In this document: positions 1 through 64,000 of the stretch, piece after piece | Layout of the letters: every line of letters starts with the position of its first letter | How positions within the stretch are numbered: position 1 is the stretch's first letter | From: Clostridia bacterium | GTDB taxonomy: Bacteria; Bacillota; Clostridia; Oscillospirales; Acutalibacteraceae | DNA length: 64,000 bases | Reading direction: 5' to 3' | NCBI GenBank assembly: GCA_017517865.1 | Contig: JAFWYB010000046.1 | Coordinates: forward strand, 26,936 to 90,935 | Program-made: the position numbers and the translations under genes | The notes under the pieces: generated by a model | The model's database searches: none | The model's input: the letters and a program-made list of their open reading frames with translations, nothing else | Told to the model about the DNA's origin: nothing

Positions 1-3000
1 CTTGTTGATACTCTTCTTGAAGACCTTCTCTTCACAGACGATATGATCAACAACCTTCTCGGTATGCTTGTAGGCTTACTCGGCGGCAAGCAGGTTAACG
101 ATATCCTTGTTATGCTTCAGGATGTTCTCAAGAACGGTCTCGATCTTGACATCAGACCTGCTGCATTCAAGGGCAACAACGAAACTCTCGATGCTCTTAT
201 CGGCGACGCTAAGACATGGAGCGAGGTTGCTAAGAATAACACCAAGTATGAATACACATATGAAACCGGTGAGGTTAAGGACGGTAAGCCCGTAACAGAA
301 ACATGGTACGGTGCTGAAGGCCTTACAGCTACAGAAATTGACCTTGACGGTGACGGCACTAAGGATAATGTAGCTCTTATCCCCGTTTACAACCAGATTC
401 AGAAGGTTGTAGAAATTAAAGCAGACGATCCCGCAACAGAAGCTAACGAAGCTGAAAGTGAGTACTACTACTATTACAACAAGGTAGTGGGTGACACTAC
501 TGAAAAGGTTGAAGTAGTTCTCAATAAGGCTAACGAAACAAAGATTACTGTAGACGGTGAAGAGATTGCTATCACTGCTTGGATGGTAGACGATACAACA
601 TCCAAGAAGACAGCCGTTAAGTTCGATTCAGAAACAGTTAAGTGGAACGTTCAGGATATGAACGGCTTCATCGATGTAGTCTGGGCTATCCTTGAACCCC
701 TTTCACCTGTTCTTGAATTATTCCTCACAGGTAAGAACATTGAAATCTACGGCGAAATCACAATCCGTGGCTTCGACGGTTATGAAGGCGTAATCCTTCC
801 CATCATTGAAGCTCTCGGTGTACCCGTTCTCAAGAAGGCTGACGGTACAGCATACCTTAACAGCTTCTATGAGAACCAGAGCGTATTTGAAGCAGCTGTT
901 TACGGCGGCCAGGGCGAAGATAACGACGGTAATTTCGTTACATATCCCGACGCTGATAAGTCAATTCTGCTTAAGTCAATCGTAAATGCACTTCTTGCAC
1001 TTGTCGATTCACTTTGCGACCGTCCTGTTTCAACTATCGCTACAATCCTTCCCTACCTTTCAAGATTCCTTGAGTCCGATGGTATTGACATCATTCTCGG
1101 CAACCTTCTTTCACCTGTAACTGCTATCACAGACCTCATCAAGAATATCTATGATCTCGACCTTCTCGGCATGGTTAAGGGTCTCCTTTACAACCTTGCC
1201 CATAAGGCTGATGCTCCTGCAGCAGCAGAAACAGCAGCAGAATACGTTGATCAGATGATCGACGAGGCTCAGGAAGCAAACAACGGTGCAGCTATTGATG
1301 CTATCGCAGTTGTCGATAACACTGCAGACGATCCTTCAACAGATAGCGGCGCAGGTATCGACTTCGGCAAGCTCAAGTTCATGGATATCCTCTGGGATCT
1401 CATTCTTGGCATCAAGATTGAAATCGAGGGTAAGGATCCCATCGCTCTTTCAGATATCATTAACGATCAGCTCTTTGCAACTCTCGCATCATGCGCATGG
1501 TATGACACAGAGGATGACGGCGACGTAATGATCAAGAGCCCCGTATTTGACACTACGAACCTTGACAACAGCTATATCGAAAACAAAGATTTAGCTAATA
1601 CAGAATACTATGTTGACCGTGAAACTGTTCTTCTTACAGTTCTCGAAACAATCGTATTCCAGCCCGGCGTGCGCGATCTTCTTGCAAACTTTGTTGCTAT
1701 GTTCGACTTCTCAGACGAAACAATCAACAAGGATTACAGCGCATTCAACGAAGACGGCAGCATCAATGTTAACGGTCTTCTCAGCGTACTCGTTTACGGC
1801 GTATTCAATGATCCTCAGGCTATTGAGGCTCTTCTGATCAACCTCCTTTCATGGTACAACGTTGTTTACGAGGAAGCACGTGTAGACGTTGCAGATAAGA
1901 CTCTTCCCGTTGTTGAGTGGGAAGAGATCGGTATCAGTGAAGCTGAGCTCGAAAACCTTCCTGCACAGCTTGATAACCTCATCACAGCAGTTCTTCCTCT
2001 CGTAGGCGAGCTTCTTCCCTCCTTCGGCGTAAATCTCGGTATTGACCTTAAGGGTGCAAACGTTAAGGAAGTTGTTGAAAACCTTCTTACATCACTCTTC
2101 GTTGATACAGCTGATAAGGCAGGTCTTGCTACAACAATCTTCACAGCACTCGTTAACCTCTTCGGTAAGGGTGACGGTCTCGACAGCGTTCTTGATCTCG
2201 TTTACGAGCTCACAGGCGGCGCTGACGGCGGTATCAACCTTAAGCTCACATACTTCAAGGCTCAGAGCGAAGCTATCGCAAATGTATTCGGCGAGGCTAA
2301 GACATGGGCTGAAGCATATCAGGCATTCAAGCCTGAAGACAGCGACAAGGCTGTAATTGCAAACGCAGACAGCTTCGGCGTTGAAGATTTCGACGATGTT
2401 CTTAATCTCCTTAAGGCTATCGTTGTTCCCTTCGTTCCCGTACTCAAGCTTCTCATGCTTGAAGACGGCGACCTCGTAGTTCTTGACGGCGTAACCGTTT
2501 CCGCAGGTGACGGCTATGACAGATTCGTTATCCCCGTAGCAGAAGCTCTCGGTATAACAATCGAAAAGGACAAGAATGATGTTGCAGCTATCGCAACAGA
2601 CGCAGAGTTCGCTGAATGGGTAATCGGCGGCATTCAGAAGCTCCTTGAAAAGGTTCTCAATGCTCCCGTTGCATTCATCATCGATCTTCTTCCCCAGCTT
2701 TCATTCTTCATCACATCAGAAGGCCTCGCACAGGCAGTAGAACAGCTTCTTGCTCCCGTTCTTACTCTTGTTGATATGGTTAACGCTATTACAGCTAAGG
2801 AAATTGCTGTTGAAGGCGGTTCAATCCAGGCTCTCGATGTATACGCATTCCTTGCAGACCTTCTCGGCAAGATCGGTCTCGACCTTGAAGGTGTAACAGA
2901 TGTTAACGGTATCGTTGACGCTCTTCTCACAGAAGAAGGCCTCATCGCTCTCATTGACGGTCTTGTAAACAAGGATAAGCAGCCCGGTGACGACAAGTAC

Positions 3001-6000
3001 GTTGACTTCAGCTTCCTTACTAAGGACGGCAAGGGCATCTTCACACAGATTGTTGAAAAGACAGTAGCAGTTGGTAACGTTGAAACAATGCGTTACTTCG
3101 GTGCACAGACAAGCGGTAATACACGCTTTGTTAAGGGTGCAACAGCTACAAGAGCAAATACAATCGTTCAGATTATCTCTGAGCTCGTTCTTGCAGAAGA
3201 CGGCCTCATCTTCGATATCCTCAATGTTGCAGGTGTTGACCTCAACGATGCTAAGAACGCAACAGTTAAGACAGTTATTGAAGGCATCACAGGCGAAAAC
3301 CGTTACTGCGTACTTCAGGTACTCCTTAACTACTTCAACCACTATGAGGTTGAAAACGATCTTCTTGAATACCTTTCATTCAAGGAAGAATCCTACGATT
3401 ATGAAGCATACTCAGTAGATTCAACTCTTACCTCACGTAAGGTAAGACGTGCAATCAAGAAGCTCGATAAGGCAATCCTTGCACTTATTCCCGATCTTCT
3501 CCCGCTCCTTGAAAATGTTGACTTCCTTAAGGATGCTCTCGCATCACTCAAGGATACGGACGGCAACTATCAGGGCGTAACGCTTGCTAAGGTTGCAGAA
3601 GCAATTCTTGCAGACCTTGCAATCAACGACGGCATGATGGATACTATCGTAGGTGCACTTGTAGGTGCTCTCGGTACAGGTAGTCTTGCAGAAACTCTCA
3701 ACACTATCCTTCCCATCCTCAATGACCTTCTTGAAATCAACTTCACACCTGTTGAGGTTGCTAAGAACGGCACAGCTCTTGCAGATGTAATCAACACTGC
3801 TGTTGCTGCTGCTGACCTTGAAAACGAAGACGGCACAACACGTGAAGCTACATGGGCCGACGTTGCTGCATATTACACCAACGCTGAAGGCAAGGTTGAG
3901 ATTTCAGGTATCAACTGGGGTATTGATGCAGCAGCAGATCTCAACGGTAAGATTAACGCATTCGTTAACATTATCTGGGCTCTTGCAGCTGAACTCGAAC
4001 CCGTACTCAACTTCCTCTTCAGAGGCGAAGATATCGTAATCAAGGGCAAGGGCGAAAACGCTCCCACAGCTCTTACAATCAAGGGCTCAGAAGGCTACGA
4101 ATATGCTATCGTTCCTCTTCTCAGAGGTCTTGCAGCTGACCAGTTCGGTACTATCAAGACTGCTGCAGAATATGAAGCAGGTAAGGGCAGTGCTGTAACT
4201 CTCACAGCTATTACAGACGGTGTACTCAATGTTGTTAACGCTCTTTGCAACTCACCTCTTGAGTATATCCTCACACTCGTTCCTTCACTCGCATACTTCA
4301 TCGAGTCAGACGGCGTTGAGAAGCTCGTTACAAACCTTCTCGCTCCCGTATTCGCACTCCTTGACGTTGCAGAACCCGCAGTAGGCGATCTTCTTAACGA
4401 TCTTCTCGGCGACGTTCTCGGCAACCTCCTTGGCGACTACATGCCCAAGGTTGACGGTATCGGTACTCCTGCAGAGAAAACTCTCTACGGTTACTACTAC
4501 ACAACAGAAGACGGTACAGTTGTAGATTACTACGATGACAGTGAAGGCGCAGCATCACTTACAACAGGCGGTAAGACATATACTCTTACACGCTACACCG
4601 GTGAAAAGGCAACAAAGACAGAAGCATACAAGACCTATACTCTTGATGAAATTGTTACCTACATCGGCACATCAGAGAACCTTGTAAATATCATAAACGA
4701 CCTTGTTGGCGGTCTTATCTTCAAGGACAGCGCAACAGGTGAAGAAGCAAATGCAGCTAAGCTCCTTGCCGATGACTTCTTCGAGAAGTATGTTGCTTAT
4801 GCAGTAGACATCAAGACTGAGGATACTGATAAGACCTATTTCGAAGCAGTAGTTATCGCAAACGGCGGTGCATTCGGCGGCATAGCCGGCAGCAAAATCG
4901 CTATCGCTTCAACCGACTGGAACGCAAATAACGATACAGCACACTACACCCTTACAGGTAAGGTACGTAACGTTGTTACCGCATTCACGGTTGACATCGC
5001 TGACTCACTTGTATACCTTCTTGACAACGTTGTTTCAGAAGAACTTCTTAACGCTCTTGTTCCCGCAAATATGATGGTTGAGGGTAACATTGTAGGTACA
5101 ATCATCACCAACCTCATCAATCTTATGGAAAAGGGCGACGCTAACGCAGCTCTTACACTCCTTGATATCATCGTAGCTCTCTTCGAAGGCTATGAAATCA
5201 AGTATTCAGAGTATAAGGAACTTCCCGACTTTGAAATCGACCATACAGGCGACATCGCAGCAGAAGCTCTTCCCGGCAAGCTTGATACAATTATCAACGA
5301 AGCTCTGCCTCTCGTTCTTACACTCCTCGTTAAGGGCGAAGCTGAGGAAGGCTCAATCCTTGACATTATCAAGACATCAGTAGCAGGTGATCTTGCTGTT
5401 GATACAAACGGTGTTGCAACAGAAACAAGAATTGAAAAGCTTGTTGCTGACATTATCGACGGCTTCGTAATCAACGGTGACCTTGACGTTATGAACCTCA
5501 TCGTTAACGCTGTTGTTGATATCCTCGGCGGTACCGAAATTATCGATACCATCCTTGGTATGATCAAGATCGGCAATTACAAGCTTACAGCAGCTGACTT
5601 CAAGGCTTCAATCAATACTCACTTTGCAGGTAAGGCTCAGTATGCAGATGCAGTTAGAGCTGTAAACGGCATTATCGGTGACGCAAAGACATGGGCAGAG
5701 GTTAAGGCTAACGCTGCTAAGACAGCTGAAGGCAAGTGCGCAATTGATGCTGATTGGGGCGTAACAGACCTTGACAGCCTCATCGATGCTATCCTTGTTC
5801 TCGTTCAGCCTCTCACACCTGTTCTTCAGGTACTCTTCCAGGGCAAGACTCTCACTCTCCTCTCCTCTAACGGCGAATATGCAGGTGACTTCGATACAGA
5901 CGTTCCCGGCGCAACAGATAACGACGACAGAGCAGAAGAAATCGAGTCAGGCGTAATCCTCGGTGACGGCTATCTTGAAATCCGTGGCTCAAAGGGCTAC

Positions 6001-9000
6001 GAGCAGGGTATCCTTGCACTCGTAGACGCTCTTGACCTCGACGTTGACGGTCTTCCCACAGCTGAAGCTTACAACGCTTCAAACGACATTGAAGTGGTTC
6101 TCGGTTCAGTTCTCGATATCGTTCTCGCTCTCGTAGACGGTATTGCAGAAGCTCCCATCACATTCATTGCTGAACACCTTGCTGGTCTCCTCTACTTCGT
6201 AACAGCTGACAACATTTCAGTGCTTGTTGATAACATCATTGCACTCGTTTGGGGTCTCCTCGAAGTTGTTGAGCCTCTCACAGGTGAAACAGATGCACTC
6301 ATCGAATCACTCCTCAAGGTGGACCTTGACAATTACATCACAACAGACGGTCTCCTCGATCTTATCAACGGTCTTCTTGAAGGCAAGGTTGACCTTGTAA
6401 TCACTGTTGATATGCTTAAGGAACTCATCGCTGCAATCGGTGAAGCTAAGCCCGCAAGCGAAATCGGTATCTCCAAGACACCTGTAACAGGTTCAAAGAC
6501 ATACTTCGTAGACGGTCTTCTCACCTTCGCAATTGATACAGTTCTTCCCATCTTCGCAGATGAAGAAGATGCAGATGCAATCATCAATCAGGTAATCACA
6601 TATCTCAGCGCTGACGGCGCAGTTGCAGGTATAATCAACTTCCTCAACACTCTTACCACCAAGTATGTTGTTGAATTCTTCGCAATCGAAGATCCCGAAG
6701 CAGCTCTTCAGAAGCTTCAGGTTAAGTATGCAACAGCAAATAAGGAACAGGGTGAACGCCTTGTAACAAAGGCTGAGGCAGATAAGGCTCTCGAGAACCT
6801 CGACGCTCTCGTAGCTGAAATCCTTCCCATGGTAGGTCTCCTTGAAGAAGGCGAAACACTCGCTGACTTCGTATCAGGTCTCCTTCTCAACGACAAGATG
6901 GCAAGCACAATCGTTGGTCTTCTTGCCGGTGTATTCGGCGGTCTCAACTCAGACGTTCTTAACATTATCAACATCGTTGGCGATGCTCTCGGCGAAGAAG
7001 TAGACATCTCCGTTGCAACATATAAGCAGGATGCTGATATCGCAGGCTTCTTCGGTGAAGCTACCACATGGGCAGAGGTAACAGAAGCTTATACCGTAGA
7101 CGGTAAGGCTGATTACACCTACGCTTGGGGTATTGATGCTCTCACAACAACAGATGCTAAGATCGAAAGATTCGTAGCTATCCTTACATCTTTCCTCGCT
7201 CCCATTGATTTCGTTCTTGAAGTTCTCCTTGCAGGCGGTACAGCAACCGGTAATGCAGCAGATGCAGATTCAATCAGCGCATTCAAGGAAATCAACATCA
7301 TGGGCGGCAGCGGCTACAACTACGCTATCATTCCTCTTATGGAAGCTCTCGGCGTACCCGCTGACAAGATTCTCACTCAGGCAGAATACGAAGATCAGAT
7401 AGAAGCAAACGGCACTCTCAGCTACATCCTCGAGACAGTTCTCAAGTATGTTGTTGCAGGTCTTGATGCTCCCGTTAACTTCGTTCTCAGCCTCATCGGC
7501 AACCTTGCATACACAATCAGCAAGGACGGCCTTACAACAATCGTCGGCAACCTTATTGCTCCCGTAAGCGCACTCATCAAGTCAATTGAAGGCGTACTTC
7601 CCGTAGCTATTGTAATTGAACTTGATAAGATCTTCGCTGAAGCAGACGCTGACGGCAAGAAGCCTTCAGTTCTCACCTTCGCAATGGGCGACCAGGTTGC
7701 AGAAGGCAACTACAACGTAGGTCTCACACTTGACCTTGACGGTGCAACCCTTGAAGACCTTATAGATACAGTTATTGCCAAGTATGCTTCAGACCTCGGT
7801 CTCAACCTTGACCTCAGCTTCCGCGATCTCGCAGCAGGCTCAGCTAAGGTTGACGCAAACGGCGCAATTATCTTCAACAATTCAAAGGTTAATGCAAACA
7901 ACACTGTTTGGGATATTCTCAACGGTACATGGGGCAAGAACATCGAAGGTGATCCTGCTGATACCATCATCACACTTCTTGATATGGTACTCACAACAGA
8001 AAACATCAACGCTGTTCTCGGTCTCGTACTCAAGGATAAGACTCTCGACGAAACAATCGACGGTCTTCTTGACGGCAAGCTCGGCGTTCTTAAGGACGTT
8101 GCAAACACAGCTATCAACGATCCCGCACTCCTTGTTGACACCGTTATTAAGGTACTCGCTGCAACAGATTACGAAGTAGAAAACCTTGCTGTTCTCTACG
8201 ATACTCTTGCAGCACAGCTTGAATACACATACAGCACAGAAATGCCCAAGTCAAAGGTTGAGCTCGCTCTTAACAAGCTTGATGCAGTTCTCAACAACGC
8301 TATCGACGATGTATTCGTAATCCTTAAGGACCTTGACAATATGCCTGCTCTTATCACTGATATCGCTAACAGCGGTAAGACCGGCAATATCACAGAGCTC
8401 GTTGAATGGGTACTCGGTGAGTATGCATTCACAGACGACCTTATGAACACCATCGTTGGTGCTATCGCAGGCATCTTCGCAGGTATGGACGCTAACACCT
8501 TCAAGACTGTTAATGACATCCTTGTTAAGGCTCTCGGCGTAAGCATTGACCTTGCAGAGTTCAAGAAGGGCACATATCTTGCAGCATACTTCGGCGAAGC
8601 AACAGCTTGGTCAGAGGTAACTGTAGACAAGACATACGAATGGGGCTTTGCAACTGCAACAGCAGCAGAGAAGGAAGAACTCTTCATCGATATCATCCTT
8701 GAAGTAGTAGCTCCCTTCAGCAAGGTTCTCGACTTCCTCTTCAGAGGCGAAAACGTTAAGATTCTCATCGACGGCCTTGAACTCAAGGGCGGCAACGGCT
8801 GGGCTAACGTAATCGTACCTCTCGGTAAGGCTCTCGGCATTGAACTTAATGCAAACGAGGCTTCGGCAGTTGCATGCGTAGAATCACTTCTCCGCGGCAT
8901 CCTCGGCCTTGTTGACAGAATCGGCGCAGCTCCCATCAACACAATAGTAGACATCGTAGCAGGTCTCTCCTACTTCCTTGCTTCTGACGGTGTTGACGAA

Positions 9001-12000
9001 GCTGTTAACGGTATCCTTGCTCCCATCACAGGCTTCCTTTCACTCCTTGGTGCTATCCTTGATATGGACGATGTAAACGCACTTCTCAAGGGTCTCATCG
9101 GTATGGACCTTGACGACATTGCAGACATCGCAGGCGATAAGGGCGAAAAGCTTGTTCAGGGTGTAAATAACCTCATCAACGGTCTCAAGTTCACAGATAC
9201 AGCAACAGGTGCTGAGTCATATCTCAACCTTCTTCCCGCTGACTTCTTCGAAAAGATTGCTCAGTATGCTATCACATACGACGAAGCAGCCGTTGTGACT
9301 CTCACAGAAGACGAAGTTGGCTATGATTATCAGCCCAACCACAAGCATGTAACAGACTTCGAGGTTGACGGTGCAGACGGTCTTATGTATGTACTTTCAA
9401 CAGTATGCTCAACAGAGTTCCTTGAAGCTCTTGCTACTAAGCTCGGCATCAACACTGAAACACCTGACCTTGTTGGTAAGATCATCCTCGGTCTTGCAGG
9501 TAAGCAGGATTCAATCGTTGACATTATCGTAACTCTTCTTACAGATTACACTGTAGAATACGAAGCATACACACGTCAGCCCATCGACAAGATTGATGTT
9601 GACCACATTGATCCTATGGACGAAGAAAGCATCAAGACAGCTCTTCAGGCTATTGACGCTCTTGTTGCAGCTCTCGTTCCCATGTTCGTTAAGGTTGACG
9701 GCCAGAGTGTTGATTCACTCAAGGGTCTCCTTACAGGTCTCCTTGCAGATCTCGACATTGCTGACCTCATCATGGGCGCACTTGTACCCGCAATTGCAAA
9801 CATTGACCTTGACACAATCGTAGGTTATGTTGAAGATCTCACTAACCTTAAGGGTCTTGACCTCAGCCCCGCAGCATTTGCTAACGGCCGCTTCGGCTCT
9901 AAGCTCGGTGAATTCATCGGCGAAGCTGAAACATGGGCAGAAGTACGCGATGCACGCTTCACAAAGGGCGCAGACGGCAAGTACACAATCAATGAATTCG
10001 ATTGGAACCTTGAAATGAATAAGGGCTTCGACGGTCTCGTTAAGTTCATCTGTGACCTCGCAATGCCTCTTGATAAGGTACTCGAACTCCTTCTTGTTGG
10101 CGAAAAGCTTATCGTAATTCCTGACGAGACAGCAGGCGACGTTGTTGCAGGCGAATACGACCACATCGAAATCGTTGGCGGCGAAGGCTACAACTACGCA
10201 ATTATTCCTCTCCTCGAAGCACTCGGTATTGAAGCACTCAGCAAGGCTGATTATGTAGCTCTTGCTAAGGGTACTGCAAGTGTTGACGGTAAGGGTCACC
10301 TGTATCCCATCCTTAACGCTATCATCGGTAAGGTTGATACACTCCTTGACGCTCCTCTTGCAACTCTCCTTCCCATGCTTGCAAACCTTGCATACTTCGT
10401 AGGTACAAACGGTATTAACAACATCGCTAAGAACCTCCTCGCATTCGCTAACTATCTTGTTCTCAAGATCGATCCTATATTCCATATCGGTGTTAAGGTT
10501 GACCTTGGTGCAGAAACAATCTTCGAATACGAGCTCGGCGACGAAGAAGGTAAGAATGTTGCTGCAGGTGTAAACATCAATGTTGACCCGACAGACCTTG
10601 TAAATCTTGTAAACGATCTGCTTGCAGACATCAAGATCAACGACAAGGCTCTCGGTCTCACACTCAACCTCAACTGGCTTGACGTGGCTGCTAAGATGGC
10701 AGCAGTTGATGAAAACGGTGATCTCATTGAAATCCCGACAGCTCAGGTAACTGCTGACGGTACACCCGCAACATGGTATAACATTATAGGTGATGCTGAA
10801 GATACCTTCACAACACTTATCAATACAATCCTCACAGATGCTAATACTCTTGCAATCGCAGACCTCATCAGCGGTCTTCTCGAAAATGCAAACCTTGAAG
10901 TTGAAGGCCTCGACGTTAAGGGTCTCATCAACGACATCATCTACGAGCAGAACGGTATTAAGGAACTCATCGCTGCAGTGGTAATGCTTCTCAGCGGTCA
11001 GTACGACATCACTAACTACGATATAGTTTACAAGTTCCTCGGTGAAATTGCTGAAAGCGCAAACAACGGCACTCTCAACACAGCAATCGAAAAGCTTGAC
11101 GCTATCATCACACGTGAAGTTGTTGAAATCATCCCGATGTTCATCGGTGAAGATGCAACAGGCATCCTTAAGACTCTCCGCGATGCATGCACAGCTGACG
11201 GTGTAACAGACCTCAGCGATATGATCGATTATCTCCTTAAGTCACTTCTCTTCACAGAAGCTAACTACGATAAGCTTATCGGTATTCTCGTTAAGGCTAT
11301 CGGCGGCTTCCTCACTGCAGATCTCTGCGGAACACTTAAGGATATCCTCGGCATTGACCTTGCTCCTGCAGCATTCGCAGCAGCAACAGAAAATGCAGAT
11401 ATCATCGCATACGTAGGCACAAGCGCAAGCTGGGCAGACGTATGGACAGCACACAGCACTGACGGTGTAGCAAATGTTTACGATTGGAATATCGAAACAT
11501 CAGATGACTTCATCGACGCAGTTCTCGATCTTCTCAAGCCGCTTAACGGCATACTCGACTTCATCTTCGCGAACGGCTCAATCAAGCTTCTTCCCGATGG
11601 TGATACAGCAGCTGTTACACTTCCCGGCGGCAACGCATACAATAAGGCAATCGTGCCTCTGTTCAAGGCTCTTGGCGTTGACCTCGCTGAAGCAGCAACA
11701 ACATCCGCCGGTCTCGATAACCTCGTTGAAGGTCTTATCGGTGAAAACGGTCTTGTTAATAAGCTCGGCGCAGCTCCTCTCAAGACAATCTTTGAGCTTG
11801 TTGCAGGTCTCTCATACCTTGTAGCAAACGAAAATCTCGAACCCATCATCAAGAATCTCCTCGCACCCGTATTCTCAATCCTTGATCTTCTTGAGCCCGT
11901 AATCTCAAGAGAACAGATTGACGAAATTCTTAAGGGCTTCATCAAGATCGGTGGCAAGGCATACGGTCTTACAGATCTCCTTGGCATCAGCGGCAACAAC

Positions 12001-15000
12001 GGTGCAAACCTTGTTGAGCTTGTAAATGCTCTTATCGGCGGCTTCGAGGTTAAGAACGACAAGGGTGAGGTTGTAGACGTTATCAACCTTCTCAAGTCAG
12101 ACTTCTTCGTAGAACTCTCCAAGCACGCAGTTGACGTAACAACTCCTGCAGGCCTTGTAGATCCCGACGACATCGGTACTGTTGTAACAGCATGGACATA
12201 CGATTCAGCTGAAACTCTTATGTTCATCCTCGACACAGTATTCAGCGAAGACTTCCTTAAGGTTCTTGCTAACATGATAGGCAAGGGTGAGCAGAATACA
12301 ATCACAACCATTATCACAGGTCTTGCTGATAAGGAAATGTCAGTGGTTGAGCTCATCACAATGCTCCTTGACAATTACGATATCTCTTATAAGAAGATTC
12401 CTCAGGCTGACCTTGAGGGTGATGCAGCCGACTACACAGCATTTGCAGAAAATGCTGCAGAAGTTAAGGATAACCTTCCCGGCGCAATCGCCGCAATTGA
12501 CGGTCTTGTTCCCACCGTTCTCAGCTTCATTGAGATCAACGGTAAGAAGTACGCATCACTCGATGCACTTGTGAACGACCTTCTTGCAGGCGCAGACCTC
12601 GGCGGTCTCCTTATGGAACTCCTTGTACCCGTACTTGCAGATCTTGACAACAACGAAAGCCTTGATCTCGATGCAATCCTCGGTTATGTAAATAACCTTA
12701 CAAATCTCAACATCAAGATCGATCCTCAGACCTTCAAGACCTCAGCTAAGTTCGGTTCCAAGCTTGCTGACTTCATCGGCGAAGCTCAGACATGGGCAGA
12801 AGTTCGCGATGCACACTTCACAAAGGGTGAAGACGGCAAGTGGACAACAGCATATAACTTCGGCATCAATACTCTTGACGACGTAGTTAAGTTCGCTGCA
12901 GACCTTCTTATGCCTCTCGACATAGTATTCCAGGTACTTCTCGGCGGTAACCAGATTATCGCTCTCGAAGACGAGGATACAGTTCGCCGTGCAGACATCA
13001 GAATCAACGGTGGCTTCGGCTACAACTATGCACTCATTCCTCTTCTCGAGGCTCTCGGTGCAACACCCATCAGCCAGGCTGAATACGATGCTAAGATTGC
13101 TGCAGACGGTGCACTCAAGCCCGTACTCGATATGATCGTAGAAAGAGTAAATGAAATCCTTGAAGCTCCCGTAAGTGAGGTTCTCGGCCTTCTTGCAAAC
13201 CTCTTCTACTTCATCGGTTCAGACGGTATCAACACAATCGTTTATAACCTTGTTGCTCCCGTAACAGAGCTTCTCGACAAGGTATGCGAAGTATATCCCA
13301 TCAGCATATACGTTGGTATTGTTGACGGTGCATTCAAGGCAGACTTCGATATCGAAAACAAGAAGGGTCTTGCTCCCGGCTTCGTATTCGACATCGGTGC
13401 AGACGATCTTGCAGCACTCATCAGCGGCCTTCTTGACGGAATCGAAATCAACGGTGAAAAGCTTGGTCTCACTCTCAACCTTGACTGGCTCGCACTTGCA
13501 GCTGCAATGGCTAAGAGAAACGGCAACGGCGACATCATCTACACCAACTCTGCAATGGTTTACGAATATAAGAACTCCAAGGCAGAAGGTGCAGCAGATG
13601 TTAACGATCCTTACAAGAACATCTCCGGCGAAGCTGCAGATGCACTTGTAACTCTCCTCAATACAATTCTTACAGCAGAAAATGCTGCAGTTATTGAAGA
13701 CCTTGTTCTCGGTCTCCTCGGCGATACAGAGCTTCCCACAGAGGTTGAAGACCTCATCAGCAAAGTACTCGGTGACGAAGACGGTCTTGTAAATCTTATC
13801 GGTACTGTAATCCTTGTTCTTACAGGCGGTTACGATATCCATACTCTCAACCTCATCTTCAAGTTCCTTGGTGATGTAGATTACGACGTTGATAATGCTG
13901 ACGAAGCTATCGAAACTCTCGACAGACTTATCGGTAAGGCAGTACCCGTTGTTCTTCCTCTCATTGCAGGTGAGAACCCGACAGGTATTCTTAAGGATAT
14001 CTCAGATGCAGCAGCTAATGTTCCTGAAGGTACTCCCGTTCTTACTCACATCATCAACACTCTCCTCGGCGATCTCGTATTCACCGACGAGATGATGAAG
14101 ACAATTACAGACCTTGTAATCGGCACAATCGGCGGCTTCCTTACAGAGGATCTTTGCGGTACTCTTAAGGACATCATCGGCATTGACCTTTCACCCAAGG
14201 CCTTTGCAGATGCAAGCAACAACAATATATTTGCAGCATACATCGGTGATGCTAAGAACTGGGCTGAGGTACAGGCTGCCCATAAGACAGATGACGGCTA
14301 CGAAGCTATCTTCACAGGTGTTGACACTCAGGCTGAATTCCTTGACGCTGTCTGCGCAATCCTTGAAGCAGTAGAGCCCGTACTCGCATTCCTTCTTACC
14401 GGCGGTGACCTCACAATTGCAGGCGGTTACATTGCTGATTCAAACATCAAGCTTCTTGGTAACAAGGGTTACGAAAATGCTGTTCAGTATCTCCTCAAGG
14501 GTCTCGGTATCGAATACAAGGCTCTTCAGAGCGGCGACAACGCTGTTGATGCTCTCAGATACACAGTTGAAAGCATTCTCGGTCTTGTTGATGACCTCGG
14601 CAAGGCTCCCTTCGATACAATCCTTTCACTCGTAGCTAACCTCAGCTACCTGATTGCAAACAACGGTATTGAAGTAATTCTCACAAACCTTCTCTCACCT
14701 GTACTTTCACTTGTTGACGCACTTGAAGGCACAATCTCGAGAGCAGAGCTCGATGCACTCATCGAAACATTTGTAAACGTTACTCTTCCCAACGGTAAGA
14801 AGCTTAACCTTACAAATATCCTTACAATCGCAGGCGATAACGGTAAGATTCTCGTTGACCTCATCAACGGTCTCCTTCCCAATATCGAAATCAAGGATGA
14901 AAACGGCGAAGTTCTTCACGTAATCAATGCTCTTCCCGACAGCTTCTTTGTAGACCTTGCCAAGGCTTCAATTGAAGTAACAGAATTTGCTGATCCTGCT

Positions 15001-18000
15001 AAGACAGCTATCGGCGATGCTGTTAAGACTTGGGATGTAAGCACAGGCGACGCACTTGTATACGTTCTTAAGACAGTTCTTACAGATGACTTCCTTGAAA
15101 TCCTCTGCACAGCACTCAACCTTAAGGCTACAAACGATGACGGCACAGACAATATGGTTTACGGCATCATCACAAGCCTTGCAGGTAAGGACGAAGCAGT
15201 TCTCGACGTTCTTCTTTCACTCCTCGTTGAATACAGTGTTGTATACAGCGCATATGTGATCGAAGATGAAGATAAGCCCGTACGTCTTGATGAAAACGGC
15301 AACCCCGTTGATACAAATACAATGGGCGACCTCGTTGCAAATCTTGACGCACTTATCCCGACAGTTCTCGGTCTTGTAGGCCTTAAGGACAGCAACGGTG
15401 AAGCAGTGACAGATCTTAAGTCCTTCGTAACAGATCTCCTTGTAAATGCAGATCTCGGTAAGGTTCTTATGAATCTCCTTGTTCCTCTCCTTGCAAACCT
15501 TCCCGCAGAAACAATTGATACTGTTCTCGGTTATGTAACAGAGCTTACAAACCTCACAGACCTTGACATTTCACCCGTAGCATTCGCTACAATGGGCAAC
15601 TTCGGCTCTAAGCTCGGCGACTTCATCGGCGAAGCAAAGACATGGGCAGAGGTTCGTGATGCACGCTTCGATAAGGTTGTTGACGAAAATGGCGCAGTAA
15701 GCTATACCATCAAGCCTTACGACTTCGGCATCAATGAAGTTTACGACCTTGTAAACTTCGTAGCAGATCTTACCGCTCCTCTTGACTGCATCCTTGCTCT
15801 CCTTCTCCAGGGCGGCAACAACCTTGCAGTTCTTGACGAAATCAAGGTAATGGGCGGCAACGGCTACAACTACGCAATTATCCCGCTCCTTGAAATCCTC
15901 GGCGTTGACGCTATGAGCCAGGATGCATACAACGATGCAGTTGAAGCAAACAACGGCAGCACTCTCTACCCGATCCTTACTCAGCTTATCGATAAGGTAT
16001 TCGGTACAGACGGCGTTCTTGAGAATCCCGTAGGCTGGCTTGCAGACATTCTTGCAAATCTCTGCTATGCTCTTGCAAACGGTCACCTCACAACAGTTGT
16101 TGATAACCTTCTTGCACCTGTTAATATGCTTGTTGCTAAGGTTGATAAGATTGTACCTGTTGCAATCTACATTGATCTTGCATACCTCGGCGCAGAGCAG
16201 ACCGAAACAAATAAGATTCTCAACCTCTTCATCGGTGAAGCACATCCCGGTGTTGAAGCGGGTATCCACGTTAACGTTGACGGCGATGCAATCGCAAGAC
16301 TTCTCAGCAACCTTCTCCAGGGCATCAAGCTCAAGGATAAGAACGGCAATGAATTTGCTCTCGTTGGTCCTGAAGGCATTGACCTTGATTGGGAACAGCT
16401 TGCTCTTGAAGCAGCAGCCGGTGAAAACGGCAAGGTTGTATTCGAAGCAACTAACTTCGTAACAACTCTTGACAGCTACACAGGCGTTGCATACAAGACT
16501 CTTAAGGGCGACGAAGGCGAAACCTTCATGACTCTTATCTCAACAGTTCTTGAAGCAATCGACGTTAAGGAACTCCTTGTAAATCTCGGCGTTGAAATTC
16601 CTGAAGCATTCCAGGGTCTCATCGACGAAATCATTGAGCATCCCGAAAAGATCGGCGACATCATTGGCGGTCTCTTCGGCGACAGCGACAGATACCAGCC
16701 CGTTCAGAACAGACCTGTTGATGTAAGCGCAACGGTTGATTACAGCAGTTACCTCACATTCACAGAGGAAAATGCTGATACAATTGCAAGCAACATCGAC
16801 AAGCTCGTAGCTGACATTCTCAGCCAGACAGAGTTCGGTTCACTCAGAGGTCTTATCTCCGGTTATGTAAATAACGATATGGTTAACAGCCTCCTTGATA
16901 AGATCTTCGGCCTTCTTGCAAGCGACTCAGTAGCCGGTATACTCGGTACTGTTAAGGATCTCGAGTTCTACGTCAAGAACGTAGGTGACGAGGGTCAGGG
17001 CACACGCCTTGTAATCGACCTTACACCTTACGGCTTCAAGACAGCAGTTGAATCTCTTGATCTTGCAGGCAAACACAGCTACATGAAGGGCTTTGCAGCT
17101 AAGCTTGCTAATGCAACAGAAGAAACCACATGGGCAGAAATCGGCTCAATGGCTGGCATCAACTGGGGCATTGCAAACGGCGACATTACAGCATTTGTAA
17201 GAGCATTCGCCGGCGTACTCACACCGCTTAACGGTATCCTCGAGCTTCTCCTTATGGGCGAAGGCAGAGCACTTAACGTTCTCGGTCTTGTAGATATCAA
17301 GGGCGGCAACGGCTACGATTACGCAATCATCCCGCTTCTTGAAGCATTCGGTCTCACCTCAGCTCAGGTTAAGACTCAGGTACAGTATGCACAGGCAGTT
17401 GTAAACGATGAAACTCAGCTTCTCGGTTATATCCTTGAAAGAGTTGCATTCTTCGCTAACAACCTTCTTGAGAAGCCCATTGATACACTTCTCACAATTC
17501 TTCCCAACCTTGCATACTTCTTCAGCAACGACGGTCTCCTTCTTACTGTGAAGAACCTTCTTGCTCCCGTTTACGGTATCCTTAATCTTGTACTTCCCAT
17601 GCTTGGCATCAAGCTTGAAGATTATCTCGAACTCGAGAAGCTTCTCAACAGCATCGACATCGGTATCCCCGTATTCGGTCTCAAGTACAACTTCAGAATT
17701 CCCGAAATTGATTGGGTAGAGCTTGTTGAACTTGGCGGCGCTAAGGCAGAAGAAGTTTCAACCTCAAGAACTAACCCGGGCAACGCAGCAAATGCTGAAA
17801 CTTGGGCTAACTCCTTCAAGACAGAAATGCTCGGCTCAACACCCGAAAGAGCTGTTGACCAGGGTCTTGAATACTACGCACATTACGTAGACGGTAAGGA
17901 TCTCAGTGACGCATCACTCTTCAAGAATACTCAGAAGAAGATTATCGCTGATAAGGGTGATACTCTCACAGTAGTATTCACATGGGTATTCGATATGTTC

Positions 18001-18444
18001 TCATCCGAACAGAACAGAGAAGCTCTCGTTCAGTGGATTGTAGACTTCTTCGAACTCCAGAGCGGTGCAGAAACAACAGTAAGATATGCTGTTAACGAGC
18101 TCTTCAACCAGGCTCAGATCTATAACTCATCCGACATCATCGTATCTGTTCTCTTCTACTTACTCGGTATGGGCGTTGTAATTGATGCAACTCTTATGGG
18201 TAGCGTAGCAGACATCCAGGCCATCTTCGAACAGCTCTTCGGAGCAGTAGGTTCAGGTAAGAACGCTTATGCAACAATTGCTAAAATTATGGAAGAACTT
18301 ACAGGCGTCTGGGATGATACAATCGGTGACAACGATGACTATGAGGATGCAAATAAGGAAACAGAAGAAACTCTCAACTGGTTCCAGAGACTTATCAAGA
18401 AGATTAAGGAATTCTTCCAGAAGATTTTCAGCATCTTTAAGTAA
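1..18444 (+). CDS. giant acidic modular repeat protein, 5' end outside window
   Basis: The frame is open from base 1, so the start lies upstream; 6147 residues are visible and end in TAA at 18444. I do not recognise the family. The chain consists of 12 diverged modules of about 440-700 residues. Each has a Trp motif (GEAKTWAEV-like), then a Gly-Tyr motif (GYNYAIIPLLEALG-like), a helical stretch of the type APxxxILxLLANLAYFI, and NLLAPVxxLLD. Between them lie hydrophobic Leu/Val/Ile helices and many Asp/Glu residues. Cys is very rare. Leu is coded almost only by CTT/CTC, which suggests strong expression. The C-terminus, after an Asp/Glu-rich patch, is a basic amphipathic helix (FQRLIKKIKEFFQKIF). 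No LPXTG motif, dockerin or transmembrane anchor is visible at this end; a signal peptide cannot be judged. A surface or secreted structural role is inference only. A terminator follows directly. Confidence 0.9.
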   Translation, partial: LVDTLLEDLLFTDDMINNLLGMLVGLLGGKQVNDILVMLQDVLKNGLDLDIRPAAFKGNNETLDALIGDAKTWSEVAKNNTKYEYTYETGEVKDGKPVTETWYGAEGLTATEIDLDGDGTKDNVALIPVYNQIQKVVEIKADDPATEANEAESEYYYYYNKVVGDTTEKVEVVLNKANETKITVDGEEIAITAWMVDDTTSKKTAVKFDSETVKWNVQDMNGFIDVVWAILEPLSPVLELFLTGKNIEIYGEITIRGFDGYEGVILPIIEALGVPVLKKADGTAYLNSFYENQSVFEAAVYGGQGEDNDGNFVTYPDADKSILLKSIVNALLALVDSLCDRPVSTIATILPYLSRFLESDGIDIILGNLLSPVTAITDLIKNIYDLDLLGMVKGLLYNLAHKADAPAAAETAAEYVDQMIDEAQEANNGAAIDAIAVVDNTADDPSTDSGAGIDFGKLKFMDILWDLILGIKIEIEGKDPIALSDIINDQLFATLASCAWYDTEDDGDVMIKSPVFDTTNLDNSYIENKDLANTEYYVDRETVLLTVLETIVFQPGVRDLLANFVAMFDFSDETINKDYSAFNEDGSINVNGLLSVLVYGVFNDPQAIEALLINLLSWYNVVYEEARVDVADKTLPVVEWEEIGISEAELENLPAQLDNLITAVLPLVGELLPSFGVNLGIDLKGANVKEVVENLLTSLFVDTADKAGLATTIFTALVNLFGKGDGLDSVLDLVYELTGGADGGINLKLTYFKAQSEAIANVFGEAKTWAEAYQAFKPEDSDKAVIANADSFGVEDFDDVLNLLKAIVVPFVPVLKLLMLEDGDLVVLDGVTVSAGDGYDRFVIPVAEALGITIEKDKNDVAAIATDAEFAEWVIGGIQKLLEKVLNAPVAFIIDLLPQLSFFITSEGLAQAVEQLLAPVLTLVDMVNAITAKEIAVEGGSIQALDVYAFLADLLGKIGLDLEGVTDVNGIVDALLTEEGLIALIDGLVNKDKQPGDDKYVDFSFLTKDGKGIFTQIVEKTVAVGNVETMRYFGAQTSGNTRFVKGATATRANTIVQIISELVLAEDGLIFDILNVAGVDLNDAKNATVKTVIEGITGENRYCVLQVLLNYFNHYEVENDLLEYLSFKEESYDYEAYSVDSTLTSRKVRRAIKKLDKAILALIPDLLPLLENVDFLKDALASLKDTDGNYQGVTLAKVAEAILADLAINDGMMDTIVGALVGALGTGSLAETLNTILPILNDLLEINFTPVEVAKNGTALADVINTAVAAADLENEDGTTREATWADVAAYYTNAEGKVEISGINWGIDAAADLNGKINAFVNIIWALAAELEPVLNFLFRGEDIVIKGKGENAPTALTIKGSEGYEYAIVPLLRGLAADQFGTIKTAAEYEAGKGSAVTLTAITDGVLNVVNALCNSPLEYILTLVPSLAYFIESDGVEKLVTNLLAPVFALLDVAEPAVGDLLNDLLGDVLGNLLGDYMPKVDGIGTPAEKTLYGYYYTTEDGTVVDYYDDSEGAASLTTGGKTYTLTRYTGEKATKTEAYKTYTLDEIVTYIGTSENLVNIINDLVGGLIFKDSATGEEANAAKLLADDFFEKYVAYAVDIKTEDTDKTYFEAVVIANGGAFGGIAGSKIAIASTDWNANNDTAHYTLTGKVRNVVTAFTVDIADSLVYLLDNVVSEELLNALVPANMMVEGNIVGTIITNLINLMEKGDANAALTLLDIIVALFEGYEIKYSEYKELPDFEIDHTGDIAAEALPGKLDTIINEALPLVLTLLVKGEAEEGSILDIIKTSVAGDLAVDTNGVATETRIEKLVADIIDGFVINGDLDVMNLIVNAVVDILGGTEIIDTILGMIKIGNYKLTAADFKASINTHFAGKAQYADAVRAVNGIIGDAKTWAEVKANAAKTAEGKCAIDADWGVTDLDSLIDAILVLVQPLTPVLQVLFQGKTLTLLSSNGEYAGDFDTDVPGATDNDDRAEEIESGVILGDGYLEIRGSKGYEQGILALVDALDLDVDGLPTAEAYNASNDIEVVLGSVLDIVLALVDGIAEAPITFIAEHLAGLLYFVTADNISVLVDNIIALVWGLLEVVEPLTGETDALIESLLKVDLDNYITTDGLLDLINGLLEGKVDLVITVDMLKELIAAIGEAKPASEIGISKTPVTGSKTYFVDGLLTFAIDTVLPIFADEEDADAIINQVITYLSADGAVAGIINFLNTLTTKYVVEFFAIEDPEAALQKLQVKYATANKEQGERLVTKAEADKALENLDALVAEILPMVGLLEEGETLADFVSGLLLNDKMASTIVGLLAGVFGGLNSDVLNIINIVGDALGEEVDISVATYKQDADIAGFFGEATTWAEVTEAYTVDGKADYTYAWGIDALTTTDAKIERFVAILTSFLAPIDFVLEVLLAGGTATGNAADADSISAFKEINIMGGSGYNYAIIPLMEALGVPADKILTQAEYEDQIEANGTLSYILETVLKYVVAGLDAPVNFVLSLIGNLAYTISKDGLTTIVGNLIAPVSALIKSIEGVLPVAIVIELDKIFAEADADGKKPSVLTFAMGDQVAEGNYNVGLTLDLDGATLEDLIDTVIAKYASDLGLNLDLSFRDLAAGSAKVDANGAIIFNNSKVNANNTVWDILNGTWGKNIEGDPADTIITLLDMVLTTENINAVLGLVLKDKTLDETIDGLLDGKLGVLKDVANTAINDPALLVDTVIKVLAATDYEVENLAVLYDTLAAQLEYTYSTEMPKSKVELALNKLDAVLNNAIDDVFVILKDLDNMPALITDIANSGKTGNITELVEWVLGEYAFTDDLMNTIVGAIAGIFAGMDANTFKTVNDILVKALGVSIDLAEFKKGTYLAAYFGEATAWSEVTVDKTYEWGFATATAAEKEELFIDIILEVVAPFSKVLDFLFRGENVKILIDGLELKGGNGWANVIVPLGKALGIELNANEASAVACVESLLRGILGLVDRIGAAPINTIVDIVAGLSYFLASDGVDEAVNGILAPITGFLSLLGAILDMDDVNALLKGLIGMDLDDIADIAGDKGEKLVQGVNNLINGLKFTDTATGAESYLNLLPADFFEKIAQYAITYDEAAVVTLTEDEVGYDYQPNHKHVTDFEVDGADGLMYVLSTVCSTEFLEALATKLGINTETPDLVGKIILGLAGKQDSIVDIIVTLLTDYTVEYEAYTRQPIDKIDVDHIDPMDEESIKTALQAIDALVAALVPMFVKVDGQSVDSLKGLLTGLLADLDIADLIMGALVPAIANIDLDTIVGYVEDLTNLKGLDLSPAAFANGRFGSKLGEFIGEAETWAEVRDARFTKGADGKYTINEFDWNLEMNKGFDGLVKFICDLAMPLDKVLELLLVGEKLIVIPDETAGDVVAGEYDHIEIVGGEGYNYAIIPLLEALGIEALSKADYVALAKGTASVDGKGHLYPILNAIIGKVDTLLDAPLATLLPMLANLAYFVGTNGINNIAKNLLAFANYLVLKIDPIFHIGVKVDLGAETIFEYELGDEEGKNVAAGVNINVDPTDLVNLVNDLLADIKINDKALGLTLNLNWLDVAAKMAAVDENGDLIEIPTAQVTADGTPATWYNIIGDAEDTFTTLINTILTDANTLAIADLISGLLENANLEVEGLDVKGLINDIIYEQNGIKELIAAVVMLLSGQYDITNYDIVYKFLGEIAESANNGTLNTAIEKLDAIITREVVEIIPMFIGEDATGILKTLRDACTADGVTDLSDMIDYLLKSLLFTEANYDKLIGILVKAIGGFLTADLCGTLKDILGIDLAPAAFAAATENADIIAYVGTSASWADVWTAHSTDGVANVYDWNIETSDDFIDAVLDLLKPLNGILDFIFANGSIKLLPDGDTAAVTLPGGNAYNKAIVPLFKALGVDLAEAATTSAGLDNLVEGLIGENGLVNKLGAAPLKTIFELVAGLSYLVANENLEPIIKNLLAPVFSILDLLEPVISREQIDEILKGFIKIGGKAYGLTDLLGISGNNGANLVELVNALIGGFEVKNDKGEVVDVINLLKSDFFVELSKHAVDVTTPAGLVDPDDIGTVVTAWTYDSAETLMFILDTVFSEDFLKVLANMIGKGEQNTITTIITGLADKEMSVVELITMLLDNYDISYKKIPQADLEGDAADYTAFAENAAEVKDNLPGAIAAIDGLVPTVLSFIEINGKKYASLDALVNDLLAGADLGGLLMELLVPVLADLDNNESLDLDAILGYVNNLTNLNIKIDPQTFKTSAKFGSKLADFIGEAQTWAEVRDAHFTKGEDGKWTTAYNFGINTLDDVVKFAADLLMPLDIVFQVLLGGNQIIALEDEDTVRRADIRINGGFGYNYALIPLLEALGATPISQAEYDAKIAADGALKPVLDMIVERVNEILEAPVSEVLGLLANLFYFIGSDGINTIVYNLVAPVTELLDKVCEVYPISIYVGIVDGAFKADFDIENKKGLAPGFVFDIGADDLAALISGLLDGIEINGEKLGLTLNLDWLALAAAMAKRNGNGDIIYTNSAMVYEYKNSKAEGAADVNDPYKNISGEAADALVTLLNTILTAENAAVIEDLVLGLLGDTELPTEVEDLISKVLGDEDGLVNLIGTVILVLTGGYDIHTLNLIFKFLGDVDYDVDNADEAIETLDRLIGKAVPVVLPLIAGENPTGILKDISDAAANVPEGTPVLTHIINTLLGDLVFTDEMMKTITDLVIGTIGGFLTEDLCGTLKDIIGIDLSPKAFADASNNNIFAAYIGDAKNWAEVQAAHKTDDGYEAIFTGVDTQAEFLDAVCAILEAVEPVLAFLLTGGDLTIAGGYIADSNIKLLGNKGYENAVQYLLKGLGIEYKALQSGDNAVDALRYTVESILGLVDDLGKAPFDTILSLVANLSYLIANNGIEVILTNLLSPVLSLVDALEGTISRAELDALIETFVNVTLPNGKKLNLTNILTIAGDNGKILVDLINGLLPNIEIKDENGEVLHVINALPDSFFVDLAKASIEVTEFADPAKTAIGDAVKTWDVSTGDALVYVLKTVLTDDFLEILCTALNLKATNDDGTDNMVYGIITSLAGKDEAVLDVLLSLLVEYSVVYSAYVIEDEDKPVRLDENGNPVDTNTMGDLVANLDALIPTVLGLVGLKDSNGEAVTDLKSFVTDLLVNADLGKVLMNLLVPLLANLPAETIDTVLGYVTELTNLTDLDISPVAFATMGNFGSKLGDFIGEAKTWAEVRDARFDKVVDENGAVSYTIKPYDFGINEVYDLVNFVADLTAPLDCILALLLQGGNNLAVLDEIKVMGGNGYNYAIIPLLEILGVDAMSQDAYNDAVEANNGSTLYPILTQLIDKVFGTDGVLENPVGWLADILANLCYALANGHLTTVVDNLLAPVNMLVAKVDKIVPVAIYIDLAYLGAEQTETNKILNLFIGEAHPGVEAGIHVNVDGDAIARLLSNLLQGIKLKDKNGNEFALVGPEGIDLDWEQLALEAAAGENGKVVFEATNFVTTLDSYTGVAYKTLKGDEGETFMTLISTVLEAIDVKELLVNLGVEIPEAFQGLIDEIIEHPEKIGDIIGGLFGDSDRYQPVQNRPVDVSATVDYSSYLTFTEENADTIASNIDKLVADILSQTEFGSLRGLISGYVNNDMVNSLLDKIFGLLASDSVAGILGTVKDLEFYVKNVGDEGQGTRLVIDLTPYGFKTAVESLDLAGKHSYMKGFAAKLANATEETTWAEIGSMAGINWGIANGDITAFVRAFAGVLTPLNGILELLLMGEGRALNVLGLVDIKGGNGYDYAIIPLLEAFGLTSAQVKTQVQYAQAVVNDETQLLGYILERVAFFANNLLEKPIDTLLTILPNLAYFFSNDGLLLTVKNLLAPVYGILNLVLPMLGIKLEDYLELEKLLNSIDIGIPVFGLKYNFRIPEIDWVELVELGGAKAEEVSTSRTNPGNAANAETWANSFKTEMLGSTPERAVDQGLEYYAHYVDGKDLSDASLFKNTQKKIIADKGDTLTVVFTWVFDMFSSEQNREALVQWIVDFFELQSGAETTVRYAVNELFNQAQIYNSSDIIVSVLFYLLGMGVVIDATLMGSVADIQAIFEQLFGAVGSGKNAYATIAKIMEELTGVWDDTIGDNDDYEDANKETEETLNWFQRLIKKIKEFFQKIFSIFK
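217..17133 (+). repeat. twelve-module protein repeat array (Trp-motif register)
   Basis: The codon of the conserved Trp in the (T/S/N)W(A/S)(E/D) motif of each module starts at 217, 2305, 3853, 5692, 7069, 8608, 9934, 11431, 12793, 14260, 15643 and 17131. Spacing is irregular for the first four (696, 516, 613, 459 residues), then alternates between long and short. Synonymous sites differ strongly between modules, so the repeats are old at DNA level rather than recent copies. Confidence 0.85.
7069..17130 (+). repeat. alternating A/B super-repeats, period about 2.85 kb
   Basis: A modules (Trp codons at 7069, 9934, 12793, 15643) share GYNYAIIPLLEALG and a segment like GLTLNLDWLxLAAxMA. B modules (8608, 11431, 14260) share AGLSYLxAN, SREQIDEILK-like helices, a DFFVxLxKxA segment and (V)xTAWxxD. 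The A-to-A distances are 2865, 2859 and 2850 nt; B-to-B distances are 2823 and 2829 nt. The module at 3853 is also B-like; the last one (17131) is a terminal variant. Confidence 0.75.
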
Positions 18445-18488
18445 TCTCTGAAATGCATCTCAGCCTCGCGGTTGACTGACTGAAAGTA

Positions 18489-18528
18489 AACCCCCACTCC
18501 ATTCACGGAGTGGGGGTTCTTTTTATTT
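18489..18528 (+). terminator. strong intrinsic terminator of the giant gene
   Basis: A perfect 12-bp stem AACCCCCACTCC / GGAGTGGGGGTT with a 6-nt loop is followed by CTTTTTATTT. Confidence 0.93.
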
Positions 18529-18596
18529 AAAAGCTATGGCATTTTTATTCAATCTGTGCTACAATTTCATTACAAACTTACGGGAGGCGGCAGCTT

Positions 18597-19517
18597 ATGA
18601 AAGATTTATCTGCATATAAAGGAATAATACCCGCGTTTTATGCCTGCTACGACGACAACGGAAGCGTATCTGCTGAAAGAACGAAGGATTTTGCTCTTTA
18701 TCTTTGCAAAAAGGGCGTAAAGGGACTCTACGTCTGCGGCTCATCCGGTGAATGCATCTATCAGAGCGTTGAAGAAAGAAAGCTCATCCTTGAAAGTGTT
18801 ATGGAGGCGGTAGGCGGCAAGCTTACAGTAATTGCTCACGTTGCCTGCAATAATACCTGGGATTCAATGGAGCTTGCCCGCCATGCACAGAGCCTTGGTG
18901 TTGATGCTATAGCGGCAATTCCGCCGATATATTTTCACCTGCCCGAGGAAGCCATAGCAAAATATTGGAACGATATATCCTCTGCGGCACCCGAAACCGA
19001 TTTTATTATATATAACATTCCGCAGCTTGCAGGTGTTTCGCTTACTATGAGCCTTTACCGCGAAATGCTGAAAAATCCGAGGGTTATCGGCGTAAAGAAT
19101 TCATCAATGTCCACACAGGATATACAGATGTTCAAGGCTGCAGGCGGTGACAGAGTAATTATCTTCAACGGGCCCGACGAGCAGTTTGTTGCAGGCAGAG
19201 CAATCGGAGCCGAGAGCGGTATAGGCGGTACCTACGGTGTTATGCCGGAGCTGTTTATTGAGTGTGACAGACTTCTCTCCTGCGGTGAGAGAGAGCGCGC
19301 GATGAAGCTTCAGTTTGCCATAAATGATATAATTTACGCTATGTGTGACTGCGGCTGTAATATGTATGCGGCGGCAAAGGAGATTTTACGTCTTCAGGGT
19401 ATTGATATAGGTGATGCACGTGCACCGCTTACGGGAATAACACCTGAAGCAGCAGTAAAGGCGGCAAGGGTTAAAAAAATGATTGATGAAGCTATATCGG
19501 AATATACGGAGGCATAA
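18597..19517 (+). CDS. nanA: N-acetylneuraminate lyase / DapA-family aldolase
   Basis: This 306-residue class I aldolase has the DHDPS/NAL fold. Family features visible are GSSGE near residue 43, the catalytic Tyr in YNIP (Tyr139) and the Schiff-base Lys in GVKNSS (Lys167). The length is normal for the family. The GSSGE and YNIP motifs, and the GlcNAc 2-epimerase gene one base downstream, favour cleavage of N-acetylneuraminate to ManNAc and pyruvate over dihydrodipicolinate synthesis; this is inference, because DapA-family specificities are hard to separate. The start is supported by GGGAGG 9 nt upstream. A TACAAT -10-like box lies at 18560-18565 with no clear -35. No kinase (nanK) or sialidase is in view. 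Confidence 0.82.
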   Translation: MKDLSAYKGIIPAFYACYDDNGSVSAERTKDFALYLCKKGVKGLYVCGSSGECIYQSVEERKLILESVMEAVGGKLTVIAHVACNNTWDSMELARHAQSLGVDAIAAIPPIYFHLPEEAIAKYWNDISSAAPETDFIIYNIPQLAGVSLTMSLYREMLKNPRVIGVKNSSMSTQDIQMFKAAGGDRVIIFNGPDEQFVAGRAIGAESGIGGTYGVMPELFIECDRLLSCGERERAMKLQFAINDIIYAMCDCGCNMYAAAKEILRLQGIDIGDARAPLTGITPEAAVKAARVKKMIDEAISEYTEA

Positions 19518-19518
19518 T

Positions 19519-20718
19519 ATGAAAAAGGAATATCTCAGCGGTGTAAGACAGTGGGCGCGGCAGGAGCTTGAAATCTGCACTCAGTTCTGGCTGAAAAACG
19601 GCATTGATAAGGTTAACGGCGGAGTTTATACCTGCCTTGACAGAGAGGGCAAGCTTTACTCAACTGATAAGTCGGTATGGATGCAGGGCAGATGTGCGTG
19701 GATTTTCTCATATCTGTGCCACGTTTACGGTGTGAAGGAAGAGTGGCTCAGTGCCGCTGAAAGCTGTCTTGAATTTATGGAAAGATACTGCATCAACCGT
19801 GAGGCGGGCGACCGTATGTACTTCACCGTAACCGCTGACGGTAAGCCCTTGAGACAGCGCAGATATTGCTTCTCAGAAGCCTTTTACTGCATAGCCAACG
19901 CCGAATATTACGGTGTAACAGGCAAAAAGGAGCACCTTGAAAGGGCTCAGAAGGCTTACAGAATAATCTATGACCTTAATCACGGCGAAAAAGACCCCAC
20001 AGGTCTCGGAGCAAAGACAATTCCGGAAACAAGAAGCGGCAGAGCACTTGCCGACCCGATGATTTTTCTCAACACAACGGCAATATTACGCCGTGTTGAC
20101 AGCGAAAACGCTGAGCTTTACGATAAATACAGTGCAGAGTGTGTTGACGATATCTTCCGCTATCACCACAAGCCCGAGCTGAAATGCACACTTGAAACAG
20201 TAGGTGTTAACGGTGAGTTTATGGGTGATATATCTGCGGGCAGAGTTGTTAATCCGGGTCACGATATCGAATGTGCATGGTTCCTTATGGAGGAGGCAAA
20301 CCGTAAGGGCGATAAAGAGCTTCACAAAAAGGCAGAAGAGATTTTCCGCTTTGCCTTTGACGGCGGCTGGGATAAGGAATACGGCGGATTGCTCTATTTC
20401 CGCGATTGCCTCGGCAACCCTCCCGAAGCCTACGAGCACGATATGAAGCTCTGGTGGCCTCACAACGAAACGGTAATCGCCTCTCTTATGGCATACCGCG
20501 ATACCGGTGATGAATATTATTTTGAATGCTTTAAAAAGGCCTTCGATTACTGTATAGAGTTCTTCTCAGACAGAAAGTACGGTGAGTGGTACGGTTATCT
20601 TCGCCGTGACGGTAAGCCGACTGAGCCTGCCTGCAAGGGCAGTACCTTCAAGGGTCCCTTCCATCTGCCGCGAATGCTTATAATGGCTGATAAAATTATT
20701 GAAAGCATCATAGAATAA
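19519..20718 (+). CDS. N-acylglucosamine 2-epimerase (AGE family)
   Basis: This 399-residue (alpha/alpha)6-barrel protein matches the AGE family, which interconverts ManNAc and GlcNAc. Visible family features are WMQGRCAW near residue 52, the His-containing NPGHDIECAWF and the C-terminal WWPHNETV. The start was placed at the ATG at 19519, where GGAGG is 6 nt upstream; an in-frame ATG 36 nt earlier lies inside the lyase gene without an RBS. With the lyase it forms the two-step path from sialic acid to ManNAc to GlcNAc, using the epimerase rather than NanE to handle ManNAc. Cellobiose 2-epimerases share the fold but are less consistent with the neighbour. Confidence 0.85.
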   Translation: MKKEYLSGVRQWARQELEICTQFWLKNGIDKVNGGVYTCLDREGKLYSTDKSVWMQGRCAWIFSYLCHVYGVKEEWLSAAESCLEFMERYCINREAGDRMYFTVTADGKPLRQRRYCFSEAFYCIANAEYYGVTGKKEHLERAQKAYRIIYDLNHGEKDPTGLGAKTIPETRSGRALADPMIFLNTTAILRRVDSENAELYDKYSAECVDDIFRYHHKPELKCTLETVGVNGEFMGDISAGRVVNPGHDIECAWFLMEEANRKGDKELHKKAEEIFRFAFDGGWDKEYGGLLYFRDCLGNPPEAYEHDMKLWWPHNETVIASLMAYRDTGDEYYFECFKKAFDYCIEFFSDRKYGEWYGYLRRDGKPTEPACKGSTFKGPFHLPRMLIMADKIIESIIE

Positions 20719-20734
20719 AATGAGGTGACAACAA

Positions 20735-21232
20735 ATGAAAGAAATAAACATCAAAGAGCTTAAAGAAAATGCAGTGTCTCTTTTTGACGACAGCTGGGCA
20801 CTTATTACTGCGGGAAAGGAGAAAAGCTACAACACAATGACAGCCTCCTGGGGCGGTCTTGGTGAGCTCTGGAATAAGGACGTCTGCTTCATATTTATAC
20901 GCCCTCAGAGATATACCTATGAATTTATTGAAAAAGAAGAGTTCTTTACTGTCAGCGTGCTGCCTGAGCAATACAGAAAGGCGCTTGCCTTCTGCGGAAG
21001 AAACAGCGGAAGAGATTGCGACAAGGTAAAGGAGACGGGTCTGACTCCTGTTGAGATTGAAAGGGGTATGGGCTTTGAGGAAAGCAGAATAACTCTTCTT
21101 TGCAGAAAGCTTTTTTATCAGGATATTGACCCTGAGGGCTTTATTGATAAGAGCATAGATGCAACCTGCTATGAGGCGAAGGATTACCACAGAATGTATG
21201 TAGGTGAAATAGTAAAGGTGCTTGTGAAATAA
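20735..21232 (+). CDS. flavin reductase-like (FMN-binding split-barrel) protein
   Basis: This 165-residue protein resembles the flavin reductase-like domain family: an early YNTMTASWGGLGELW segment, FIRPQRYTYEFIE, then FTVSVLPE, which correspond to the FMN-contacting strands. It is compact, without a membrane segment or signal. It sits 16 nt after the epimerase gene with its own RBS (GAGGTGAC), so it is probably cotranscribed, although a sialic-acid role is not obvious. Conserved Cys residues (about 48, 89, 97) could serve redox purposes. The true substrate is unknown. Confidence 0.8.
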   Translation: MKEINIKELKENAVSLFDDSWALITAGKEKSYNTMTASWGGLGELWNKDVCFIFIRPQRYTYEFIEKEEFFTVSVLPEQYRKALAFCGRNSGRDCDKVKETGLTPVEIERGMGFEESRITLLCRKLFYQDIDPEGFIDKSIDATCYEAKDYHRMYVGEIVKVLVK

Positions 21233-21239
21233 AAAGATA

Positions 21240-21263
21240 ATCGGGAAGCGGATGCTTCCCGAT
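21240..21263. terminator. bidirectional terminator between convergent genes
   Basis: A 10-bp perfect stem ATCGGGAAGC / GCTTCCCGAT with a GGAT loop lies between the flavin-reductase stop and the aroK stop, with A/T-rich flanks on both sides. Confidence 0.85.
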
Positions 21264-21267
21264 TTGT

Positions 21268-21765
21268 TTATGATTTGAGAGCTTCAATAATTTTTTCAAC
21301 ACATTCCTCAGCGGTCTTATTTTCACACCTTACAGTTATATCCGCGTATCTTTTGTAAAGGGGCTCTCTTTCTTCAAATAGCTCTCTCAGAGAGGTACCC
21401 TCTTTCATCGCAACTCCTCTTGTGTGAATGTTGAGAAGTCTCTTTTCAAGCTCATCAAGGGGAGTATCAAGATAAACTGCAACGCCGTCTGCTTTAAGGT
21501 TTGCCATAGCTCTTTCACCGTAAACCGCACTGCCGCCTGTTGCTATTACCGAGTTTTCGACATTTATATGAGAAAGAACATTATCTTCAATTTCCAAAAA
21601 AGCCTCAGTGCCCTTTTCCCGGAGTATATTCTGTAATGACGTGTTATATTTTTGCTGAATTATCAGGTCGGTATCTGTAAAGCTCATCAGCAGGCTTTTT
21701 GCCAGAAGCACGCCGACAGTGCTTTTTCCCGTTCCGGGCATACCTATAAGAATAATGTTTTTCAT
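21268..21765 (-). CDS. aroK: shikimate kinase
   Basis: This 165-residue P-loop kinase phosphorylates shikimate in the chorismate pathway. It shows the Walker A motif GMPGTGKST, the DTD shikimate/Mg motif near residue 32, and ATGGSAVY where the family has a GGG-type motif. The lid region reads TRGVAMKEGTSLRELFEERE rather than the SRPLL seen in proteobacterial AroK, a variant I associate with Clostridia. The start at 21765 overlaps the stop of the upstream dehydratase gene (ATGA), with AGGAGG inside that gene's last codons, so the two are translationally coupled. No other shikimate pathway gene is nearby. Confidence 0.85.
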   Translation of the reverse strand: MKNIILIGMPGTGKSTVGVLLAKSLLMSFTDTDLIIQQKYNTSLQNILREKGTEAFLEIEDNVLSHINVENSVIATGGSAVYGERAMANLKADGVAVYLDTPLDELEKRLLNIHTRGVAMKEGTSLRELFEEREPLYKRYADITVRCENKTAEECVEKIIEALKS

Positions 21766-22730
21766 ATATCCTCCTTGTTGAAGCGATTGCTGTACCACTG
21801 TACGGTAAGAGCGAGTCCATTGCTGAAATCGGTCACCGCAGACCAGCCGAGCTCATTTTTTATCTTACTGCAATCTACGGCATATCGCAGGTCGTGACCC
21901 GGTCGGTCTTTTATAAAGCTGATAAGGCTTTCGTCTCTACCGAGAAGGGAAAGGACGGCTTTTACCGTTTCAAGGTTACTCTGCTCCTTTTCGGTTGCTA
22001 CGTTGTAAATTTCACCTGCACGGCCCTTATGCAGAATAAGGTCAACAGCCTTACAATGATCCCCGACGTAAAGCCAGTCGCGAAGGTTTCTGCCATCGCC
22101 GTAAACAGGGAGATTTTCACCCTTAAGAGCTTTTTTTATCATCAGCGGAATTAACTTCTCGCTGTGCTGATAGGGGCCGTAATTGTTGCTTGAGCGGCTC
22201 ACTGTAACGGGTAGGCCGTAGGTCCGGTGATATGAAAGAGCAAGAAGGTCTGCAGAGGCCTTGCTTGCCGAATAGGGCGATGAGGGGTTAAGTCTGTCCT
22301 TTTCCGTGAAGGCGTATTCGCTTTCAAAGGGCAGGTCACCGAAAACCTCATCGGTGGAAATCTGGTGAAATCTCACACCGCCGTATCTGAGGCAGGCGTC
22401 AAGCAGTATGCCGGTGCCTGTAACGTTTGTGGTTATGAAAATATCAGGGACTTCTATCGAGCGGTCAACGTGGCTTTCGGCGGCAAAATTTATAACCGCA
22501 TCAAAGCTCTCTTTCTCAAAAAGAGAATATACCCCTTCACGGTCGCAGATATCCCCTTTGACAAAGCGCAGATTCGTGTGCCTTTCACAAAGCTCTCTGA
22601 TTCTCGCGGGGTTTGCCGCGTAGGTAAGCTTGTCGTAGCACAGATAGTTGTAGCCCGGGTGGGCACCGAGCATATATTCAATAAAGTTGACTCCTATAAA
22701 GCCTGCGCCTCCGCAGATAAGTAGCTTCAT
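21762..22730 (-). CDS. rfbB: dTDP-glucose 4,6-dehydratase family NAD-dependent epimerase/dehydratase
   Basis: This 322-residue extended SDR protein has the N-terminal NAD motif GGAGFIG, STDEVFG (the active-site Thr-Asp-Glu of RmlB-type dehydratases), the catalytic YSASK and SNNYGPYQHSEKLIP. RmlB converts dTDP-glucose to dTDP-4-keto-6-deoxyglucose for rhamnose-type surface glycans. It is at the short end of the family length, and no rfbA, rfbC or rfbD lies near, so a related UDP- or dTDP-sugar specificity is possible. The start at 22730 has a GAAGGG RBS; a frame reaching 22775 would overlap the upstream gene without a good RBS. The stop overlaps the aroK start by 4 nt. Confidence 0.85.
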   Translation of the reverse strand: MKLLICGGAGFIGVNFIEYMLGAHPGYNYLCYDKLTYAANPARIRELCERHTNLRFVKGDICDREGVYSLFEKESFDAVINFAAESHVDRSIEVPDIFITTNVTGTGILLDACLRYGGVRFHQISTDEVFGDLPFESEYAFTEKDRLNPSSPYSASKASADLLALSYHRTYGLPVTVSRSSNNYGPYQHSEKLIPLMIKKALKGENLPVYGDGRNLRDWLYVGDHCKAVDLILHKGRAGEIYNVATEKEQSNLETVKAVLSLLGRDESLISFIKDRPGHDLRYAVDCSKIKNELGWSAVTDFSNGLALTVQWYSNRFNKEDI

Positions 22731-22744
22731 AAAATCCCTTCTTT

Positions 22745-23188
22745 TCAGGTTCTTTTGAAAAACTGCCTGCCGCAATGGGGACAGTCTATTTTTATTCTGC
22801 CTCGGTTCTTCGGTACTCTCAGAGTACGGTGGCAGGTGGGACAGCTGAAATATCGGTGCTCCTTATCCTTATACTGACGGAGCTTTTTTGTAAAGAAGCT
22901 TATCCATCTGTCTGCAACCGACATAAAGGCAGTTTCCTCACGGCGGCGCTTTTCAAGGTTACGCGAAAGAGCTCTGAAAACCGCGATAAGATACGGAATA
23001 TAGCTGATGTAGGAAAGAAGGGCATAGGCGGTATAGGCACCCTGAGAGGTATAAATAAGCCTGCCGAAAAAGATTCTGATAACGGAAAAAAGAATACTGA
23101 TCACAAAGCCGAGAAGAATGAGGAAAAAGTTGAGTCTGTCAAAGCCGTAGCGACCGGCCATAAACTCTCTGAGAAAGCGTCTTATCAT
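22745..23188 (-). CDS. membrane protein with C-terminal zinc ribbon
   Basis: This 147-residue protein of unknown function has two predicted membrane helices (about residues 17-38 and 48-72), a basic Arg/Lys-rich segment, and a C-terminal zinc ribbon with CPTC and CPHCG pairs 17-18 residues apart. The start ATG at 23188 has GAGGTG 6 nt upstream; an in-frame GTG at 23197 overlaps that RBS and is less likely. It is first in an operon with rfbB (14-nt gap) and aroK. The ribbon probably faces the cytoplasm, given the many positive charges before it. Confidence 0.75.
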   Translation of the reverse strand: MIRRFLREFMAGRYGFDRLNFFLILLGFVISILFSVIRIFFGRLIYTSQGAYTAYALLSYISYIPYLIAVFRALSRNLEKRRREETAFMSVADRWISFFTKKLRQYKDKEHRYFSCPTCHRTLRVPKNRGRIKIDCPHCGRQFFKRT

Positions 23189-23269
23189 AAAAATCACCTC
23201 TTATAAATTCACTGATATTTTAGTATGTTACCTTTAATTATAATTTAATTTTAATTTATGTCAATGCTG

Positions 23270-23298
23270 TTGATTTTTTCTTTTCGGTGGGGTATAAT
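23270..23298 (+). promoter_or_regulatory. sigma-A type promoter for the PTS IIC-like operon
   Basis: TTGATT (23270-23275) and TATAAT (23293-23298) are separated by 17 nt, leaving a leader of about 105 nt before the start codon at 23412. Confidence 0.7.
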
Positions 23299-23411
23299 TT
23301 TTCAGAGGCTGAGCACCGTAATGCCGTTGATTTTTGCTTTTTTTGCTTTTTTCGGTATTATCAACTGTTTATTGTGACGAAGCCTTAAAACAAAACAAAG
23401 GTCTGATAAAA

Positions 23412-24425
23412 ATGAATATAGTAAAAAAGTTGTTCAAAAGATATTTTGTTGATGCTATGAGCTATATGGCTCTCGGCCTTTTTTCTTCGCTTATTGTCGG
23501 ACTTATTATCAGTCAGCTTGCAAAAATTCCGCATCTTGAAATACTTGCAGAGTTTTCTTCCGTGCTTTCAGCATCATCACCCGTTGTGGGCGGTGCAATC
23601 GGTGCGGCAATTGCATACGGACTGAAAAGTAAGCCCCTTGTTGTTTTTTCATGTATTGCTGTCGGTGCCTTCGGTTACGACCTTGGCGGCCCGGTAGGTG
23701 CATACGTTGCGGCTCTTGTTGCTAATGAGGTTGCCTCGTTGGTTGCGGGCAAAACCAAGATTGACATTATCGTTACACCTATTGTTACGATTATTGCAGG
23801 CGGCTTTGTAAGCAGCTTCTGCGGACCTTACCTTTCACAGTTTATGACCGGTCTGGGTGAGGTTATAAACAGCGCGACACAGCTTCATCCCTTCCCTATG
23901 GGTATTGCTGTTTCAACCCTTGTAGGTCTTGCGCTTACCGCTCCCATATCCTCCGCAGCTATATGCATTATGCTCGGCCTTGACGGTATTGCGGCAGGTG
24001 CGGCGGCGGTAGGCTGTGCGGCACAGATGGTCGGCTTTGCAGTAACCTCCTTCAAGGCAAACGGCGTCGGCGGTCTTATCTCTCAGGGACTCGGCACGAG
24101 TATGCTTCAGTTCGGCAACATTATGAAAAGACCGCAGATTCTTCTTGCGCCTACTCTTGCAGGTGCGGTTCTGGGGCCCGTTTCAACCTGCCTTCTTAAA
24201 ATGACAAACATTCCCGCAGGTGCCGGTATGGGTACAAGCGGTCTTGTAGGTCAGTTCGGCGCATACACTGCTATGAGCGGTGAACACGGTGCGGTGAAAA
24301 CAGTAATACTTATTGCGGTTATGCATTTTATTGCTCCCGCAGTGCTCAGCCTTCTTTTCCATATTTCATTCAAAAAGATGGGTCTTGTAAAGGATGACTA
24401 TCTGAAGCTTAAAAAACCTGAATAA
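23412..24425 (+). CDS. PTS EIIC-like membrane transporter (PfoR / COG3641 type)
   Basis: This 337-residue, very hydrophobic protein is rich in Gly and Ala and has roughly eight to ten membrane helices. It resembles the PTS_EIIC_2 family (PfoR-like), with segments such as VVGGAIGAAIAYGL, GAFGYDLGGPVGAYVAAL and AGAGMGTSGLVGQFGAY. No EIIA or EIIB domain is fused or adjacent, so sugar phosphotransfer is unproven and the substrate is unknown. The start at 23412 (MNIVKKLFKRYF) was preferred over an in-frame ATG 78 nt upstream, because a weak AAAGG lies 9-10 nt before it and the extra residues look non-coding. It is the first gene of an operon with the HAD phosphatase and rsuA. Confidence 0.8.
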   Translation: MNIVKKLFKRYFVDAMSYMALGLFSSLIVGLIISQLAKIPHLEILAEFSSVLSASSPVVGGAIGAAIAYGLKSKPLVVFSCIAVGAFGYDLGGPVGAYVAALVANEVASLVAGKTKIDIIVTPIVTIIAGGFVSSFCGPYLSQFMTGLGEVINSATQLHPFPMGIAVSTLVGLALTAPISSAAICIMLGLDGIAAGAAAVGCAAQMVGFAVTSFKANGVGGLISQGLGTSMLQFGNIMKRPQILLAPTLAGAVLGPVSTCLLKMTNIPAGAGMGTSGLVGQFGAYTAMSGEHGAVKTVILIAVMHFIAPAVLSLLFHISFKKMGLVKDDYLKLKKPE

Positions 24426-24436
24426 AGGAGAAAACG

Positions 24437-25006
24437 ATGAACGCTTACGATTTTGACGATACCATATACAAGGGAGATTCCTCTTTACATTTCTTTGTTT
24501 TTTATTTAAGAAGAGAACCGGGACTTGTAAGATATCTACCCACGGTTATAAAGATACTCAGAGATTATCACAAGGAAAAAATTCAGTTCGGTGATATTAC
24601 TGACCGCTTCGGTGACATTTTAGAGGATTATTTTACCACACACAATGTGGATTTCGAACAGGTAGCCAAGGAATTCTGGGATAAGCATGAAAAGAAAATT
24701 AAGTCCTTTTATAAAGAAATACAGAAGGAGGATGACCTTGTTATCACAGCTTCTCCCTCTTTTATGGCTGAGGAAATCTGCCGCCGCCTGGGAATAAAGA
24801 ACTGCCTTTCAACTGAGTTTGATACCAAGACGGGTAAGTTTATCAGAGCCTGCTTCAGAGAAAAGAAAATCGACTTTTTGCTTGAAGCCTTCCCTGACGG
24901 TCAGATAGATGATTTTTATACCGACTCAATGAACGATAAATTCCTTTTCCCCTATGCAAAAAGAGTGTTTATGGTAAAGGGAAATAAGATTACGAGAATA
25001 CAGTAA
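24437..25006 (+). CDS. HAD-superfamily phosphatase (subclass IB-like)
   Basis: This 189-residue haloacid dehalogenase-type hydrolase has the nucleophile motif DFDDT at residues 5-9, ITASPS as motif II (about residue 104), Lys in FREKKIDF, and DSMNDKF as the motif IV Asp pair. The helical cap between motifs I and II matches the phosphoserine phosphatase-like subclass; the substrate cannot be told. It lies 11 nt after the IIC-like gene with a GGAG RBS, and its stop overlaps the rsuA start (TAATG). Confidence 0.85.
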   Translation: MNAYDFDDTIYKGDSSLHFFVFYLRREPGLVRYLPTVIKILRDYHKEKIQFGDITDRFGDILEDYFTTHNVDFEQVAKEFWDKHEKKIKSFYKEIQKEDDLVITASPSFMAEEICRRLGIKNCLSTEFDTKTGKFIRACFREKKIDFLLEAFPDGQIDDFYTDSMNDKFLFPYAKRVFMVKGNKITRIQ

Positions 25007-25713
25007 TGGAAAGACTTGATAAAATCATCTCCTCTCAGGGACAGTACTCTCGCAGTGAGGTTAAAAAGCTTGTAAAAAGCGGCAGAGTGACAGTTGACGG
25101 CGAAGCTGCGAAAAGCGCTGATATGAAGCTTGAGGCTTCTGCGGCGATAGCAATAGACGGTAAAGAGCTTATCTGCAAAAAGCATATTTATATTATGCTC
25201 AACAAGCCCAAGGGTGTAATCAGTGCAACTGAGGACAGAACACAGAAAACGGTGCTCGATCTTGTGCCGCCGGAGCTGAGACGAAGGGGTCTTTTTCCCG
25301 CAGGAAGGCTCGACGGTGACACAACGGGATTTGTGCTCATAACCGATGACGGCGATTTTGCTCACAAAATACTTTCACCGAAAAATCACATTATGAAAAC
25401 CTATCACGCCACGCTCAGAGATGAGCTTACCGATGCCGATATAGAGAAATTCAAAGAGGGACTTACCTTAGGTGACGGTACCGAATGTATGGAAGCTCAC
25501 GTAAGAGTGATTGAAAGCGGCGAAAGGAATGTTGCAGAAATAAAAATCTGCGAGGGTAAGTATCATCAGGTGAAAAGGATGTTTGCATCAATTGGCAACA
25601 AGGTGCTCGAGCTCAGACGCGTTAAAATGGGCGAGCTTGAGCTTGACGAGAGCTTAGCCGAGGGCGAGAGCAGAGAAATAACAGAGGATGAATTTGAAAG
25701 GCTGTTGCGGTAA
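25006..25713 (+). CDS. rsuA: 16S rRNA pseudouridine synthase RsuA/RluB family
   Basis: This 235-residue protein has an N-terminal S4 RNA-binding domain (MERLDKIISSQGQYSR through VTVDG), then the catalytic domain with GRLDGDTTGF, where the first Asp (Asp103) is the expected catalytic residue, and the family segment GKYHQVKRM. RsuA-type enzymes modify U516 of 16S rRNA; related RluB/RluF enzymes act on 23S rRNA, and the sequence alone does not settle which. The start overlaps the previous stop by one base. Confidence 0.88.
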   Translation: MERLDKIISSQGQYSRSEVKKLVKSGRVTVDGEAAKSADMKLEASAAIAIDGKELICKKHIYIMLNKPKGVISATEDRTQKTVLDLVPPELRRRGLFPAGRLDGDTTGFVLITDDGDFAHKILSPKNHIMKTYHATLRDELTDADIEKFKEGLTLGDGTECMEAHVRVIESGERNVAEIKICEGKYHQVKRMFASIGNKVLELRRVKMGELELDESLAEGESREITEDEFERLLR

Positions 25714-25740
25714 GCGGCATCTTTTATTTTTTACGTGGGG

Positions 25741-25857
25741 GCGGCGGCTCCCTGATTCCGCGGCCGCTTTCGCGGGCGCGGAATGCTCGAATGCACTTTT
25801 AGTGCATTCGAGCCCTGCGGCGCGCCGAAGGCCGCGCCGCAGGTAGGGAGCCGCCGC
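25741..25857. repeat. GC-rich 117-bp cloverleaf element (three hairpins in an outer stem)
   Basis: An outer perfect 13-bp stem pairs 25741-25753 (GCGGCGGCTCCCT) with 25845-25857. Inside it are three hairpins: 25755-25767 with 25772-25784 (13 bp, one mismatch, TTTC loop); 25785-25797 with 25801-25813 (13 bp perfect, TTT loop); and 25814-25826 with 25830-25843 (13 bp with one bulge, GAA loop). The element is far richer in GC than the surrounding genes. It has no open frame. It lies between rsuA and the rarA promoter. Confidence 0.85.
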
Positions 25858-25871
25858 TTTCTTCCACCCCG

Positions 25872-25900
25872 TTGATTTCTCCCGAAAAATGTGTTAAAAT
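25872..25900 (+). promoter_or_regulatory. promoter of rarA
   Basis: TTGATT (25872-25877) and TAAAAT (25895-25900) have 17-nt spacing, 31 nt before the rarA start codon. Confidence 0.75.
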
Positions 25901-25930
25901 ATAGCAAAACAAAAATAATGAGGTGACAAC

Positions 25931-27196
25931 TTGAAAGCACCCTTAGCAGACAGAATAAGACCGCAGACCCTTGATGAAATAGTAGGACAGACCCATCTTC
26001 TGGGTAAAGGCAAGGCGCTGCGTAACGTAATTGAATCGGGCACAATTCCCAATCTTATATTTTACGGCCCTTCCGGAGTAGGCAAAACCACTCTTGCAAC
26101 CATAATTGCAAAAGCTACAAACAGAAAATTTCATAAGCTCAACGGCACGTCAGCATCAACTGCAGATATCAGAGCTATTGTTGCCGAGCTTGACACCCTT
26201 GCCGCACCCAACGGCATACTGCTTTACCTTGATGAGATTCAGTATTTCAATAAAAAGCAGCAACAGACGCTTCTTGATTATATTGAAAGGGGCGAGATAA
26301 CTCTTATTGCCTCAACAACGGAAAACCCCTATTTCTATATTCACGGGGCACTTCTCAGCCGTTCAACGGTGTTTGAGTTCAAGAGTGTGACCGCAGACGA
26401 AATTGTTCCTGCGGTGGAAAGAGCCTTTGCCTTTCTTTCGGCAGAAAGAGGAATAGAAATAGAGGTTGACGACGAAACCGTAAGACATATTGCATATTCC
26501 TGCGGCGGAGACGTAAGAAAGGCGCTTAACAGCGTTGAATTCTGCGTTCTGAGCCTTGTTCCCGACAGTGAGGGTAAAATTACCGTCACAAAGGAAAGAG
26601 CCTCAGAGCTCACACAGAAGAGCGCTATGAAATATGACCGTGAGGGCGATGAGCATTACGACATACTTTCGGCTTTTCAGAAAAGTATGCGCGGCTCTGA
26701 CGCCGATGCTGCCCTTCACTATCTTGCAAGACTGCTTGAGGCAGGAGATATGCCCTCGGCAATGAGAAGACTTATGGTGTGCGCCTGCGAGGACGTGGGC
26801 CTTGCTTATCCGATGATAATACCTATCGTCAAGGCGGCCTGTGATGCGGCTCTTATGGTGGGCTTGCCTGAGGCGAGAATCCCTCTTGCCGATGCGGTTG
26901 TGCTTGTGTGCAACAGCCCCAAGTCAAACTCAGCATACCTTGCCTACGATGCGGCGGCAGCCGATATAAGGGCGGGCAAATCGGGTCCTATACCCCGTCA
27001 GCTTCAGAATAAGCATTTTGACGGTGAAGACAATAACAACAAGGGTCAGTTTTATAAATATCCCCACGATTTTGATAATCATTACGTTAAGCAGCAATAC
27101 CTGCCCGATGTAATAAAGTCAAGAAAATACTATATTTACGGAGATAACAAAAACGAGCAGGCGGCAAAGCAGTATTGGGACAAGGTTAAGAAGTAG
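25931..27196 (+). CDS. rarA: replication-associated recombination AAA+ ATPase RarA/MgsA
   Basis: This 421-residue clamp-loader-like ATPase acts at stalled replication forks. Visible are a Q/P-rich N-terminus (MKAPLADRIRPQTLDEIVGQ), Walker A GPSGVGKTT near residue 45, Walker B LLYLDEIQ followed by KKQQQ, sensor 1 STTENP, the Arg-finger region LLSRS and sensor 2 GGDVRKALN. The C-terminal tetramerisation domain is present, with the conserved GPIPRQLQN-type region near its end. The start is TTG with GAGGTG 5 nt upstream. It is monocistronic. Its TAG stop is part of a heptamer repeat array. Confidence 0.93.
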   Translation: MKAPLADRIRPQTLDEIVGQTHLLGKGKALRNVIESGTIPNLIFYGPSGVGKTTLATIIAKATNRKFHKLNGTSASTADIRAIVAELDTLAAPNGILLYLDEIQYFNKKQQQTLLDYIERGEITLIASTTENPYFYIHGALLSRSTVFEFKSVTADEIVPAVERAFAFLSAERGIEIEVDDETVRHIAYSCGGDVRKALNSVEFCVLSLVPDSEGKITVTKERASELTQKSAMKYDREGDEHYDILSAFQKSMRGSDADAALHYLARLLEAGDMPSAMRRLMVCACEDVGLAYPMIIPIVKAACDAALMVGLPEARIPLADAVVLVCNSPKSNSAYLAYDAAAADIRAGKSGPIPRQLQNKHFDGEDNNNKGQFYKYPHDFDNHYVKQQYLPDVIKSRKYYIYGDNKNEQAAKQYWDKVKK

Positions 27197-27219
27197 CCAG
27201 TAGTCAGTAGCCGGTAGTT
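27192..27219. repeat. heptamer tandem repeat (AGTAGCC/AGTAGTC) starting at the rarA stop codon
   Basis: Four consecutive 7-mers: AGTAGCC, AGTAGTC, AGTAGCC, GGTAGTT. The first contains the TAG stop codon of rarA (27194-27196). Confidence 0.8.
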
Positions 27220-27276
27220 ACACGCTGACAGGATAGCAAGTATGAAGATACTACCCGTGTAAATATATATCTGTAG

Positions 27277-27306
27277 GGGAGGGCCCATGTGCCCTCCCGT
27301 TTTTTA
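27277..27306 (+). terminator. rarA terminator
   Basis: Stem GGGAGGGC / GCCCTCCC (27277-27284, 27291-27298) with a CCATGT loop is followed by GTTTTTTA. Confidence 0.8.
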
Positions 27307-27307
27307 T

Positions 27308-27481
27308 CGTTAAATACATCTTACGGTAAAATCGTAGGGGTGGCCCTCGGCCGTCCTAACTCACACGACGGCTCTGCCGCCACCCTCTCTGAGAGAGGGC
27401 AGAACCTCTCCGACACTTCGTGCCACCTCTCACTTTCAGGAGAGGCAACTCTTGCCGTTAAATATATCTCACGGTAAAATC
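27308..27481. repeat. 26-bp direct repeats flanking an interspersed element
   Basis: Copies at 27308-27333 and 27456-27481 differ at 2 of 26 positions (consensus CGTTAAATAYATCTYACGG followed by TAAAATC). They bracket about 122 bp that include a CCCTCTCT/AGAGAGGG hairpin. Confidence 0.75.
27396..27452 (-). repeat. interspersed element copy A
   Basis: On the minus strand it reads TTGCCTCTCCTGAAAGTGAG, then AGGTGGCACGAAGTGTCGGA and GAGGTT. A diverged copy lies at 55588-55637. It is non-coding. Confidence 0.6.
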
Positions 27482-27499
27482 CGAAATCCCTGACTGCTG

Positions 27500-27532
27500 A
27501 AAAAGGAGACTGTTTTGAACAGTCTCCTTTTT
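27500..27532. terminator. terminator of the GH31 operon (bidirectional)
   Basis: A 15-bp perfect stem AAAAAGGAGACTGTT / AACAGTCTCCTTTTT with a TTG loop lies directly after the GH31 stop. Confidence 0.9.
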
Positions 27533-27533
27533 A

Positions 27534-29939
27534 TTAGCGTGCCATATTTTCAATTTCTTCAATAGGACCTCTGAAGTCGTCGGAAACATTATTGCCGAGC
27601 TTTTTTTCGCCCTTGATGAAGCCACCGAACATAAAGCCCTTGACGTCGGTTGACATCTGGAATTTTGAGATAACGTTTGTAAGTGCCTTTTTCTTATCCT
27701 CATTCTGAAGAAAAATGCAGTTTTCGAGAGTTATCTCAATTTTTGCATCAGCCTTTGCTGTGAGAGTAATCTCAAGAGTCTTGCCTACCTTTTTCTTCTC
27801 AAACTTCACGTCCTTACCGTTTACTGTTACGGTAACGTCGGCATCGGTGATATCCCTAAACTTGAGATTGAAGCTTCTCTTTGCAGGAACAACTGCTGCT
27901 GTTCCTTCTGCCTTACAGATGCTGAGAGAAACCTTGTCACCCTGCTGAGCAACTGTGAAGACAGTCTTGAGATATTCGCCCTGCTGATATGAGAGGGTCT
28001 CGCCGTCATCCTCATAAAGAGTGAAGCTGTTGTTACCTCTGTAAACGAGTACCTCAAGCTCTGCGGGGTTGGAGCAATCGTTGAGTCTGTCGTTCTTGCT
28101 CATGGGGATGATTGCACCCTCTTTAGCAAGCACGGGGATGTAATCTATATCGCGGAACATTTTTACAAATTTGTTGCCCTCATATATTCTGCCTGTAAAG
28201 ATATCGGTGTATCTTCCCTCGGGAAGCCATACGTTTACGCCTGCAAGGTTGGTGCTTTCGCTTGTGTGCTCTGTGATGGGAGCAACGATAAGCTCAGTGC
28301 CGAAGAAGAACTGATTCTTACAGTTATATGCACTTTCGTCTGTGGGGTAAGCGTAGTACATAGGCTCGCAGATTGCCCTGCACTCGGCATGTGTACGATA
28401 GTTCATTGTGTAAATGTAGGGAAGGAGCTTGTGTCTTAAGCGGAGAGCATCCTTTGCGATCCTTTCAACGGGGCCGCTGTAATTCCAGGGCTCTTTGCCT
28501 GCAAACTCGTTGTTTGTTGAATGGAGTCTGTTAACGGGGCTGAACACACCGAGCTGAACCCAACGAAGGTATAACTCGTCGTCCTTCTTGCCCATGCAGT
28601 GGCCGCCGATATCGTGGCTCCACCAGGGGTATGCAACGTTTGAAGCGGTAGCTGTAAAGCCGGGCTGGAAGTCGAGACTCTTCCAGGTCTGAGTTGTGTC
28701 GCCGCTGAAGCCGAGCGGGTAACGCTGAGAGCCTGCACCGCAGAAGCGAGAAAGAATAAGCGGTCTGTGGTTATCCTTGGCGTTATCGAGGAAGTGGTAG
28801 TGGTTAAGAGCCCACAGGGGGTCAAGACCGGGTACGTTGGTATGTGTGCCCTGCTGCCAGTCAATCCACCAGAAGTCAACGCCCATTTTTTCAAAGGGAT
28901 GATGAAGAATATCAAAGTAGTTTTCGGTGAACTTCTTATCTGTTATATCAAACTTAACGGGCTCTTTGTCTGCGGGGTTCTGCCCCATAGCCTTACACAT
29001 TTCCTCATACTGATCTTCAAACCAGCGCACACCCATTGAGGGATGAATATTGAAGGTGGTGTGATAGCCGTCATCCTTCAGCTTTTTGAGGAAGCCCTCG
29101 GGGTCGGGGAAAAGGTCTGTGTTGAAGCTGTAGCCCGTCCAGCCTGTTGACCAGAAATCGTAAACGAATTCCATAAAGTTTTTGTGCATGCTGACCTTGT
29201 GGCTGTCCTTGCCGAATTTTTCTCTGATATTAACCCAGTGCCAGTCCATATCAACGGTAGCAACGGTAATGGGCACCTCTTCTTCCTTGAAGCGGTCCAT
29301 AAGGTCGAGATATTCCTCCTGAGTGTAAGCCTTATAGCGGCTCCACCAGTTTGAAAGGGCATAACGGGGAATAAGGGGAACCTTGCCCGTAAGCTTATAA
29401 AGGTCGGTTGTGGCACCGATATAGTCGTTGCCGTAAGCAAAATAATATACGTCACTTTCTTTGTTGTCACGGGGAAGAATAGTGCCGTCCTGCTTCATAA
29501 CGAGGGTATTGCTGTCATCAAGCAGAGCCACGCCGTTTCTTGAGCAGACGCCGTCTGTAAGGGTAATAATGCCTGCGGTGATGTCGAGGGTACGGCAGGT
29601 GCCCTTAAGGTTTCCGCCCTTGTAATCCGTCACGGTTCTTCCGTCACGAAGCTTTATGCGGAGCATCTTCTGCTCCTTGAGCGAATAGAGATAGTTTGCC
29701 TTTGTCGTTTTGATTTCGATTTCGTCGGCACTGTCCTTGATTTCGTATTTTGCCGCGTCAAAATCACGGAACCAGACGCTCTGGGTAGCCTCGTCGCAGA
29801 AGCGGGCGTTTTTCTGCACTTCCACGCGCAGAAGGCAGGGGGTGATAACGGTAAATCTTATGTTGCCTCTTATGAAGGACTGACCTTCAACGGCAACGGG
29901 TGAAGCATCAATGGCAAATCTTTTTGCAAAACTGTCCAT
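27534..29939 (-). CDS. glycoside hydrolase family 31 (alpha-glucosidase/xylosidase type)
   Basis: This 801-residue GH31 enzyme has an N-terminal beta-sandwich, a (beta/alpha)8 barrel and C-terminal beta domains. The expected nucleophile is Asp360 in WWIDWQQG and the acid/base is Asp414 in GDTTQTW; HDIGGH follows. The nucleophile motif differs from the common WxDMNE of characterised alpha-glucosidases, so substrate specificity is open. There is no signal peptide, so it is probably cytoplasmic and acts on imported oligosaccharides. After residue about 740 comes a non-catalytic tail ending in DDFRGPIEEIENMAR. The RBS is AAAGGAG. It is downstream of the amide hydrolase (42-nt gap) and probably shares its promoter. 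Confidence 0.9.
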   Translation of the reverse strand: MDSFAKRFAIDASPVAVEGQSFIRGNIRFTVITPCLLRVEVQKNARFCDEATQSVWFRDFDAAKYEIKDSADEIEIKTTKANYLYSLKEQKMLRIKLRDGRTVTDYKGGNLKGTCRTLDITAGIITLTDGVCSRNGVALLDDSNTLVMKQDGTILPRDNKESDVYYFAYGNDYIGATTDLYKLTGKVPLIPRYALSNWWSRYKAYTQEEYLDLMDRFKEEEVPITVATVDMDWHWVNIREKFGKDSHKVSMHKNFMEFVYDFWSTGWTGYSFNTDLFPDPEGFLKKLKDDGYHTTFNIHPSMGVRWFEDQYEEMCKAMGQNPADKEPVKFDITDKKFTENYFDILHHPFEKMGVDFWWIDWQQGTHTNVPGLDPLWALNHYHFLDNAKDNHRPLILSRFCGAGSQRYPLGFSGDTTQTWKSLDFQPGFTATASNVAYPWWSHDIGGHCMGKKDDELYLRWVQLGVFSPVNRLHSTNNEFAGKEPWNYSGPVERIAKDALRLRHKLLPYIYTMNYRTHAECRAICEPMYYAYPTDESAYNCKNQFFFGTELIVAPITEHTSESTNLAGVNVWLPEGRYTDIFTGRIYEGNKFVKMFRDIDYIPVLAKEGAIIPMSKNDRLNDCSNPAELEVLVYRGNNSFTLYEDDGETLSYQQGEYLKTVFTVAQQGDKVSLSICKAEGTAAVVPAKRSFNLKFRDITDADVTVTVNGKDVKFEKKKVGKTLEITLTAKADAKIEITLENCIFLQNEDKKKALTNVISKFQMSTDVKGFMFGGFIKGEKKLGNNVSDDFRGPIEEIENMAR

Positions 29940-29981
29940 AGTAATCTCCTTTATGTATATTTTTATTTGTGTTTAATTTTC

Positions 29982-31010
29982 TTATTCCGCAGCGATGATT
30001 TCACCGGGCCTGTCAACGCTTAAGCGGTACTTCTTTTCGTAGTCCATGCCTGCACACAGGAGCACACTCTTTTCGCTGCAGTTGTAAACCGCACTCCAGA
30101 GAGTGATTACGGGGTGCTTTAAAAGCTTGTGGGTATAATCAAGCACACATTCCGAAAGAAGAGTCATAGCGCTGTTTTCGGTGATAATGCCGTCGCTTTT
30201 TCTGAGGGTCTTTTTTATGCGGCTGTAACGGTCGTAGCCTCTGCCGTCGTGGTTGTCGCCGCCCTCTGTAAGGAAGTAGTTGGTAAGCGCCAGGTTTTCG
30301 TTCTTTTCATTCTGCCTTATAACGTGCATTTTGTTGTTGACATATTCGATAATGGCACTGTTGCCCTCGGCGTCGGCAAGCTGATAGTGATAGTTGATGA
30401 AAATAGAGTCGTGCATATCATACTCAGAGAAAAGCTCAACAGCCTCGTCAACGGTTGCACATTTGTCAAGTGCGGCACGGATTGCAACGGTTGTGATGAT
30501 GGGCTTTTTACCCGTATCCTGCTTGGTTGCCTTTGATTTTATCTCAAGCACGGCAATGCTTAAGCCTTTTTCGTTGATACCGTCCATAGCCATATAGGGC
30601 GCACCCATAACACGGTGGTGCTTTTTTGCGTTTTTCAGTGAGAAATGCTCGGTGCCGTGAATAAAGAAGGTTGTATCAATGATTGAAACGCTTTTATAGC
30701 CCTTTTCGGGGGCTGTCCAGCAAACTGTGCAGGGAGCCTTCTTATAATCAAAGTTTCTGCCGAGCAGATAGTTGCCTTCGGGTGTTCTTGCGTTGAAGGT
30801 TGAGCAGGCGAAGCCGCCGTGGGCGGGGTTGGGCATAATTGCAGTGCGCACCTTTTTCTGAAGAAAAAGCACGGCATCCATAATATTACCTACACCCTTT
30901 GTGAGAAGCTCGTCAAGTCCGTAGTCGTTTTCATAAACAAGAGACCAGATGTTGTCGTCAATCTGCCTGAAAGAAGAAAGAGTTTTTTGCTTTGCGATGT
31001 TTTCTTTCAT
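29982..31010 (-). CDS. linear amide C-N hydrolase (choloylglycine hydrolase / C45-like Ntn hydrolase)
   Basis: This 342-residue protein has the Ntn-hydrolase signature GGFACSTFNARTPEG with candidate nucleophile Cys69, followed by LLGRNFDY and later DGINEKGLSIAVL. In the family, Cys becomes N-terminal after processing; here 68 residues precede it, as in acyltransferase-like (C45) members rather than bile salt hydrolases, whose Cys is residue 2. There is no signal peptide. The substrate (N-acyl amide, bile salt or peptide) is unknown. It is first in an operon with GH31 and divergent from the DUF2804 gene. Confidence 0.82.
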   Translation of the reverse strand: MKENIAKQKTLSSFRQIDDNIWSLVYENDYGLDELLTKGVGNIMDAVLFLQKKVRTAIMPNPAHGGFACSTFNARTPEGNYLLGRNFDYKKAPCTVCWTAPEKGYKSVSIIDTTFFIHGTEHFSLKNAKKHHRVMGAPYMAMDGINEKGLSIAVLEIKSKATKQDTGKKPIITTVAIRAALDKCATVDEAVELFSEYDMHDSIFINYHYQLADAEGNSAIIEYVNNKMHVIRQNEKNENLALTNYFLTEGGDNHDGRGYDRYSRIKKTLRKSDGIITENSAMTLLSECVLDYTHKLLKHPVITLWSAVYNCSEKSVLLCAGMDYEKKYRLSVDRPGEIIAAE

Positions 31011-31050
31011 AGTCTGTCTATTCTCCTTCTTTCTCTTTTATATTTAAATA

Positions 31051-31079
31051 AGTATATCACAGTTTTTTTGCTATAACAA
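31051..31079 (-). promoter_or_regulatory. promoter of the amide hydrolase-GH31 operon
   Basis: On the minus strand, TTGTTA (31079-31074) and TATACT (31056-31051) are separated by 17 nt. Confidence 0.7.
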
Positions 31080-31131
31080 GAAGAAACTGACTTAAATTAT
31101 TTATAAGTGCACACAAATTTTTATAAAACCG

Positions 31132-31160
31132 TTGCAATTGAGATTAAAAAGCATTACAAT
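31132..31160 (+). promoter_or_regulatory. promoter of the DUF2804 gene
   Basis: TTGCAA (31132-31137) and TACAAT (31155-31160) have 17-nt spacing; the start codon is 32 nt downstream. Confidence 0.75.
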
Positions 31161-31191
31161 AAAGAAAAGAAAACAGTAAAGGAGAATTATT

Positions 31192-32289
31192 ATGAGTGAA
31201 ACACCACGCACCTATGTGCCCTTTCAGCAGTGGAAGGAAAAATCAAAGCAGACAGAATACACTGAGGCAACACCGCTTCTCGCTCCCGACGGAACACTTC
31301 TTGCAAAGGGCTGGGCAAGACATAACGTTTTTGATTACAATAGAGATTACGTAAAAAAGGGTAGCCCCATGAGCAAAAAGGAATGGGACTTCTATCAGGT
31401 TGCCGACGGCAATTATATGGTACAGCTCAGCTTTGCAAACATCGGTATCGGCGGCTATGTTGCAGGTAAGCTTATTGACCTTAAGGCGGGCAAGGTTATT
31501 GTTGATGCTACCCAGCTTTTCCTCGGCGGTAAGAAGTATCTTCCTCCTCTCAAGGGTGACGTGCCTAACCGTTTCAAGGCAACAATCGGCAAGGCAGAGT
31601 TTGATTTTGACACGAAGGAAAACACAAGAACAATCTGGTTTAAGATGGCTCTCAAGGATAAGACGGTTGAGTGCAAGTTTGATATGGACATTATGCCCGG
31701 CCTTGAAAACATCACAACAGTGCTTCCCTTTGCAGGTGACCCCAAGAAGTACTTTATGACAACAAAGCAGGCATGTATGCCTTGTAAGGGCTTTTACAAG
31801 GACGGCGACAAGGTTTACGAATTCAGCAAGGAAAACACCTTCTGTTCTCTTGACTGGGGCCGTGTAAACACACCTCACAAGATGGTCTGGTACTGGGGCA
31901 GCGGCTCAAAGTATATCACTGATGCCAACGGTGAAAAGAAGCTCTTCGGCTTTGAAATCACATGGGCAATCGGCGACGAAAGCAATGCTACCGAAACCTG
32001 TATCTTCTACGACGGTAAGGTACACAAATTCGGTGCTGTTGACGTTGAAACCTTCCCCAAGCCCGATAAGTTTATGAATGACTGGGTATTTATCTCTGAG
32101 GACAAGCGCTTCAACCTTACTATGAAGCCCACCTTCGACCATCATTCAGATATGAATTTGGGTATTGCAAGAATGCACACCCATCAGGTACACGGTATCT
32201 GGAACGGTGATGTAGTGCTTGATGACGGCACAAAGCTTGAAATCAAGGACATGTACGCATTCTGCGAATACGTTGAAAATAAGTGGTAA
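31192..32289 (+). CDS. DUF2804 family protein
   Basis: This 365-residue protein matches the DUF2804 family as I recognise it: LLAPDGTLLAKGWARHNVFDYNRD near the N-terminus, a beta-rich centre with FDFDTKENTRTIWF, then FCSLDWGRVNTPHKMVWYWGSGS and DHHSDMNLG. No catalytic function is established for the family. There is no signal peptide or membrane helix. The ribosome binding site is AAAGGAG. It is monocistronic with its own promoter and terminator, and divergent from the amide hydrolase operon. Confidence 0.8.
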   Translation: MSETPRTYVPFQQWKEKSKQTEYTEATPLLAPDGTLLAKGWARHNVFDYNRDYVKKGSPMSKKEWDFYQVADGNYMVQLSFANIGIGGYVAGKLIDLKAGKVIVDATQLFLGGKKYLPPLKGDVPNRFKATIGKAEFDFDTKENTRTIWFKMALKDKTVECKFDMDIMPGLENITTVLPFAGDPKKYFMTTKQACMPCKGFYKDGDKVYEFSKENTFCSLDWGRVNTPHKMVWYWGSGSKYITDANGEKKLFGFEITWAIGDESNATETCIFYDGKVHKFGAVDVETFPKPDKFMNDWVFISEDKRFNLTMKPTFDHHSDMNLGIARMHTHQVHGIWNGDVVLDDGTKLEIKDMYAFCEYVENKW

Positions 32290-32295
32290 AAAAAA

Positions 32296-32318
32296 GCTCC
32301 CCTCGGGGAGCCTTTTTT
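32296..32318 (+). terminator. terminator of the DUF2804 gene
   Basis: Stem GCTCCC / GGGAGC with a CTCG tetraloop is flanked by A8 and T7 tracts. Confidence 0.88.
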
Positions 32319-32319
32319 T

Positions 32320-32340
32320 AGTAGCAAGTAGTAAGTAGTA
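32320..32340. repeat. heptamer tandem repeat AGTAGTA
   Basis: Three 7-mers AGTAGCA, AGTAGTA, AGTAGTA begin at the end of the terminator T tract. Confidence 0.8.
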
Positions 32341-32363
32341 AGGGAATGCCCGAAGGGCAATCA

Positions 32364-32393
32364 AAGCCCCTTCCGTTGCGACGGAAGGGGCTT
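32364..32393. terminator. hairpin after the duplicated membrane protein gene
   Basis: A 13-bp perfect stem AAGCCCCTTCCGT / ACGGAAGGGGCTT with a TGCG loop lies 6 nt beyond the stop of the minus-strand gene. The T tract is weak on either strand, so it is a terminator or transcript-end stabiliser. Confidence 0.6.
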
Positions 32394-32398
32394 GAATT

Positions 32399-33988
32399 TT
32401 AAGCGTATATTTCTTCTGCTTCCTTTTCGTCTGAGGGGGCAAGCTGCTTGCTTTCCTTTTTCTTAAGTACAAGCCACAGAATTATCATAACGGGTATAAT
32501 GCCTGCTGTTGCACAGATCATATCGGTCAGAGTATCGAAAAGAGTTTCGATGCCTAAGGTGTCCAGACCCTTGTCAAAAATACCAATGTCTTCAAACACA
32601 GTCCTGCTGAAATTCTCACTTGGTCCGCCGTAAAGCTTTACAAAGAAGGGGTCCTTTGTAAAGGGGTTGTTTTCGGGCATACGGTATGCCATGTTGCCTG
32701 ATTCGGGCCAGTAGTAGTCAATGAAAAATTCATAAACCTCCCAGATGACTATTGCAAAGAAGGAGAAGCCTGAGGCGTTGAGTGTTCTCAGAAGCGGTGA
32801 AGCCTTGTCGCCCTTTCTCATCAGAGGTGTAATAAGCTCGTTGCCGATAAGAACGGCAACTGCGCCCATCATAACGTGCAGAAATTTATCGTAGCTCGTT
32901 ACGTGGTATGAGAAATTAAAGCCGTGGCTGAGGAAGGAAGCAAAGATAATTATAAAGTTTATCCAGGACTGACAGCGGAAGGGAACCTTACAGAAAATCC
33001 GTTTGGGGAAAAGAAGAATTCTAACAAGGGGTACGGCGAAGGTTGCAATAAGGTTAAGTGTCATAATAAGCACGGTTATGCTTGAGGGGCCGTGAAGCTT
33101 AAGACGGTAGACAAGCATAACGGTCTGGCCGATTCTGAGCACCCACCAGAAGATATATTCGGGTAAGGTGATTCCCTCTTTCAGAGCCTTGATTTCACTC
33201 TTTATAAAACCTTTTATGCCGCCGAAGCGTACCTTTGTCTTGTCGGGTGCGATGTAGGTGCCTGCCTTTTTATCCCTTGCTCTGAGGTAAAAGACAAGGA
33301 AAATAATTGCGGGAATTGCACCTGCAACGGCACAGAGCATATCAATAACCGTATCAAATACACCGGCAAAGCCTGCTTCAAAGTTTGCACTTCTTCCGCC
33401 GAAAAGCCAAATAAAAAACGGATCACGGTCAGGGTCGGAGCTGTATGCCATATTGGTAGAGCCGGGCCAGTTATAGTCAACGATGAATTCATAAATTTCC
33501 CAAAGAACCATAGCAAAAAATGAAAAGCCGGTTGCCGTGAGAATTCTGAAGGAATCGGAAACCTTATCTTTTTCTCTTATAAATACATCTGCAAGCTCAC
33601 TGCCCAGAAGAAGCACAACCGCTCCCGACATAAAGTGCATAAGCTTATCCCAACCGGTGACCTCGTTGATAAGGTCGAAGGTGTGGCCGAGGAAGGCGGC
33701 GAAGAAAACAATGACGTTTATCCAGCGCTGACAGCCGAAGGGAAGTCGGCAGACGACTCTTTTCGGGAAAAGCAGAAGCCTTATAAGCGGCACGGTAAAG
33801 GTTGCCAGCAGATTGACACTGAGGATGAGAACGGTCAGGCTGAAGCCGGGTCCGTTTTGTTTTTGCTTATAAATGATAGCTGCCACCATAGCCGTTCTGA
33901 GTAGCCAGCATAATATGTATTCAAAAACAGATATTTCTTTTTTTAGGCAGGCGGCTTCTTTTTTTATAAAGCCTTTTATTTTATTCAA
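32399..33988 (-). CDS. internally duplicated polytopic membrane protein
   Basis: This 529-residue protein consists of two homologous halves (about residues 1-262 and 265-529). Each half has roughly six hydrophobic helices and shares WWxLR, TVPLxRLLLFPKR, CQxWIN, DKxxHxxxGAV, GFSFFAxVxWExYEFxxDYxWP and an Asp-rich DTVIDMLCA-type segment. The His/Asp/Glu pattern within helices recalls YjdF/DUF2238-type proteins, but I do not know its function. I place the start at the TTG at 33988 with AGGAG 8 nt upstream; the ATG at 34006 sits where that RBS lies and has none itself. The C-terminal tail is charged. Confidence 0.75.
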   Translation of the reverse strand: MNKIKGFIKKEAACLKKEISVFEYILCWLLRTAMVAAIIYKQKQNGPGFSLTVLILSVNLLATFTVPLIRLLLFPKRVVCRLPFGCQRWINVIVFFAAFLGHTFDLINEVTGWDKLMHFMSGAVVLLLGSELADVFIREKDKVSDSFRILTATGFSFFAMVLWEIYEFIVDYNWPGSTNMAYSSDPDRDPFFIWLFGGRSANFEAGFAGVFDTVIDMLCAVAGAIPAIIFLVFYLRARDKKAGTYIAPDKTKVRFGGIKGFIKSEIKALKEGITLPEYIFWWVLRIGQTVMLVYRLKLHGPSSITVLIMTLNLIATFAVPLVRILLFPKRIFCKVPFRCQSWINFIIIFASFLSHGFNFSYHVTSYDKFLHVMMGAVAVLIGNELITPLMRKGDKASPLLRTLNASGFSFFAIVIWEVYEFFIDYYWPESGNMAYRMPENNPFTKDPFFVKLYGGPSENFSRTVFEDIGIFDKGLDTLGIETLFDTLTDMICATAGIIPVMIILWLVLKKKESKQLAPSDEKEAEEIYA

Positions 33989-34115
33989 AGCTATCACTCC
34001 TTTCATAATTACAGGAAAATAATAGCACAAAAGAAAAAAACAATAAACTATTGTAACAATATTGTAATTGAGAAAAGCTCAGGAAAAATTTGCTGAAGAT
34101 ACCCGGAGATTTCTG

Positions 34116-34144
34116 TTGAGTTTTTCACAGCTTTATGGTATAAT
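34116..34144 (+). promoter_or_regulatory. promoter of the acetyltransferase-FprA genes
   Basis: TTGAGT (34116-34121) and TATAAT (34139-34144) are separated by 17 nt. Confidence 0.8.
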
Positions 34145-34178
34145 ATCACAGCGAAAGAAACATTGTGCGGAGGTAACG

Positions 34179-34766
34179 ATGAAGGAAAGAAAATTCAGCA
34201 GGAAAGAGCTTAAATATTACGCAAGAATGGCGGCAGAAGCTTACGTGAACGACCCTGTGCATTCCTATGCGACCAAAAATGAAAAAATCAGAAAAAAATA
34301 TATCTACCATTTTATGATGGAGCGTCTTTCAACCTCAAACCGCGAGGATATAATCTATGAGGACGAAGAAAAAAGAGGCATCTGTGTATGGCGTGATGCC
34401 CATAATGAATATGATATATTTGATTTTATGCTTTGTCCCAACTGGGTGTTTCTTTGCATGTATCTTCCCAACACAATAAAGACTCTTTCAGCATACAGCC
34501 ACCTTGACGTTAAGGTTTTCCCTGAAAACACAAAGATAATTTCTCCCGTTTTCACCGATGTGAGCCATCAGGGTAAGGGCATAGCCACAAGGCTTATAAA
34601 GCAAGGCATAAAAGACCTTACAGCTCAGGGATATAAGCTTGGTCTTGAGGCTCAGAATGAGGATAACGTAAAATTTTATGAAAAGCTCGGCTTTAAGGTA
34701 ATCAAACACGAATATTTTGAAAAAGAAAAAATGCATAGTTATTATATGATATACGAAGGAGAATGA
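34179..34766 (+). CDS. GNAT family N-acetyltransferase
   Basis: This 195-residue protein has the GNAT acetyl-CoA pyrophosphate loop VSHQGKGIATRLI near residue 129, followed by GLEAQNEDNVKFYEKLGFKV, the usual motif B. The substrate is unknown. The start at 34179 follows GGAGGTAACG; an open frame extending 111 nt upstream runs through the promoter and is not translated. The stop lies just before the fprA start, so the two genes are probably coupled. Confidence 0.85.
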   Translation: MKERKFSRKELKYYARMAAEAYVNDPVHSYATKNEKIRKKYIYHFMMERLSTSNREDIIYEDEEKRGICVWRDAHNEYDIFDFMLCPNWVFLCMYLPNTIKTLSAYSHLDVKVFPENTKIISPVFTDVSHQGKGIATRLIKQGIKDLTAQGYKLGLEAQNEDNVKFYEKLGFKVIKHEYFEKEKMHSYYMIYEGE

Positions 34767-34768
34767 AA

Positions 34769-35920
34769 ATGAAAATCACAGAAGATATTTTATACGTTGG
34801 TGTAAATGACAGAGAAATCGACCTTTTCGAGGGTCAATATATCGTACCCGAGGGTATGGCATATAATTCATACGTTATATTTGACGAAAAAACGGCGGTA
34901 ACAGATACGGTTGATGCACGCTTTGCTGACGAATGGCTCGGCAACATTAAAGCGGTGCTCGGTGGTAAGGCTCCCGATTATCTTATAATCCACCACATGG
35001 AGCCTGACCACAGCTCAAGCATCCGTGCCTTCTGTGAGGCTTACCCCGAAACAGTTATAGTCGGCAACGCCAAAACCTTCGGTATGATAAAGGCATTTTT
35101 CGGTGACATTTCAAACGGAACGCTTGCCGTAAAGGATGGCGAAAAGCTCAGCCTCGGCAAGCATGAGCTTACCTTTGTTTTTGCGCCTATGGTGCACTGG
35201 CCTGAGGTTATGCTCAGCTTCGACAGCACCGATAAGGTACTCTTTTCTGCTGATGCCTTCGGTAAGTTCGGTGCTCTTGACGCAGATGAGGACTGGGCTT
35301 GCGAGGCAAGAAGATACTACTTCGGCATCGTGGGAAAATACGGCGCTCAGGTGCAGGCTCTTCTTAAGAAAGCGGCAGGCCTTCCTATAGAGATTATCTG
35401 TCCTCTTCACGGCCCCGTGCTTACCGAAAACCTCGGCTATTATATCGGCCTTTATAACACCTGGTCAGCCTACGGCGTTGAAAGTGAAGGCATATGTATA
35501 GCTTATACCTCAGTTTACGGCAACACTAAAAAGGCGGCAGAGCTTCTTAAGGAAAAGCTTCTTGAAAAGGGCTGTAAAAAGGTTGTTCTCAACGACCTTG
35601 CAAGAGCAGACATGGCTGAGTGTATTGAGGATGCTTTCCGCTACGGTACTCTCGTGCTTGCAACAACAACCTATAACGGCGATATTTTCCCGTTTATGAA
35701 GCAGTTCATCGACGGACTTACCGAAAGATTCTATCAGAACAGAAGACTGGCTTTTATTGAAAACGGAAGCTGGGGTCCTCTTGCGGCAAGAAAAATGAAG
35801 GCTCATTTCGAAAACAGCAAAAATATTACCTTTGCAGAAAATACCGTTACGGTGCGCTCTGCACTTAACGAAGAAAGCGTTGCCGCTATTGAGGCTCTTG
35901 CCGACGAGCTTACGGCATAA
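34769..35920 (+). CDS. fprA: FprA-type flavodiiron protein (O2/NO reductase)
   Basis: This 383-residue A-type flavoprotein has an N-terminal metallo-beta-lactamase-like diiron domain with HHMEPDHSSS, VHWPEVM, SADAFGKFG and PLHGPV, supplying the His/Glu/Asp ligands. A C-terminal flavodoxin domain begins at AYTSVYGNTKKAA. Such enzymes reduce O2 to water or NO to N2O in anaerobes, protecting them from oxidative or nitrosative stress. The start at 34769 has AGGAG 7 nt upstream; the ATG at 34763 overlaps the previous gene's stop and is too close to that RBS. Confidence 0.92.
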   Translation: MKITEDILYVGVNDREIDLFEGQYIVPEGMAYNSYVIFDEKTAVTDTVDARFADEWLGNIKAVLGGKAPDYLIIHHMEPDHSSSIRAFCEAYPETVIVGNAKTFGMIKAFFGDISNGTLAVKDGEKLSLGKHELTFVFAPMVHWPEVMLSFDSTDKVLFSADAFGKFGALDADEDWACEARRYYFGIVGKYGAQVQALLKKAAGLPIEIICPLHGPVLTENLGYYIGLYNTWSAYGVESEGICIAYTSVYGNTKKAAELLKEKLLEKGCKKVVLNDLARADMAECIEDAFRYGTLVLATTTYNGDIFPFMKQFIDGLTERFYQNRRLAFIENGSWGPLAARKMKAHFENSKNITFAENTVTVRSALNEESVAAIEALADELTA

Positions 35921-35924
35921 AAAT

Positions 35925-35953
35925 AACCCCCTGTTCGTGCAGGGGGTATTATT
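35925..35953 (+). terminator. terminator after fprA
   Basis: Stem ACCCCCTG / CAGGGGGT with a TTCGTG loop is followed by ATTATTA. The weak T tract may allow readthrough into the downstream ferredoxin gene. Confidence 0.65.
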
Positions 35954-35967
35954 AAAGGAGAGGCTTT

Positions 35968-36720
35968 ATGGTCATATATTTTACGGGTACGGGAAACAGC
36001 CGTTACTGTGCGAAAAAAATTGCCGCTGTTACGGAGGATACGGTTATCAATGCGGGTGAGCTTATTAAAAGCGGAAAAAAGGGCAGCTTCTCGTCGGAAA
36101 AGCCCTACGTTTTTGTTGCACCCACATACAGCTGGCAGCTTCCCCGTGTTTTTGACGGCTTTTTAAGAGAGGCAGCCTTCAGCGGCAGCAGGAAGGCTTA
36201 CTTTGTTATGACCTGCGGAGACGACATCGGCTGCGCGGGAGTGAAGAATAAGGAGCTTTGCGAGACTGTCGGGCTTACATATATGGGTACTGCGGAAATA
36301 AAAATGCCCGAAAACTATATAGCTATGTTTGATGTACCTGACGAAAAAAGCTGTGATGAAATTATGCTTTCGGCTCATAAGCTTATCTCGCAAGCGGGCA
36401 AAAGCATACTCGGCGGTGAGATGCTTCCCGAAAGAAAGAGAGGCCTTGCCGATAAGCTTAAAACCGGGCCGGTGAACACGCTGTTTTACCGCCTTTTCGT
36501 CAATGCCAAGGCATTCAGATGTGATGACAGATGTATTTCCTGCGGCAGGTGTGAAAGGCTTTGCCCGATGAACACGGTAAAGCTCGTTGACGGCAGACCG
36601 CAGTGGGGTGAGGGCTGTACTCACTGTATGGCCTGCATCAGCTATTGCCCTGAGGAAGCCATAGAATACGGCAGAAAAAGTGTCGGCAAGAGAAGATACA
36701 GATGCAAGGAAGAAAACTAA
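35968..36720 (+). CDS. EFR1-type flavodoxin-ferredoxin fusion protein
   Basis: This 250-residue electron-transfer protein has an N-terminal flavodoxin-like domain (FTGTGNSRYCAKKI as the FMN phosphate loop, APTYSWQLPRV) and a C-terminal two-[4Fe-4S] ferredoxin domain with CISCGRCERLCP and CTHCMACISYCP. It is cytoplasmic. Such fusions supply low-potential electrons in anaerobes; the partner here is unknown, although FprA upstream needs an electron donor, which is a reasonable but untested link. The RBS is AAAGGAG. Confidence 0.87.
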   Translation: MVIYFTGTGNSRYCAKKIAAVTEDTVINAGELIKSGKKGSFSSEKPYVFVAPTYSWQLPRVFDGFLREAAFSGSRKAYFVMTCGDDIGCAGVKNKELCETVGLTYMGTAEIKMPENYIAMFDVPDEKSCDEIMLSAHKLISQAGKSILGGEMLPERKRGLADKLKTGPVNTLFYRLFVNAKAFRCDDRCISCGRCERLCPMNTVKLVDGRPQWGEGCTHCMACISYCPEEAIEYGRKSVGKRRYRCKEEN

Positions 36721-36752
36721 GCTGTCTCTACGGTGATTTTATCCCCCGAGTC

Positions 36753-36781
36753 TTGCTGAAATGTAAAAAATATGCTATAAT
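36753..36781 (+). promoter_or_regulatory. promoter of the 39-residue small protein gene
   Basis: TTGCTG (36753-36758) and TATAAT (36776-36781) have 17-nt spacing. A CGGGGGG / CCCCCG hairpin (36791-36808) lies in the short leader before the RBS. Confidence 0.75.
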
Positions 36782-36827
36782 ACCTACATACGGGGGGATT
36801 ATCCCCCGGAAAAAGGAGGAAAGCACT

Positions 36828-36947
36828 ATGGAATCATTGGAAATTTTAAAGGAAATGGATTGGTATACAGAGCTTATGGAAAGGCTTATGCAGGTCTTTA
36901 CAAAGCTTCTCGTCAAATTAGGTCTCAAGCTGATTTTACCCTTCTGA
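36828..36947 (+). CDS. 39-residue small amphipathic protein
   Basis: The open frame encodes MESLEILKEMDWYTELMERL and then 19 more residues ending in LGLKLILPF. It has its own promoter, an excellent RBS (AAAGGAGGA, 7-8 nt spacing) and its own terminator, which is strong support for a real small gene. The sequence predicts one amphipathic to hydrophobic helix with Lys residues, suited to membrane association. I do not recognise the family; a membrane-active peptide, small regulator or toxin-like protein are all possible. Confidence 0.65.
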   Translation: MESLEILKEMDWYTELMERLMQVFTKLLVKLGLKLILPF

Positions 36948-36952
36948 GCAGA

Positions 36953-36988
36953 AAAGGGGCTGTTGCACGAAAGTGTGACAGCCCCTTT
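36953..36988. terminator. bidirectional terminator between the small gene and mltG
   Basis: An 11-bp perfect stem AAAGGGGCTGT / ACAGCCCCTTT with an inner CAC-GAAA-GTG helix lies between convergent genes. Confidence 0.88.
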
Positions 36989-36995
36989 ATATTTG

Positions 36996-37844
36996 TTATC
37001 CCTTAAGACCTACTGCAGAGCAGTTTTTCTTATGCTCGTCGTAGGTTTCGGCGTAATAGTAATTCCCCTCTTCATCCGTAACGAAGAATAAATATTCCGT
37101 TTCTTCGGGATAAAGCACGGCGTTTATGGCGTTTATTCCCGGGTTGCAGACAGGACCTGCGGGAAGACCCGTGCACTCGTAGGTGTCGTAAAGCAAAGAG
37201 AAATCCTCATCCCGCTCAGCAAGATAGGGCGAAAGGTCAAGAATATTCTTTACGTAATTTCTCGTAACATCGCTCTGAAGCTTCGGGTAATCCGCTCTGC
37301 CGAGCCGGTTGTGGAAAACCGACGAAACCGCAGGCATTTCCGAGGGTACGCTTGCCTCTTCCTGGATTACGGAAGCAAGGGTCAGCACCTCAATGACGGT
37401 AAAGCCGAGCTCGGCGGCTCTTTGCTTCATTTCATCGGTAATTTTGCTTTCTGTGTTTTTCAGAAAGCGGGAAAGTGCGTTCTCTGCGCTTTCGCCCTTA
37501 TAAAATTCGTAGGTATCGGGGAAAATGAAGCCCTCAAGGGGAAAAGCGAGGCCGTCAATATCATTCACTCCGTCGAGAACGGTATATTCAAGCGATGCGA
37601 TATAGGTCTTGTCTGTTATGAGCTTCATAAAATCGTCGGCGGGGCAGACCCCGCTTTCCTCAAGCTTTTGTGCAATTTCGGTTACGCTCCAGCCCTCGGG
37701 AAAGGTTACCCGTACCGTAGGCAACGGCTCGGGTGAGTTTGTTGGCTTAAGAAAGCCGAGGTTCGGCGAGGGGAGCTTTCCGCCGCAGGCGGAAAGAGAA
37801 AAAAGAAAAATAATTGAAAGCAGAAGCGGTAAAAATCTTTTCAT
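36996..37844 (-). CDS. mltG: endolytic murein transglycosylase MltG, lipoprotein form
   Basis: This 282-residue YceG/MltG-family protein cleaves nascent glycan strands during peptidoglycan synthesis. It starts with a lipoprotein signal (basic MKR, hydrophobic stretch, lipobox LSAC, candidate lipidated Cys20) instead of the usual N-terminal transmembrane helix. A LysM-like segment (VTFPEGWSVTEIAQKL) precedes the catalytic domain, with LASVIQEEA (catalytic Glu), YPKLQSDVT, TYECTGLPAGPVCNPG and a C-terminal YAETYDEH motif. It is a little shorter than typical MltG. The RBS is AAAGGA. Confidence 0.9.
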   Translation of the reverse strand: MKRFLPLLLSIIFLFSLSACGGKLPSPNLGFLKPTNSPEPLPTVRVTFPEGWSVTEIAQKLEESGVCPADDFMKLITDKTYIASLEYTVLDGVNDIDGLAFPLEGFIFPDTYEFYKGESAENALSRFLKNTESKITDEMKQRAAELGFTVIEVLTLASVIQEEASVPSEMPAVSSVFHNRLGRADYPKLQSDVTRNYVKNILDLSPYLAERDEDFSLLYDTYECTGLPAGPVCNPGINAINAVLYPEETEYLFFVTDEEGNYYYAETYDEHKKNCSAVGLKG

Positions 37845-37984
37845 CCGGACACATCCTTTATTTTTTACACGTTAAGTATAGCACAAATTTTATGAAAACA
37901 GAACAAAAGAGAGCATAATTTAATAAAATTGTCAGAAAATACACTTAAAGCTTGTTTAAATGAAAACGTATTTTCAAAAAAGAC

Positions 37985-38013
37985 TTGAAAAATAGAGAGA
38001 ATTAGTATAAAAT
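37985..38013 (+). promoter_or_regulatory. promoter of efp
   Basis: TTGAAA (37985-37990) and TAAAAT (38008-38013) have 17-nt spacing. Confidence 0.7.
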
Positions 38014-38055
38014 GGTGAGGTAAAAATAATCTTTTTTATTCGGAGGAATATAAAA

Positions 38056-38622
38056 ATGGTATCAGCAGGCGATTTCAGAAACGGCGTAACATTTGAAATG
38101 GACGGCAACGTTCTTCAGATTGTTGAATTCCAGCACGTTAAACCCGGTAAGGGCGCAGCTTTTGTTCGTGCAAAGGTAAGAAACGTAATCACAGGCTCAG
38201 TTATCGAGCGTACCTTCAACCCCAGTGAAAAGTTCCCCACAGCTTTCGTTGAGAGAAAGGATATGGAATATTCATACAGTGACGGCGGTCTCTACTATTT
38301 CATGGATCCCGAAACCTATGAGCTTGTTCCCATCAATGAAAGCGAGCTTTCAGACAACTTCAAGTTTGTTAAAGAAAATATGACCTGTAAGATTCTTTCC
38401 TACAAGGGCAATGTTTTCGGTGTTGAGCCTCCCAACTTTGTTGACCTTCAGGTTACAAAGACAGATCCCGGCTTTGCAGGCAACACAGCAACAAACACAA
38501 CAAAGCCCGCTACACTTGAAACAGGTGCAGAGGTTAAGGTTCCCCTTTTCATTGACGAGGGAGAATACATTCAGATTGACACAAGAACAGGCGAATATCT
38601 CGGCCGTTCAAAGGGTGAATAA
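38056..38622 (+). CDS. efp: elongation factor P
   Basis: This 188-residue EF-P rescues ribosomes stalled at polyproline. It has the KOW-like N-terminal domain with the modified-residue loop [16 protein letters not shown]; Lys32 is the predicted site. Two OB domains follow, ending in [14 protein letters not shown]. The length is standard. The Lys at the tip is compatible with lysylation or aminopentanol-type modification, but no EpmA/EpmB gene is in the window. The RBS is CGGAGGA. Confidence 0.95.
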
Positions 38623-38660
38623 TTTACCCGTAAAGCTATTTTCAGAAAGGAGATACTACC

Positions 38661-39089
38661 ATGTCAGTATCAGAAAAAGTTGCATATTTAAAGGGTCTTA
38701 TGGAAGGTCTTGACATTGATGACGATAAGAAGGAAGGCAAGATGTTTGCCGCTATTATCGACGTTCTCGACGAAATCGCAGAAGAGCTTGACTGCGTTGA
38801 CGAGGATATCGCAGAGCTTCAGGACTACATCGAAGAAATCGATGAAGACCTCGGCGACGTAGAGGAATTCGTTTACGAATGCTTCGACGATGAAGACGAC
38901 TGCTGCTGTGATGACGATTGCGATTGCTGCTGCGACGACGAAGGCTGCATCGAGGTTACATGCCCCGCTTGCGAAGAAACCGTTTGCATCGGTCTTGATG
39001 AAATCGACGACAATGCAGAGGCTGAGTGCCCTTGCTGCGGTGCAATTCTTGAGTTCGAAATCGAAGAAGAGGACGAAACCGAAGAATAA
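38661..39089 (+). CDS. CD1247 N-terminal domain protein, acidic and Cys-rich
   Basis: The 142-residue protein starts with the segment MSVSEKVAYLKGLMEGLDID and a predicted coiled helical region, which I match to the CD1247 N-terminal domain family of Clostridia. Residues about 74-95 are a run of Asp, Glu and Cys (ECFDDEDDCCCDDDCDCCCD), followed by a zinc-ribbon-like pair CPAC ... CPCCG. It is extremely acidic. Metal binding is likely from composition but unproven. It lies 38 nt after efp with a strong RBS (AAAGGAG). Confidence 0.75.
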   Translation: MSVSEKVAYLKGLMEGLDIDDDKKEGKMFAAIIDVLDEIAEELDCVDEDIAELQDYIEEIDEDLGDVEEFVYECFDDEDDCCCDDDCDCCCDDEGCIEVTCPACEETVCIGLDEIDDNAEAECPCCGAILEFEIEEEDETEE

Positions 39090-39104
39090 TTCCCTTAAAA
39101 TGAA

Positions 39105-39139
39105 GCTCCTCAGCTCTTTGAGTTGGGGAGCGTTTTTTT
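39105..39139 (+). terminator. terminator after the CD1247-like gene
   Basis: Stem GCTCCTCA / TGGGGAGC with an inner CTC/GAG pair and TTT loop is followed by GTTTTTTT. Confidence 0.85.
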
Positions 39140-39156
39140 AGAAAAAAGAGGTAGCT

Positions 39157-39648
39157 ATGATTATAAGAAAACCCATACCCGCGGAAATCCCCGCACTCCT
39201 TGAAATATATAATTACGAGGTTGAAAACGGAGTTGCCACTCTTGATATCGACAGGAAAAGCCTTGCCGATTGGGAAATATGGTACTATGCACACAATGTG
39301 GGCAATCATCCGCTTATAGTCTGCGAAGACGGCGGAGAAATTGCAGGCTACGCCACTCTTTCAACCTACCGTGAAAAGCAGGCGTACCGTTCAACGGTTG
39401 AGCTTTCGGTTTACGTTTCACCCAAACATCGCCGAAAAGGAGCAGGAACCCTTCTTATGGGTGAAATTCTCAGAATGGCAAAAGAGGACGAAAGCATACA
39501 TACGGTTGTTTCTGTTATTACAAGCGGCAACGAGGCTTCGGTAAGGCTTCACAAAAGGTTCGGATTTACTTTCAGCGGCACAATAAAAGAAGCGGGTATA
39601 AAATTCGGAAGATATATTGATATAGAAAATTACAGCTTAATTGTATAA
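39157..39648 (+). CDS. GNAT acetyltransferase, phosphinothricin acetyltransferase-like
   Basis: This 163-residue protein resembles the PAT/YncA group: IRKPIPAEIPALLEIYNYEV at the start, STVELSVYVSPKHRRKGAGTLLM as the acetyl-CoA loop, and SGNEASVRLHKRFGF near the end. Characterised relatives acetylate phosphinothricin or methionine sulfone and sulfoximine; the natural substrate here is not determinable. The RBS region (AAAAGAGGTAGCT) is adequate. It lies between the CD1247-like gene and the rimP promoter. Confidence 0.82.
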   Translation: MIIRKPIPAEIPALLEIYNYEVENGVATLDIDRKSLADWEIWYYAHNVGNHPLIVCEDGGEIAGYATLSTYREKQAYRSTVELSVYVSPKHRRKGAGTLLMGEILRMAKEDESIHTVVSVITSGNEASVRLHKRFGFTFSGTIKEAGIKFGRYIDIENYSLIV

Positions 39649-39675
39649 AATAAGGTGTTTTTTTTGCTAAATCCC

Positions 39676-39704
39676 TTGCAAAATCATAAACGGTATGCTA
39701 TAAT
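39676..39704 (+). promoter_or_regulatory. promoter of the rimP-nusA-infB operon
   Basis: TTGCAA (39676-39681) and TATAAT (39699-39704) have 17-nt spacing. Confidence 0.85.
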
Positions 39705-39810
39705 ACCAATAATCCGTAATGCAATTCCGAGTGGGCTCAAGAGAGTCCGCTCTTCTTTGTTGCTTTTTTCGGAATTTTTACAATTGAATATTATAAAAGG
39801 AGTGATTATT
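39705..39810 (+). promoter_or_regulatory. structured 5' leader of rimP, possible attenuator
   Basis: The leader contains a 10-bp hairpin with G-U pairs (GAGTGGGCTC at 39729-39738 with GAGTCCGCTC at 39743-39752, AAGA loop). AATTCC (39723-39728) could pair with GGAATT (39771-39776) outside it, and TTT(A) follows. This resembles a terminator-like leader. Autogenous control of nusA operons by leader attenuation is known elsewhere; the role here is inferred. Confidence 0.5.
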
Positions 39811-40281
39811 ATGGCAAAAGGCGGAAACACCGTCAAAACCGTACGCGAGCTGGTTGAACCCTTCGCAAAGGAGCTGGGTCTTGACATCTGGGACGTACGC
39901 TTCCTTAAGGAAGGCGCAGACTGGTACCTTCGTATTTTCATCGACAAGGACGGCGGCGTAAGCATTGACGACTGTGTGGACCTTACCCATGCAATCAACG
40001 GACCTCTTGACGAGGCAGACCCCATTGAACAGGCATATTTTCTTGAGGTTTCTTCACCCGGCCTTGAACGTGACCTTGTAAAGGACGAGCATTTTGAGGC
40101 TTATATCGGTGAAAAAATCAAAGTAAAGCTTATAAGACCCGTTGACGGAAAAAGAGAATTTTTCGGTGTTCTCGATTCCTTCAGTGACGGAAATATAACA
40201 ATCAGGCTTGAAGATGAAAGCACCTTCACCTTCACAAAGAAAGAAGCTTCATGGATAAAAGCAGATGACTTTGAAATGTAA
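39811..40281 (+). CDS. rimP: ribosome maturation factor RimP
   Basis: This 156-residue RimP assists 30S subunit maturation. Visible family features are VRELVEPFAKELGLDIWDVRFLKEG, LRIFIDKDGGVSIDDCVDLTHAI and LEVSSPGLERDL, then an Sm-like C-terminal domain. The start at 39811 follows AAAGGAGTGATTATT; an upstream extension of the frame passes through the promoter and leader. It is first in the nusA operon, as in most Firmicutes. Confidence 0.95.
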   Translation: MAKGGNTVKTVRELVEPFAKELGLDIWDVRFLKEGADWYLRIFIDKDGGVSIDDCVDLTHAINGPLDEADPIEQAYFLEVSSPGLERDLVKDEHFEAYIGEKIKVKLIRPVDGKREFFGVLDSFSDGNITIRLEDESTFTFTKKEASWIKADDFEM

Positions 40282-40325
40282 AAGCAGATATAATCAGATT
40301 TAAAGAAAGGATTGAATATAAAAAA

Positions 40326-41372
40326 ATGAACAAAGAATTTTTTGAAGCAATCAAATTGCTTGAGGAAGAAAAAGGCATCTCATCAGAGTATATGTATGAA
40401 AAAATCAAGGCGGCTATTATTTCAGCAACAAGAAACAGCTACGGCAACAGAGACAACGTTGTTTGCGAAATCGACCCCGAAAAGCAGACAATGAGCGTTT
40501 ATGTAAGAATTGCAGTTGTTGACGAGGTTGAAGAGCCCCTTGCGGAAATGACGCTTGAAGAAGCAAGAAATTACGACGAAAACGCACAGGTCGGAGGCTT
40601 TGTAGAAATTATGCTTGAGCCCAAGAAGTTCGGCAGAATTGTTGCTCAGACAGCAAAGAGCGTTATCCGTCAGGGTATCAGAGAGGCTGAAAGAGAGCTC
40701 GCAACAAAAGAGTTTCAGAACAGACATCAGGAGGTTGTTACCGCAACGGTTAACCTCGTATATCCCGAAACGGGCGACGCTTCAATCGAAATCGGCAGAG
40801 CAAATGCAATTCTTCCCAAGGCAGATCAGATTCCCGGAGAAACACTTGTTCCCGGTCAGCTTATCAAGGTTTATGTTGCTTCAATCAAGGAAGAAAACGG
40901 TACAAGCTATGCAAATATTTCAAGAAAGCATCCCGGTCTTGTAAAAAGACTTTTCGAAATGGAGGTTCCCGAAATCTACGACGGCGTTGTAGAAATCGTT
41001 TCCGTTTCAAGAGAAGCAGGCTCAAGAACAAAGATTGCAGTTAACAGCCACGATGAAAACGTTGACGCAGTAGGCGCCTGCATCGGCCCCAGAGGTCAGA
41101 GAGTAAGCAACATCGTAGAAATCCTCTGCGGTGAAAAAATTGATATCGTACGCTACAGTGAGGAGCCCGAAAAGTACCTTGCAGCAGCACTTGCACCTGC
41201 TGAGGTTCTTTCGGTTATGGTTGACGAAAGCGGCGCAAAGGCTTGCAGAGTTATAGTGCCCGACAGCCAGCTTTCACTTGCTATCGGTAACAAGGGTCAG
41301 AATGTACGTCTTGCCGCAAAGCTCACCGGCTGGAAAATTGATATCAAGCCTTTAAGCCAGGCAAACAGCTGA
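40326..41372 (+). CDS. nusA: transcription termination/antitermination factor NusA
   Basis: This 348-residue NusA has an N-terminal RNA polymerase-binding domain, an S1 domain and two KH domains (VDAVGACIGPRGQRVSNIV and LAIGNKGQNVRLAAKL). It lacks the C-terminal acidic repeats of enterobacteria, as is normal for Firmicutes. It modulates pausing, intrinsic termination and rRNA antitermination. It lies 44 nt after rimP with an AAAGGA RBS. Confidence 0.96.
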   Translation: MNKEFFEAIKLLEEEKGISSEYMYEKIKAAIISATRNSYGNRDNVVCEIDPEKQTMSVYVRIAVVDEVEEPLAEMTLEEARNYDENAQVGGFVEIMLEPKKFGRIVAQTAKSVIRQGIREAERELATKEFQNRHQEVVTATVNLVYPETGDASIEIGRANAILPKADQIPGETLVPGQLIKVYVASIKEENGTSYANISRKHPGLVKRLFEMEVPEIYDGVVEIVSVSREAGSRTKIAVNSHDENVDAVGACIGPRGQRVSNIVEILCGEKIDIVRYSEEPEKYLAAALAPAEVLSVMVDESGAKACRVIVPDSQLSLAIGNKGQNVRLAAKLTGWKIDIKPLSQANS

Positions 41373-41386
41373 TAAGGGTGATATAT

Positions 41387-41686
41387 ATGACACCTAAAAA
41401 AATCCCTATGAGAAAATGTCTCGGCTGCGGAGAAATGCTTCCGCAGAAGGAGCTTGTAAGAGTAGTGAAAACCAGAATCAAGGCAGAAAACGAGGGCGAA
41501 GAGGAAAATTTCACCGTAAGCCTTGACCTTGTAGGCAAAAAGGCAGGCAGAGGCGCATATATCTGTAAGAAAAGTGATTGCTTTATGAAGGCAAGAAAGG
41601 CAAGACGCTTTGAAAAGGCGCTCAGCTGTCAGATTCCCGAAGAGGTTTTCAATCAGATGGAAAGCGAGCTGAAAGAAAATGAATGA
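41387..41686 (+). CDS. ylxR: YlxR/RnpM family RNA-binding protein
   Basis: This 99-residue protein has the YlxR signature: MRKCLGCGEMLPQKELVRVV, then DLVGKKAGRGAYICKKSDCF and MKARKARRFEKAL. The family binds RNA, and in Bacillus it is reported to modulate RNase P (RnpM). The start is the ATG at 41387 with AAGGGTG upstream; the in-frame GTG at 41378 is part of that RBS. It overlaps the next gene by 8 nt. Confidence 0.92.
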   Translation: MTPKKIPMRKCLGCGEMLPQKELVRVVKTRIKAENEGEEENFTVSLDLVGKKAGRGAYICKKSDCFMKARKARRFEKALSCQIPEEVFNQMESELKENE

Positions 41687-41996
41687 TAAATTTCTTTCGC
41701 TTTTAGGTATGGCGAGGCGCTCGGGTAAGCTGAGTCTCGGTCACGACGCTGCAATAAACTCCGTTGTGAAAAACAAAGCTAAGCTCTGCGTGCTTTCCGC
41801 CGAAGGCTCCGAGAGATTAAAAAAAGAAATGCTTCACGCCTGTAGCTACGGCGGAAAAGAAATACCCGTGCTGGTTACAGCTTACAAAACGGCAGAGCTT
41901 TCTTCTGCGATAGGCAGTAAGGCGGCGGTAATTACCGTTGACGATGAGGGCTTTGCTTCGGCATTACAGGAAAGATACACCGACAGAAAGGAATGA
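41679..41996 (+). CDS. ylxQ: L7Ae/L30e-like RNA-binding protein YlxQ
   Basis: This 105-residue L7Ae-superfamily protein shows LLGMARRSGKLSLGHDAAI and CVLSAEGSERLKKEM, the kink-turn binding fold found in YlxQ. It sits in its canonical place between ylxR and infB and overlaps ylxR by 8 nt. The RNA target is unknown. Confidence 0.88.
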   Translation: MNDKFLSLLGMARRSGKLSLGHDAAINSVVKNKAKLCVLSAEGSERLKKEMLHACSYGGKEIPVLVTAYKTAELSSAIGSKAAVITVDDEGFASALQERYTDRKE

Positions 41997-42002
41997 TATT
42001 CT

Positions 42003-44441
42003 ATGCCAAGAGAAAAGTATAAGATACACGAGCTTGCCAAGGATTTCGGTATGAACAGTAAGGATATTATTGAAATTCTTGCAAAGCTTGACGATGAACC
42101 CAGAAAGCATACAACAGTGCTTGACGACAAGCAGCTTGATTTTGTTTTTGAAACAGTTACACAGAATAATCAGGTAGAGTCCTTCGACGCTTATTTTGCA
42201 GCAACGGCTGCTAAGGCTGAAGAAAAGAAAGAGGAGAAGGCTCCCAAAGCAGCGAAGACAGAGGAAAAGGCTCCCGTTGAAGAACAGAAGGAGGCTCCCA
42301 AGGCTGATAAGAAGCCTGCGAAGGAAGAAAGCAAGCCTCAGAAGAGTGCACCTGCACAGAAGGAAGCACCCAAGGCAGAAAAGAAGCCTCAGCCCCAGCA
42401 GCAGAAGCCTCAGCAGCCCAAAAAAGAGAAGAACAACGGTCCTATTCAGTCAAGAACAAAAGGTGAAAAGAGAACCGTTGACACAAGAAGCAGTAACGTT
42501 GATCTTGAAAAGTACAACGAGAAATACGACGAAATGGCTTCACAGGGCGGCAGACGCGACAACGATATGGGCGCAGGCAAGCAGAAGCTCAAGCAGAAGA
42601 GTCAGCAGTATAACAAAAAGGGCGGCAAGAACGCCAAGAGAGAAACAGAGGCAGAAAGACTCAAGAGAATTGCCGCCGAAAGAGCAAAGAAGACTCTTGT
42701 TATTAAAATTCCCGACGAAATTACTGTTGGTGAGCTTGCATCACTTCTCAGAAGAACAGCCGCCGAGGTTATAAAGGAAATGTTCAAGCTCGGCACAATG
42801 GCAACCGTTAATCAGACAATTGACTTTGACACAGCAGAAATCGTAGCAACAGAGCTCGGTGCAAAGGTTGAAAAAGAGGTTGTTGTTTCAATTGAAGAAA
42901 GAATTATTGACGACCACGAGGACAGCGCAGAGGATCTTCTTCCCAGAGACCCCGTTGTTGTTGTTATGGGTCACGTTGACCACGGTAAAACATCAATTCT
43001 TGACGCGATCCGTAACGCTTCCGTTACTGCAACAGAAGCAGGTGGTATTACACAGCACATCGGTGCTTACAGAGTTGATCTTGACGGTCAGAAGATTACC
43101 TTCCTTGATACTCCCGGTCACGCCGCTTTCACATCAATGAGAGCAAGAGGTGCCATGGCAACCGATATCGCAGTTCTTGTTGTTGCGGCAGATGACGGTA
43201 TTATGCCTCAGACCATTGAAGCTATCAACCATGCTAAGGCAGCCGAGGTTCAGATTATTGTTGCTATCAACAAGATGGATAAGGAAGGCGCAAACCCCGA
43301 CAGAATTATGCAGCAGCTTACAGAATACAGCCTTGTTCCCGAAGAATGGGGCGGTGACACAATCTGTGTGCCTGTTTCTGCAAAGACACATATGGGTATT
43401 GATAATCTTCTTGAATCAATTCTTCTCGTTGCTGAAATGGCAGAACTCAAGGCTAACCCCAACAGAGCCGCTAAGGGTGTTGTTATCGAAGCTAAGCTTG
43501 ATAAGGGACGCGGTCCCGTTGCAACACTTCTTGTTCAGAATGGTACACTTAATGCAGGTGATATCGTTGTTGCAGGTCAGTCGGTCGGCCGTGTAAGAGT
43601 AATGAGTAACGAAAGAGGACAGAGAATCAAGTCAGCAGGACCCTCAGTACCCGTTGAAATCACAGGTCTTGACACAACCCCCAACGCAGGTGACACCTTC
43701 GACGTTGCTTCGGATGAAAAGCTTGCAAGAGAGCTTGTTGAAAAGAAAAAGCACGATGCAAAGCAGGCTGAATGGGGTGCAATGCAGAAGGTTACTCTTG
43801 ATACCCTCTTCTCATCACTTAAAGAAGGCGAGATGAAGGAGCTCAACATCATAGTAAAGGCTGACGTTCAGGGCTCGGTTGAAGCAGTTAAGCAGAACCT
43901 TGAAAAGCTTTCCAACGAGGAAGTAAGAGTGCGTGTTATTCACGGCGGTGTAGGCGCTATCAACGAATCAGACGTTCAGCTTGCTGCGGTTTCAAATGCG
44001 ATTATCGTCGGCTTCAACGTCCGTCCCGATACAAACGCACAGACTCTTGCAGAGCGTGACAGCGTCGAAATGAGAATGTACAGAGTTATTTACGATTGCC
44101 TTGAAGAGGTTGAAGCTGCTATGAAGGGTATGCTCGCTCCCAAGACAAGAGAGGTTGCTCTGGGCAGAATCGAAGTACGTAACGTTATGAATCTTTCATC
44201 TGTCGGTAAGATAGCGGGTTCTTACGTGCTTGAAGGTAAGGTTACAAGAAGCGCACAGATACGTGTTGTCCGTGACGGTATTGTTATCACAGAAGACGCT
44301 ATTTCTTCACTTCGCCGTTTCAAGGACGACGTGAAGGAAGTACAGTCGGGCTTCGAGTGCGGTATCGGTCTTGAAAAGTTCAACGACATCAAGGAAGGCG
44401 ACATCTTTGAGTGCTTCATGATTGAGGAATACAGAGATTAA
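42003..44441 (+). CDS. infB: translation initiation factor IF-2
   Basis: This 812-residue IF-2 recruits fMet-tRNA to the 30S subunit. After an N-terminal helical domain, residues about 60-165 form a low-complexity Lys/Glu/Pro/Gln/Ala linker. The G domain shows GHVDHGKT (G1), DTPGHAAF (G3), NKMD (G4) and SAK (G5), followed by domains II to IV. It lies 6 nt after ylxQ with an AAAGGA RBS. Confidence 0.97.
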
Positions 44442-44476
44442 TATAATAAATGCTTCTGACTTTATGTGAGTGTAAC

Positions 44477-44530
44477 AGTAGTCAGTAGTCAGTAGTCAGC
44501 AATCAGGGAAATCCTGCTTGCTGACTGCTG
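44477..44530. repeat. heptamer repeat AGTAGTC with an 18-bp imperfect hairpin
   Basis: The 7-mer CAGTAGT or a close variant is repeated about four times. The last copies (44490-44507) pair with 44513-44530 (16 of 18 positions match the complement, GAAAT loop), followed by seven A residues. It lies between infB and rbfA and may act as a processing site or weak terminator. Confidence 0.75.
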
Positions 44531-44566
44531 AAAAAAACAAATTACATTTCAGAAAGGTTATAAAAA

Positions 44567-44914
44567 ATGGCAGGATTCAGAATTAACCGTGTGTCTGAGG
44601 ATATCAGACGCGAGATTGTTTCTGTTATAAGAGAGCTCAAGGACCCGAGAGTTATGGGCAAAATGCTTACGGTAGTCCGTGTTGAGGTAAGCTCAGATGC
44701 TTCTTTTGCTAAGGTTTATGTCAGCGATATAAAGGGTATTGACTCCGCAAAGGAGGCAGTAAAGGGTCTTACTGCGGCAACGGGCTATATCAGACGTGAG
44801 GTTGGCAGCAATCTTCACCTGAGAAAGACACCTGAGCTTAAATTTATTGCTGATGACTCAATAGAGCAGGGCTTTTCAATGTTTAAAAAGCTGGAAGAAA
44901 ACAGAGGTGAGTGA
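44567..44914 (+). CDS. rbfA: ribosome-binding factor A
   Basis: This 115-residue KH-type protein assists 16S rRNA 5'-end maturation and cold adaptation. Family features: FRINRVSEDIRREIVSVIRE, LKDPRVMGKMLTVVRVEVSSD, then LHLRKTPELKFIADDS. It follows infB after a 125-nt repeat-bearing spacer and is coupled to nrnA (1-nt gap). Confidence 0.95.
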   Translation: MAGFRINRVSEDIRREIVSVIRELKDPRVMGKMLTVVRVEVSSDASFAKVYVSDIKGIDSAKEAVKGLTAATGYIRREVGSNLHLRKTPELKFIADDSIEQGFSMFKKLEENRGE

Positions 44915-44915
44915 G

Positions 44916-45872
44916 ATGATAATTGACTGTAAAAAAGCGGCACAAGAGCTTAGAAAGGCAGACAATATACTCATTCTCACCCACGCAAACCCTGACGGTG
45001 ACACATTGGGCAGCGGCTTTGCTCTTTTGAGAGCACTTTTAAAGGCAGGCAAAAAAGCAAGGCTTATAAATAATGACGAAATAAACAAAAAATTTTCCTA
45101 TCTTTGGGAAGGCACAGAATGTCACGATTTCAAAGAGGAATTTATAGTCAGCGTTGACGTTGCCGAAAAGAAGCTTCTCGGTGACGGCGTGTGTGCACAA
45201 TACGGTGACAGGGTGAACCTTTCGATTGACCATCACGGCATCAGCCGCCTGTTTGCGGAAAATACCTTCTGTGAATCGGAAAGTGCATCCTGCTGTGAGC
45301 TTATTTACTTTGTTATAAAGGAAATGGGTATCGCAATTGACCCGCAGACAGCCTCGTGCATTTATACGGGTATGTCAACGGATACGGGCTGTTTCAGATA
45401 TTCAAACGTTACACCCCGTACCCACCGTCTGGCTGCTGAGCTTATAGAGGCAGGTGCAGACCACAGCAGAATAAATGTCCGTATGTTCGAAACAAAAACA
45501 ATGAACAACATTATGCTCGAAAGAATGTGTCTCGATTCTCTGAGAAGCTATGCTGACGGAAAAATTGCTCTTATCGCAGTTACAAAAGCAATGCTCAATG
45601 AGTGCGGCACAGATAAAAGTGCACTTGATGCCATCAAGCCCATCACAAGACAGATTGAGGGCGTTGAAATAGGCATCACCGTCAAGCAGGAGGAGGGCGA
45701 CAAGGTCGGCGTATCAATACGCAGCAGTGAAAGCTATGATGCGGCAAAAATATGCGCCAATTTCGGCGGCGGCGGTCACGCACGTGCCGCAGGCTGTCAG
45801 TTCAGCGGAAAAACCGTTGAAGAGGTAAGCGGCATTGTTGTTGATTATATTGTTAATACAGTTATTAAGTAG
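44916..45872 (+). CDS. nrnA: DHH-family oligoribonuclease/pAp phosphatase NrnA
   Basis: This 318-residue DHH/DHHA1 phosphoesterase degrades nanoRNAs and dephosphorylates 3'-phosphoadenosine 5'-phosphate. Metal-binding motifs visible: THANPDGDTLGSG, VSVDVAE, SIDHHGIS (the DHH motif), MSTDTGCF; the DHHA1 domain ends in GGGGHARAAGC. The ATG at 44916 has GAGGTG 6 nt upstream; the GTG at 44907 is inside that element. The TAG stop is embedded in a heptamer repeat. Confidence 0.92.
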   Translation: MIIDCKKAAQELRKADNILILTHANPDGDTLGSGFALLRALLKAGKKARLINNDEINKKFSYLWEGTECHDFKEEFIVSVDVAEKKLLGDGVCAQYGDRVNLSIDHHGISRLFAENTFCESESASCCELIYFVIKEMGIAIDPQTASCIYTGMSTDTGCFRYSNVTPRTHRLAAELIEAGADHSRINVRMFETKTMNNIMLERMCLDSLRSYADGKIALIAVTKAMLNECGTDKSALDAIKPITRQIEGVEIGITVKQEEGDKVGVSIRSSESYDAAKICANFGGGGHARAAGCQFSGKTVEEVSGIVVDYIVNTVIK

Positions 45873-45887
45873 TAAGCAGCAAGGGAG
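45867..45887. repeat. heptamer repeat AAGTAGT / AAGCAGC at the nrnA stop codon
   Basis: The 7-mers AAGTAGT, AAGCAGC and AAGGGAG are consecutive; the first holds the TAG stop (45870-45872). Confidence 0.65.
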
Positions 45888-45944
45888 CAGAGTGTAAATT
45901 CGGCGGGTAGGAGTTGCTTATTACTGTCCAAATCCCCCGCGATT

Positions 45945-45965
45945 GCGAATTGCGAATTGCGAATT
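45945..45965. repeat. heptamer repeat GCGAATT x3 before truB
   Basis: Three exact tandem copies of GCGAATT (preceded by a partial GCGATT) lie directly upstream of the truB RBS. Confidence 0.85.
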
Positions 45966-45982
45966 GTAAAGGAGTGATAAGT

Positions 45983-46876
45983 ATGACCGGCTTTGTATAT
46001 CTTGATAAAGACGAGGGAATGACCTCATTCTTTGCTGCATCAAGGCTCAGAAAGATATTCGGTATGAAAAAGATTGGTCATACAGGTACTCTTGACCCTA
46101 TGGCGACGGGCGTTCTTCCCGTTGCATTGGGCGGCGCAACAAGATTTATTGAGCTTATACCCAGTCACGACAAGGCCTACAGGGCTTCATTCAGACTTGG
46201 CATTACAACCGACACTCTCGATATTACCGGTGAGGTGCTTTCGGTAAGAGCGGTAAACGCCACGGCAACCGATGTTGAAAAGGTACTTTCACTTTTCCGC
46301 GGTGAAATCAGTCAGCTTCCCCCTATGTACTCTGCAATAAAAAAAGACGGAGTACGCCTTTACACTCTTGCAAGGCAGGGTATAGAGGTTGAAAGAGAGG
46401 AAAGGCGCGTTACAGTTTACCGCCTTGAGCTTACGAAAGCTGACGAGCAGAATAACGAATATGAAATAGAGGTCGAATGCTCAAGCGGCACATATATACG
46501 CTCACTTATAGCTGATATAGGTGAGGCTCTCGGCTGTGGGGCGGTAATGACTGCCTTGAGAAGAATCAAGGCAAACGGCATAGATGAAAGCCGCTGCTTC
46601 ACTGTTGAAGCACTCGAAAAAATGAAGGAAGAGGGCAGACTCAGTGAAGCGGTTGAGGCTGTTGACGAAATACTGTGTTACGGCAGAATAAAGGTAAGTG
46701 AAGCTCAGGCGAGGCGCTTTTCAAACGGAGGCTCGCTTGACTGTAACCGATTCGGCGGCGACAAATCGGCAGGTCTGCACTGCGTTTATTCACCCGGGGG
46801 AAGCTTCCTGGGCATAGGTGAAATAGACGAAGACTGTCAGGTGATGACCGCAAGGAAGGTTTTTGTAGATTTATAA
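45983..46876 (+). CDS. truB: tRNA pseudouridine(55) synthase TruB
   Basis: This 297-residue enzyme makes Psi55 in the tRNA T loop. It shows GHTGTLDPMATGVLPV with catalytic Asp38, PPMYSAIKKDGVRLYTLARQG and SSGTYIRSLIADIG, and a C-terminal PUA-like region. The start at 45983 follows AAAGGAGTGATAAGT; an upstream frame extension of 69 nt crosses the heptamer repeats and was rejected. Confidence 0.95.
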   Translation: MTGFVYLDKDEGMTSFFAASRLRKIFGMKKIGHTGTLDPMATGVLPVALGGATRFIELIPSHDKAYRASFRLGITTDTLDITGEVLSVRAVNATATDVEKVLSLFRGEISQLPPMYSAIKKDGVRLYTLARQGIEVEREERRVTVYRLELTKADEQNNEYEIEVECSSGTYIRSLIADIGEALGCGAVMTALRRIKANGIDESRCFTVEALEKMKEEGRLSEAVEAVDEILCYGRIKVSEAQARRFSNGGSLDCNRFGGDKSAGLHCVYSPGGSFLGIGEIDEDCQVMTARKVFVDL

Positions 46877-46897
46877 AAGAAAAGGAGAGAGAGTTCT

Positions 46898-47815
46898 GTG
46901 AGCGTTGAAGAAAAAATCAAAAGCAGAGGCACTGCGGTGGCTCTCGGTTATTTTGACGGTATTCATAAGGGTCACAGAGCGGTGCTCCGCAAGGCACTCA
47001 GCTGTGCAGAGGAAAAGGACCTTGTTCCCACCGTGCTTCTTTTTGATGTTCACCCGAGAAAGCTTGTTTCGGGCGAGGTTCCTCCTATGCTTATGAGCGA
47101 GGAAAAAAAGAGGGAAAAGCTTATAGAAATGGGCTTTACCGTTATTCCCTTTGATTTCAGAAGGGGTATGAGCTATACTCCGGAGGAATTTATTGAAAGG
47201 GTGCTTGTTGAAAGGCTTAACGTTAAAGCGGTTTCCTGTGGCTACGATTACCGTTTCGGCAAGGGCGGCAAGGGCAACGCAGAAACCCTCGCAGAGCTTC
47301 TTGCTCCTTCCGGTGTTGATGTTTTTATCCGTGACGCTGTGCTTTCTGACGGTGATGCGGTCAGCTCAACGAAAATAAGACAGCTCATTACCGAGGGTAA
47401 TATCACAAGAGCGAATGAGCTTTTGGGCGACTTTTTCAGCTATGACCCCGTTGTCACTCACGGCGACGGAGTAGGACACACCCTCGGCTTCCCTACGATA
47501 AATCAGTTTTTCCCCGAGGACTTTATAGTGCCTCGCTTCGGGGTTTATGCTTCAAGGGTAAGGCTCGGGGATAAATATTATCCCGCCGTTACGAATGTAG
47601 GGGTAAGACCTACCGTGGCAGATGACTCAATGAGAAGTGAAACCTGTATTATAGGCTTCAGCGGTGACCTTTACGGTAAAAGAGTTGAGGTCAGCCTTCT
47701 GAGCTATATAAGGCAGGAGATTAAATTTCCCGACCTTGAGACGCTTAAAAATCAGGTTGAAAAGGATAAGGCAACTGCACTTAAAATATACAGTGAGGTT
47801 ATGAAAAATGGCTAA
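46898..47815 (+). CDS. ribF: bifunctional riboflavin kinase/FAD synthetase
   Basis: This 305-residue RibF makes FMN and FAD. The N-terminal FAD synthetase domain has GYFDGIHKGHRAVL and FDVHPRKL, with SSTKIRQLITEG at its end; the C-terminal flavokinase domain has GHTLGFPTINQ and a GVYAS-type strand. It starts with GTG, with GGAG about 10 nt upstream. It overlaps the following HAD gene by 8 nt. Confidence 0.95.
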   Translation: MSVEEKIKSRGTAVALGYFDGIHKGHRAVLRKALSCAEEKDLVPTVLLFDVHPRKLVSGEVPPMLMSEEKKREKLIEMGFTVIPFDFRRGMSYTPEEFIERVLVERLNVKAVSCGYDYRFGKGGKGNAETLAELLAPSGVDVFIRDAVLSDGDAVSSTKIRQLITEGNITRANELLGDFFSYDPVVTHGDGVGHTLGFPTINQFFPEDFIVPRFGVYASRVRLGDKYYPAVTNVGVRPTVADDSMRSETCIIGFSGDLYGKRVEVSLLSYIRQEIKFPDLETLKNQVEKDKATALKIYSEVMKNG

Positions 47816-48488
47816 ATTAGATGTTAAAGCAATATTTTTTGATTTTGACGATACTTTACAGAGCAGAAAGGGTGCTTACAGACTTTACTGTGAGCAGTTC
47901 GTAAAAAAATACTTCCCCGACATAACCGAGGAAGAGACGCTCAAAAAGATGGACGAAATGGAGGAGCACGTTGACGGCGGCTATAAGGACAGAGAGGTTT
48001 ACTTCCCTGAAATGATTGATCTTTGGAAGTGGGAAAATCATCCTCCCATGCAGGAGCTTTACGATTCCTTCAACTACGATTTCGGCAAGCACATAGTTAT
48101 GCTTGACGGTGCTCTTGATGTACTTAAAGCCATAAAAGAAAAGGGATATATCTTAGGCTGTATCACCAACGGCGTTTCTTCCTTACAGAATATCAAGCTT
48201 GACACGGCGGGCATCAGAGATATGTTTGATGTGGTTGTGGTATCGGGCGATATAGGCATCTACAAGCCGGCAAGAGGCATTTTTGACGAGGCCTGCAAAA
48301 GAGCGGGAGTACGCAACGAGGAGGCTCTTTTCGTAGGTGACCACCCCGTTAATGATATTCAGGGTGCACTCGGTGCAGATATGAAGGCAATCAGAATGAA
48401 TTACGGCGATTTTTACGGCAAGGGCCTCGGAAATCCGGGCGTAAGTGCCGAGATTGAAAAAATCACCGACCTTCTTGATTTTATATAA
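47808..48488 (+). CDS. HAD-superfamily hydrolase, YjjG-like
   Basis: This 226-residue HAD phosphatase has FFDFDDTL (nucleophile Asp near residue 11), a helical cap, CITNGVS (motif II), a Lys in IYKPARGIF (motif III) and VGDHPVNDIQGA (motif IV). YjjG-type enzymes dephosphorylate nucleoside monophosphates; coupling to ribF raises the possibility of a flavin-precursor phosphatase, which is only a guess. The start overlaps the ribF end by 8 nt. Confidence 0.85.
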   Translation: MAKLDVKAIFFDFDDTLQSRKGAYRLYCEQFVKKYFPDITEEETLKKMDEMEEHVDGGYKDREVYFPEMIDLWKWENHPPMQELYDSFNYDFGKHIVMLDGALDVLKAIKEKGYILGCITNGVSSLQNIKLDTAGIRDMFDVVVVSGDIGIYKPARGIFDEACKRAGVRNEEALFVGDHPVNDIQGALGADMKAIRMNYGDFYGKGLGNPGVSAEIEKITDLLDFI

Positions 48489-48536
48489 TCAAATATTATC
48501 ACCTTGCTGAATAAAATACAGTGAGGTGATTTTTTT

Positions 48537-48830
48537 ATGAACTGCTGTGTTACCGATTTAAGAAACAAAGAGGTTATAAATTCTAAAAACGGTTGCCGTC
48601 TGGGTCAGGTCTGCGATGTTGAAATTGACACCTGCACAGGCTGTATAGTATCAATTATCATCTGGGGCAGACCCAAATGCTTCGGTTTCTTCGGCAGAGA
48701 AGAGGATATTAAAATATGCTGGAATGAAATAGAGGTTATAGGTGACGATACTATCCTTGTCTGCTGTGAGAGCGCTGCGGGAAAGCAGAAGCCGAGACGG
48801 AGTGCTCTTGACAGCCTTTTCAGATTCTGA
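48537..48830 (+). CDS. ylmC: YlmC/YmxH family PRC-barrel protein
   Basis: This 97-residue protein has the PRC-barrel signature of the sporulation-associated YlmC/YmxH family: TDLRNKEVINSKNGCRLGQV, VSIIIWG and KICWNEIEVIGDDTILV. Family members are found in endospore formers; the molecular role is unknown. It contains several Cys residues. The RBS is GAGGTGA. It closes the operon ahead of a strong terminator. Confidence 0.85.
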   Translation: MNCCVTDLRNKEVINSKNGCRLGQVCDVEIDTCTGCIVSIIIWGRPKCFGFFGREEDIKICWNEIEVIGDDTILVCCESAAGKQKPRRSALDSLFRF

Positions 48831-48862
48831 AAGAAAAAAGCTGCTGTAAAAGCTTAAAAATC

Positions 48863-48906
48863 AAAAAACCGTTGTAAAAGCAAACTGAGCTTTGCAACGG
48901 TTTTTT
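48863..48906 (+). terminator. terminator of the nusA-ylmC operon
   Basis: AAAAAACCGTTG pairs with CAACGGTTTTTT, enclosing an inner AAAGC/GCTTT stem. Confidence 0.9.
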
Positions 48907-48931
48907 ACTGTTATCTACTATCGAGTTTTTT

Positions 48932-48948
48932 CTTACTGCTTACTACTG
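48932..48948. repeat. heptamer repeat, inverse orientation
   Basis: CTTACTG, CTTACTA and CTG form the reverse complement of the AGTAGTA family seen elsewhere in this window. Confidence 0.6.
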
Positions 48949-48977
48949 AAAAAAGGGCTCTAAAACATTCCTTTTTG

Positions 48978-51230
48978 TTATCTGGGAGTCTTGATTTTAT
49001 TAAGCTTTGCGTTAAGTGAGAGTAATTCCTCTTTGGTGAACTTTATTTCCATAGCGCCGATGAGGTTTGCTATGCGAAGGGGAGTGAAGGCACCTGCCAT
49101 CTGTAAAAGCTCCTTTGAAGGCTTCATGCCGCCGGGAAGACCGCCGCCCTCCTTCTTGCCGCCTTTATCGCCCTTCTTTGTTGCCTTGAACTTTTTGAGA
49201 AGCATAAGAGCAAAGGAAGCGGTAACAAGCTTACCCTTGAAGGTGCTGCAGATTGTGGAGAACTTATCATTGATATTGAGATAGCCCTCGGGAGTGGTGA
49301 TATCAAACCAGTTAAGGATAGCGCCCTTCTCTTTGAAAACACATTCCTCGTTGATTTTATCAACCTTACGGATTGTGCTTTCGTCGGTGAACTCACCTGC
49401 TTTTGCAGTGAGAACGGATTCACCCTTGTTGGGTACATCAAAATAGAAGAAATGGTCTGAGGCTGTCTTTTTGCCGAGACTTTCACCGCTTACGAAAAGC
49501 TCAACCTCGGGAAGGTTGGAGTAGACCGTTACCTTTGTAACGTCTTCAACACGGTCAATATATCTCTTACCGCAAAGGTGTACGAAGGGCTCGTCTGAAA
49601 GCCATGCCTTGTAAGCATAGAAGGAGTCCTTCTTATACTTTCTGTCCATTGTTACAAGACCCTTGTGGTTCTGACCGTTTTCGCCGCCCTCCTGACGTGC
49701 ATCGGCACCGAAGTCAAACATATTCCACACGTGGGTTGACCAGATATATTCTCTTGTAAACAGCTGCTTGATAAGCTCCTCATGGTAGTAAGCCTGATAC
49801 TCTTCGGTGTAGTCGCCCTGCTGAGGCTTTGAGGTGTGCCAGTTGAGAGCCTCGCAGCCGTATTCGCTGCAGCCGATGGGGATGGTCGGATGGTTTTTAT
49901 GGAACTTGTCAAACCAGGGACCGTTCATTGAGGTTTCGCCGCCGTACCAGCCGAAGTAGTGGTTGTAGGAAATTACATCGGGAATTTTTACATATTCACT
50001 GTCGGGGTCACACATAGAAAGGCAGGCGATGGTGGTAAGTCTTGTCTTATCCATCTTGTGGCACATATCGTTGAGAATTCTGTGGTTTTCTATAAGGTCG
50101 GGGTCAGCGGCGCCGTGCATGGTGATTTCATTTGAAAGGCCCCATACAACGATTGAGGCGTGGTTGTAGTTCTGCGTAACAAGCTCTTTCATCTGTGAAA
50201 TTGTGTTTTCTCTGCCTGTTGCCATATGCTGTGAAATATAAGGAATTTCAGCCCATACAACCATACCCTTTTCATCGCAAAGGTCATAGAAATACTGGTC
50301 GTGCTGATAGTGGGCAAGGCGGATTGTGTTTGCGCCTACCTCGCATATAAGCTCCATATCCTCTCTGTGATGCTCGGGAAGAAGTGCATTACCTATGCCT
50401 AAGCGGTCCTGATGGCGTGAAACACCGTGAAGGGGATATTTCTCACCGTTAAGGAAGAAGCCTTCATTGGGGTCAATTTTAAAGGTGCGGCAACCGAAGC
50501 GTGTGCTTATTTCGTCGAGCACGGTTTCGCCCTCAAGAAGCTCAACCTTTGCAGAGTAAAGATAGGGGTCCTTTCTGCCATGCCAAAGATGAACGTTTTT
50601 GATTTCAAAATCCGCATCATCATCGTCAATGGTTTTTGTTGCGATAACATTACCCTCGGTGTCAGAGATTGTATAACGGAGGAGCTGACCGTCCTTTTTG
50701 TTTGTAAGATAGGCTTCAATTTCAATTTCTGCATCCTTGCCCTTGACTTCGGGAGTTACCTTAAGACCGGGAGTGCCGAAATAATCAAGGTCAAAATGGC
50801 TTTCGGGAACACAGATAAGGTTCACGTCACGGTAAATACCGCCGTAGAAGGTAAAGTCTGCCATCTGGGGATAAACCCTGTCGTTAGCGGAGTTGTCAAC
50901 ATCAATTTCAATTACGGTTTCATCCTTGATGTGCTTTGAGATATCAACACGCCAGGTGCTGTAGCCGCCGTCGTGATGAGCAAGCTTCTCACCTCCGACA
51001 AAAACATCTGCCGAGGAGTTTGCGCCTCTGATTTCAAGATAATAGCAGTCGCTTTCGGGAAGCTCAGCCTTGTTTAAGGTTTTTGTGTAACGGCAGGTGC
51101 CTCTGAAATAGTCTGCGCCACCGTCCTGACCGTCAACGGCATTCCATGAATGGGGAAGGTCAACGGTTACAGGGTCAGTATCGGGCTTTTTGAAAAGCCA
51201 TTCTTTATTAAGGGAATAAACTGTTCTCAT
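48978..51230 (-). CDS. glycoside hydrolase family 2 (beta-galactosidase/glucuronidase type)
   Basis: This 750-residue GH2 enzyme has a sugar-binding jelly roll (NKEWLFK, DLPHSWNA), an Ig-like domain and a TIM barrel with GVSRHQDRLGIG, acid/base Glu368 in LSNE and predicted nucleophile Glu456 in CSEYGCEAL. The motifs fit beta-galactosidase or related activities; substrate is not decided. There is no signal peptide. An extra tail after about residue 680 has a KKGDKGGKKEGGGLPGG linker and a helical LLQMAGAFTPLRIANLIGAM segment. The start at 51230 follows AAAAGGAG; an upstream extension to 51269 lies over the promoter. Confidence 0.9.
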   Translation of the reverse strand: MRTVYSLNKEWLFKKPDTDPVTVDLPHSWNAVDGQDGGADYFRGTCRYTKTLNKAELPESDCYYLEIRGANSSADVFVGGEKLAHHDGGYSTWRVDISKHIKDETVIEIDVDNSANDRVYPQMADFTFYGGIYRDVNLICVPESHFDLDYFGTPGLKVTPEVKGKDAEIEIEAYLTNKKDGQLLRYTISDTEGNVIATKTIDDDDADFEIKNVHLWHGRKDPYLYSAKVELLEGETVLDEISTRFGCRTFKIDPNEGFFLNGEKYPLHGVSRHQDRLGIGNALLPEHHREDMELICEVGANTIRLAHYQHDQYFYDLCDEKGMVVWAEIPYISQHMATGRENTISQMKELVTQNYNHASIVVWGLSNEITMHGAADPDLIENHRILNDMCHKMDKTRLTTIACLSMCDPDSEYVKIPDVISYNHYFGWYGGETSMNGPWFDKFHKNHPTIPIGCSEYGCEALNWHTSKPQQGDYTEEYQAYYHEELIKQLFTREYIWSTHVWNMFDFGADARQEGGENGQNHKGLVTMDRKYKKDSFYAYKAWLSDEPFVHLCGKRYIDRVEDVTKVTVYSNLPEVELFVSGESLGKKTASDHFFYFDVPNKGESVLTAKAGEFTDESTIRKVDKINEECVFKEKGAILNWFDITTPEGYLNINDKFSTICSTFKGKLVTASFALMLLKKFKATKKGDKGGKKEGGGLPGGMKPSKELLQMAGAFTPLRIANLIGAMEIKFTKEELLSLNAKLNKIKTPR

Positions 51231-51268
51231 AGTAAAATCTCCTTTTAGGTTTGTTCTGATCCGTGTCA

Positions 51269-51297
51269 ATTATATATATTATTGTATACTTTGTCAA
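51269..51297 (-). promoter_or_regulatory. consensus promoter of the GH2 gene
   Basis: On the minus strand an exact TTGACA (51297-51292), a 17-nt spacer and an exact TATAAT (51274-51269). Confidence 0.9.
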
Positions 51298-51317
51298 ATA
51301 AAAATCATTCTGTGCAA

Positions 51318-51353
51318 TAAAAAAAGCACCCGTAACACAAGCAGTTACGGGTG
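51318..51353 (-). terminator. terminator of the gltX-glnS operon
   Basis: A 10-bp stem CACCCGTAAC / GTTACGGGTG is followed on the minus strand by CTTTTTTTATT. Confidence 0.9.
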
Positions 51354-51360
51354 GACAGAT

Positions 51361-52113
51361 TTATTTCTGAAAGAATGCTGAGGGTCTCTTGAGAACGGGC
51401 TTTCTTCTGTGCTTTTTCTTAATGTGGATGGGGTTTTTAATAATCATATTTGCAAGGATAGTCCAGAATATGATAAGAAGGAACATACCGAAGATTGCGA
51501 AGAAGCCTGCTGAAAGAATTGCTGACTGAACCGTTACGAGGCTGTCGATTGCAGCCTGAACCTCGGAAGAGGCAAGAAGACTTGAAATAAGCTCGTTGCC
51601 TATAAAGCTTTTAACAAGGGCACCGAGAGAAACGCCGCCTTCGGGACTCATAATGATGTCAAAAGCAAGTCTTGAGGAAACGATTGAAACAAAGAGGAAA
51701 ACAAGACCTACACAGCTTGAAATGATAGTTCCTTTTCTCTTGCCGAGGGCCGAAAGAACTGCAACGGCAATGAGAACAGCGATTGCGAGAAGAAGGAAGG
51801 CAACGAAAACGATAAGGTGAGTCTTGATAGGCTCAAAAACAGTAGCAAAGGTTGCAGCGTTCTGAGAAATTATACCGTTCGCATCTGCTGCATCTCCGCC
51901 GAGGAACATTTTAATAAGCTCAAAAACAGAGTATTCATACTGCATTGAGAAGTTACTGTTAAAGGCGGGGGCAAGCTGCTGAATGAGAGCAAGAATGCCG
52001 GAGATTGTTTCTGATGAGCCGCCGATCTGGAAGTAGAACATCTTGAGGAAGAAGCCCAGTGCAATTGCGCCTACGGCAAAAATCGGGGTTAATATACGGT
52101 GTGCAAGTTTCAT
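51361..52113 (-). CDS. polytopic membrane protein of unknown function
   Basis: This 250-residue protein has about four membrane helices (residues 7-30, 93-120, 125-150 and 200-230), a Ser/Gln-rich extracellular-type loop between the first two, and a strongly basic cytoplasmic tail (HIKKKHRRKPVLKRP). I do not recognise the family. The start at 52113 follows AAAGGAG and lies 13 nt after the glnS stop, so it is the third gene of the gltX-glnS operon; an involvement in translation is not evident. Confidence 0.75.
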   Translation of the reverse strand: MKLAHRILTPIFAVGAIALGFFLKMFYFQIGGSSETISGILALIQQLAPAFNSNFSMQYEYSVFELIKMFLGGDAADANGIISQNAATFATVFEPIKTHLIVFVAFLLLAIAVLIAVAVLSALGKRKGTIISSCVGLVFLFVSIVSSRLAFDIIMSPEGGVSLGALVKSFIGNELISSLLASSEVQAAIDSLVTVQSAILSAGFFAIFGMFLLIIFWTILANMIIKNPIHIKKKHRRKPVLKRPSAFFQK

Positions 52114-52126
52114 TTTAATTTCTCCT

Positions 52127-53782
52127 TTATTTCCATGAAGAGTTGAGTGCAACGGTTCTGTTAAACACTAATTTTTCGTCGGTTGTTGCGGTGTCAACGC
52201 AGAAATAGCCCTGACGCATAAACTGGAAGGTATCTCCGACCTTGAGTGCGCCTACACCGTCCTCGAGCTTACAGCCCTCGAGGATCTGCAGTGAGTCGGG
52301 GTTAAGGTTATCCTTGAAGGAGCCGCTTGACTCGTCTGAGGGGTTGGGATTGTTGAAAAGTCTGTCGTAAAGTCTTGCCTCAAAGTCGATGCAGCTCTTT
52401 GCGCTTACCCAGTGAAGAGTACCCTTTACCTTTCTGCCGTCGGGAGAGTTGCCGCCCTTGCTTTCAGGGTCGTAGGTACAGTGTACTGCGGTAACCTCGC
52501 CGTTTTCGTCGGTGTCGTAGCCCACACATTTTACAAAATATGCACCTCTGAGTCTTACCTCGTTGCCGGGGAAGAGTCTGAAATACTTTTTAGGAGGCTC
52601 TATCATAAAGTCCTCTTTTTCAACGTAAATCTCTTTTGAGAAGCGGGTAATTCTTGTACCAAGCTCGGGCTTGTCCTGATTAACGGGAAGCTCAAGCTCC
52701 TCAACAAGATCCTCAGGGTAGTTATCGATGATAACCTTGAGGGGGCGGAGAACTGCCATACAGCGGGGAGCGTTTTCGTTGAGGTTATCTCTTACACAAG
52801 CCTCAAGAAGACCGAAATCAACAACGCTGTAGGCCTTTGAAACGCCTACTCTGTTGATGAAGTCGCGGATTGCTTCTGCGGGGTAGCCACGTCTTCTCAT
52901 ACCGCTGATGGTAACCATTCTCGGGTCGTTCCAGCCGTCAACGATATTTTCCGTTACAAGCTGTAAGCACTTACGCTTACTTGTAAGGCAGTAGTTGAGA
53001 TTGAGTCTTGCAAACTCAATCTGGCGTGAGGGAGTTTCAAAGCCCAGCTCACGAAGGAACCAATCGTAAAGAGGTCTGTGGTTTTCAAATTCAAGAGAGC
53101 AAAGGGAGTGAGTAACGCCCTCTCTTGTGTCTGAAATGGGGTGTGCAAAGTCGTACATGGGATATACGCACCACTTGTCGCCTGTCTGATGATGGCTTAC
53201 GTGAGCGATGCGGTAAATAACCGGGTCGCGCATATTGATGTTGGGGGAAGCCATATCAATCTTTGCTCTGAGCACTCTTGCGCCGTCGGGGAATTCGCCG
53301 TCGGTCATACGCTTGAAAAGCTCAAGGTTTTCTTCAATGCTTCTTTCACGGTAGGGGCTGTTCTTGCCCGGCTCTGTAAGAGTACCTCTGTATTCTCTGA
53401 TTTCGTCTGCAGTAAGGTCGCAGACATAAGCCTTGCCCATTTCGATAAGCTTTATTGCACATTCATAGATGAAATCGAAATAGCTTGAAGCGTAAAGAAC
53501 CTTATCCCATTTGTAGCCGAGCCACTCGATGTCCTCCTTGATAGCGTCAACGTATTCAACGTCCTCTTTTGAGGGGTTGGTGTCGTCGAGACGCAGGTTG
53601 CATGTGCCGCCGTACTTTTCAGCAGTGGAAAAGTCAATCTGAATAGCCTTGGCGTGACCTATATGAAGGTAGCCGTTGGGCTCAGGCGGGAAACGTGTCT
53701 GTACGTGGGTGTAAACACCTTTTTCCAGATCTTCATCAATGAAGTCGTGGATAAAATTAGAAACTTTTGTAATTTCTTCCAT
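52127..53782 (-). CDS. glnS: glutaminyl-tRNA synthetase
   Basis: This 551-residue class I synthetase has [15 protein letters not shown] (HIGH motif), [16 protein letters not shown], the KMSKS-type loop [11 protein letters not shown] and a C-terminal anticodon-binding beta-barrel domain. GlnRS charges tRNA-Gln directly and is present in only some Firmicutes, most of which use GatCAB. The start at 53782 follows GAAAGGAAAG; it is 13 nt after the gltX stop. Confidence 0.95.
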
Positions 53783-53795
53783 TGTTACTTTCCTT

Positions 53796-55445
53796 TCACA
53801 TATTGGAAATTGCATCGGTGAGTCTTTCTTTTACCTTTTCTTCACCTAAAAGACTCATAATAGCATAAAGGTCGGGAGTATTCTTTCTGCCTGTTACGGC
53901 AAGTCTGATTACTGTTGAAACATCACCCACGTGACCCTTGAAGGCATCGGGATTTTTCTTATACTCCTTAACGTTGGGAGTGTAGCCGAGAGGCTCGCAG
54001 AGTGCCTTGATGCGGTCGAACCACTGCTGCTTGTCGTCGACCGGGTTATATTCCTTGATATAGGCCTCGAGAATTTCCTTAGCCATAGCATTTGTGATGT
54101 TTTCGGGCATTTCGTAATTCTTTTCGTATATCTCATCAAAGAAGTAGCTTACGTAATCCTTTATCTCGCTGAAGGCGGCAATATCCTTTCTGGGCTTGGG
54201 TGTTTCCCTGTCGATGTTGAGAATATTTACCGAATATTCCTCATCTCTTGAGATAAGCTCATAGAAAGCCTTGTCATACTGCTTTGCCCAATCGGCGGTG
54301 TAATCGTAAACCTGCTTTGCACTCATAAGTGAAATAACGTTTTTGCTTACGTCGTTGAACTTCACCATATCGAAAAGTGCACCGCTTATGCTCATCTTCT
54401 TGAGATTGAAGGGGAATTTATCCTGAGCCTCGCGGGGGTTGGCCTTACGCCAGTCTTCGAAGTTTGAGTTTGCGAGGGTGAGAATGTATTCGTTTACGCT
54501 TTCCTTGGGGTAGCCTTTTTCGATGTAGTAGGTAACTGCTGCCTCCGGGTCCTTTCTCTTGCTGAGCTTACGCTTGTTGCCGTCTTCCTCCTTCATAATG
54601 GGAGCAACGTGGGCAAACTTGGGAGCCTTGAAGCCGAGAACCTTGAAAAGCTGAAGGTGAATGGGGCAGCTTGAAATCCACTCGTCACCGCGTACAACGT
54701 GGGTGGTACGCATAAGGTGGTCGTCAACTGCGTGTGCAAAGTGGTATGTGGGAATACCGTCACTCTTGAGAAGGACGACGTCCTGCACGTTTTCGGGCAT
54801 TTCAATCTTGCCCTTTATCATATCGTCAAAGAAGCATTTCTTCTCAAGGTCACCGGGAGATTTGAGTCTGAGCGTCCAGGGCTTGCCTGCTTTTATGTTT
54901 GCTTCAATTTCCTCATAGCTGAGCTTGCGGCATCTTGCGTATTCGCCCCAGTAGCCCTTTACGGATTCGTTTTCCTGAGCGGCTCTTATTTCATCAAGCT
55001 CCTCTGCCGAGCAGAAGCAGGGATAAGCTAAATCCTGCTTGACAAGGCTCTTGGCGAAAACGTGATATATGTCTTTTCTCTGACTCTGATAGTAGGGGCC
55101 GTAGTCACCCTTTTCAATATCTTCACCGACTACGCCTTCATCAGCTACAACACCGAAGGCCTCAAGACCGCCGAGCATAACCTCAACAGCACCCTCAACC
55201 TTTCTTTTCTGGTCAGTATCTTCAACTCTTACGAAGAAGACACCGTCGGTAACCTTTGCAGTTCTATATGCAACCGTGCCGGTGAATAGATTTCCGAAAT
55301 GCAAAAAGCCGGTGGGAGAAGGAGCAAGTCTTGTTACTCTTGCACCCTCCTTAAGCTGTCTTTCGGGATATCTTTTTTCCATATCCTCGGGCAGGAGTGT
55401 AACGTCGGGAAAAAGTAATTCTGCAAGCTTTAAAACGTCGCTCAA
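53796..55445 (-). CDS. gltX: glutamyl-tRNA synthetase
   Basis: This 549-residue class I synthetase has [16 protein letters not shown] (HIGH-type motif), [29 protein letters not shown] and the KMSKS-type loop [12 protein letters not shown]. It is about 60 residues longer than typical bacterial GltX, partly from about 37 residues before the HIGH motif. The start is TTG with AGGAGGG upstream. It heads an operon with glnS. Whether it also charges tRNA-Gln is unlikely given the adjacent GlnRS. Confidence 0.93.
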
Positions 55446-55587
55446 AATTAACCCTCCTATATCTATAAATACAGATTAAAATAATTCATACTATTATCTC
55501 AAATTCCGATGAAAATATCAATAGGTTTGAGGATATTTTTTATCTTTTTTTGACGGCGTGAGAATTGTGAGGTAAGACGTAATTTCT

Positions 55588-55637
55588 TGCCTGCTCCGAA
55601 AGGGAAGACGGCACCCGAAGAGTGTCGGAAGGGTTAC
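55588..55637 (+). repeat. interspersed element copy B
   Basis: It reads TTGCCTGCTCCGAAAGGGAA, then GACGGCACCCGAAGAGTGTC and GGAAGGGTT. It resembles the minus strand of 27396-27452 over about 46 bp with small gaps. It is non-coding, upstream of gltX and beyond the end of the phosphoesterase gene. Confidence 0.6.
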
Positions 55638-55670
55638 CTTTTCTGTCGGTTTCGGATGCACAGGAGTAAC

Positions 55671-55697
55671 AAAAAAGGGACTGCAGAAGCAGTCCCT
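55671..55697 (-). terminator. terminator of the metallophosphoesterase gene
   Basis: Stem AGGGACTGC / GCAGTCCCT with a 4-nt loop is followed on the minus strand by TTTTTTG. Confidence 0.85.
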
Positions 55698-55712
55698 CGG
55701 GAAAAATGGGCT

Positions 55713-56732
55713 TTAAAAATATATACTCTGAAAATCATACATATCTTTCGTATTACTTTCACGGGTGTGAACGGTAATAAGTGTGCTTGCAAGGTTTGTT
55801 TTGGGTGTTACGTGATAATATGTACCGTTATAATAGCAGCACTGTGCTGTTGCCGGGTGATTGTGCCCCATTGAGAGAAGACCGACACAGCCGCTTTCGT
55901 TAAAAACATCGTCGAGAGGCTGATTTTTCGGTATGTTATACTTCTCGGGACGTATGTTGAGTCGGGGGTAAAAGGCTTTGTAGGCTTCGCCTTTTTTTGC
56001 GGCACGGAAGAAATCCGGAGTGTTTTCGTGAAGGAAAACGCTGATGTATACATTTTCATTTTCCGACTTCTTTTCTGCTATTGTTTCCTCACACCATTTC
56101 ACCTGATCCTCAAGAACGTAGCCGTAAATGTGGTCGGGATCTTCGTTGTCATAGTCCATAGTGTCGATGAAAAGAAGTGAATGGGTGAGTGCTTCTCCGT
56201 CGTAAATATCTATGCTGTACTGACAGCCGCCCGAGATTTCGGGAACATCTGCAACAAGGCAGTGCTCATACTGAGAAAGATATGCCACAACATCCTCAGA
56301 GGAGCCGTAATTCTGACCGTCGTTGTTTCCGGGTACATAAGACCAATATTGGTCTGAATCTTCAAAGATTTCAGCAACAGTACGAAGCACATAGGCTTTG
56401 TTGAAATCTCCCTCGTTGCCGTCGTCAATCATATCACCGCTGATTACAACGAGGTCAGGGGTGTATTTTTCAGCAAGGTCTTCGATTTTTTGCAGGGTGC
56501 TTAAGTCAGAGAAGGTTATGCCTGTTGTGAAATGGGTGTCGCTGAACTGAAGCACTGTGAAGTCGCCGTTTTCATCGGCATAAAGGTCGGGGAGCTCTTT
56601 CTGAACGATTACTGTTTCGGCAAAACCGCTTATATCGCCCTTAGCAGCCATTTCCTCTGAAAGTGCACCGCCGGAAAGGATACTGACAAAGGCTGTAATA
56701 AAGGCAATAAGAGTACGGATGAAGTTAAACAT
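55713..56732 (-). CDS. secreted calcineurin-like metallophosphoesterase
   Basis: This 339-residue protein has the metallophosphoesterase motifs SDTHF, GDMIDDG, GNNDG, FLHENTP and MGHNH, which bind a two-metal centre. The N-terminus FIRTLIAFITAFVSILSGGA looks like a signal peptide or anchor. The start at 56732 has AAAGG 9 nt upstream; the frame extends 81 nt further but covers the operator and promoter. Related purple acid phosphatase-like enzymes act on phosphoesters or nucleotides outside the cell; the substrate is unknown. It is divergent from a small XRE regulator. Confidence 0.85.
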   Translation of the reverse strand: MFNFIRTLIAFITAFVSILSGGALSEEMAAKGDISGFAETVIVQKELPDLYADENGDFTVLQFSDTHFTTGITFSDLSTLQKIEDLAEKYTPDLVVISGDMIDDGNEGDFNKAYVLRTVAEIFEDSDQYWSYVPGNNDGQNYGSSEDVVAYLSQYEHCLVADVPEISGGCQYSIDIYDGEALTHSLLFIDTMDYDNEDPDHIYGYVLEDQVKWCEETIAEKKSENENVYISVFLHENTPDFFRAAKKGEAYKAFYPRLNIRPEKYNIPKNQPLDDVFNESGCVGLLSMGHNHPATAQCCYYNGTYYHVTPKTNLASTLITVHTRESNTKDMYDFQSIYF

Positions 56733-56749
56733 ACAATCAATCCTTTCTT

Positions 56750-56770
56750 TTGACATTTTGTAAATGTCAT
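56750..56770. promoter_or_regulatory. palindromic operator 1 of XRE switch 1
   Basis: TTGACA-N9-TGTCAT, containing the perfect palindrome TGACATTTTGTAAATGTCA (56751-56769). It lies in the leader just upstream of the phosphoesterase start. Confidence 0.7.
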
Positions 56771-56780
56771 ATTTTAATCT

Positions 56781-56809
56781 ATTATAACATATAATTTTTC
56801 TGTTGACAA
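56781..56809 (-). promoter_or_regulatory. promoter of the metallophosphoesterase gene
   Basis: On the minus strand TTGTCA (56809-56804) and TATAAT (56786-56781) have 17-nt spacing; the -35 overlaps operator 2. A second TATAAT at 56790-56795 on the plus strand can serve the divergent XRE gene. Confidence 0.7.
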
Positions 56810-56823
56810 GCACTAAATGTCAA
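56803..56823. promoter_or_regulatory. palindromic operator 2 of XRE switch 1
   Basis: TTGACA-N9-TGTCAA, with the same arms and spacing as operator 1. It overlaps the -35 of the minus promoter and the expected start site of the plus transcript. Confidence 0.7.
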
Positions 56824-56839
56824 AAAGGAGAAAATATTT

Positions 56840-57112
56840 ATGTTTATCAATAAAACAAGTGACGGACTTAACAATGTCTGCGGCAAGAATATAGCAACAC
56901 TGAGGAATAATCTTAAGCTTTCGCAAAGAGAGCTTGCAGACCGTATGCAGTTGGTGGGCATTGATATTGATAAGAACGCTGTTCAGAGAATTGAATGCGG
57001 AAAGAGGTTTGTAACCGATATTGAGATTGTAGCCTTTGCAAAGATTTTTTCGGTTGATTATAAAGATATACTCGAAAAAGCACAAAATCTCGGCTCATCA
57101 AACAACAAATAA
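56840..57112 (+). CDS. XRE-family helix-turn-helix regulator
   Basis: This 90-residue protein has one HTH_3/XRE domain: CGKNIATLRNNLKLSQRELADRM, then GIDIDKNAVQRIECGKR and VTDIEIVAFAKIFSVDYKDIL. It has no partner domain. The RBS is AAAGGAG. The gene is flanked upstream by two matching palindromes and a divergent phosphoesterase gene, so autoregulation and control of that gene are likely. It ends in a strong terminator and is monocistronic. Confidence 0.88.
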   Translation: MFINKTSDGLNNVCGKNIATLRNNLKLSQRELADRMQLVGIDIDKNAVQRIECGKRFVTDIEIVAFAKIFSVDYKDILEKAQNLGSSNNK

Positions 57113-57141
57113 AAAACGCCGTATCTGATACGGCGTTTTTT
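57111..57141 (+). terminator. terminator of XRE regulator 1
   Basis: A 15-bp perfect stem AAAAAACGCCGTATC / GATACGGCGTTTTTT surrounds a single T. Confidence 0.9.
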
Positions 57142-57367
57142 CTTCATACATATTCCTCTTTTTAAAAGCAACGAATTGCTGCAAGCTCTTTGTTTCAACG
57201 CTCATTATTCTATCACTTTGGCAAAATTAAATCAATATCAAAACTCACCAAACAAAAACAGAATAATTTGGTACTATTTTCAGATATGGGGGCAACAGTG
57301 CACAACAAAGAATATATTTCTTGTGAATTATCCACAAAACGGTGCTTTTTCTGCTTGATAAAGAGAG
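57142..57367. other. 226-bp gene-free spacer
   Basis: I see no credible gene on either strand. It contains one perfect DnaA-box-like 9-mer (TTATCCACA, 57328-57336), with no cluster around it. Confidence 0.6.
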
Positions 57368-57733
57368 TTAAAGCTCAGCAGATTTTTTAAAGGAAAGATA
57401 GTATATGCCCTGATAGGTGAGCTCGCCTTTTTCACCTTCCTTCACTCCGCCGTAATCAAAGCCTTTAACGGCAAAGGTCAGCTTTTCACCGGCTGATGTT
57501 TCAAAGGTAAGACGACCGGTTGTTGATGAAAAGGGTATACTTCCCGGGTTCCTTCTCAGTCCGTTACTGTGAGCGGTTGTAATTTCCTCTTTTTTGATAA
57601 GAGTTGCGGTAACGGTCTTCTGCTCTTCATGAAGGCTGTTACTCCAACGGGAAAACTTCTTGCCCTTGTTTATTATAAATATGATGGCAATGATAATAAT
57701 CGCAACGGGGGTAACGTATAATAAAAATTCCAT
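57368..57733 (-). CDS. DUF2500 family membrane-anchored protein
   Basis: This 121-residue protein has one N-terminal membrane helix (residues 4-22), then the DUF2500 pattern: VTATLIKKEE, a strand with RLTFETSAGEKLTFAV, and YGGVKEGEKGELTYQGIYYLSFKK at the end. No function is established for the family. The start at 57733 follows AAGGAGG. It is monocistronic. Confidence 0.78.
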   Translation of the reverse strand: MEFLLYVTPVAIIIIAIIFIINKGKKFSRWSNSLHEEQKTVTATLIKKEEITTAHSNGLRRNPGSIPFSSTTGRLTFETSAGEKLTFAVKGFDYGGVKEGEKGELTYQGIYYLSFKKSAEL

Positions 57734-57952
57734 TTTGTGCCTCCTTCGGCCTATCGGATTACGGGTTATATTAACTCTGTGCTTTTATACTATATTAAAA
57801 GCAAAAAAATGTCAAGCGGAGTAAAAATCGTCAATTATTTTTGTTCTATGGGTAGAAAAAATAAAAACATTGTGATATAATTATTCAGTTAACGTAACCG
57901 CGGCCCGAAAAGTGGTCGGGACAAGCAAAAATATTATGAGAGGTGCAAAAAA

Positions 57953-59218
57953 ATGAGTTTTAAAGAGTTAATCATCAACGCAGGTTCATCATCACTCAAA
58001 TATCAGGTTTTTGAAATGCCCGAAGCAAAGGTGCTTGCAAAGGGTATCTTTGAGCAGATCGGTACTGCCTGCACATTCACACACAAGGTAGACAAGGACG
58101 GCGAGGAAGTTAAGCTTCTCGATAAGAAGCCTGTTGATGCAAAGGACCATCACGACGCAATTTCTATTCTTCTTGAAACACTTACAGACAAAGAAACAGG
58201 TGTTCTTGAATCAATGGCAGACATTTCTGCAGTAGGTCACAGAGTTCTTCACGGCGGTGAGGAGTTCAGCGGCTCCGTTGTTGTAAACGAAGATGTTAAG
58301 GCTGCAATCAGAAGGTGTATCCCCCTCGGCCCTCTTCACAACCCTGCAAACCTTATGGGTATCGAAGTATGCGAGGAAATTATGAAGGGTATTCCTCAGG
58401 TTGCTGTTTTTGATACAGCCTTCCATCAGACTATCCCCGACTATGCATATATGTATGCTCTTCCCTATAAGTATTATACCAACCACGGTATCAGACGTTA
58501 CGGCTTCCACGGTACCAGCCACAGATATGTAAGCGGCAGAACAACCGACTTCCTTATGAAGAAGTACCCCGGCAAGTACAATGCAGACGAGCTCAGAGTT
58601 GTTACCTGCCATCTCGGCAACGGCTCATCAATTTCCGCAATAGCAGGCGGCAAGTGCTTTGACACCACAATGGGTCTTACTCCGCTTGAGGGTATCATGA
58701 TGGGTACACGTTCAGGCTCAATCGACCCTGCTATTATCGAGGTTCTTTGCGAAAAGGAACACCTTACAGCAAAAGAGGTTGACACAATCCTCAACAAGCA
58801 GTCAGGTATGTTCGGTCTTACTGCAGAGTACGATGCAGAGGGCAACATTATCCCCGGTACAGCTACCAGCGATAACAGAACAATCGAAGGCCGTTCAAAG
58901 AGCGGTGACAAGAGAGCTCAGCTTGTTGAAAATATGCTTTGTCACGAGCTTGTTAAGTATATCGGCGGCTTTGCTGCTGCAATGGGCGGTGTTGATGCTG
59001 TTGTATTCACCGGCGGTATCGGTGAAAACAATCCCCATTACAGAACAAGAGTTGCTGAAAAGCTCGGCTTTATGGGCACTGCAATCAACGAAGAAGCAAA
59101 CAGCGTAAGAGGTCAGGAAATCGAAATCTCAACAGAGGATTCCGCTCTTAAGCTTCTCGTAATTCCCACCGATGAGGAGCTTCTCATCGCACAGGATACA
59201 TACGAGCTTACAAAGTAA
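57953..59218 (+). CDS. ackA: acetate kinase
   Basis: This 421-residue enzyme makes ATP from acetyl phosphate in fermentation. Family motifs visible: INAGSSSLKYQVFEM, VGHRVLHGGEEFSG, VFDTAFHQTIPDYA, CHLGNGSSI, MGTRSGSIDPAI and VFTGGIGENNP. It is slightly longer than the usual 400 residues. pta is not adjacent. The RBS is AGAGGTG. A TATAAT box is at 57876-57881 without a clear -35. Confidence 0.96.
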   Translation: MSFKELIINAGSSSLKYQVFEMPEAKVLAKGIFEQIGTACTFTHKVDKDGEEVKLLDKKPVDAKDHHDAISILLETLTDKETGVLESMADISAVGHRVLHGGEEFSGSVVVNEDVKAAIRRCIPLGPLHNPANLMGIEVCEEIMKGIPQVAVFDTAFHQTIPDYAYMYALPYKYYTNHGIRRYGFHGTSHRYVSGRTTDFLMKKYPGKYNADELRVVTCHLGNGSSISAIAGGKCFDTTMGLTPLEGIMMGTRSGSIDPAIIEVLCEKEHLTAKEVDTILNKQSGMFGLTAEYDAEGNIIPGTATSDNRTIEGRSKSGDKRAQLVENMLCHELVKYIGGFAAAMGGVDAVVFTGGIGENNPHYRTRVAEKLGFMGTAINEEANSVRGQEIEISTEDSALKLLVIPTDEELLIAQDTYELTK

Positions 59219-59233
59219 GACAAGCAAAAATAA

Positions 59234-59266
59234 AGGCGGCTGTCAGTTGACAGCCGCTTATTTTGT
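59234..59266. terminator. terminator of ackA, shared with the convergent TPR gene
   Basis: A 10-bp stem GCGGCTGTCA / TGACAGCCGC with a GT centre is followed by TTATTTTGTTTT. Confidence 0.88.
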
Positions 59267-59332
59267 TTTGGGTAAAGGGATACGTAGGGTACACTCCGCA
59301 TAGTATGCCTTCCTTTATGGCGAAGGAGAGGA

Positions 59333-60094
59333 TTAACCTATATACTTATATCCACCAAAGAGCTTCTTTTGGAATTTTGCAAGTTCTTCGGTAATAACTT
59401 CGCTATAAGCAGAGTCACTTACATAAGGTAGAGCAAAACTTAGGATGCTATGTGATTTGTTAAGGTCAGACGATATATGTATGCTGGGCAAACCTATTCT
59501 GTATATGCCTGCCAGATAATGTGTAGCTACACAATATGAAAATATTTCATAGTCGTCGCGGTCCTTAATTTCTTTTATTTTTTGTGCATAAGTGGAGTTG
59601 TTTTCTAATTTTGCTAACAAATTATATGCGGCAGAATATAATTCGTTTTTAAAATAAGTATTTCCGAGAAGGAGCTGGCTTCTTAAAGACAAGTTTAAAT
59701 CATCTGATAAAGAAAACACTTGTTTATAGTTATTTTGACTATAGTAGATTGTTGCTAATTTGTAAGAGGCAAATTCTAAAACAGAGGAATCTTCTTTGAT
59801 AGATATTTCTCCGTTTTTTAAATGCTTTTGTTGTAATTTAGTCCACTGGTATAATTCTTTTAATTCATCTTCCGCAGACTTAAGACCAGCCATATCAATA
59901 ACAGCGATAGCACAAAGCTTTTGGATATGACATATCACAGTAATTGATGAAATGTGGCCTAAATGGTATGCTCTTTTCCACCAATCAAGAGCATCTACCA
60001 TTTTATTGTTATCGACATAATATTGAGCTATATCGATAATTGCTTTTAGATCGCCTTTGTCAGCTAATGTGATAAGTTCGTTTAAGTTTTCCAT
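59333..60094 (-). CDS. TPR/Sel1-like repeat protein
   Basis: This 253-residue helical protein starts with a Sel1-like unit (AIIDIAQYYVDNNKMVDALDWWKRAYHLG) and has further TPR-like helices (YKLATIYYSQNNYKQVFSL, LLLGNTYFKNELYSAAYNLLAKL). It lacks catalytic motifs or a signal peptide. The gene is notably AT-rich, with many TTA/AAT codons compared with its neighbours, which suggests transfer. It is last in a three-gene unit (20 nt after the 17-residue-repeat membrane protein) with AGGAGGT as RBS. A scaffold role is inference. Confidence 0.75.
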   Translation of the reverse strand: MENLNELITLADKGDLKAIIDIAQYYVDNNKMVDALDWWKRAYHLGHISSITVICHIQKLCAIAVIDMAGLKSAEDELKELYQWTKLQQKHLKNGEISIKEDSSVLEFASYKLATIYYSQNNYKQVFSLSDDLNLSLRSQLLLGNTYFKNELYSAAYNLLAKLENNSTYAQKIKEIKDRDDYEIFSYCVATHYLAGIYRIGLPSIHISSDLNKSHSILSFALPYVSDSAYSEVITEELAKFQKKLFGGYKYIG

Positions 60095-60114
60095 ATAAAC
60101 CTCCTAAAGTGTAA

Positions 60115-60690
60115 TTATAATAGTGCTATTATTAAAGCGATAATACCCGCAAAAATTGCAACCCCAAGTAATATTTCAAGTATATTTATGATTTTGTCTA
60201 TAATAACAGATGCAAATCCAAACAGAACTACTGCGGCTATTATTGCTATAATCCAAGGAATTCCGATAGACCTTAAAAAGATGATTGCAATTACAGAAAA
60301 AACCAGTGAAATTATAATCGATGCAAAGCGCGGTTCATCGTTTTCCTGACCGTAAGTGTTTGGTTGAGGATGGCTCGATTGTTTTTGTGGGCTATAGAGG
60401 TTGGCATTACTGCCGTAAACTCTGTTAACAAAATCCTTCTCGACTCTACCAATTCTCTGCCCTGATTCTTTATACACGTAACCGTCTTTATCTATTCTGC
60501 CTAAGCGCTTGTGCATAGAATCGTAAATATAACCGTCAGATTCAATTCTGCCGATATGTTTTCCGCTTTCGTTAAAGATATATCCGTCCTGTCTGATTCT
60601 ACCTGCACGGCTTCCCGCTTCGGTATACATATATCCGTCAGAGTCTATTCTGCCGATTCCGGAAAAAGATTCATTATAAATGTATGCCAT
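60115..60690 (-). CDS. membrane protein with five 17-residue N-terminal repeats
   Basis: The 191-residue protein begins with five tandem units of 17 residues (residues 3-87) of the form Y(I/V)Y-x7-(I/L)GRI-x2-DG. A Ser/Pro/Gln-rich linker follows, then two or three membrane helices (about residues 124-190). I do not recognise the family. Each repeat predicts two short beta strands, so the N-terminal part may be a beta-solenoid or fold-back sheet. The ATG at 60690 has GAGGTG 8 nt upstream. It lies between the small Cys-rich gene and the TPR gene, in an AT-rich segment. Confidence 0.75.
   Translation of the reverse strand: MAYIYNESFSGIGRIDSDGYMYTEAGSRAGRIRQDGYIFNESGKHIGRIESDGYIYDSMHKRLGRIDKDGYVYKESGQRIGRVEKDFVNRVYGSNANLYSPQKQSSHPQPNTYGQENDEPRFASIIISLVFSVIAIIFLRSIGIPWIIAIIAAVVLFGFASVIIDKIINILEILLGVAIFAGIIALIIALL
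60430..60684 (-). repeat. five tandem 51-bp coding repeats
   Basis: Five consecutive 51-bp units encode the 17-residue repeats, consensus YIYNESGxRIGRIxxDG. The nucleotide sequences have diverged, so the units are not recent copies. Confidence 0.85.
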
Positions 60691-60716
60691 TATCTGCACA
60701 CCTCTCTGTTAATACT

Positions 60717-60887
60717 TCATCTATTCCTATATATCGGACAATCCTTGTAATTCTCTCCGTAATCCACCTTACATTTGCCTTTTACTTCACTTTCAGAGAG
60801 GCGTTTGTAACAGAGTTTACATAGATAATTTCCCTGAGAATAAAGTAAACCCGTTGATTCATAATCGAGATAGGGACATCTTGCCAT
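60717..60887 (-). CDS. 56-residue Cys-rich small protein
   Basis: The open frame starts MARCPYLDYESTGLLYSQGN, continues with YLCKLCYKRLSESEVKGKC and ends in GENYKDCPIYRNR. It has six Cys residues, arranged as CP, CxxC, C and CP, which suggests a metal site. It has an AAGGAG RBS 7-8 nt before the ATG, lies directly downstream of a good promoter (TTGACT-17-TATGAT), and ends 27 nt before the next gene. The composition is clearly protein-like despite the short length. The function is unknown. Confidence 0.78.
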   Translation of the reverse strand: MARCPYLDYESTGLLYSQGNYLCKLCYKRLSESEVKGKCKVDYGENYKDCPIYRNR

Positions 60888-60910
60888 AATTTTTTCTCCT
60901 TATTTTTATA

Positions 60911-60934
60911 TTTTGCACCTATATAAGTGCAAAA
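60911..60934. promoter_or_regulatory. palindromic operator 1 of XRE switch 2
   Basis: TTTTGCAC-N8-GTGCAAAA, a perfect 8-bp inverted repeat, lies just downstream of the -10 of the minus promoter. Confidence 0.8.
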
Positions 60935-60936
60935 TA

Positions 60937-60965
60937 ATCATATCACCTAAATATAATAAAGTCAA
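60937..60965 (-). promoter_or_regulatory. promoter of the three-gene cassette
   Basis: On the minus strand TTGACT (60965-60960) and TATGAT (60942-60937) have 17-nt spacing. A TATAAT at 60952-60957 on the plus strand can serve the divergent XRE gene. Confidence 0.75.
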
Positions 60966-60968
60966 GAG

Positions 60969-60992
60969 TTTTGCTCTTAAATAAGTGCAAAA
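60969..60992. promoter_or_regulatory. palindromic operator 2 of XRE switch 2
   Basis: TTTTGCTC-N8-GTGCAAAA has the same arms as operator 1 with one mismatch and the same 8-nt spacing. It lies between the plus -10 and the XRE RBS. Confidence 0.8.
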
Positions 60993-61002
60993 GAGGTGGC
61001 TT

Positions 61003-61239
61003 ATGAATAAGGAGCTTGAGAAAAATATCGGTAATAATATCCGTGAAATAAGGGAAAGCCGAAAAATGACTCAGGAAACTCTTGCGGCAAGGCTGCAGGT
61101 GCTGGGCTGTGATATTACAAGAAGCTCTATTGCAAAAATCGAGGTCGGTCAGAGGCATTTGTACCCTGATGAAATTGTTATGATAAAGGAAATACTCGAA
61201 ACAGATTTTGACAGTATTTTTTACGGCATAAAAGAATAA
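61003..61239 (+). CDS. XRE-family helix-turn-helix regulator
   Basis: This 78-residue single-domain regulator (NNIREIRESRKMTQETLAARL, LGCDITRSSIAKIEVGQRHLYPDEI) is related to the 90-residue XRE protein at 56840. The start at 61003 follows AGAGGTGGCTT; an in-frame ATG 18 nt upstream overlaps operator 2. Two palindromes frame the divergent promoters between it and the three-gene cassette, so it is probably their autoregulated repressor. Confidence 0.88.
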   Translation: MNKELEKNIGNNIREIRESRKMTQETLAARLQVLGCDITRSSIAKIEVGQRHLYPDEIVMIKEILETDFDSIFYGIKE

Positions 61240-61277
61240 AAGCAACCTTGGATTTGAAAAAATCGGGTTGCTTTTTT
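61238..61277 (+). terminator. terminator of XRE regulator 2
   Basis: AAAAGCAACC pairs with GGTTGCTTTT; an inner GATTT/AAATC stem is present and six T residues end the element. It overlaps the -35 of the next promoter. Confidence 0.8.
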
Positions 61278-61295
61278 CTCAATCTATGCTATAAT
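61268..61295 (+). promoter_or_regulatory. promoter of the Gfo/Idh oxidoreductase gene
   Basis: TTGCTT (61268-61273) and TATAAT (61290-61295) have 16-nt spacing. Confidence 0.65.
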
Positions 61296-61326
61296 ATTTT
61301 CGAAAAATACACAGGAGTGATGATAT

Positions 61327-62637
61327 ATGGAAAACAAGCCCGTTACCGCTATAATCGTAGGCGCAGGTCACAGAGCCTTTGTTTACAGTGAGCTCGCAAA
61401 GACCCGTCCCGACCTTCTTAAAATAGTAGGCGTTGCAGACCCTAATCCGGTACGCCGTAAAAAGGCTATGGAGCATTTCGGCTTCAGCGAAGATATGTGC
61501 TTTGAAACGGCTCAGGAACTTGCGACTAAAGGCAAGCTTGCCGATACAATAATCAACGGCACTATGGACGAGCAGCACATTGATACTGCCGTACCTCTTT
61601 TAGAGGCGGGCTATGACATGCTTCTTGAAAAGCCCTTTGCCGTTAACGAAAAAGAGATGCGATACCTTGTTGATGTAGCAAAAAAGAACGGCTCAAAGGT
61701 TATGATTTGTCACGTTTTAAGATATACTCCCTTCTATTACGGCATCAAGGAAAGAATCGTAAAGGGCGAAATCGGCGATATTATCAACATTCAGACAAGC
61801 GAACACGTTTCCTATCATCACCTTTCAACCTCTTATGTCAGAGGCAAGTGGGCAAACAGCGATAAGTGCCACACAACAATGCTTCTCGCCAAGTGCTGTC
61901 ACGATATGGATATTATGATGTGGATGATGGCTGAGACCGAGCCTGCACAGATTTCCTCCTTCGGCGGCAAATATCAGTTCAAGCCTGAAAACGCTCCCGA
62001 GGGTGCAGGTACAGTCTGTATGAAGGACTGTCCTCACGTTGATACCTGTGTTTATTCAACGAAGCGACTTTACATTGACCATCCCGACCGCTGGAGCTTT
62101 TATGTGTGGGATGCTCTTGAACATATAGAAAACCCAACCATTGAAGATAAAATCGCTCTTATGAAGAGCGAAAACCCCTACGCTCGCTGTATCTATAAGT
62201 GCGATAACGACGTGGTTGACCACCAGAGCGTGCTTGTGAATTTCAAGAGCGGTGCAACAGGTACACACAATATGGTGGGCGGCTCTGCTGAGCCAAGACG
62301 TCAGATACATATTATCGGTACCAAAGGTGAGATTTTCGGTAACTTTGAGGAGTCTAAATTCACGGTTCTGAAAATCAATCCTTCACCCGATGCACACAAC
62401 GAAGAGTGTGACGTTGAGGTTGTTGACCTTAAGGTAAGCGGCGATATGGTCGGTGCCTACGGCGGTCACGGTGGCGGAGACGAAAGACTTTCCGAGGACT
62501 TTGTTAAGTTCATCCGCGGTGAAGAGCCTTCACTTGCCTGCACCTCGATTTTTGATTCTGTTGCAGGTCATCTGAGCGTTTATCTTGCCGATGAATCGAG
62601 AGAAAAGTGCGGAGAGCCTCAGAGGGTTGTGCTTTAA
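61327..62637 (+). CDS. Gfo/Idh/MocA-family oxidoreductase with Cys cluster
   Basis: This 436-residue NAD(P)-dependent sugar dehydrogenase-like protein has the Rossmann motif IIVGAGHRA at the N-terminus, the family motif LLEKPFAV (Lys near residue 106) and a C-terminal alpha/beta domain with HDMDIMMWMM. Unusually, a Cys-rich insertion (CMKDCPHVDTC near residue 233) follows, suggesting a metal site. The substrate is unknown; relatives oxidise inositols, sugars or their derivatives. It is monocistronic and about 80 residues longer than typical members. Confidence 0.87.
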   Translation: MENKPVTAIIVGAGHRAFVYSELAKTRPDLLKIVGVADPNPVRRKKAMEHFGFSEDMCFETAQELATKGKLADTIINGTMDEQHIDTAVPLLEAGYDMLLEKPFAVNEKEMRYLVDVAKKNGSKVMICHVLRYTPFYYGIKERIVKGEIGDIINIQTSEHVSYHHLSTSYVRGKWANSDKCHTTMLLAKCCHDMDIMMWMMAETEPAQISSFGGKYQFKPENAPEGAGTVCMKDCPHVDTCVYSTKRLYIDHPDRWSFYVWDALEHIENPTIEDKIALMKSENPYARCIYKCDNDVVDHQSVLVNFKSGATGTHNMVGGSAEPRRQIHIIGTKGEIFGNFEESKFTVLKINPSPDAHNEECDVEVVDLKVSGDMVGAYGGHGGGDERLSEDFVKFIRGEEPSLACTSIFDSVAGHLSVYLADESREKCGEPQRVVL

Positions 62638-62644
62638 AAGGCTC

Positions 62645-62673
62645 TTGACATAACTGCGCTTTAGTGATAAAAT
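62645..62673 (+). promoter_or_regulatory. promoter of the mntP transcript
   Basis: Exact TTGACA (62645-62650) and TAAAAT (62668-62673) have 17-nt spacing. Confidence 0.85.
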
Positions 62674-62679
62674 ACCGCT

Positions 62680-62800
62680 GATAAATCCCATGGGGGAGTA
62701 GCGAGCGTAAGCCATTACGTAGCAAGTCAACATACTGACCGCAGGTCTGGCTTGTTTTAAATTGCGAGACTCATGTATAGTATGGCTATGCATGGTGTCA
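62680..62800 (+). promoter_or_regulatory. Mn2+-sensing yybP-ykoY riboswitch
   Basis: The region holds the family signature GGGGGAGTAGC (from 62692), CATACTGACC (from 62731) and a closing stem CCATG (62688-62692) with CATGG (62791-62795). It lies between the promoter and a terminator in front of mntP, the classic context for this Mn2+ riboswitch. Confidence 0.85.
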
Positions 62801-62820
62801 TTATATCTATTTGACTTTTG

Positions 62821-62855
62821 TCGGGCATAGTTATTACTGTGCCCGATATTTTTTC
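62821..62855 (+). terminator. riboswitch expression-platform terminator
   Basis: Stem TCGGGCATAG / CTGTGCCCGA with a TTATTA loop is followed by TATTTTTTCTTT, ending just before the mntP RBS. Mn2+ binding would be expected to prevent its formation. Confidence 0.85.
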
Positions 62856-62870
62856 TTTGGAGGATGTCAA

Positions 62871-63458
62871 ATGAATTTGAGCTTTTCATTCTTTTTTAAA
62901 AGCGTAATGCCCGGAGCGGGGCTTGCGATGGACGCTTTTTCCGTCTCTCTTGCCAACGGACTCAATGAGCCGAAAATGAAGCAAGGCAGAATGTGCCTTG
63001 TCGCGGGAATCTTCTCGCTTTTTCAGTTTGCCATGCCCGTAACGGGTTGGGTGTGCGTTTCTGCCGTTGCCCGTATGTTCGACACCTTTGAAAAATTCAT
63101 TCCCTGGATTGCTCTTGCTCTGCTCGGCTACATAGGCGGAGAAATGCTTTATGAGGGGATTAAAAACAAGAATTCCGAAGAGGAAAAGGGAGCTGTCGGC
63201 TTTAAGGCTCTGCTTGTTCAGGGTGTTGCAACCTCAATAGACGCTCTTTCAGTTGGCTTCACTATTTCAGATTACAATGCTCTTGAGGCGCTTCTTTCCT
63301 GCGCCATTATCGGTGTGATGACTTTCTTTATCTGTTATGTAGGTATTTACATAGGTAAAAAGGCAGGCACAAGACTTGCGGGCAAGGCGGGTATTTTAGG
63401 CGGAGCAATTCTTATTTTCATAGGCCTTGAGATTTTTATTACAAGCTTTATAAAATAG
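62871..63458 (+). CDS. mntP: manganese efflux pump MntP
   Basis: This 195-residue DUF204/MntP protein has about six membrane helices. The two internal repeats carry the metal-binding segments GLAMDAFSVSLANG and GVATSIDALSVGF. It exports Mn2+ when the cell has excess. The ATG at 62871 has GGAGG 8 nt upstream. The frame extends 60 nt further through the terminator, which is not translated. Expression is controlled by the riboswitch upstream. Confidence 0.93.
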   Translation: MNLSFSFFFKSVMPGAGLAMDAFSVSLANGLNEPKMKQGRMCLVAGIFSLFQFAMPVTGWVCVSAVARMFDTFEKFIPWIALALLGYIGGEMLYEGIKNKNSEEEKGAVGFKALLVQGVATSIDALSVGFTISDYNALEALLSCAIIGVMTFFICYVGIYIGKKAGTRLAGKAGILGGAILIFIGLEIFITSFIK

Positions 63459-63519
63459 TCTGCCGGTTTTGCTTGTGCGTTTCCGTTAGCTTCATAAGGG
63501 TGATACGGGTTTGACCTAA

Positions 63520-63705
63520 TCAGGTAAAAGGTTTATATCTTTACATACAATTATGAACAAGGTAACGGGATTGCTTCTGTTTCTGCTTCCTTTGATAATA
63601 TTCTTTACGGATTTGAAATACGTTGCCTTAGTTGTCTGCTCTGTTGCCACATTTTCGGCAATTCAGGAAGGGTTTAATATTCTGAGAGGTTGTGAAAGCA
63701 GGTGA
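63520..63705 (+). pseudogene. truncated CDP-alcohol phosphatidyltransferase remnant
   Basis: The open stretch from 63520 (after an in-frame TAA at 63517) reads SGKRFISLHTIMNKVTGLLL and continues FLLPLIIFF...ALVVCSVATFSAIQEGFNILRG. This matches the C-terminal membrane helices of CDP-alcohol phosphatidyltransferases as I know them. The similarity appears to begin upstream of the only ATG (63553), which has no good RBS, and the catalytic CDP-binding motif is absent. A decayed gene is the best reading; a 50-residue membrane peptide is the alternative. Confidence 0.6.
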
Positions 63706-63742
63706 GCCCATTACGGATTACCGTTCAGCTTGATAATATGCA

Positions 63743-63778
63743 AAAACACCCTACGGTTTTTCAGCCGTAGGGTGTTTT
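63743..63778. terminator. bidirectional terminator
   Basis: A 14-bp perfect stem AAAACACCCTACGG / CCGTAGGGTGTTTT has an 8-nt loop. Confidence 0.88.
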
Positions 63779-63808
63779 GGGGTTTGCGGAAAATCAATAA
63801 GCAAGGCA

Positions 63809-63840
63809 AAAAACTCCTCCGCAGTTTTCTGCAGAGGAGT
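63809..63840 (-). terminator. terminator, copy 1 of an exact duplicate
   Basis: ACTCCTC-C-GCAG-TTTT-CTGC-A-GAGGAGT hairpin. On the minus strand it is followed by TTTTTT. The 32-bp segment is identical to 63967-63998. Confidence 0.8.
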
Positions 63841-63892
63841 ATAAGATAAGAACAAAGTAATTATCTCTTTGAGAATCTGTCGTAGCGTTAAG

Positions 63893-63915
63893 AAAACACT
63901 CCGGGGGAGTGTTTT
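63893..63915. terminator. bidirectional terminator
   Basis: A 10-bp perfect stem AAAACACTCC / GGAGTGTTTT with a GGG loop. Confidence 0.8.
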
Positions 63916-63966
63916 TAGCTGCGACCGCAAGAGCTGTGCTCTGAGGACCCGAAGTGGTGTAAAAAT

Positions 63967-63998
63967 AAAAACTCCTCCGCAGTTTTCTGCAGAGGAGT
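63967..63998 (-). terminator. terminator, copy 2 of an exact duplicate
   Basis: Same 32 bp as 63809-63840. It probably ends a minus-strand gene lying just beyond the window. Confidence 0.75.
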
Positions 63999-64000
63999 GA

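Follow-up and report, generated by a model that had tools for sequence, protein, structure and literature searches.

What does the reading frame encode that is already open at the first base of this stretch of DNA, and can a frame of such size be genuine? The whole stretch, referred to here as the window, comprises 64,000 nucleotides (G000:C36:26936-90935), its first base being G000:C36:26936. On the + strand, frame 1 stays open from the first base until a stop codon at 18442-18444. An earlier note had described this frame as a giant single-frame repeat protein of more than 6100 residues; the frame is indeed uninterrupted over 1..18444, and the gene is longer in full. It is cut by the window and extends in a single frame from a Met codon at C36:17702, 9,234 bases 5' of the first window base, to the stop at C36:45379. 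The window holds its 3' two thirds (1..18444, + strand), corresponding to residues 3079-9225 and the stop codon.

The complete protein has 9,225 residues, a calculated mass of 996 kDa and a pI of 4.17. Its 1,386 Asp and Glu residues against 600 Lys and Arg residues result in a net charge of -786, with a negative sum in 19 of 19 500-residue windows. The characterisation as acidic, Cys-poor and Leu-rich is in line with these values and with the contents of Cys (30 residues, 0.33%) and Leu (12%). GC skew is negative across the gene (window 1-18000) and mostly positive over the remaining window, which is probably due to the gene's own choice of codons and residues. Further downstream, genes for Gln-tRNA ligase and Glu-tRNA ligase adjoin each other on the - strand (52127-55445), an ordinary arrangement.

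Inspection of the upstream contig for a signal peptide had been proposed, and a start of this kind is present. The protein begins with MKVGKKVLSCILAIIMIVSSVSVCFGVLGADA, preceded by a good ribosome binding site, and this N-terminus was judged by eye to be signal-peptide-like. A comparable start is kept in all eight giant genes examined. The N-terminal head of about 900 residues is non-modular. An origin of the head from decayed modules was considered, but alignment to the module was confined to the end of the head (about columns 935-1026), and Pfam yielded no match for the head up to an E value of 0.04.

The modular part of the chain was delimited with an HMM seeded with four modules of two paralogues from the same genome and run through five iterations. 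It detected 15 modules, extending from about residue 1000 to residue 9146. Twelve of these fall in the window, whose edge truncates the first of them, which confirms the 12 modules counted previously from the window. Modules span about 450-800 residues with an HMM core of approximately 400, are diverged from each other and are joined by short linkers. All lie on the + strand. Module 4 (1..1896, residues 3030-3710, its start cut by the window edge) was placed by HMM, while modules 5 (1933..3393), 6 (3427..5232, with an insertion) and 7 (5257..6699) were placed by HMM and alignment. For modules 8 to 15, BLAST was used in addition. Modules 8 (6763..8220), 10 (9616..11049), 12 (12463..13878) and 14 (15307..16731) are mutually similar and were designated type A; the same applies to modules 9 (8245..9603), 11 (11062..12417) and 13 (13882..15279), designated type B. 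This likeness indicates that the C-terminal half of the protein grew via duplication of an A-B pair. Among the giant's modules, module 15 (16759..18204) scored best in BLAST against the two-module paralogues discussed below.

Only three columns are invariant in the 15 aligned modules (D14, W107 and P247, numbered according to the first row), although the Trp, GYxxAIIPLLEALG-type and NLLAPV motifs named in the earlier note recur in register. The highest identity between full modules within the gene is 43% and the best strong BLAST pair reached 40%. Near-identical modules are thus lacking, making collapse or expansion of repeats during assembly unlikely. Repeats within a module were searched for and none was convincing (best probability 11%). 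Periodicity of hydrophobicity in the module region gave a z value of 13.8 at 100 degrees compared to five shuffles and remained under the shuffles at 140-180 degrees. From hydrophobic periodicity only, the modules are predicted to be mainly helical.

Searches of domain libraries support the earlier statement that the pattern corresponds to no named domain. Nothing above the cut-off was obtained from Pfam for the giant in pieces or for the 15 modules singly, and residues 6079-9225 gave no family up to an E value of 1. The Pfam searches also gave no hydrolase domain, no SLH domain and no FIVAR or GA match (whole giant in pieces and 15 single modules), and the C-terminal sequence lacks an LPXTG signal and any other known wall anchor. 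NCBIfam and PHROGs returned matches in single members of the 15 modules only, none above the cut-off. The best library score was a LolC match with an E value of 0.001 in one module of 15, which was treated as chance. PADLOC gave no match for the modules, no credible match came from PDB sequence profiles (best E values 0.67 and 1.1), and phage and plasmid collections queried with one module gave no match. Among the literature entries listed, no title or abstract start describes the giant protein. The modules hence appear to constitute a family without a name in the catalogued libraries, with a firm anatomy and a hypothetical function.

The uniform use of CTT and CTC for Leu had been taken as a sign of high expression. 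These two codons account for 98% of 1,104 Leu codons in the giant gene, compared to 83% of 611 in 16 other ORFs hand-picked from the 51 listed in the window. The CAI of the giant gene is 0.669, while the same 16 ORFs range from 0.304 to 0.642 and the two paralogues from 0.32 to 0.33. The reference consisted of four translation genes only, of which the EF-G gene was assigned by family search and the other three were named from sequence and position; their own CAI values of 0.554-0.832 enclose that of the giant. Codon usage thus resembles that of a highly expressed gene and approaches that of the translation genes.

A promoter of the TTGAAA/TATACT type was recognised by eye 5' of the giant gene, and the leader contains the block AGTTATAGGTGYCTYTAT. 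Promoter and 5' leader (L009:10556-10705, equal to G000:C36:17555-17704 and located 5' of the window) are kept in blocks, with 22 leaders in 21 genomes of the genus. In the genome of origin, AGTTATAGGTGYCTCTAT with up to two mismatches gave one match and the control none; a looser form of the leader added two matches with two mismatches each. Throughout the genus, the leader pattern with up to two mismatches was matched 39 times compared to 29 times for the reversed control, hence the weak matches are background. Thirty of the 39 were checked, the other nine including one with one mismatch. Of the matches checked, 22 precede a giant start: 18 of these are exact, three carry two mismatches and one a single mismatch. 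The other eight, each with two mismatches, are located elsewhere. The 18 exact matches to the 18-base block all lie 114-188 bases 5' of a giant start, and the exact block was found nowhere else among the matches checked. With 18 of 18 exact matches in front of a giant start, the leader is in blocks better conserved than much of the protein, and the promoter-leader region appears to be specific to the giant gene. It was not seen by eye in the more distant loci L061 and L062. The leader was also considered as a structured RNA and rejected: the covariation term of RNAalifold was unfavourable (+1.64) and a double change occurred in one of 26 pairs. All Rfam matches of the leader were under the gathering scores.

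The module is present in all 34 genomes of the genus. Frames of more than 8,000 residues were found in at least 16 of these, the genome of origin included, and reach up to 11,580 residues among the matches listed, some frames being cut by contig ends. Genome G002 (97% complete) has three module matches, of which the two listed sit in a frame of 890 residues; based on this short frame and the lack of a checked leader match before a giant start, the giant is probably absent there. Beyond the genus, an even draw of the family gave module matches in 32 of 200 genomes (20 of 135 genera). In the order, three of 295 genomes matched, one of them outside the family (G292, E value 1.7e-15). The class (one of 341) and the phylum (one of 348) each returned the genome of origin only. 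The 22 loci obtained in a scan of named entries belong without exception to metagenome-assembled Clostridia, Oscillospiraceae, Ruminococcaceae, Clostridiales or Ruminococcus, and a ruminant is named for 12 of them.

Eight giant genes from seven genomes were read, encoding proteins of 9,225 to 11,576 residues with mutual identities of 31-77%. Exactly 15 modules are present in seven of the eight; the exception, in G009, has 18, its surplus modules being mostly its own duplications. A tree was calculated from 151 modules. For 14 of the 15 positions, the modules of the seven genes form a separate clade that in some cases also takes in modules of G009; for position 10 they do not, as three of its members stand beside position 12 with weak support. 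Genome G012 carries two giant genes on contigs C21 and C108, each with a leader, the products of which have 10,186 and 10,010 residues and are 63% identical.

The giant gene is under purifying selection. Compared to the nearest species examined, dN is 0.156 and dS 0.828 (dN/dS about 0.19), with 1427, 1093 and 3616 substitutions at codon positions 1, 2 and 3 in 9,096 codons; in other pairs of giant genes, synonymous changes are at or near saturation. In the closest species pair, dN peaks in codons 8000-9000 (0.29-0.31), whereas across seven giant genes invariant residues are fewer in the head than in the C-terminal part. A fast-evolving outer tip is therefore not cleanly seen.

The chain ends with LNWFQRLIKKIKEFFQKIFSIFK, an aromatic and cationic sequence. 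Its last 23 residues (18373..18441, + strand) form a predicted cationic amphipathic helix, for which we propose a role as surface tether. The last windows of the protein carry a charge of +4 per 18 residues, and among the 9,208 18-residue windows of the giant the helical hydrophobic moment peaks in the tail (ranks 2, 21, 1 and 16 in four other genes tested). A similar tail was found in all eight giant genes read and in each of the 21 frames of relatives that contain a stop codon (of 22 loci examined, the other runs off its contig). In the most distant loci, L061 and L062, only the tail pattern is kept; in L057-L059 a Pro/Thr-rich spacer precedes it. A phrase describing such a C-terminal amphipathic helix was not found among the papers listed in a literature search.

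Within the genome of origin, a profile of the tail also matched two other large, secreted-looking proteins with E values of 3.9e-10 and 5.1e-7, one with three List_Bact_rpt repeats and the other with a thioester domain and Big_2. The remaining eight matches were weak (0.186 to 9.65). The two good matches suggest a shared retention signal. Secreted-looking proteins with similar amphipathic tails are encoded at L097:2255-7132 (-), L098:2120-4240 (+), L099:2434-9003 (+) and L100:1805-5335 (+), two of them assigned by good profile scores and two by a weak score and by eye only. In the protein of L099, groups of Cys and His flank the tail on both sides, and partly so in the 2,342-residue protein encoded before the giant.

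The latter protein (L009:3272-10300, + strand) is secreted-looking and has homologues before four other giants. It shows a strand-like periodicity, a trend opposite to that of the giant's modules, and its only match in Pfam was to CarboxypepD_reg, below the threshold. Secreted-looking proteins of 2,185-2,383 residues precede the giant in five of the six genes with a readable upstream side and are mutually 26-52% identical. In this count, one gene lies between in G031 and the partner is absent in G009; two genes are at contig ends, and the copy in G012b was read in part. More distant genes differ, hence giant and upstream partner form the unit, not a wider region. Genes of the DHDPS family and of the GlcNAc 2-epimerase family are located 3' of the giant in the genome of origin and are not kept in other species. 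An ABC gene was not found in any of the giant neighbourhoods examined, nor directly 3' of the giant.

Smaller relatives share the module family with the giant. The genome of origin encodes two such paralogues of 874 and 866 residues, both of which begin with a signal-peptide-like sequence, contain two modules and end in a hydrophobic segment; two-module proteins overall have about 850-925 residues. They differ from the giant in this presumably transmembrane segment, in place of which the giant has its amphipathic tail, in the ABC ATPase-FtsX gene directly 3' and in their low codon adaptation (0.32-0.33), the giant having neither of the latter. The next gene 3' encodes an ABC ATPase in seven of eight loci checked; in the eighth, L037, the flank examined contains no ABC gene. 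In the genome of origin the ATPase is fused to an FtsX-type permease, with MacB, far under the cut-off, as the best NCBIfam match. A relationship between the module and the ectodomain of this ABC protein was considered and rejected (best E value 0.075, HH probability 0.2%). At L012:5374-12902 (-), on contig C44, genes for a patatin-like phospholipase, an acyltransferase-like protein (our own label, NCBIfam giving the gene no family), the two-module protein and the MacB/FtsX-type ABC protein follow on the same strand, while a different, MarR-like gene end lies 5' of the two-module genes in L027 and L029. The best explanation is that the giant's modules derive from a membrane-anchored two-module ectodomain protein or share an ancestor with it.

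Start, tail, fixed length, codon bias and anionic composition point to a surface structural protein. The giant would be secreted and highly expressed, a polyanionic protein of about 1 MDa at the cell surface that forms a coat or brush, or rods, with the head outward and the tail as tether; we consider the chances of this reading to be about even. The signal-peptide-like start would direct the chain out via the general secretory route (Sec). Its roughly 900 non-modular N-terminal residues would form the head, and the 15 mainly helical modules, in fixed order and with A/B alternation in the C-terminal half, would form the rod or brush. The cationic, aromatic C-terminal helix would hold the chain at the cell envelope, a topology modelled on the two-module paralogues with their C-terminus at the membrane. 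Many such chains could give the cell a coat or brush whose thickness is fixed, or else long rods for adhesion. From the sequence we infer export, the helical rod shape, tethering by the tail, the orientation and the role as coat or adhesin. The previous idea of a surface fibre, adhesin or protective coat is strengthened in its first element by the signal-peptide-like start and the conserved C-terminal helix, and stays conjectural as to the specific role. Given its shortness, the tail may fail to hold back a chain of 1 MDa, in which case the giant could be released. More tentatively, and with less confidence than in the structural reading itself, we propose a new megadalton all-helical family in which 15 modules, constant in number and order throughout the genus, act like a ruler for a coat or brush of fixed length. 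A dedicated promoter-leader would drive expression close to the level of translation proteins, and the tail would be a general, as yet unnamed surface-retention signal of these Clostridia.

Other functions were weighed against this reading. The giant might instead soak up amphipathic or hydrophobic molecules, each Leu-rich anionic helical module binding a cationic peptide, a lipid or a comparable ligand outside the cell, with the paralogue handing a ligand of this kind to the ABC transporter. The position of the two-module gene directly before the MacB/FtsX-type gene in seven of eight loci, the negative charge in all nineteen 500-residue windows and the lipid-related neighbours in the C44 locus are consistent with such binding. 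These neighbours are, however, not general (L027 and L029), ABC genes are missing from the giant neighbourhoods examined, and the module is unrelated in sequence to the transporter's extracellular domain. We regard this function as unlikely. The same gene neighbourhood could point to a partner in envelope sensing or wall remodelling, comparable to PcsB or EnvC for FtsEX, with the giant spanning the wall and transmitting force or distance, since MacB/FtsX-type ABC proteins are described as mechanotransmitters (PMC6355983, PMC5985334). The giant does not lie beside such a gene and no hydrolase domain was found, and we regard this role as very improbable.

It is also conceivable, though distinctly unlikely, that the chain is exported whole and then cut between modules into 15 units. 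Short linkers separate the modules, and it has been suggested that other proteins of extreme size undergo processing (PMC13104272), but a fixed order and number of modules are more naturally explained by a protein that works as a whole. An assembly artefact, one of the refuting outcomes named in the earlier note, or a decayed repeat array has a negligible probability. The genomes involved all seem to be draft metagenome assemblies; the same architecture nevertheless recurs in separately assembled species, dN/dS is about 0.19 and near-identical repeats are absent, which refutes an artefact.

If the surface structural reading is true, these bacteria spend much on one surface molecule that has no name in annotation libraries, and the tail provides a handle on surface retention in these Clostridia that does not depend on the usual sorting signals. 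As the module count is fixed, it becomes a testable question whether length itself is selected. With the ABC-linked two-module relatives, small and tractable proteins are at hand for learning what the modules bind.

Giant surface proteins of a similar kind have been described. Embp of Staphylococcus epidermidis and Ebh of S. aureus are cell surface proteins of about 1 MDa with long series of alpha-helical repeats (PMC7587433, PMC9302970), the predicted length of Ebh being 320 nm (PMC9302970). They match the giant in size (996 kDa) and differ at the C-terminal end; Embp is described as containing 50 repeats of 125-170 residues made of FIVAR and GA units, compared to 15 modules of about 450-800 residues in the giant. 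Giant1-3 of Apilactobacillus kunkeei are extracellular proteins of thousands of residues with an N-terminal head, an alpha-helical repeat rod and a positively charged C-terminus that is proposed to bind the wall loosely (PMC12863079). By description, the positively charged end is shared with the giant, whereas the beta-solenoid head and SH3b-like C-terminus reported for Giant1-3 contrast with a short helix-like end and the absence of an SH3b match in Pfam. Proteins of about 40,000 residues from gut Oscillospiraceae (PMC13104272) come from a similar bacterial group; as far as described, they are set apart by their many InterPro domains and by being four times longer. On the best reading, the giant would work like Embp/Ebh and the A. 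kunkeei giants, belonging to neither where this was tested. It represents a conserved, very large and unnamed protein family among a known kind, the giant surface proteins.
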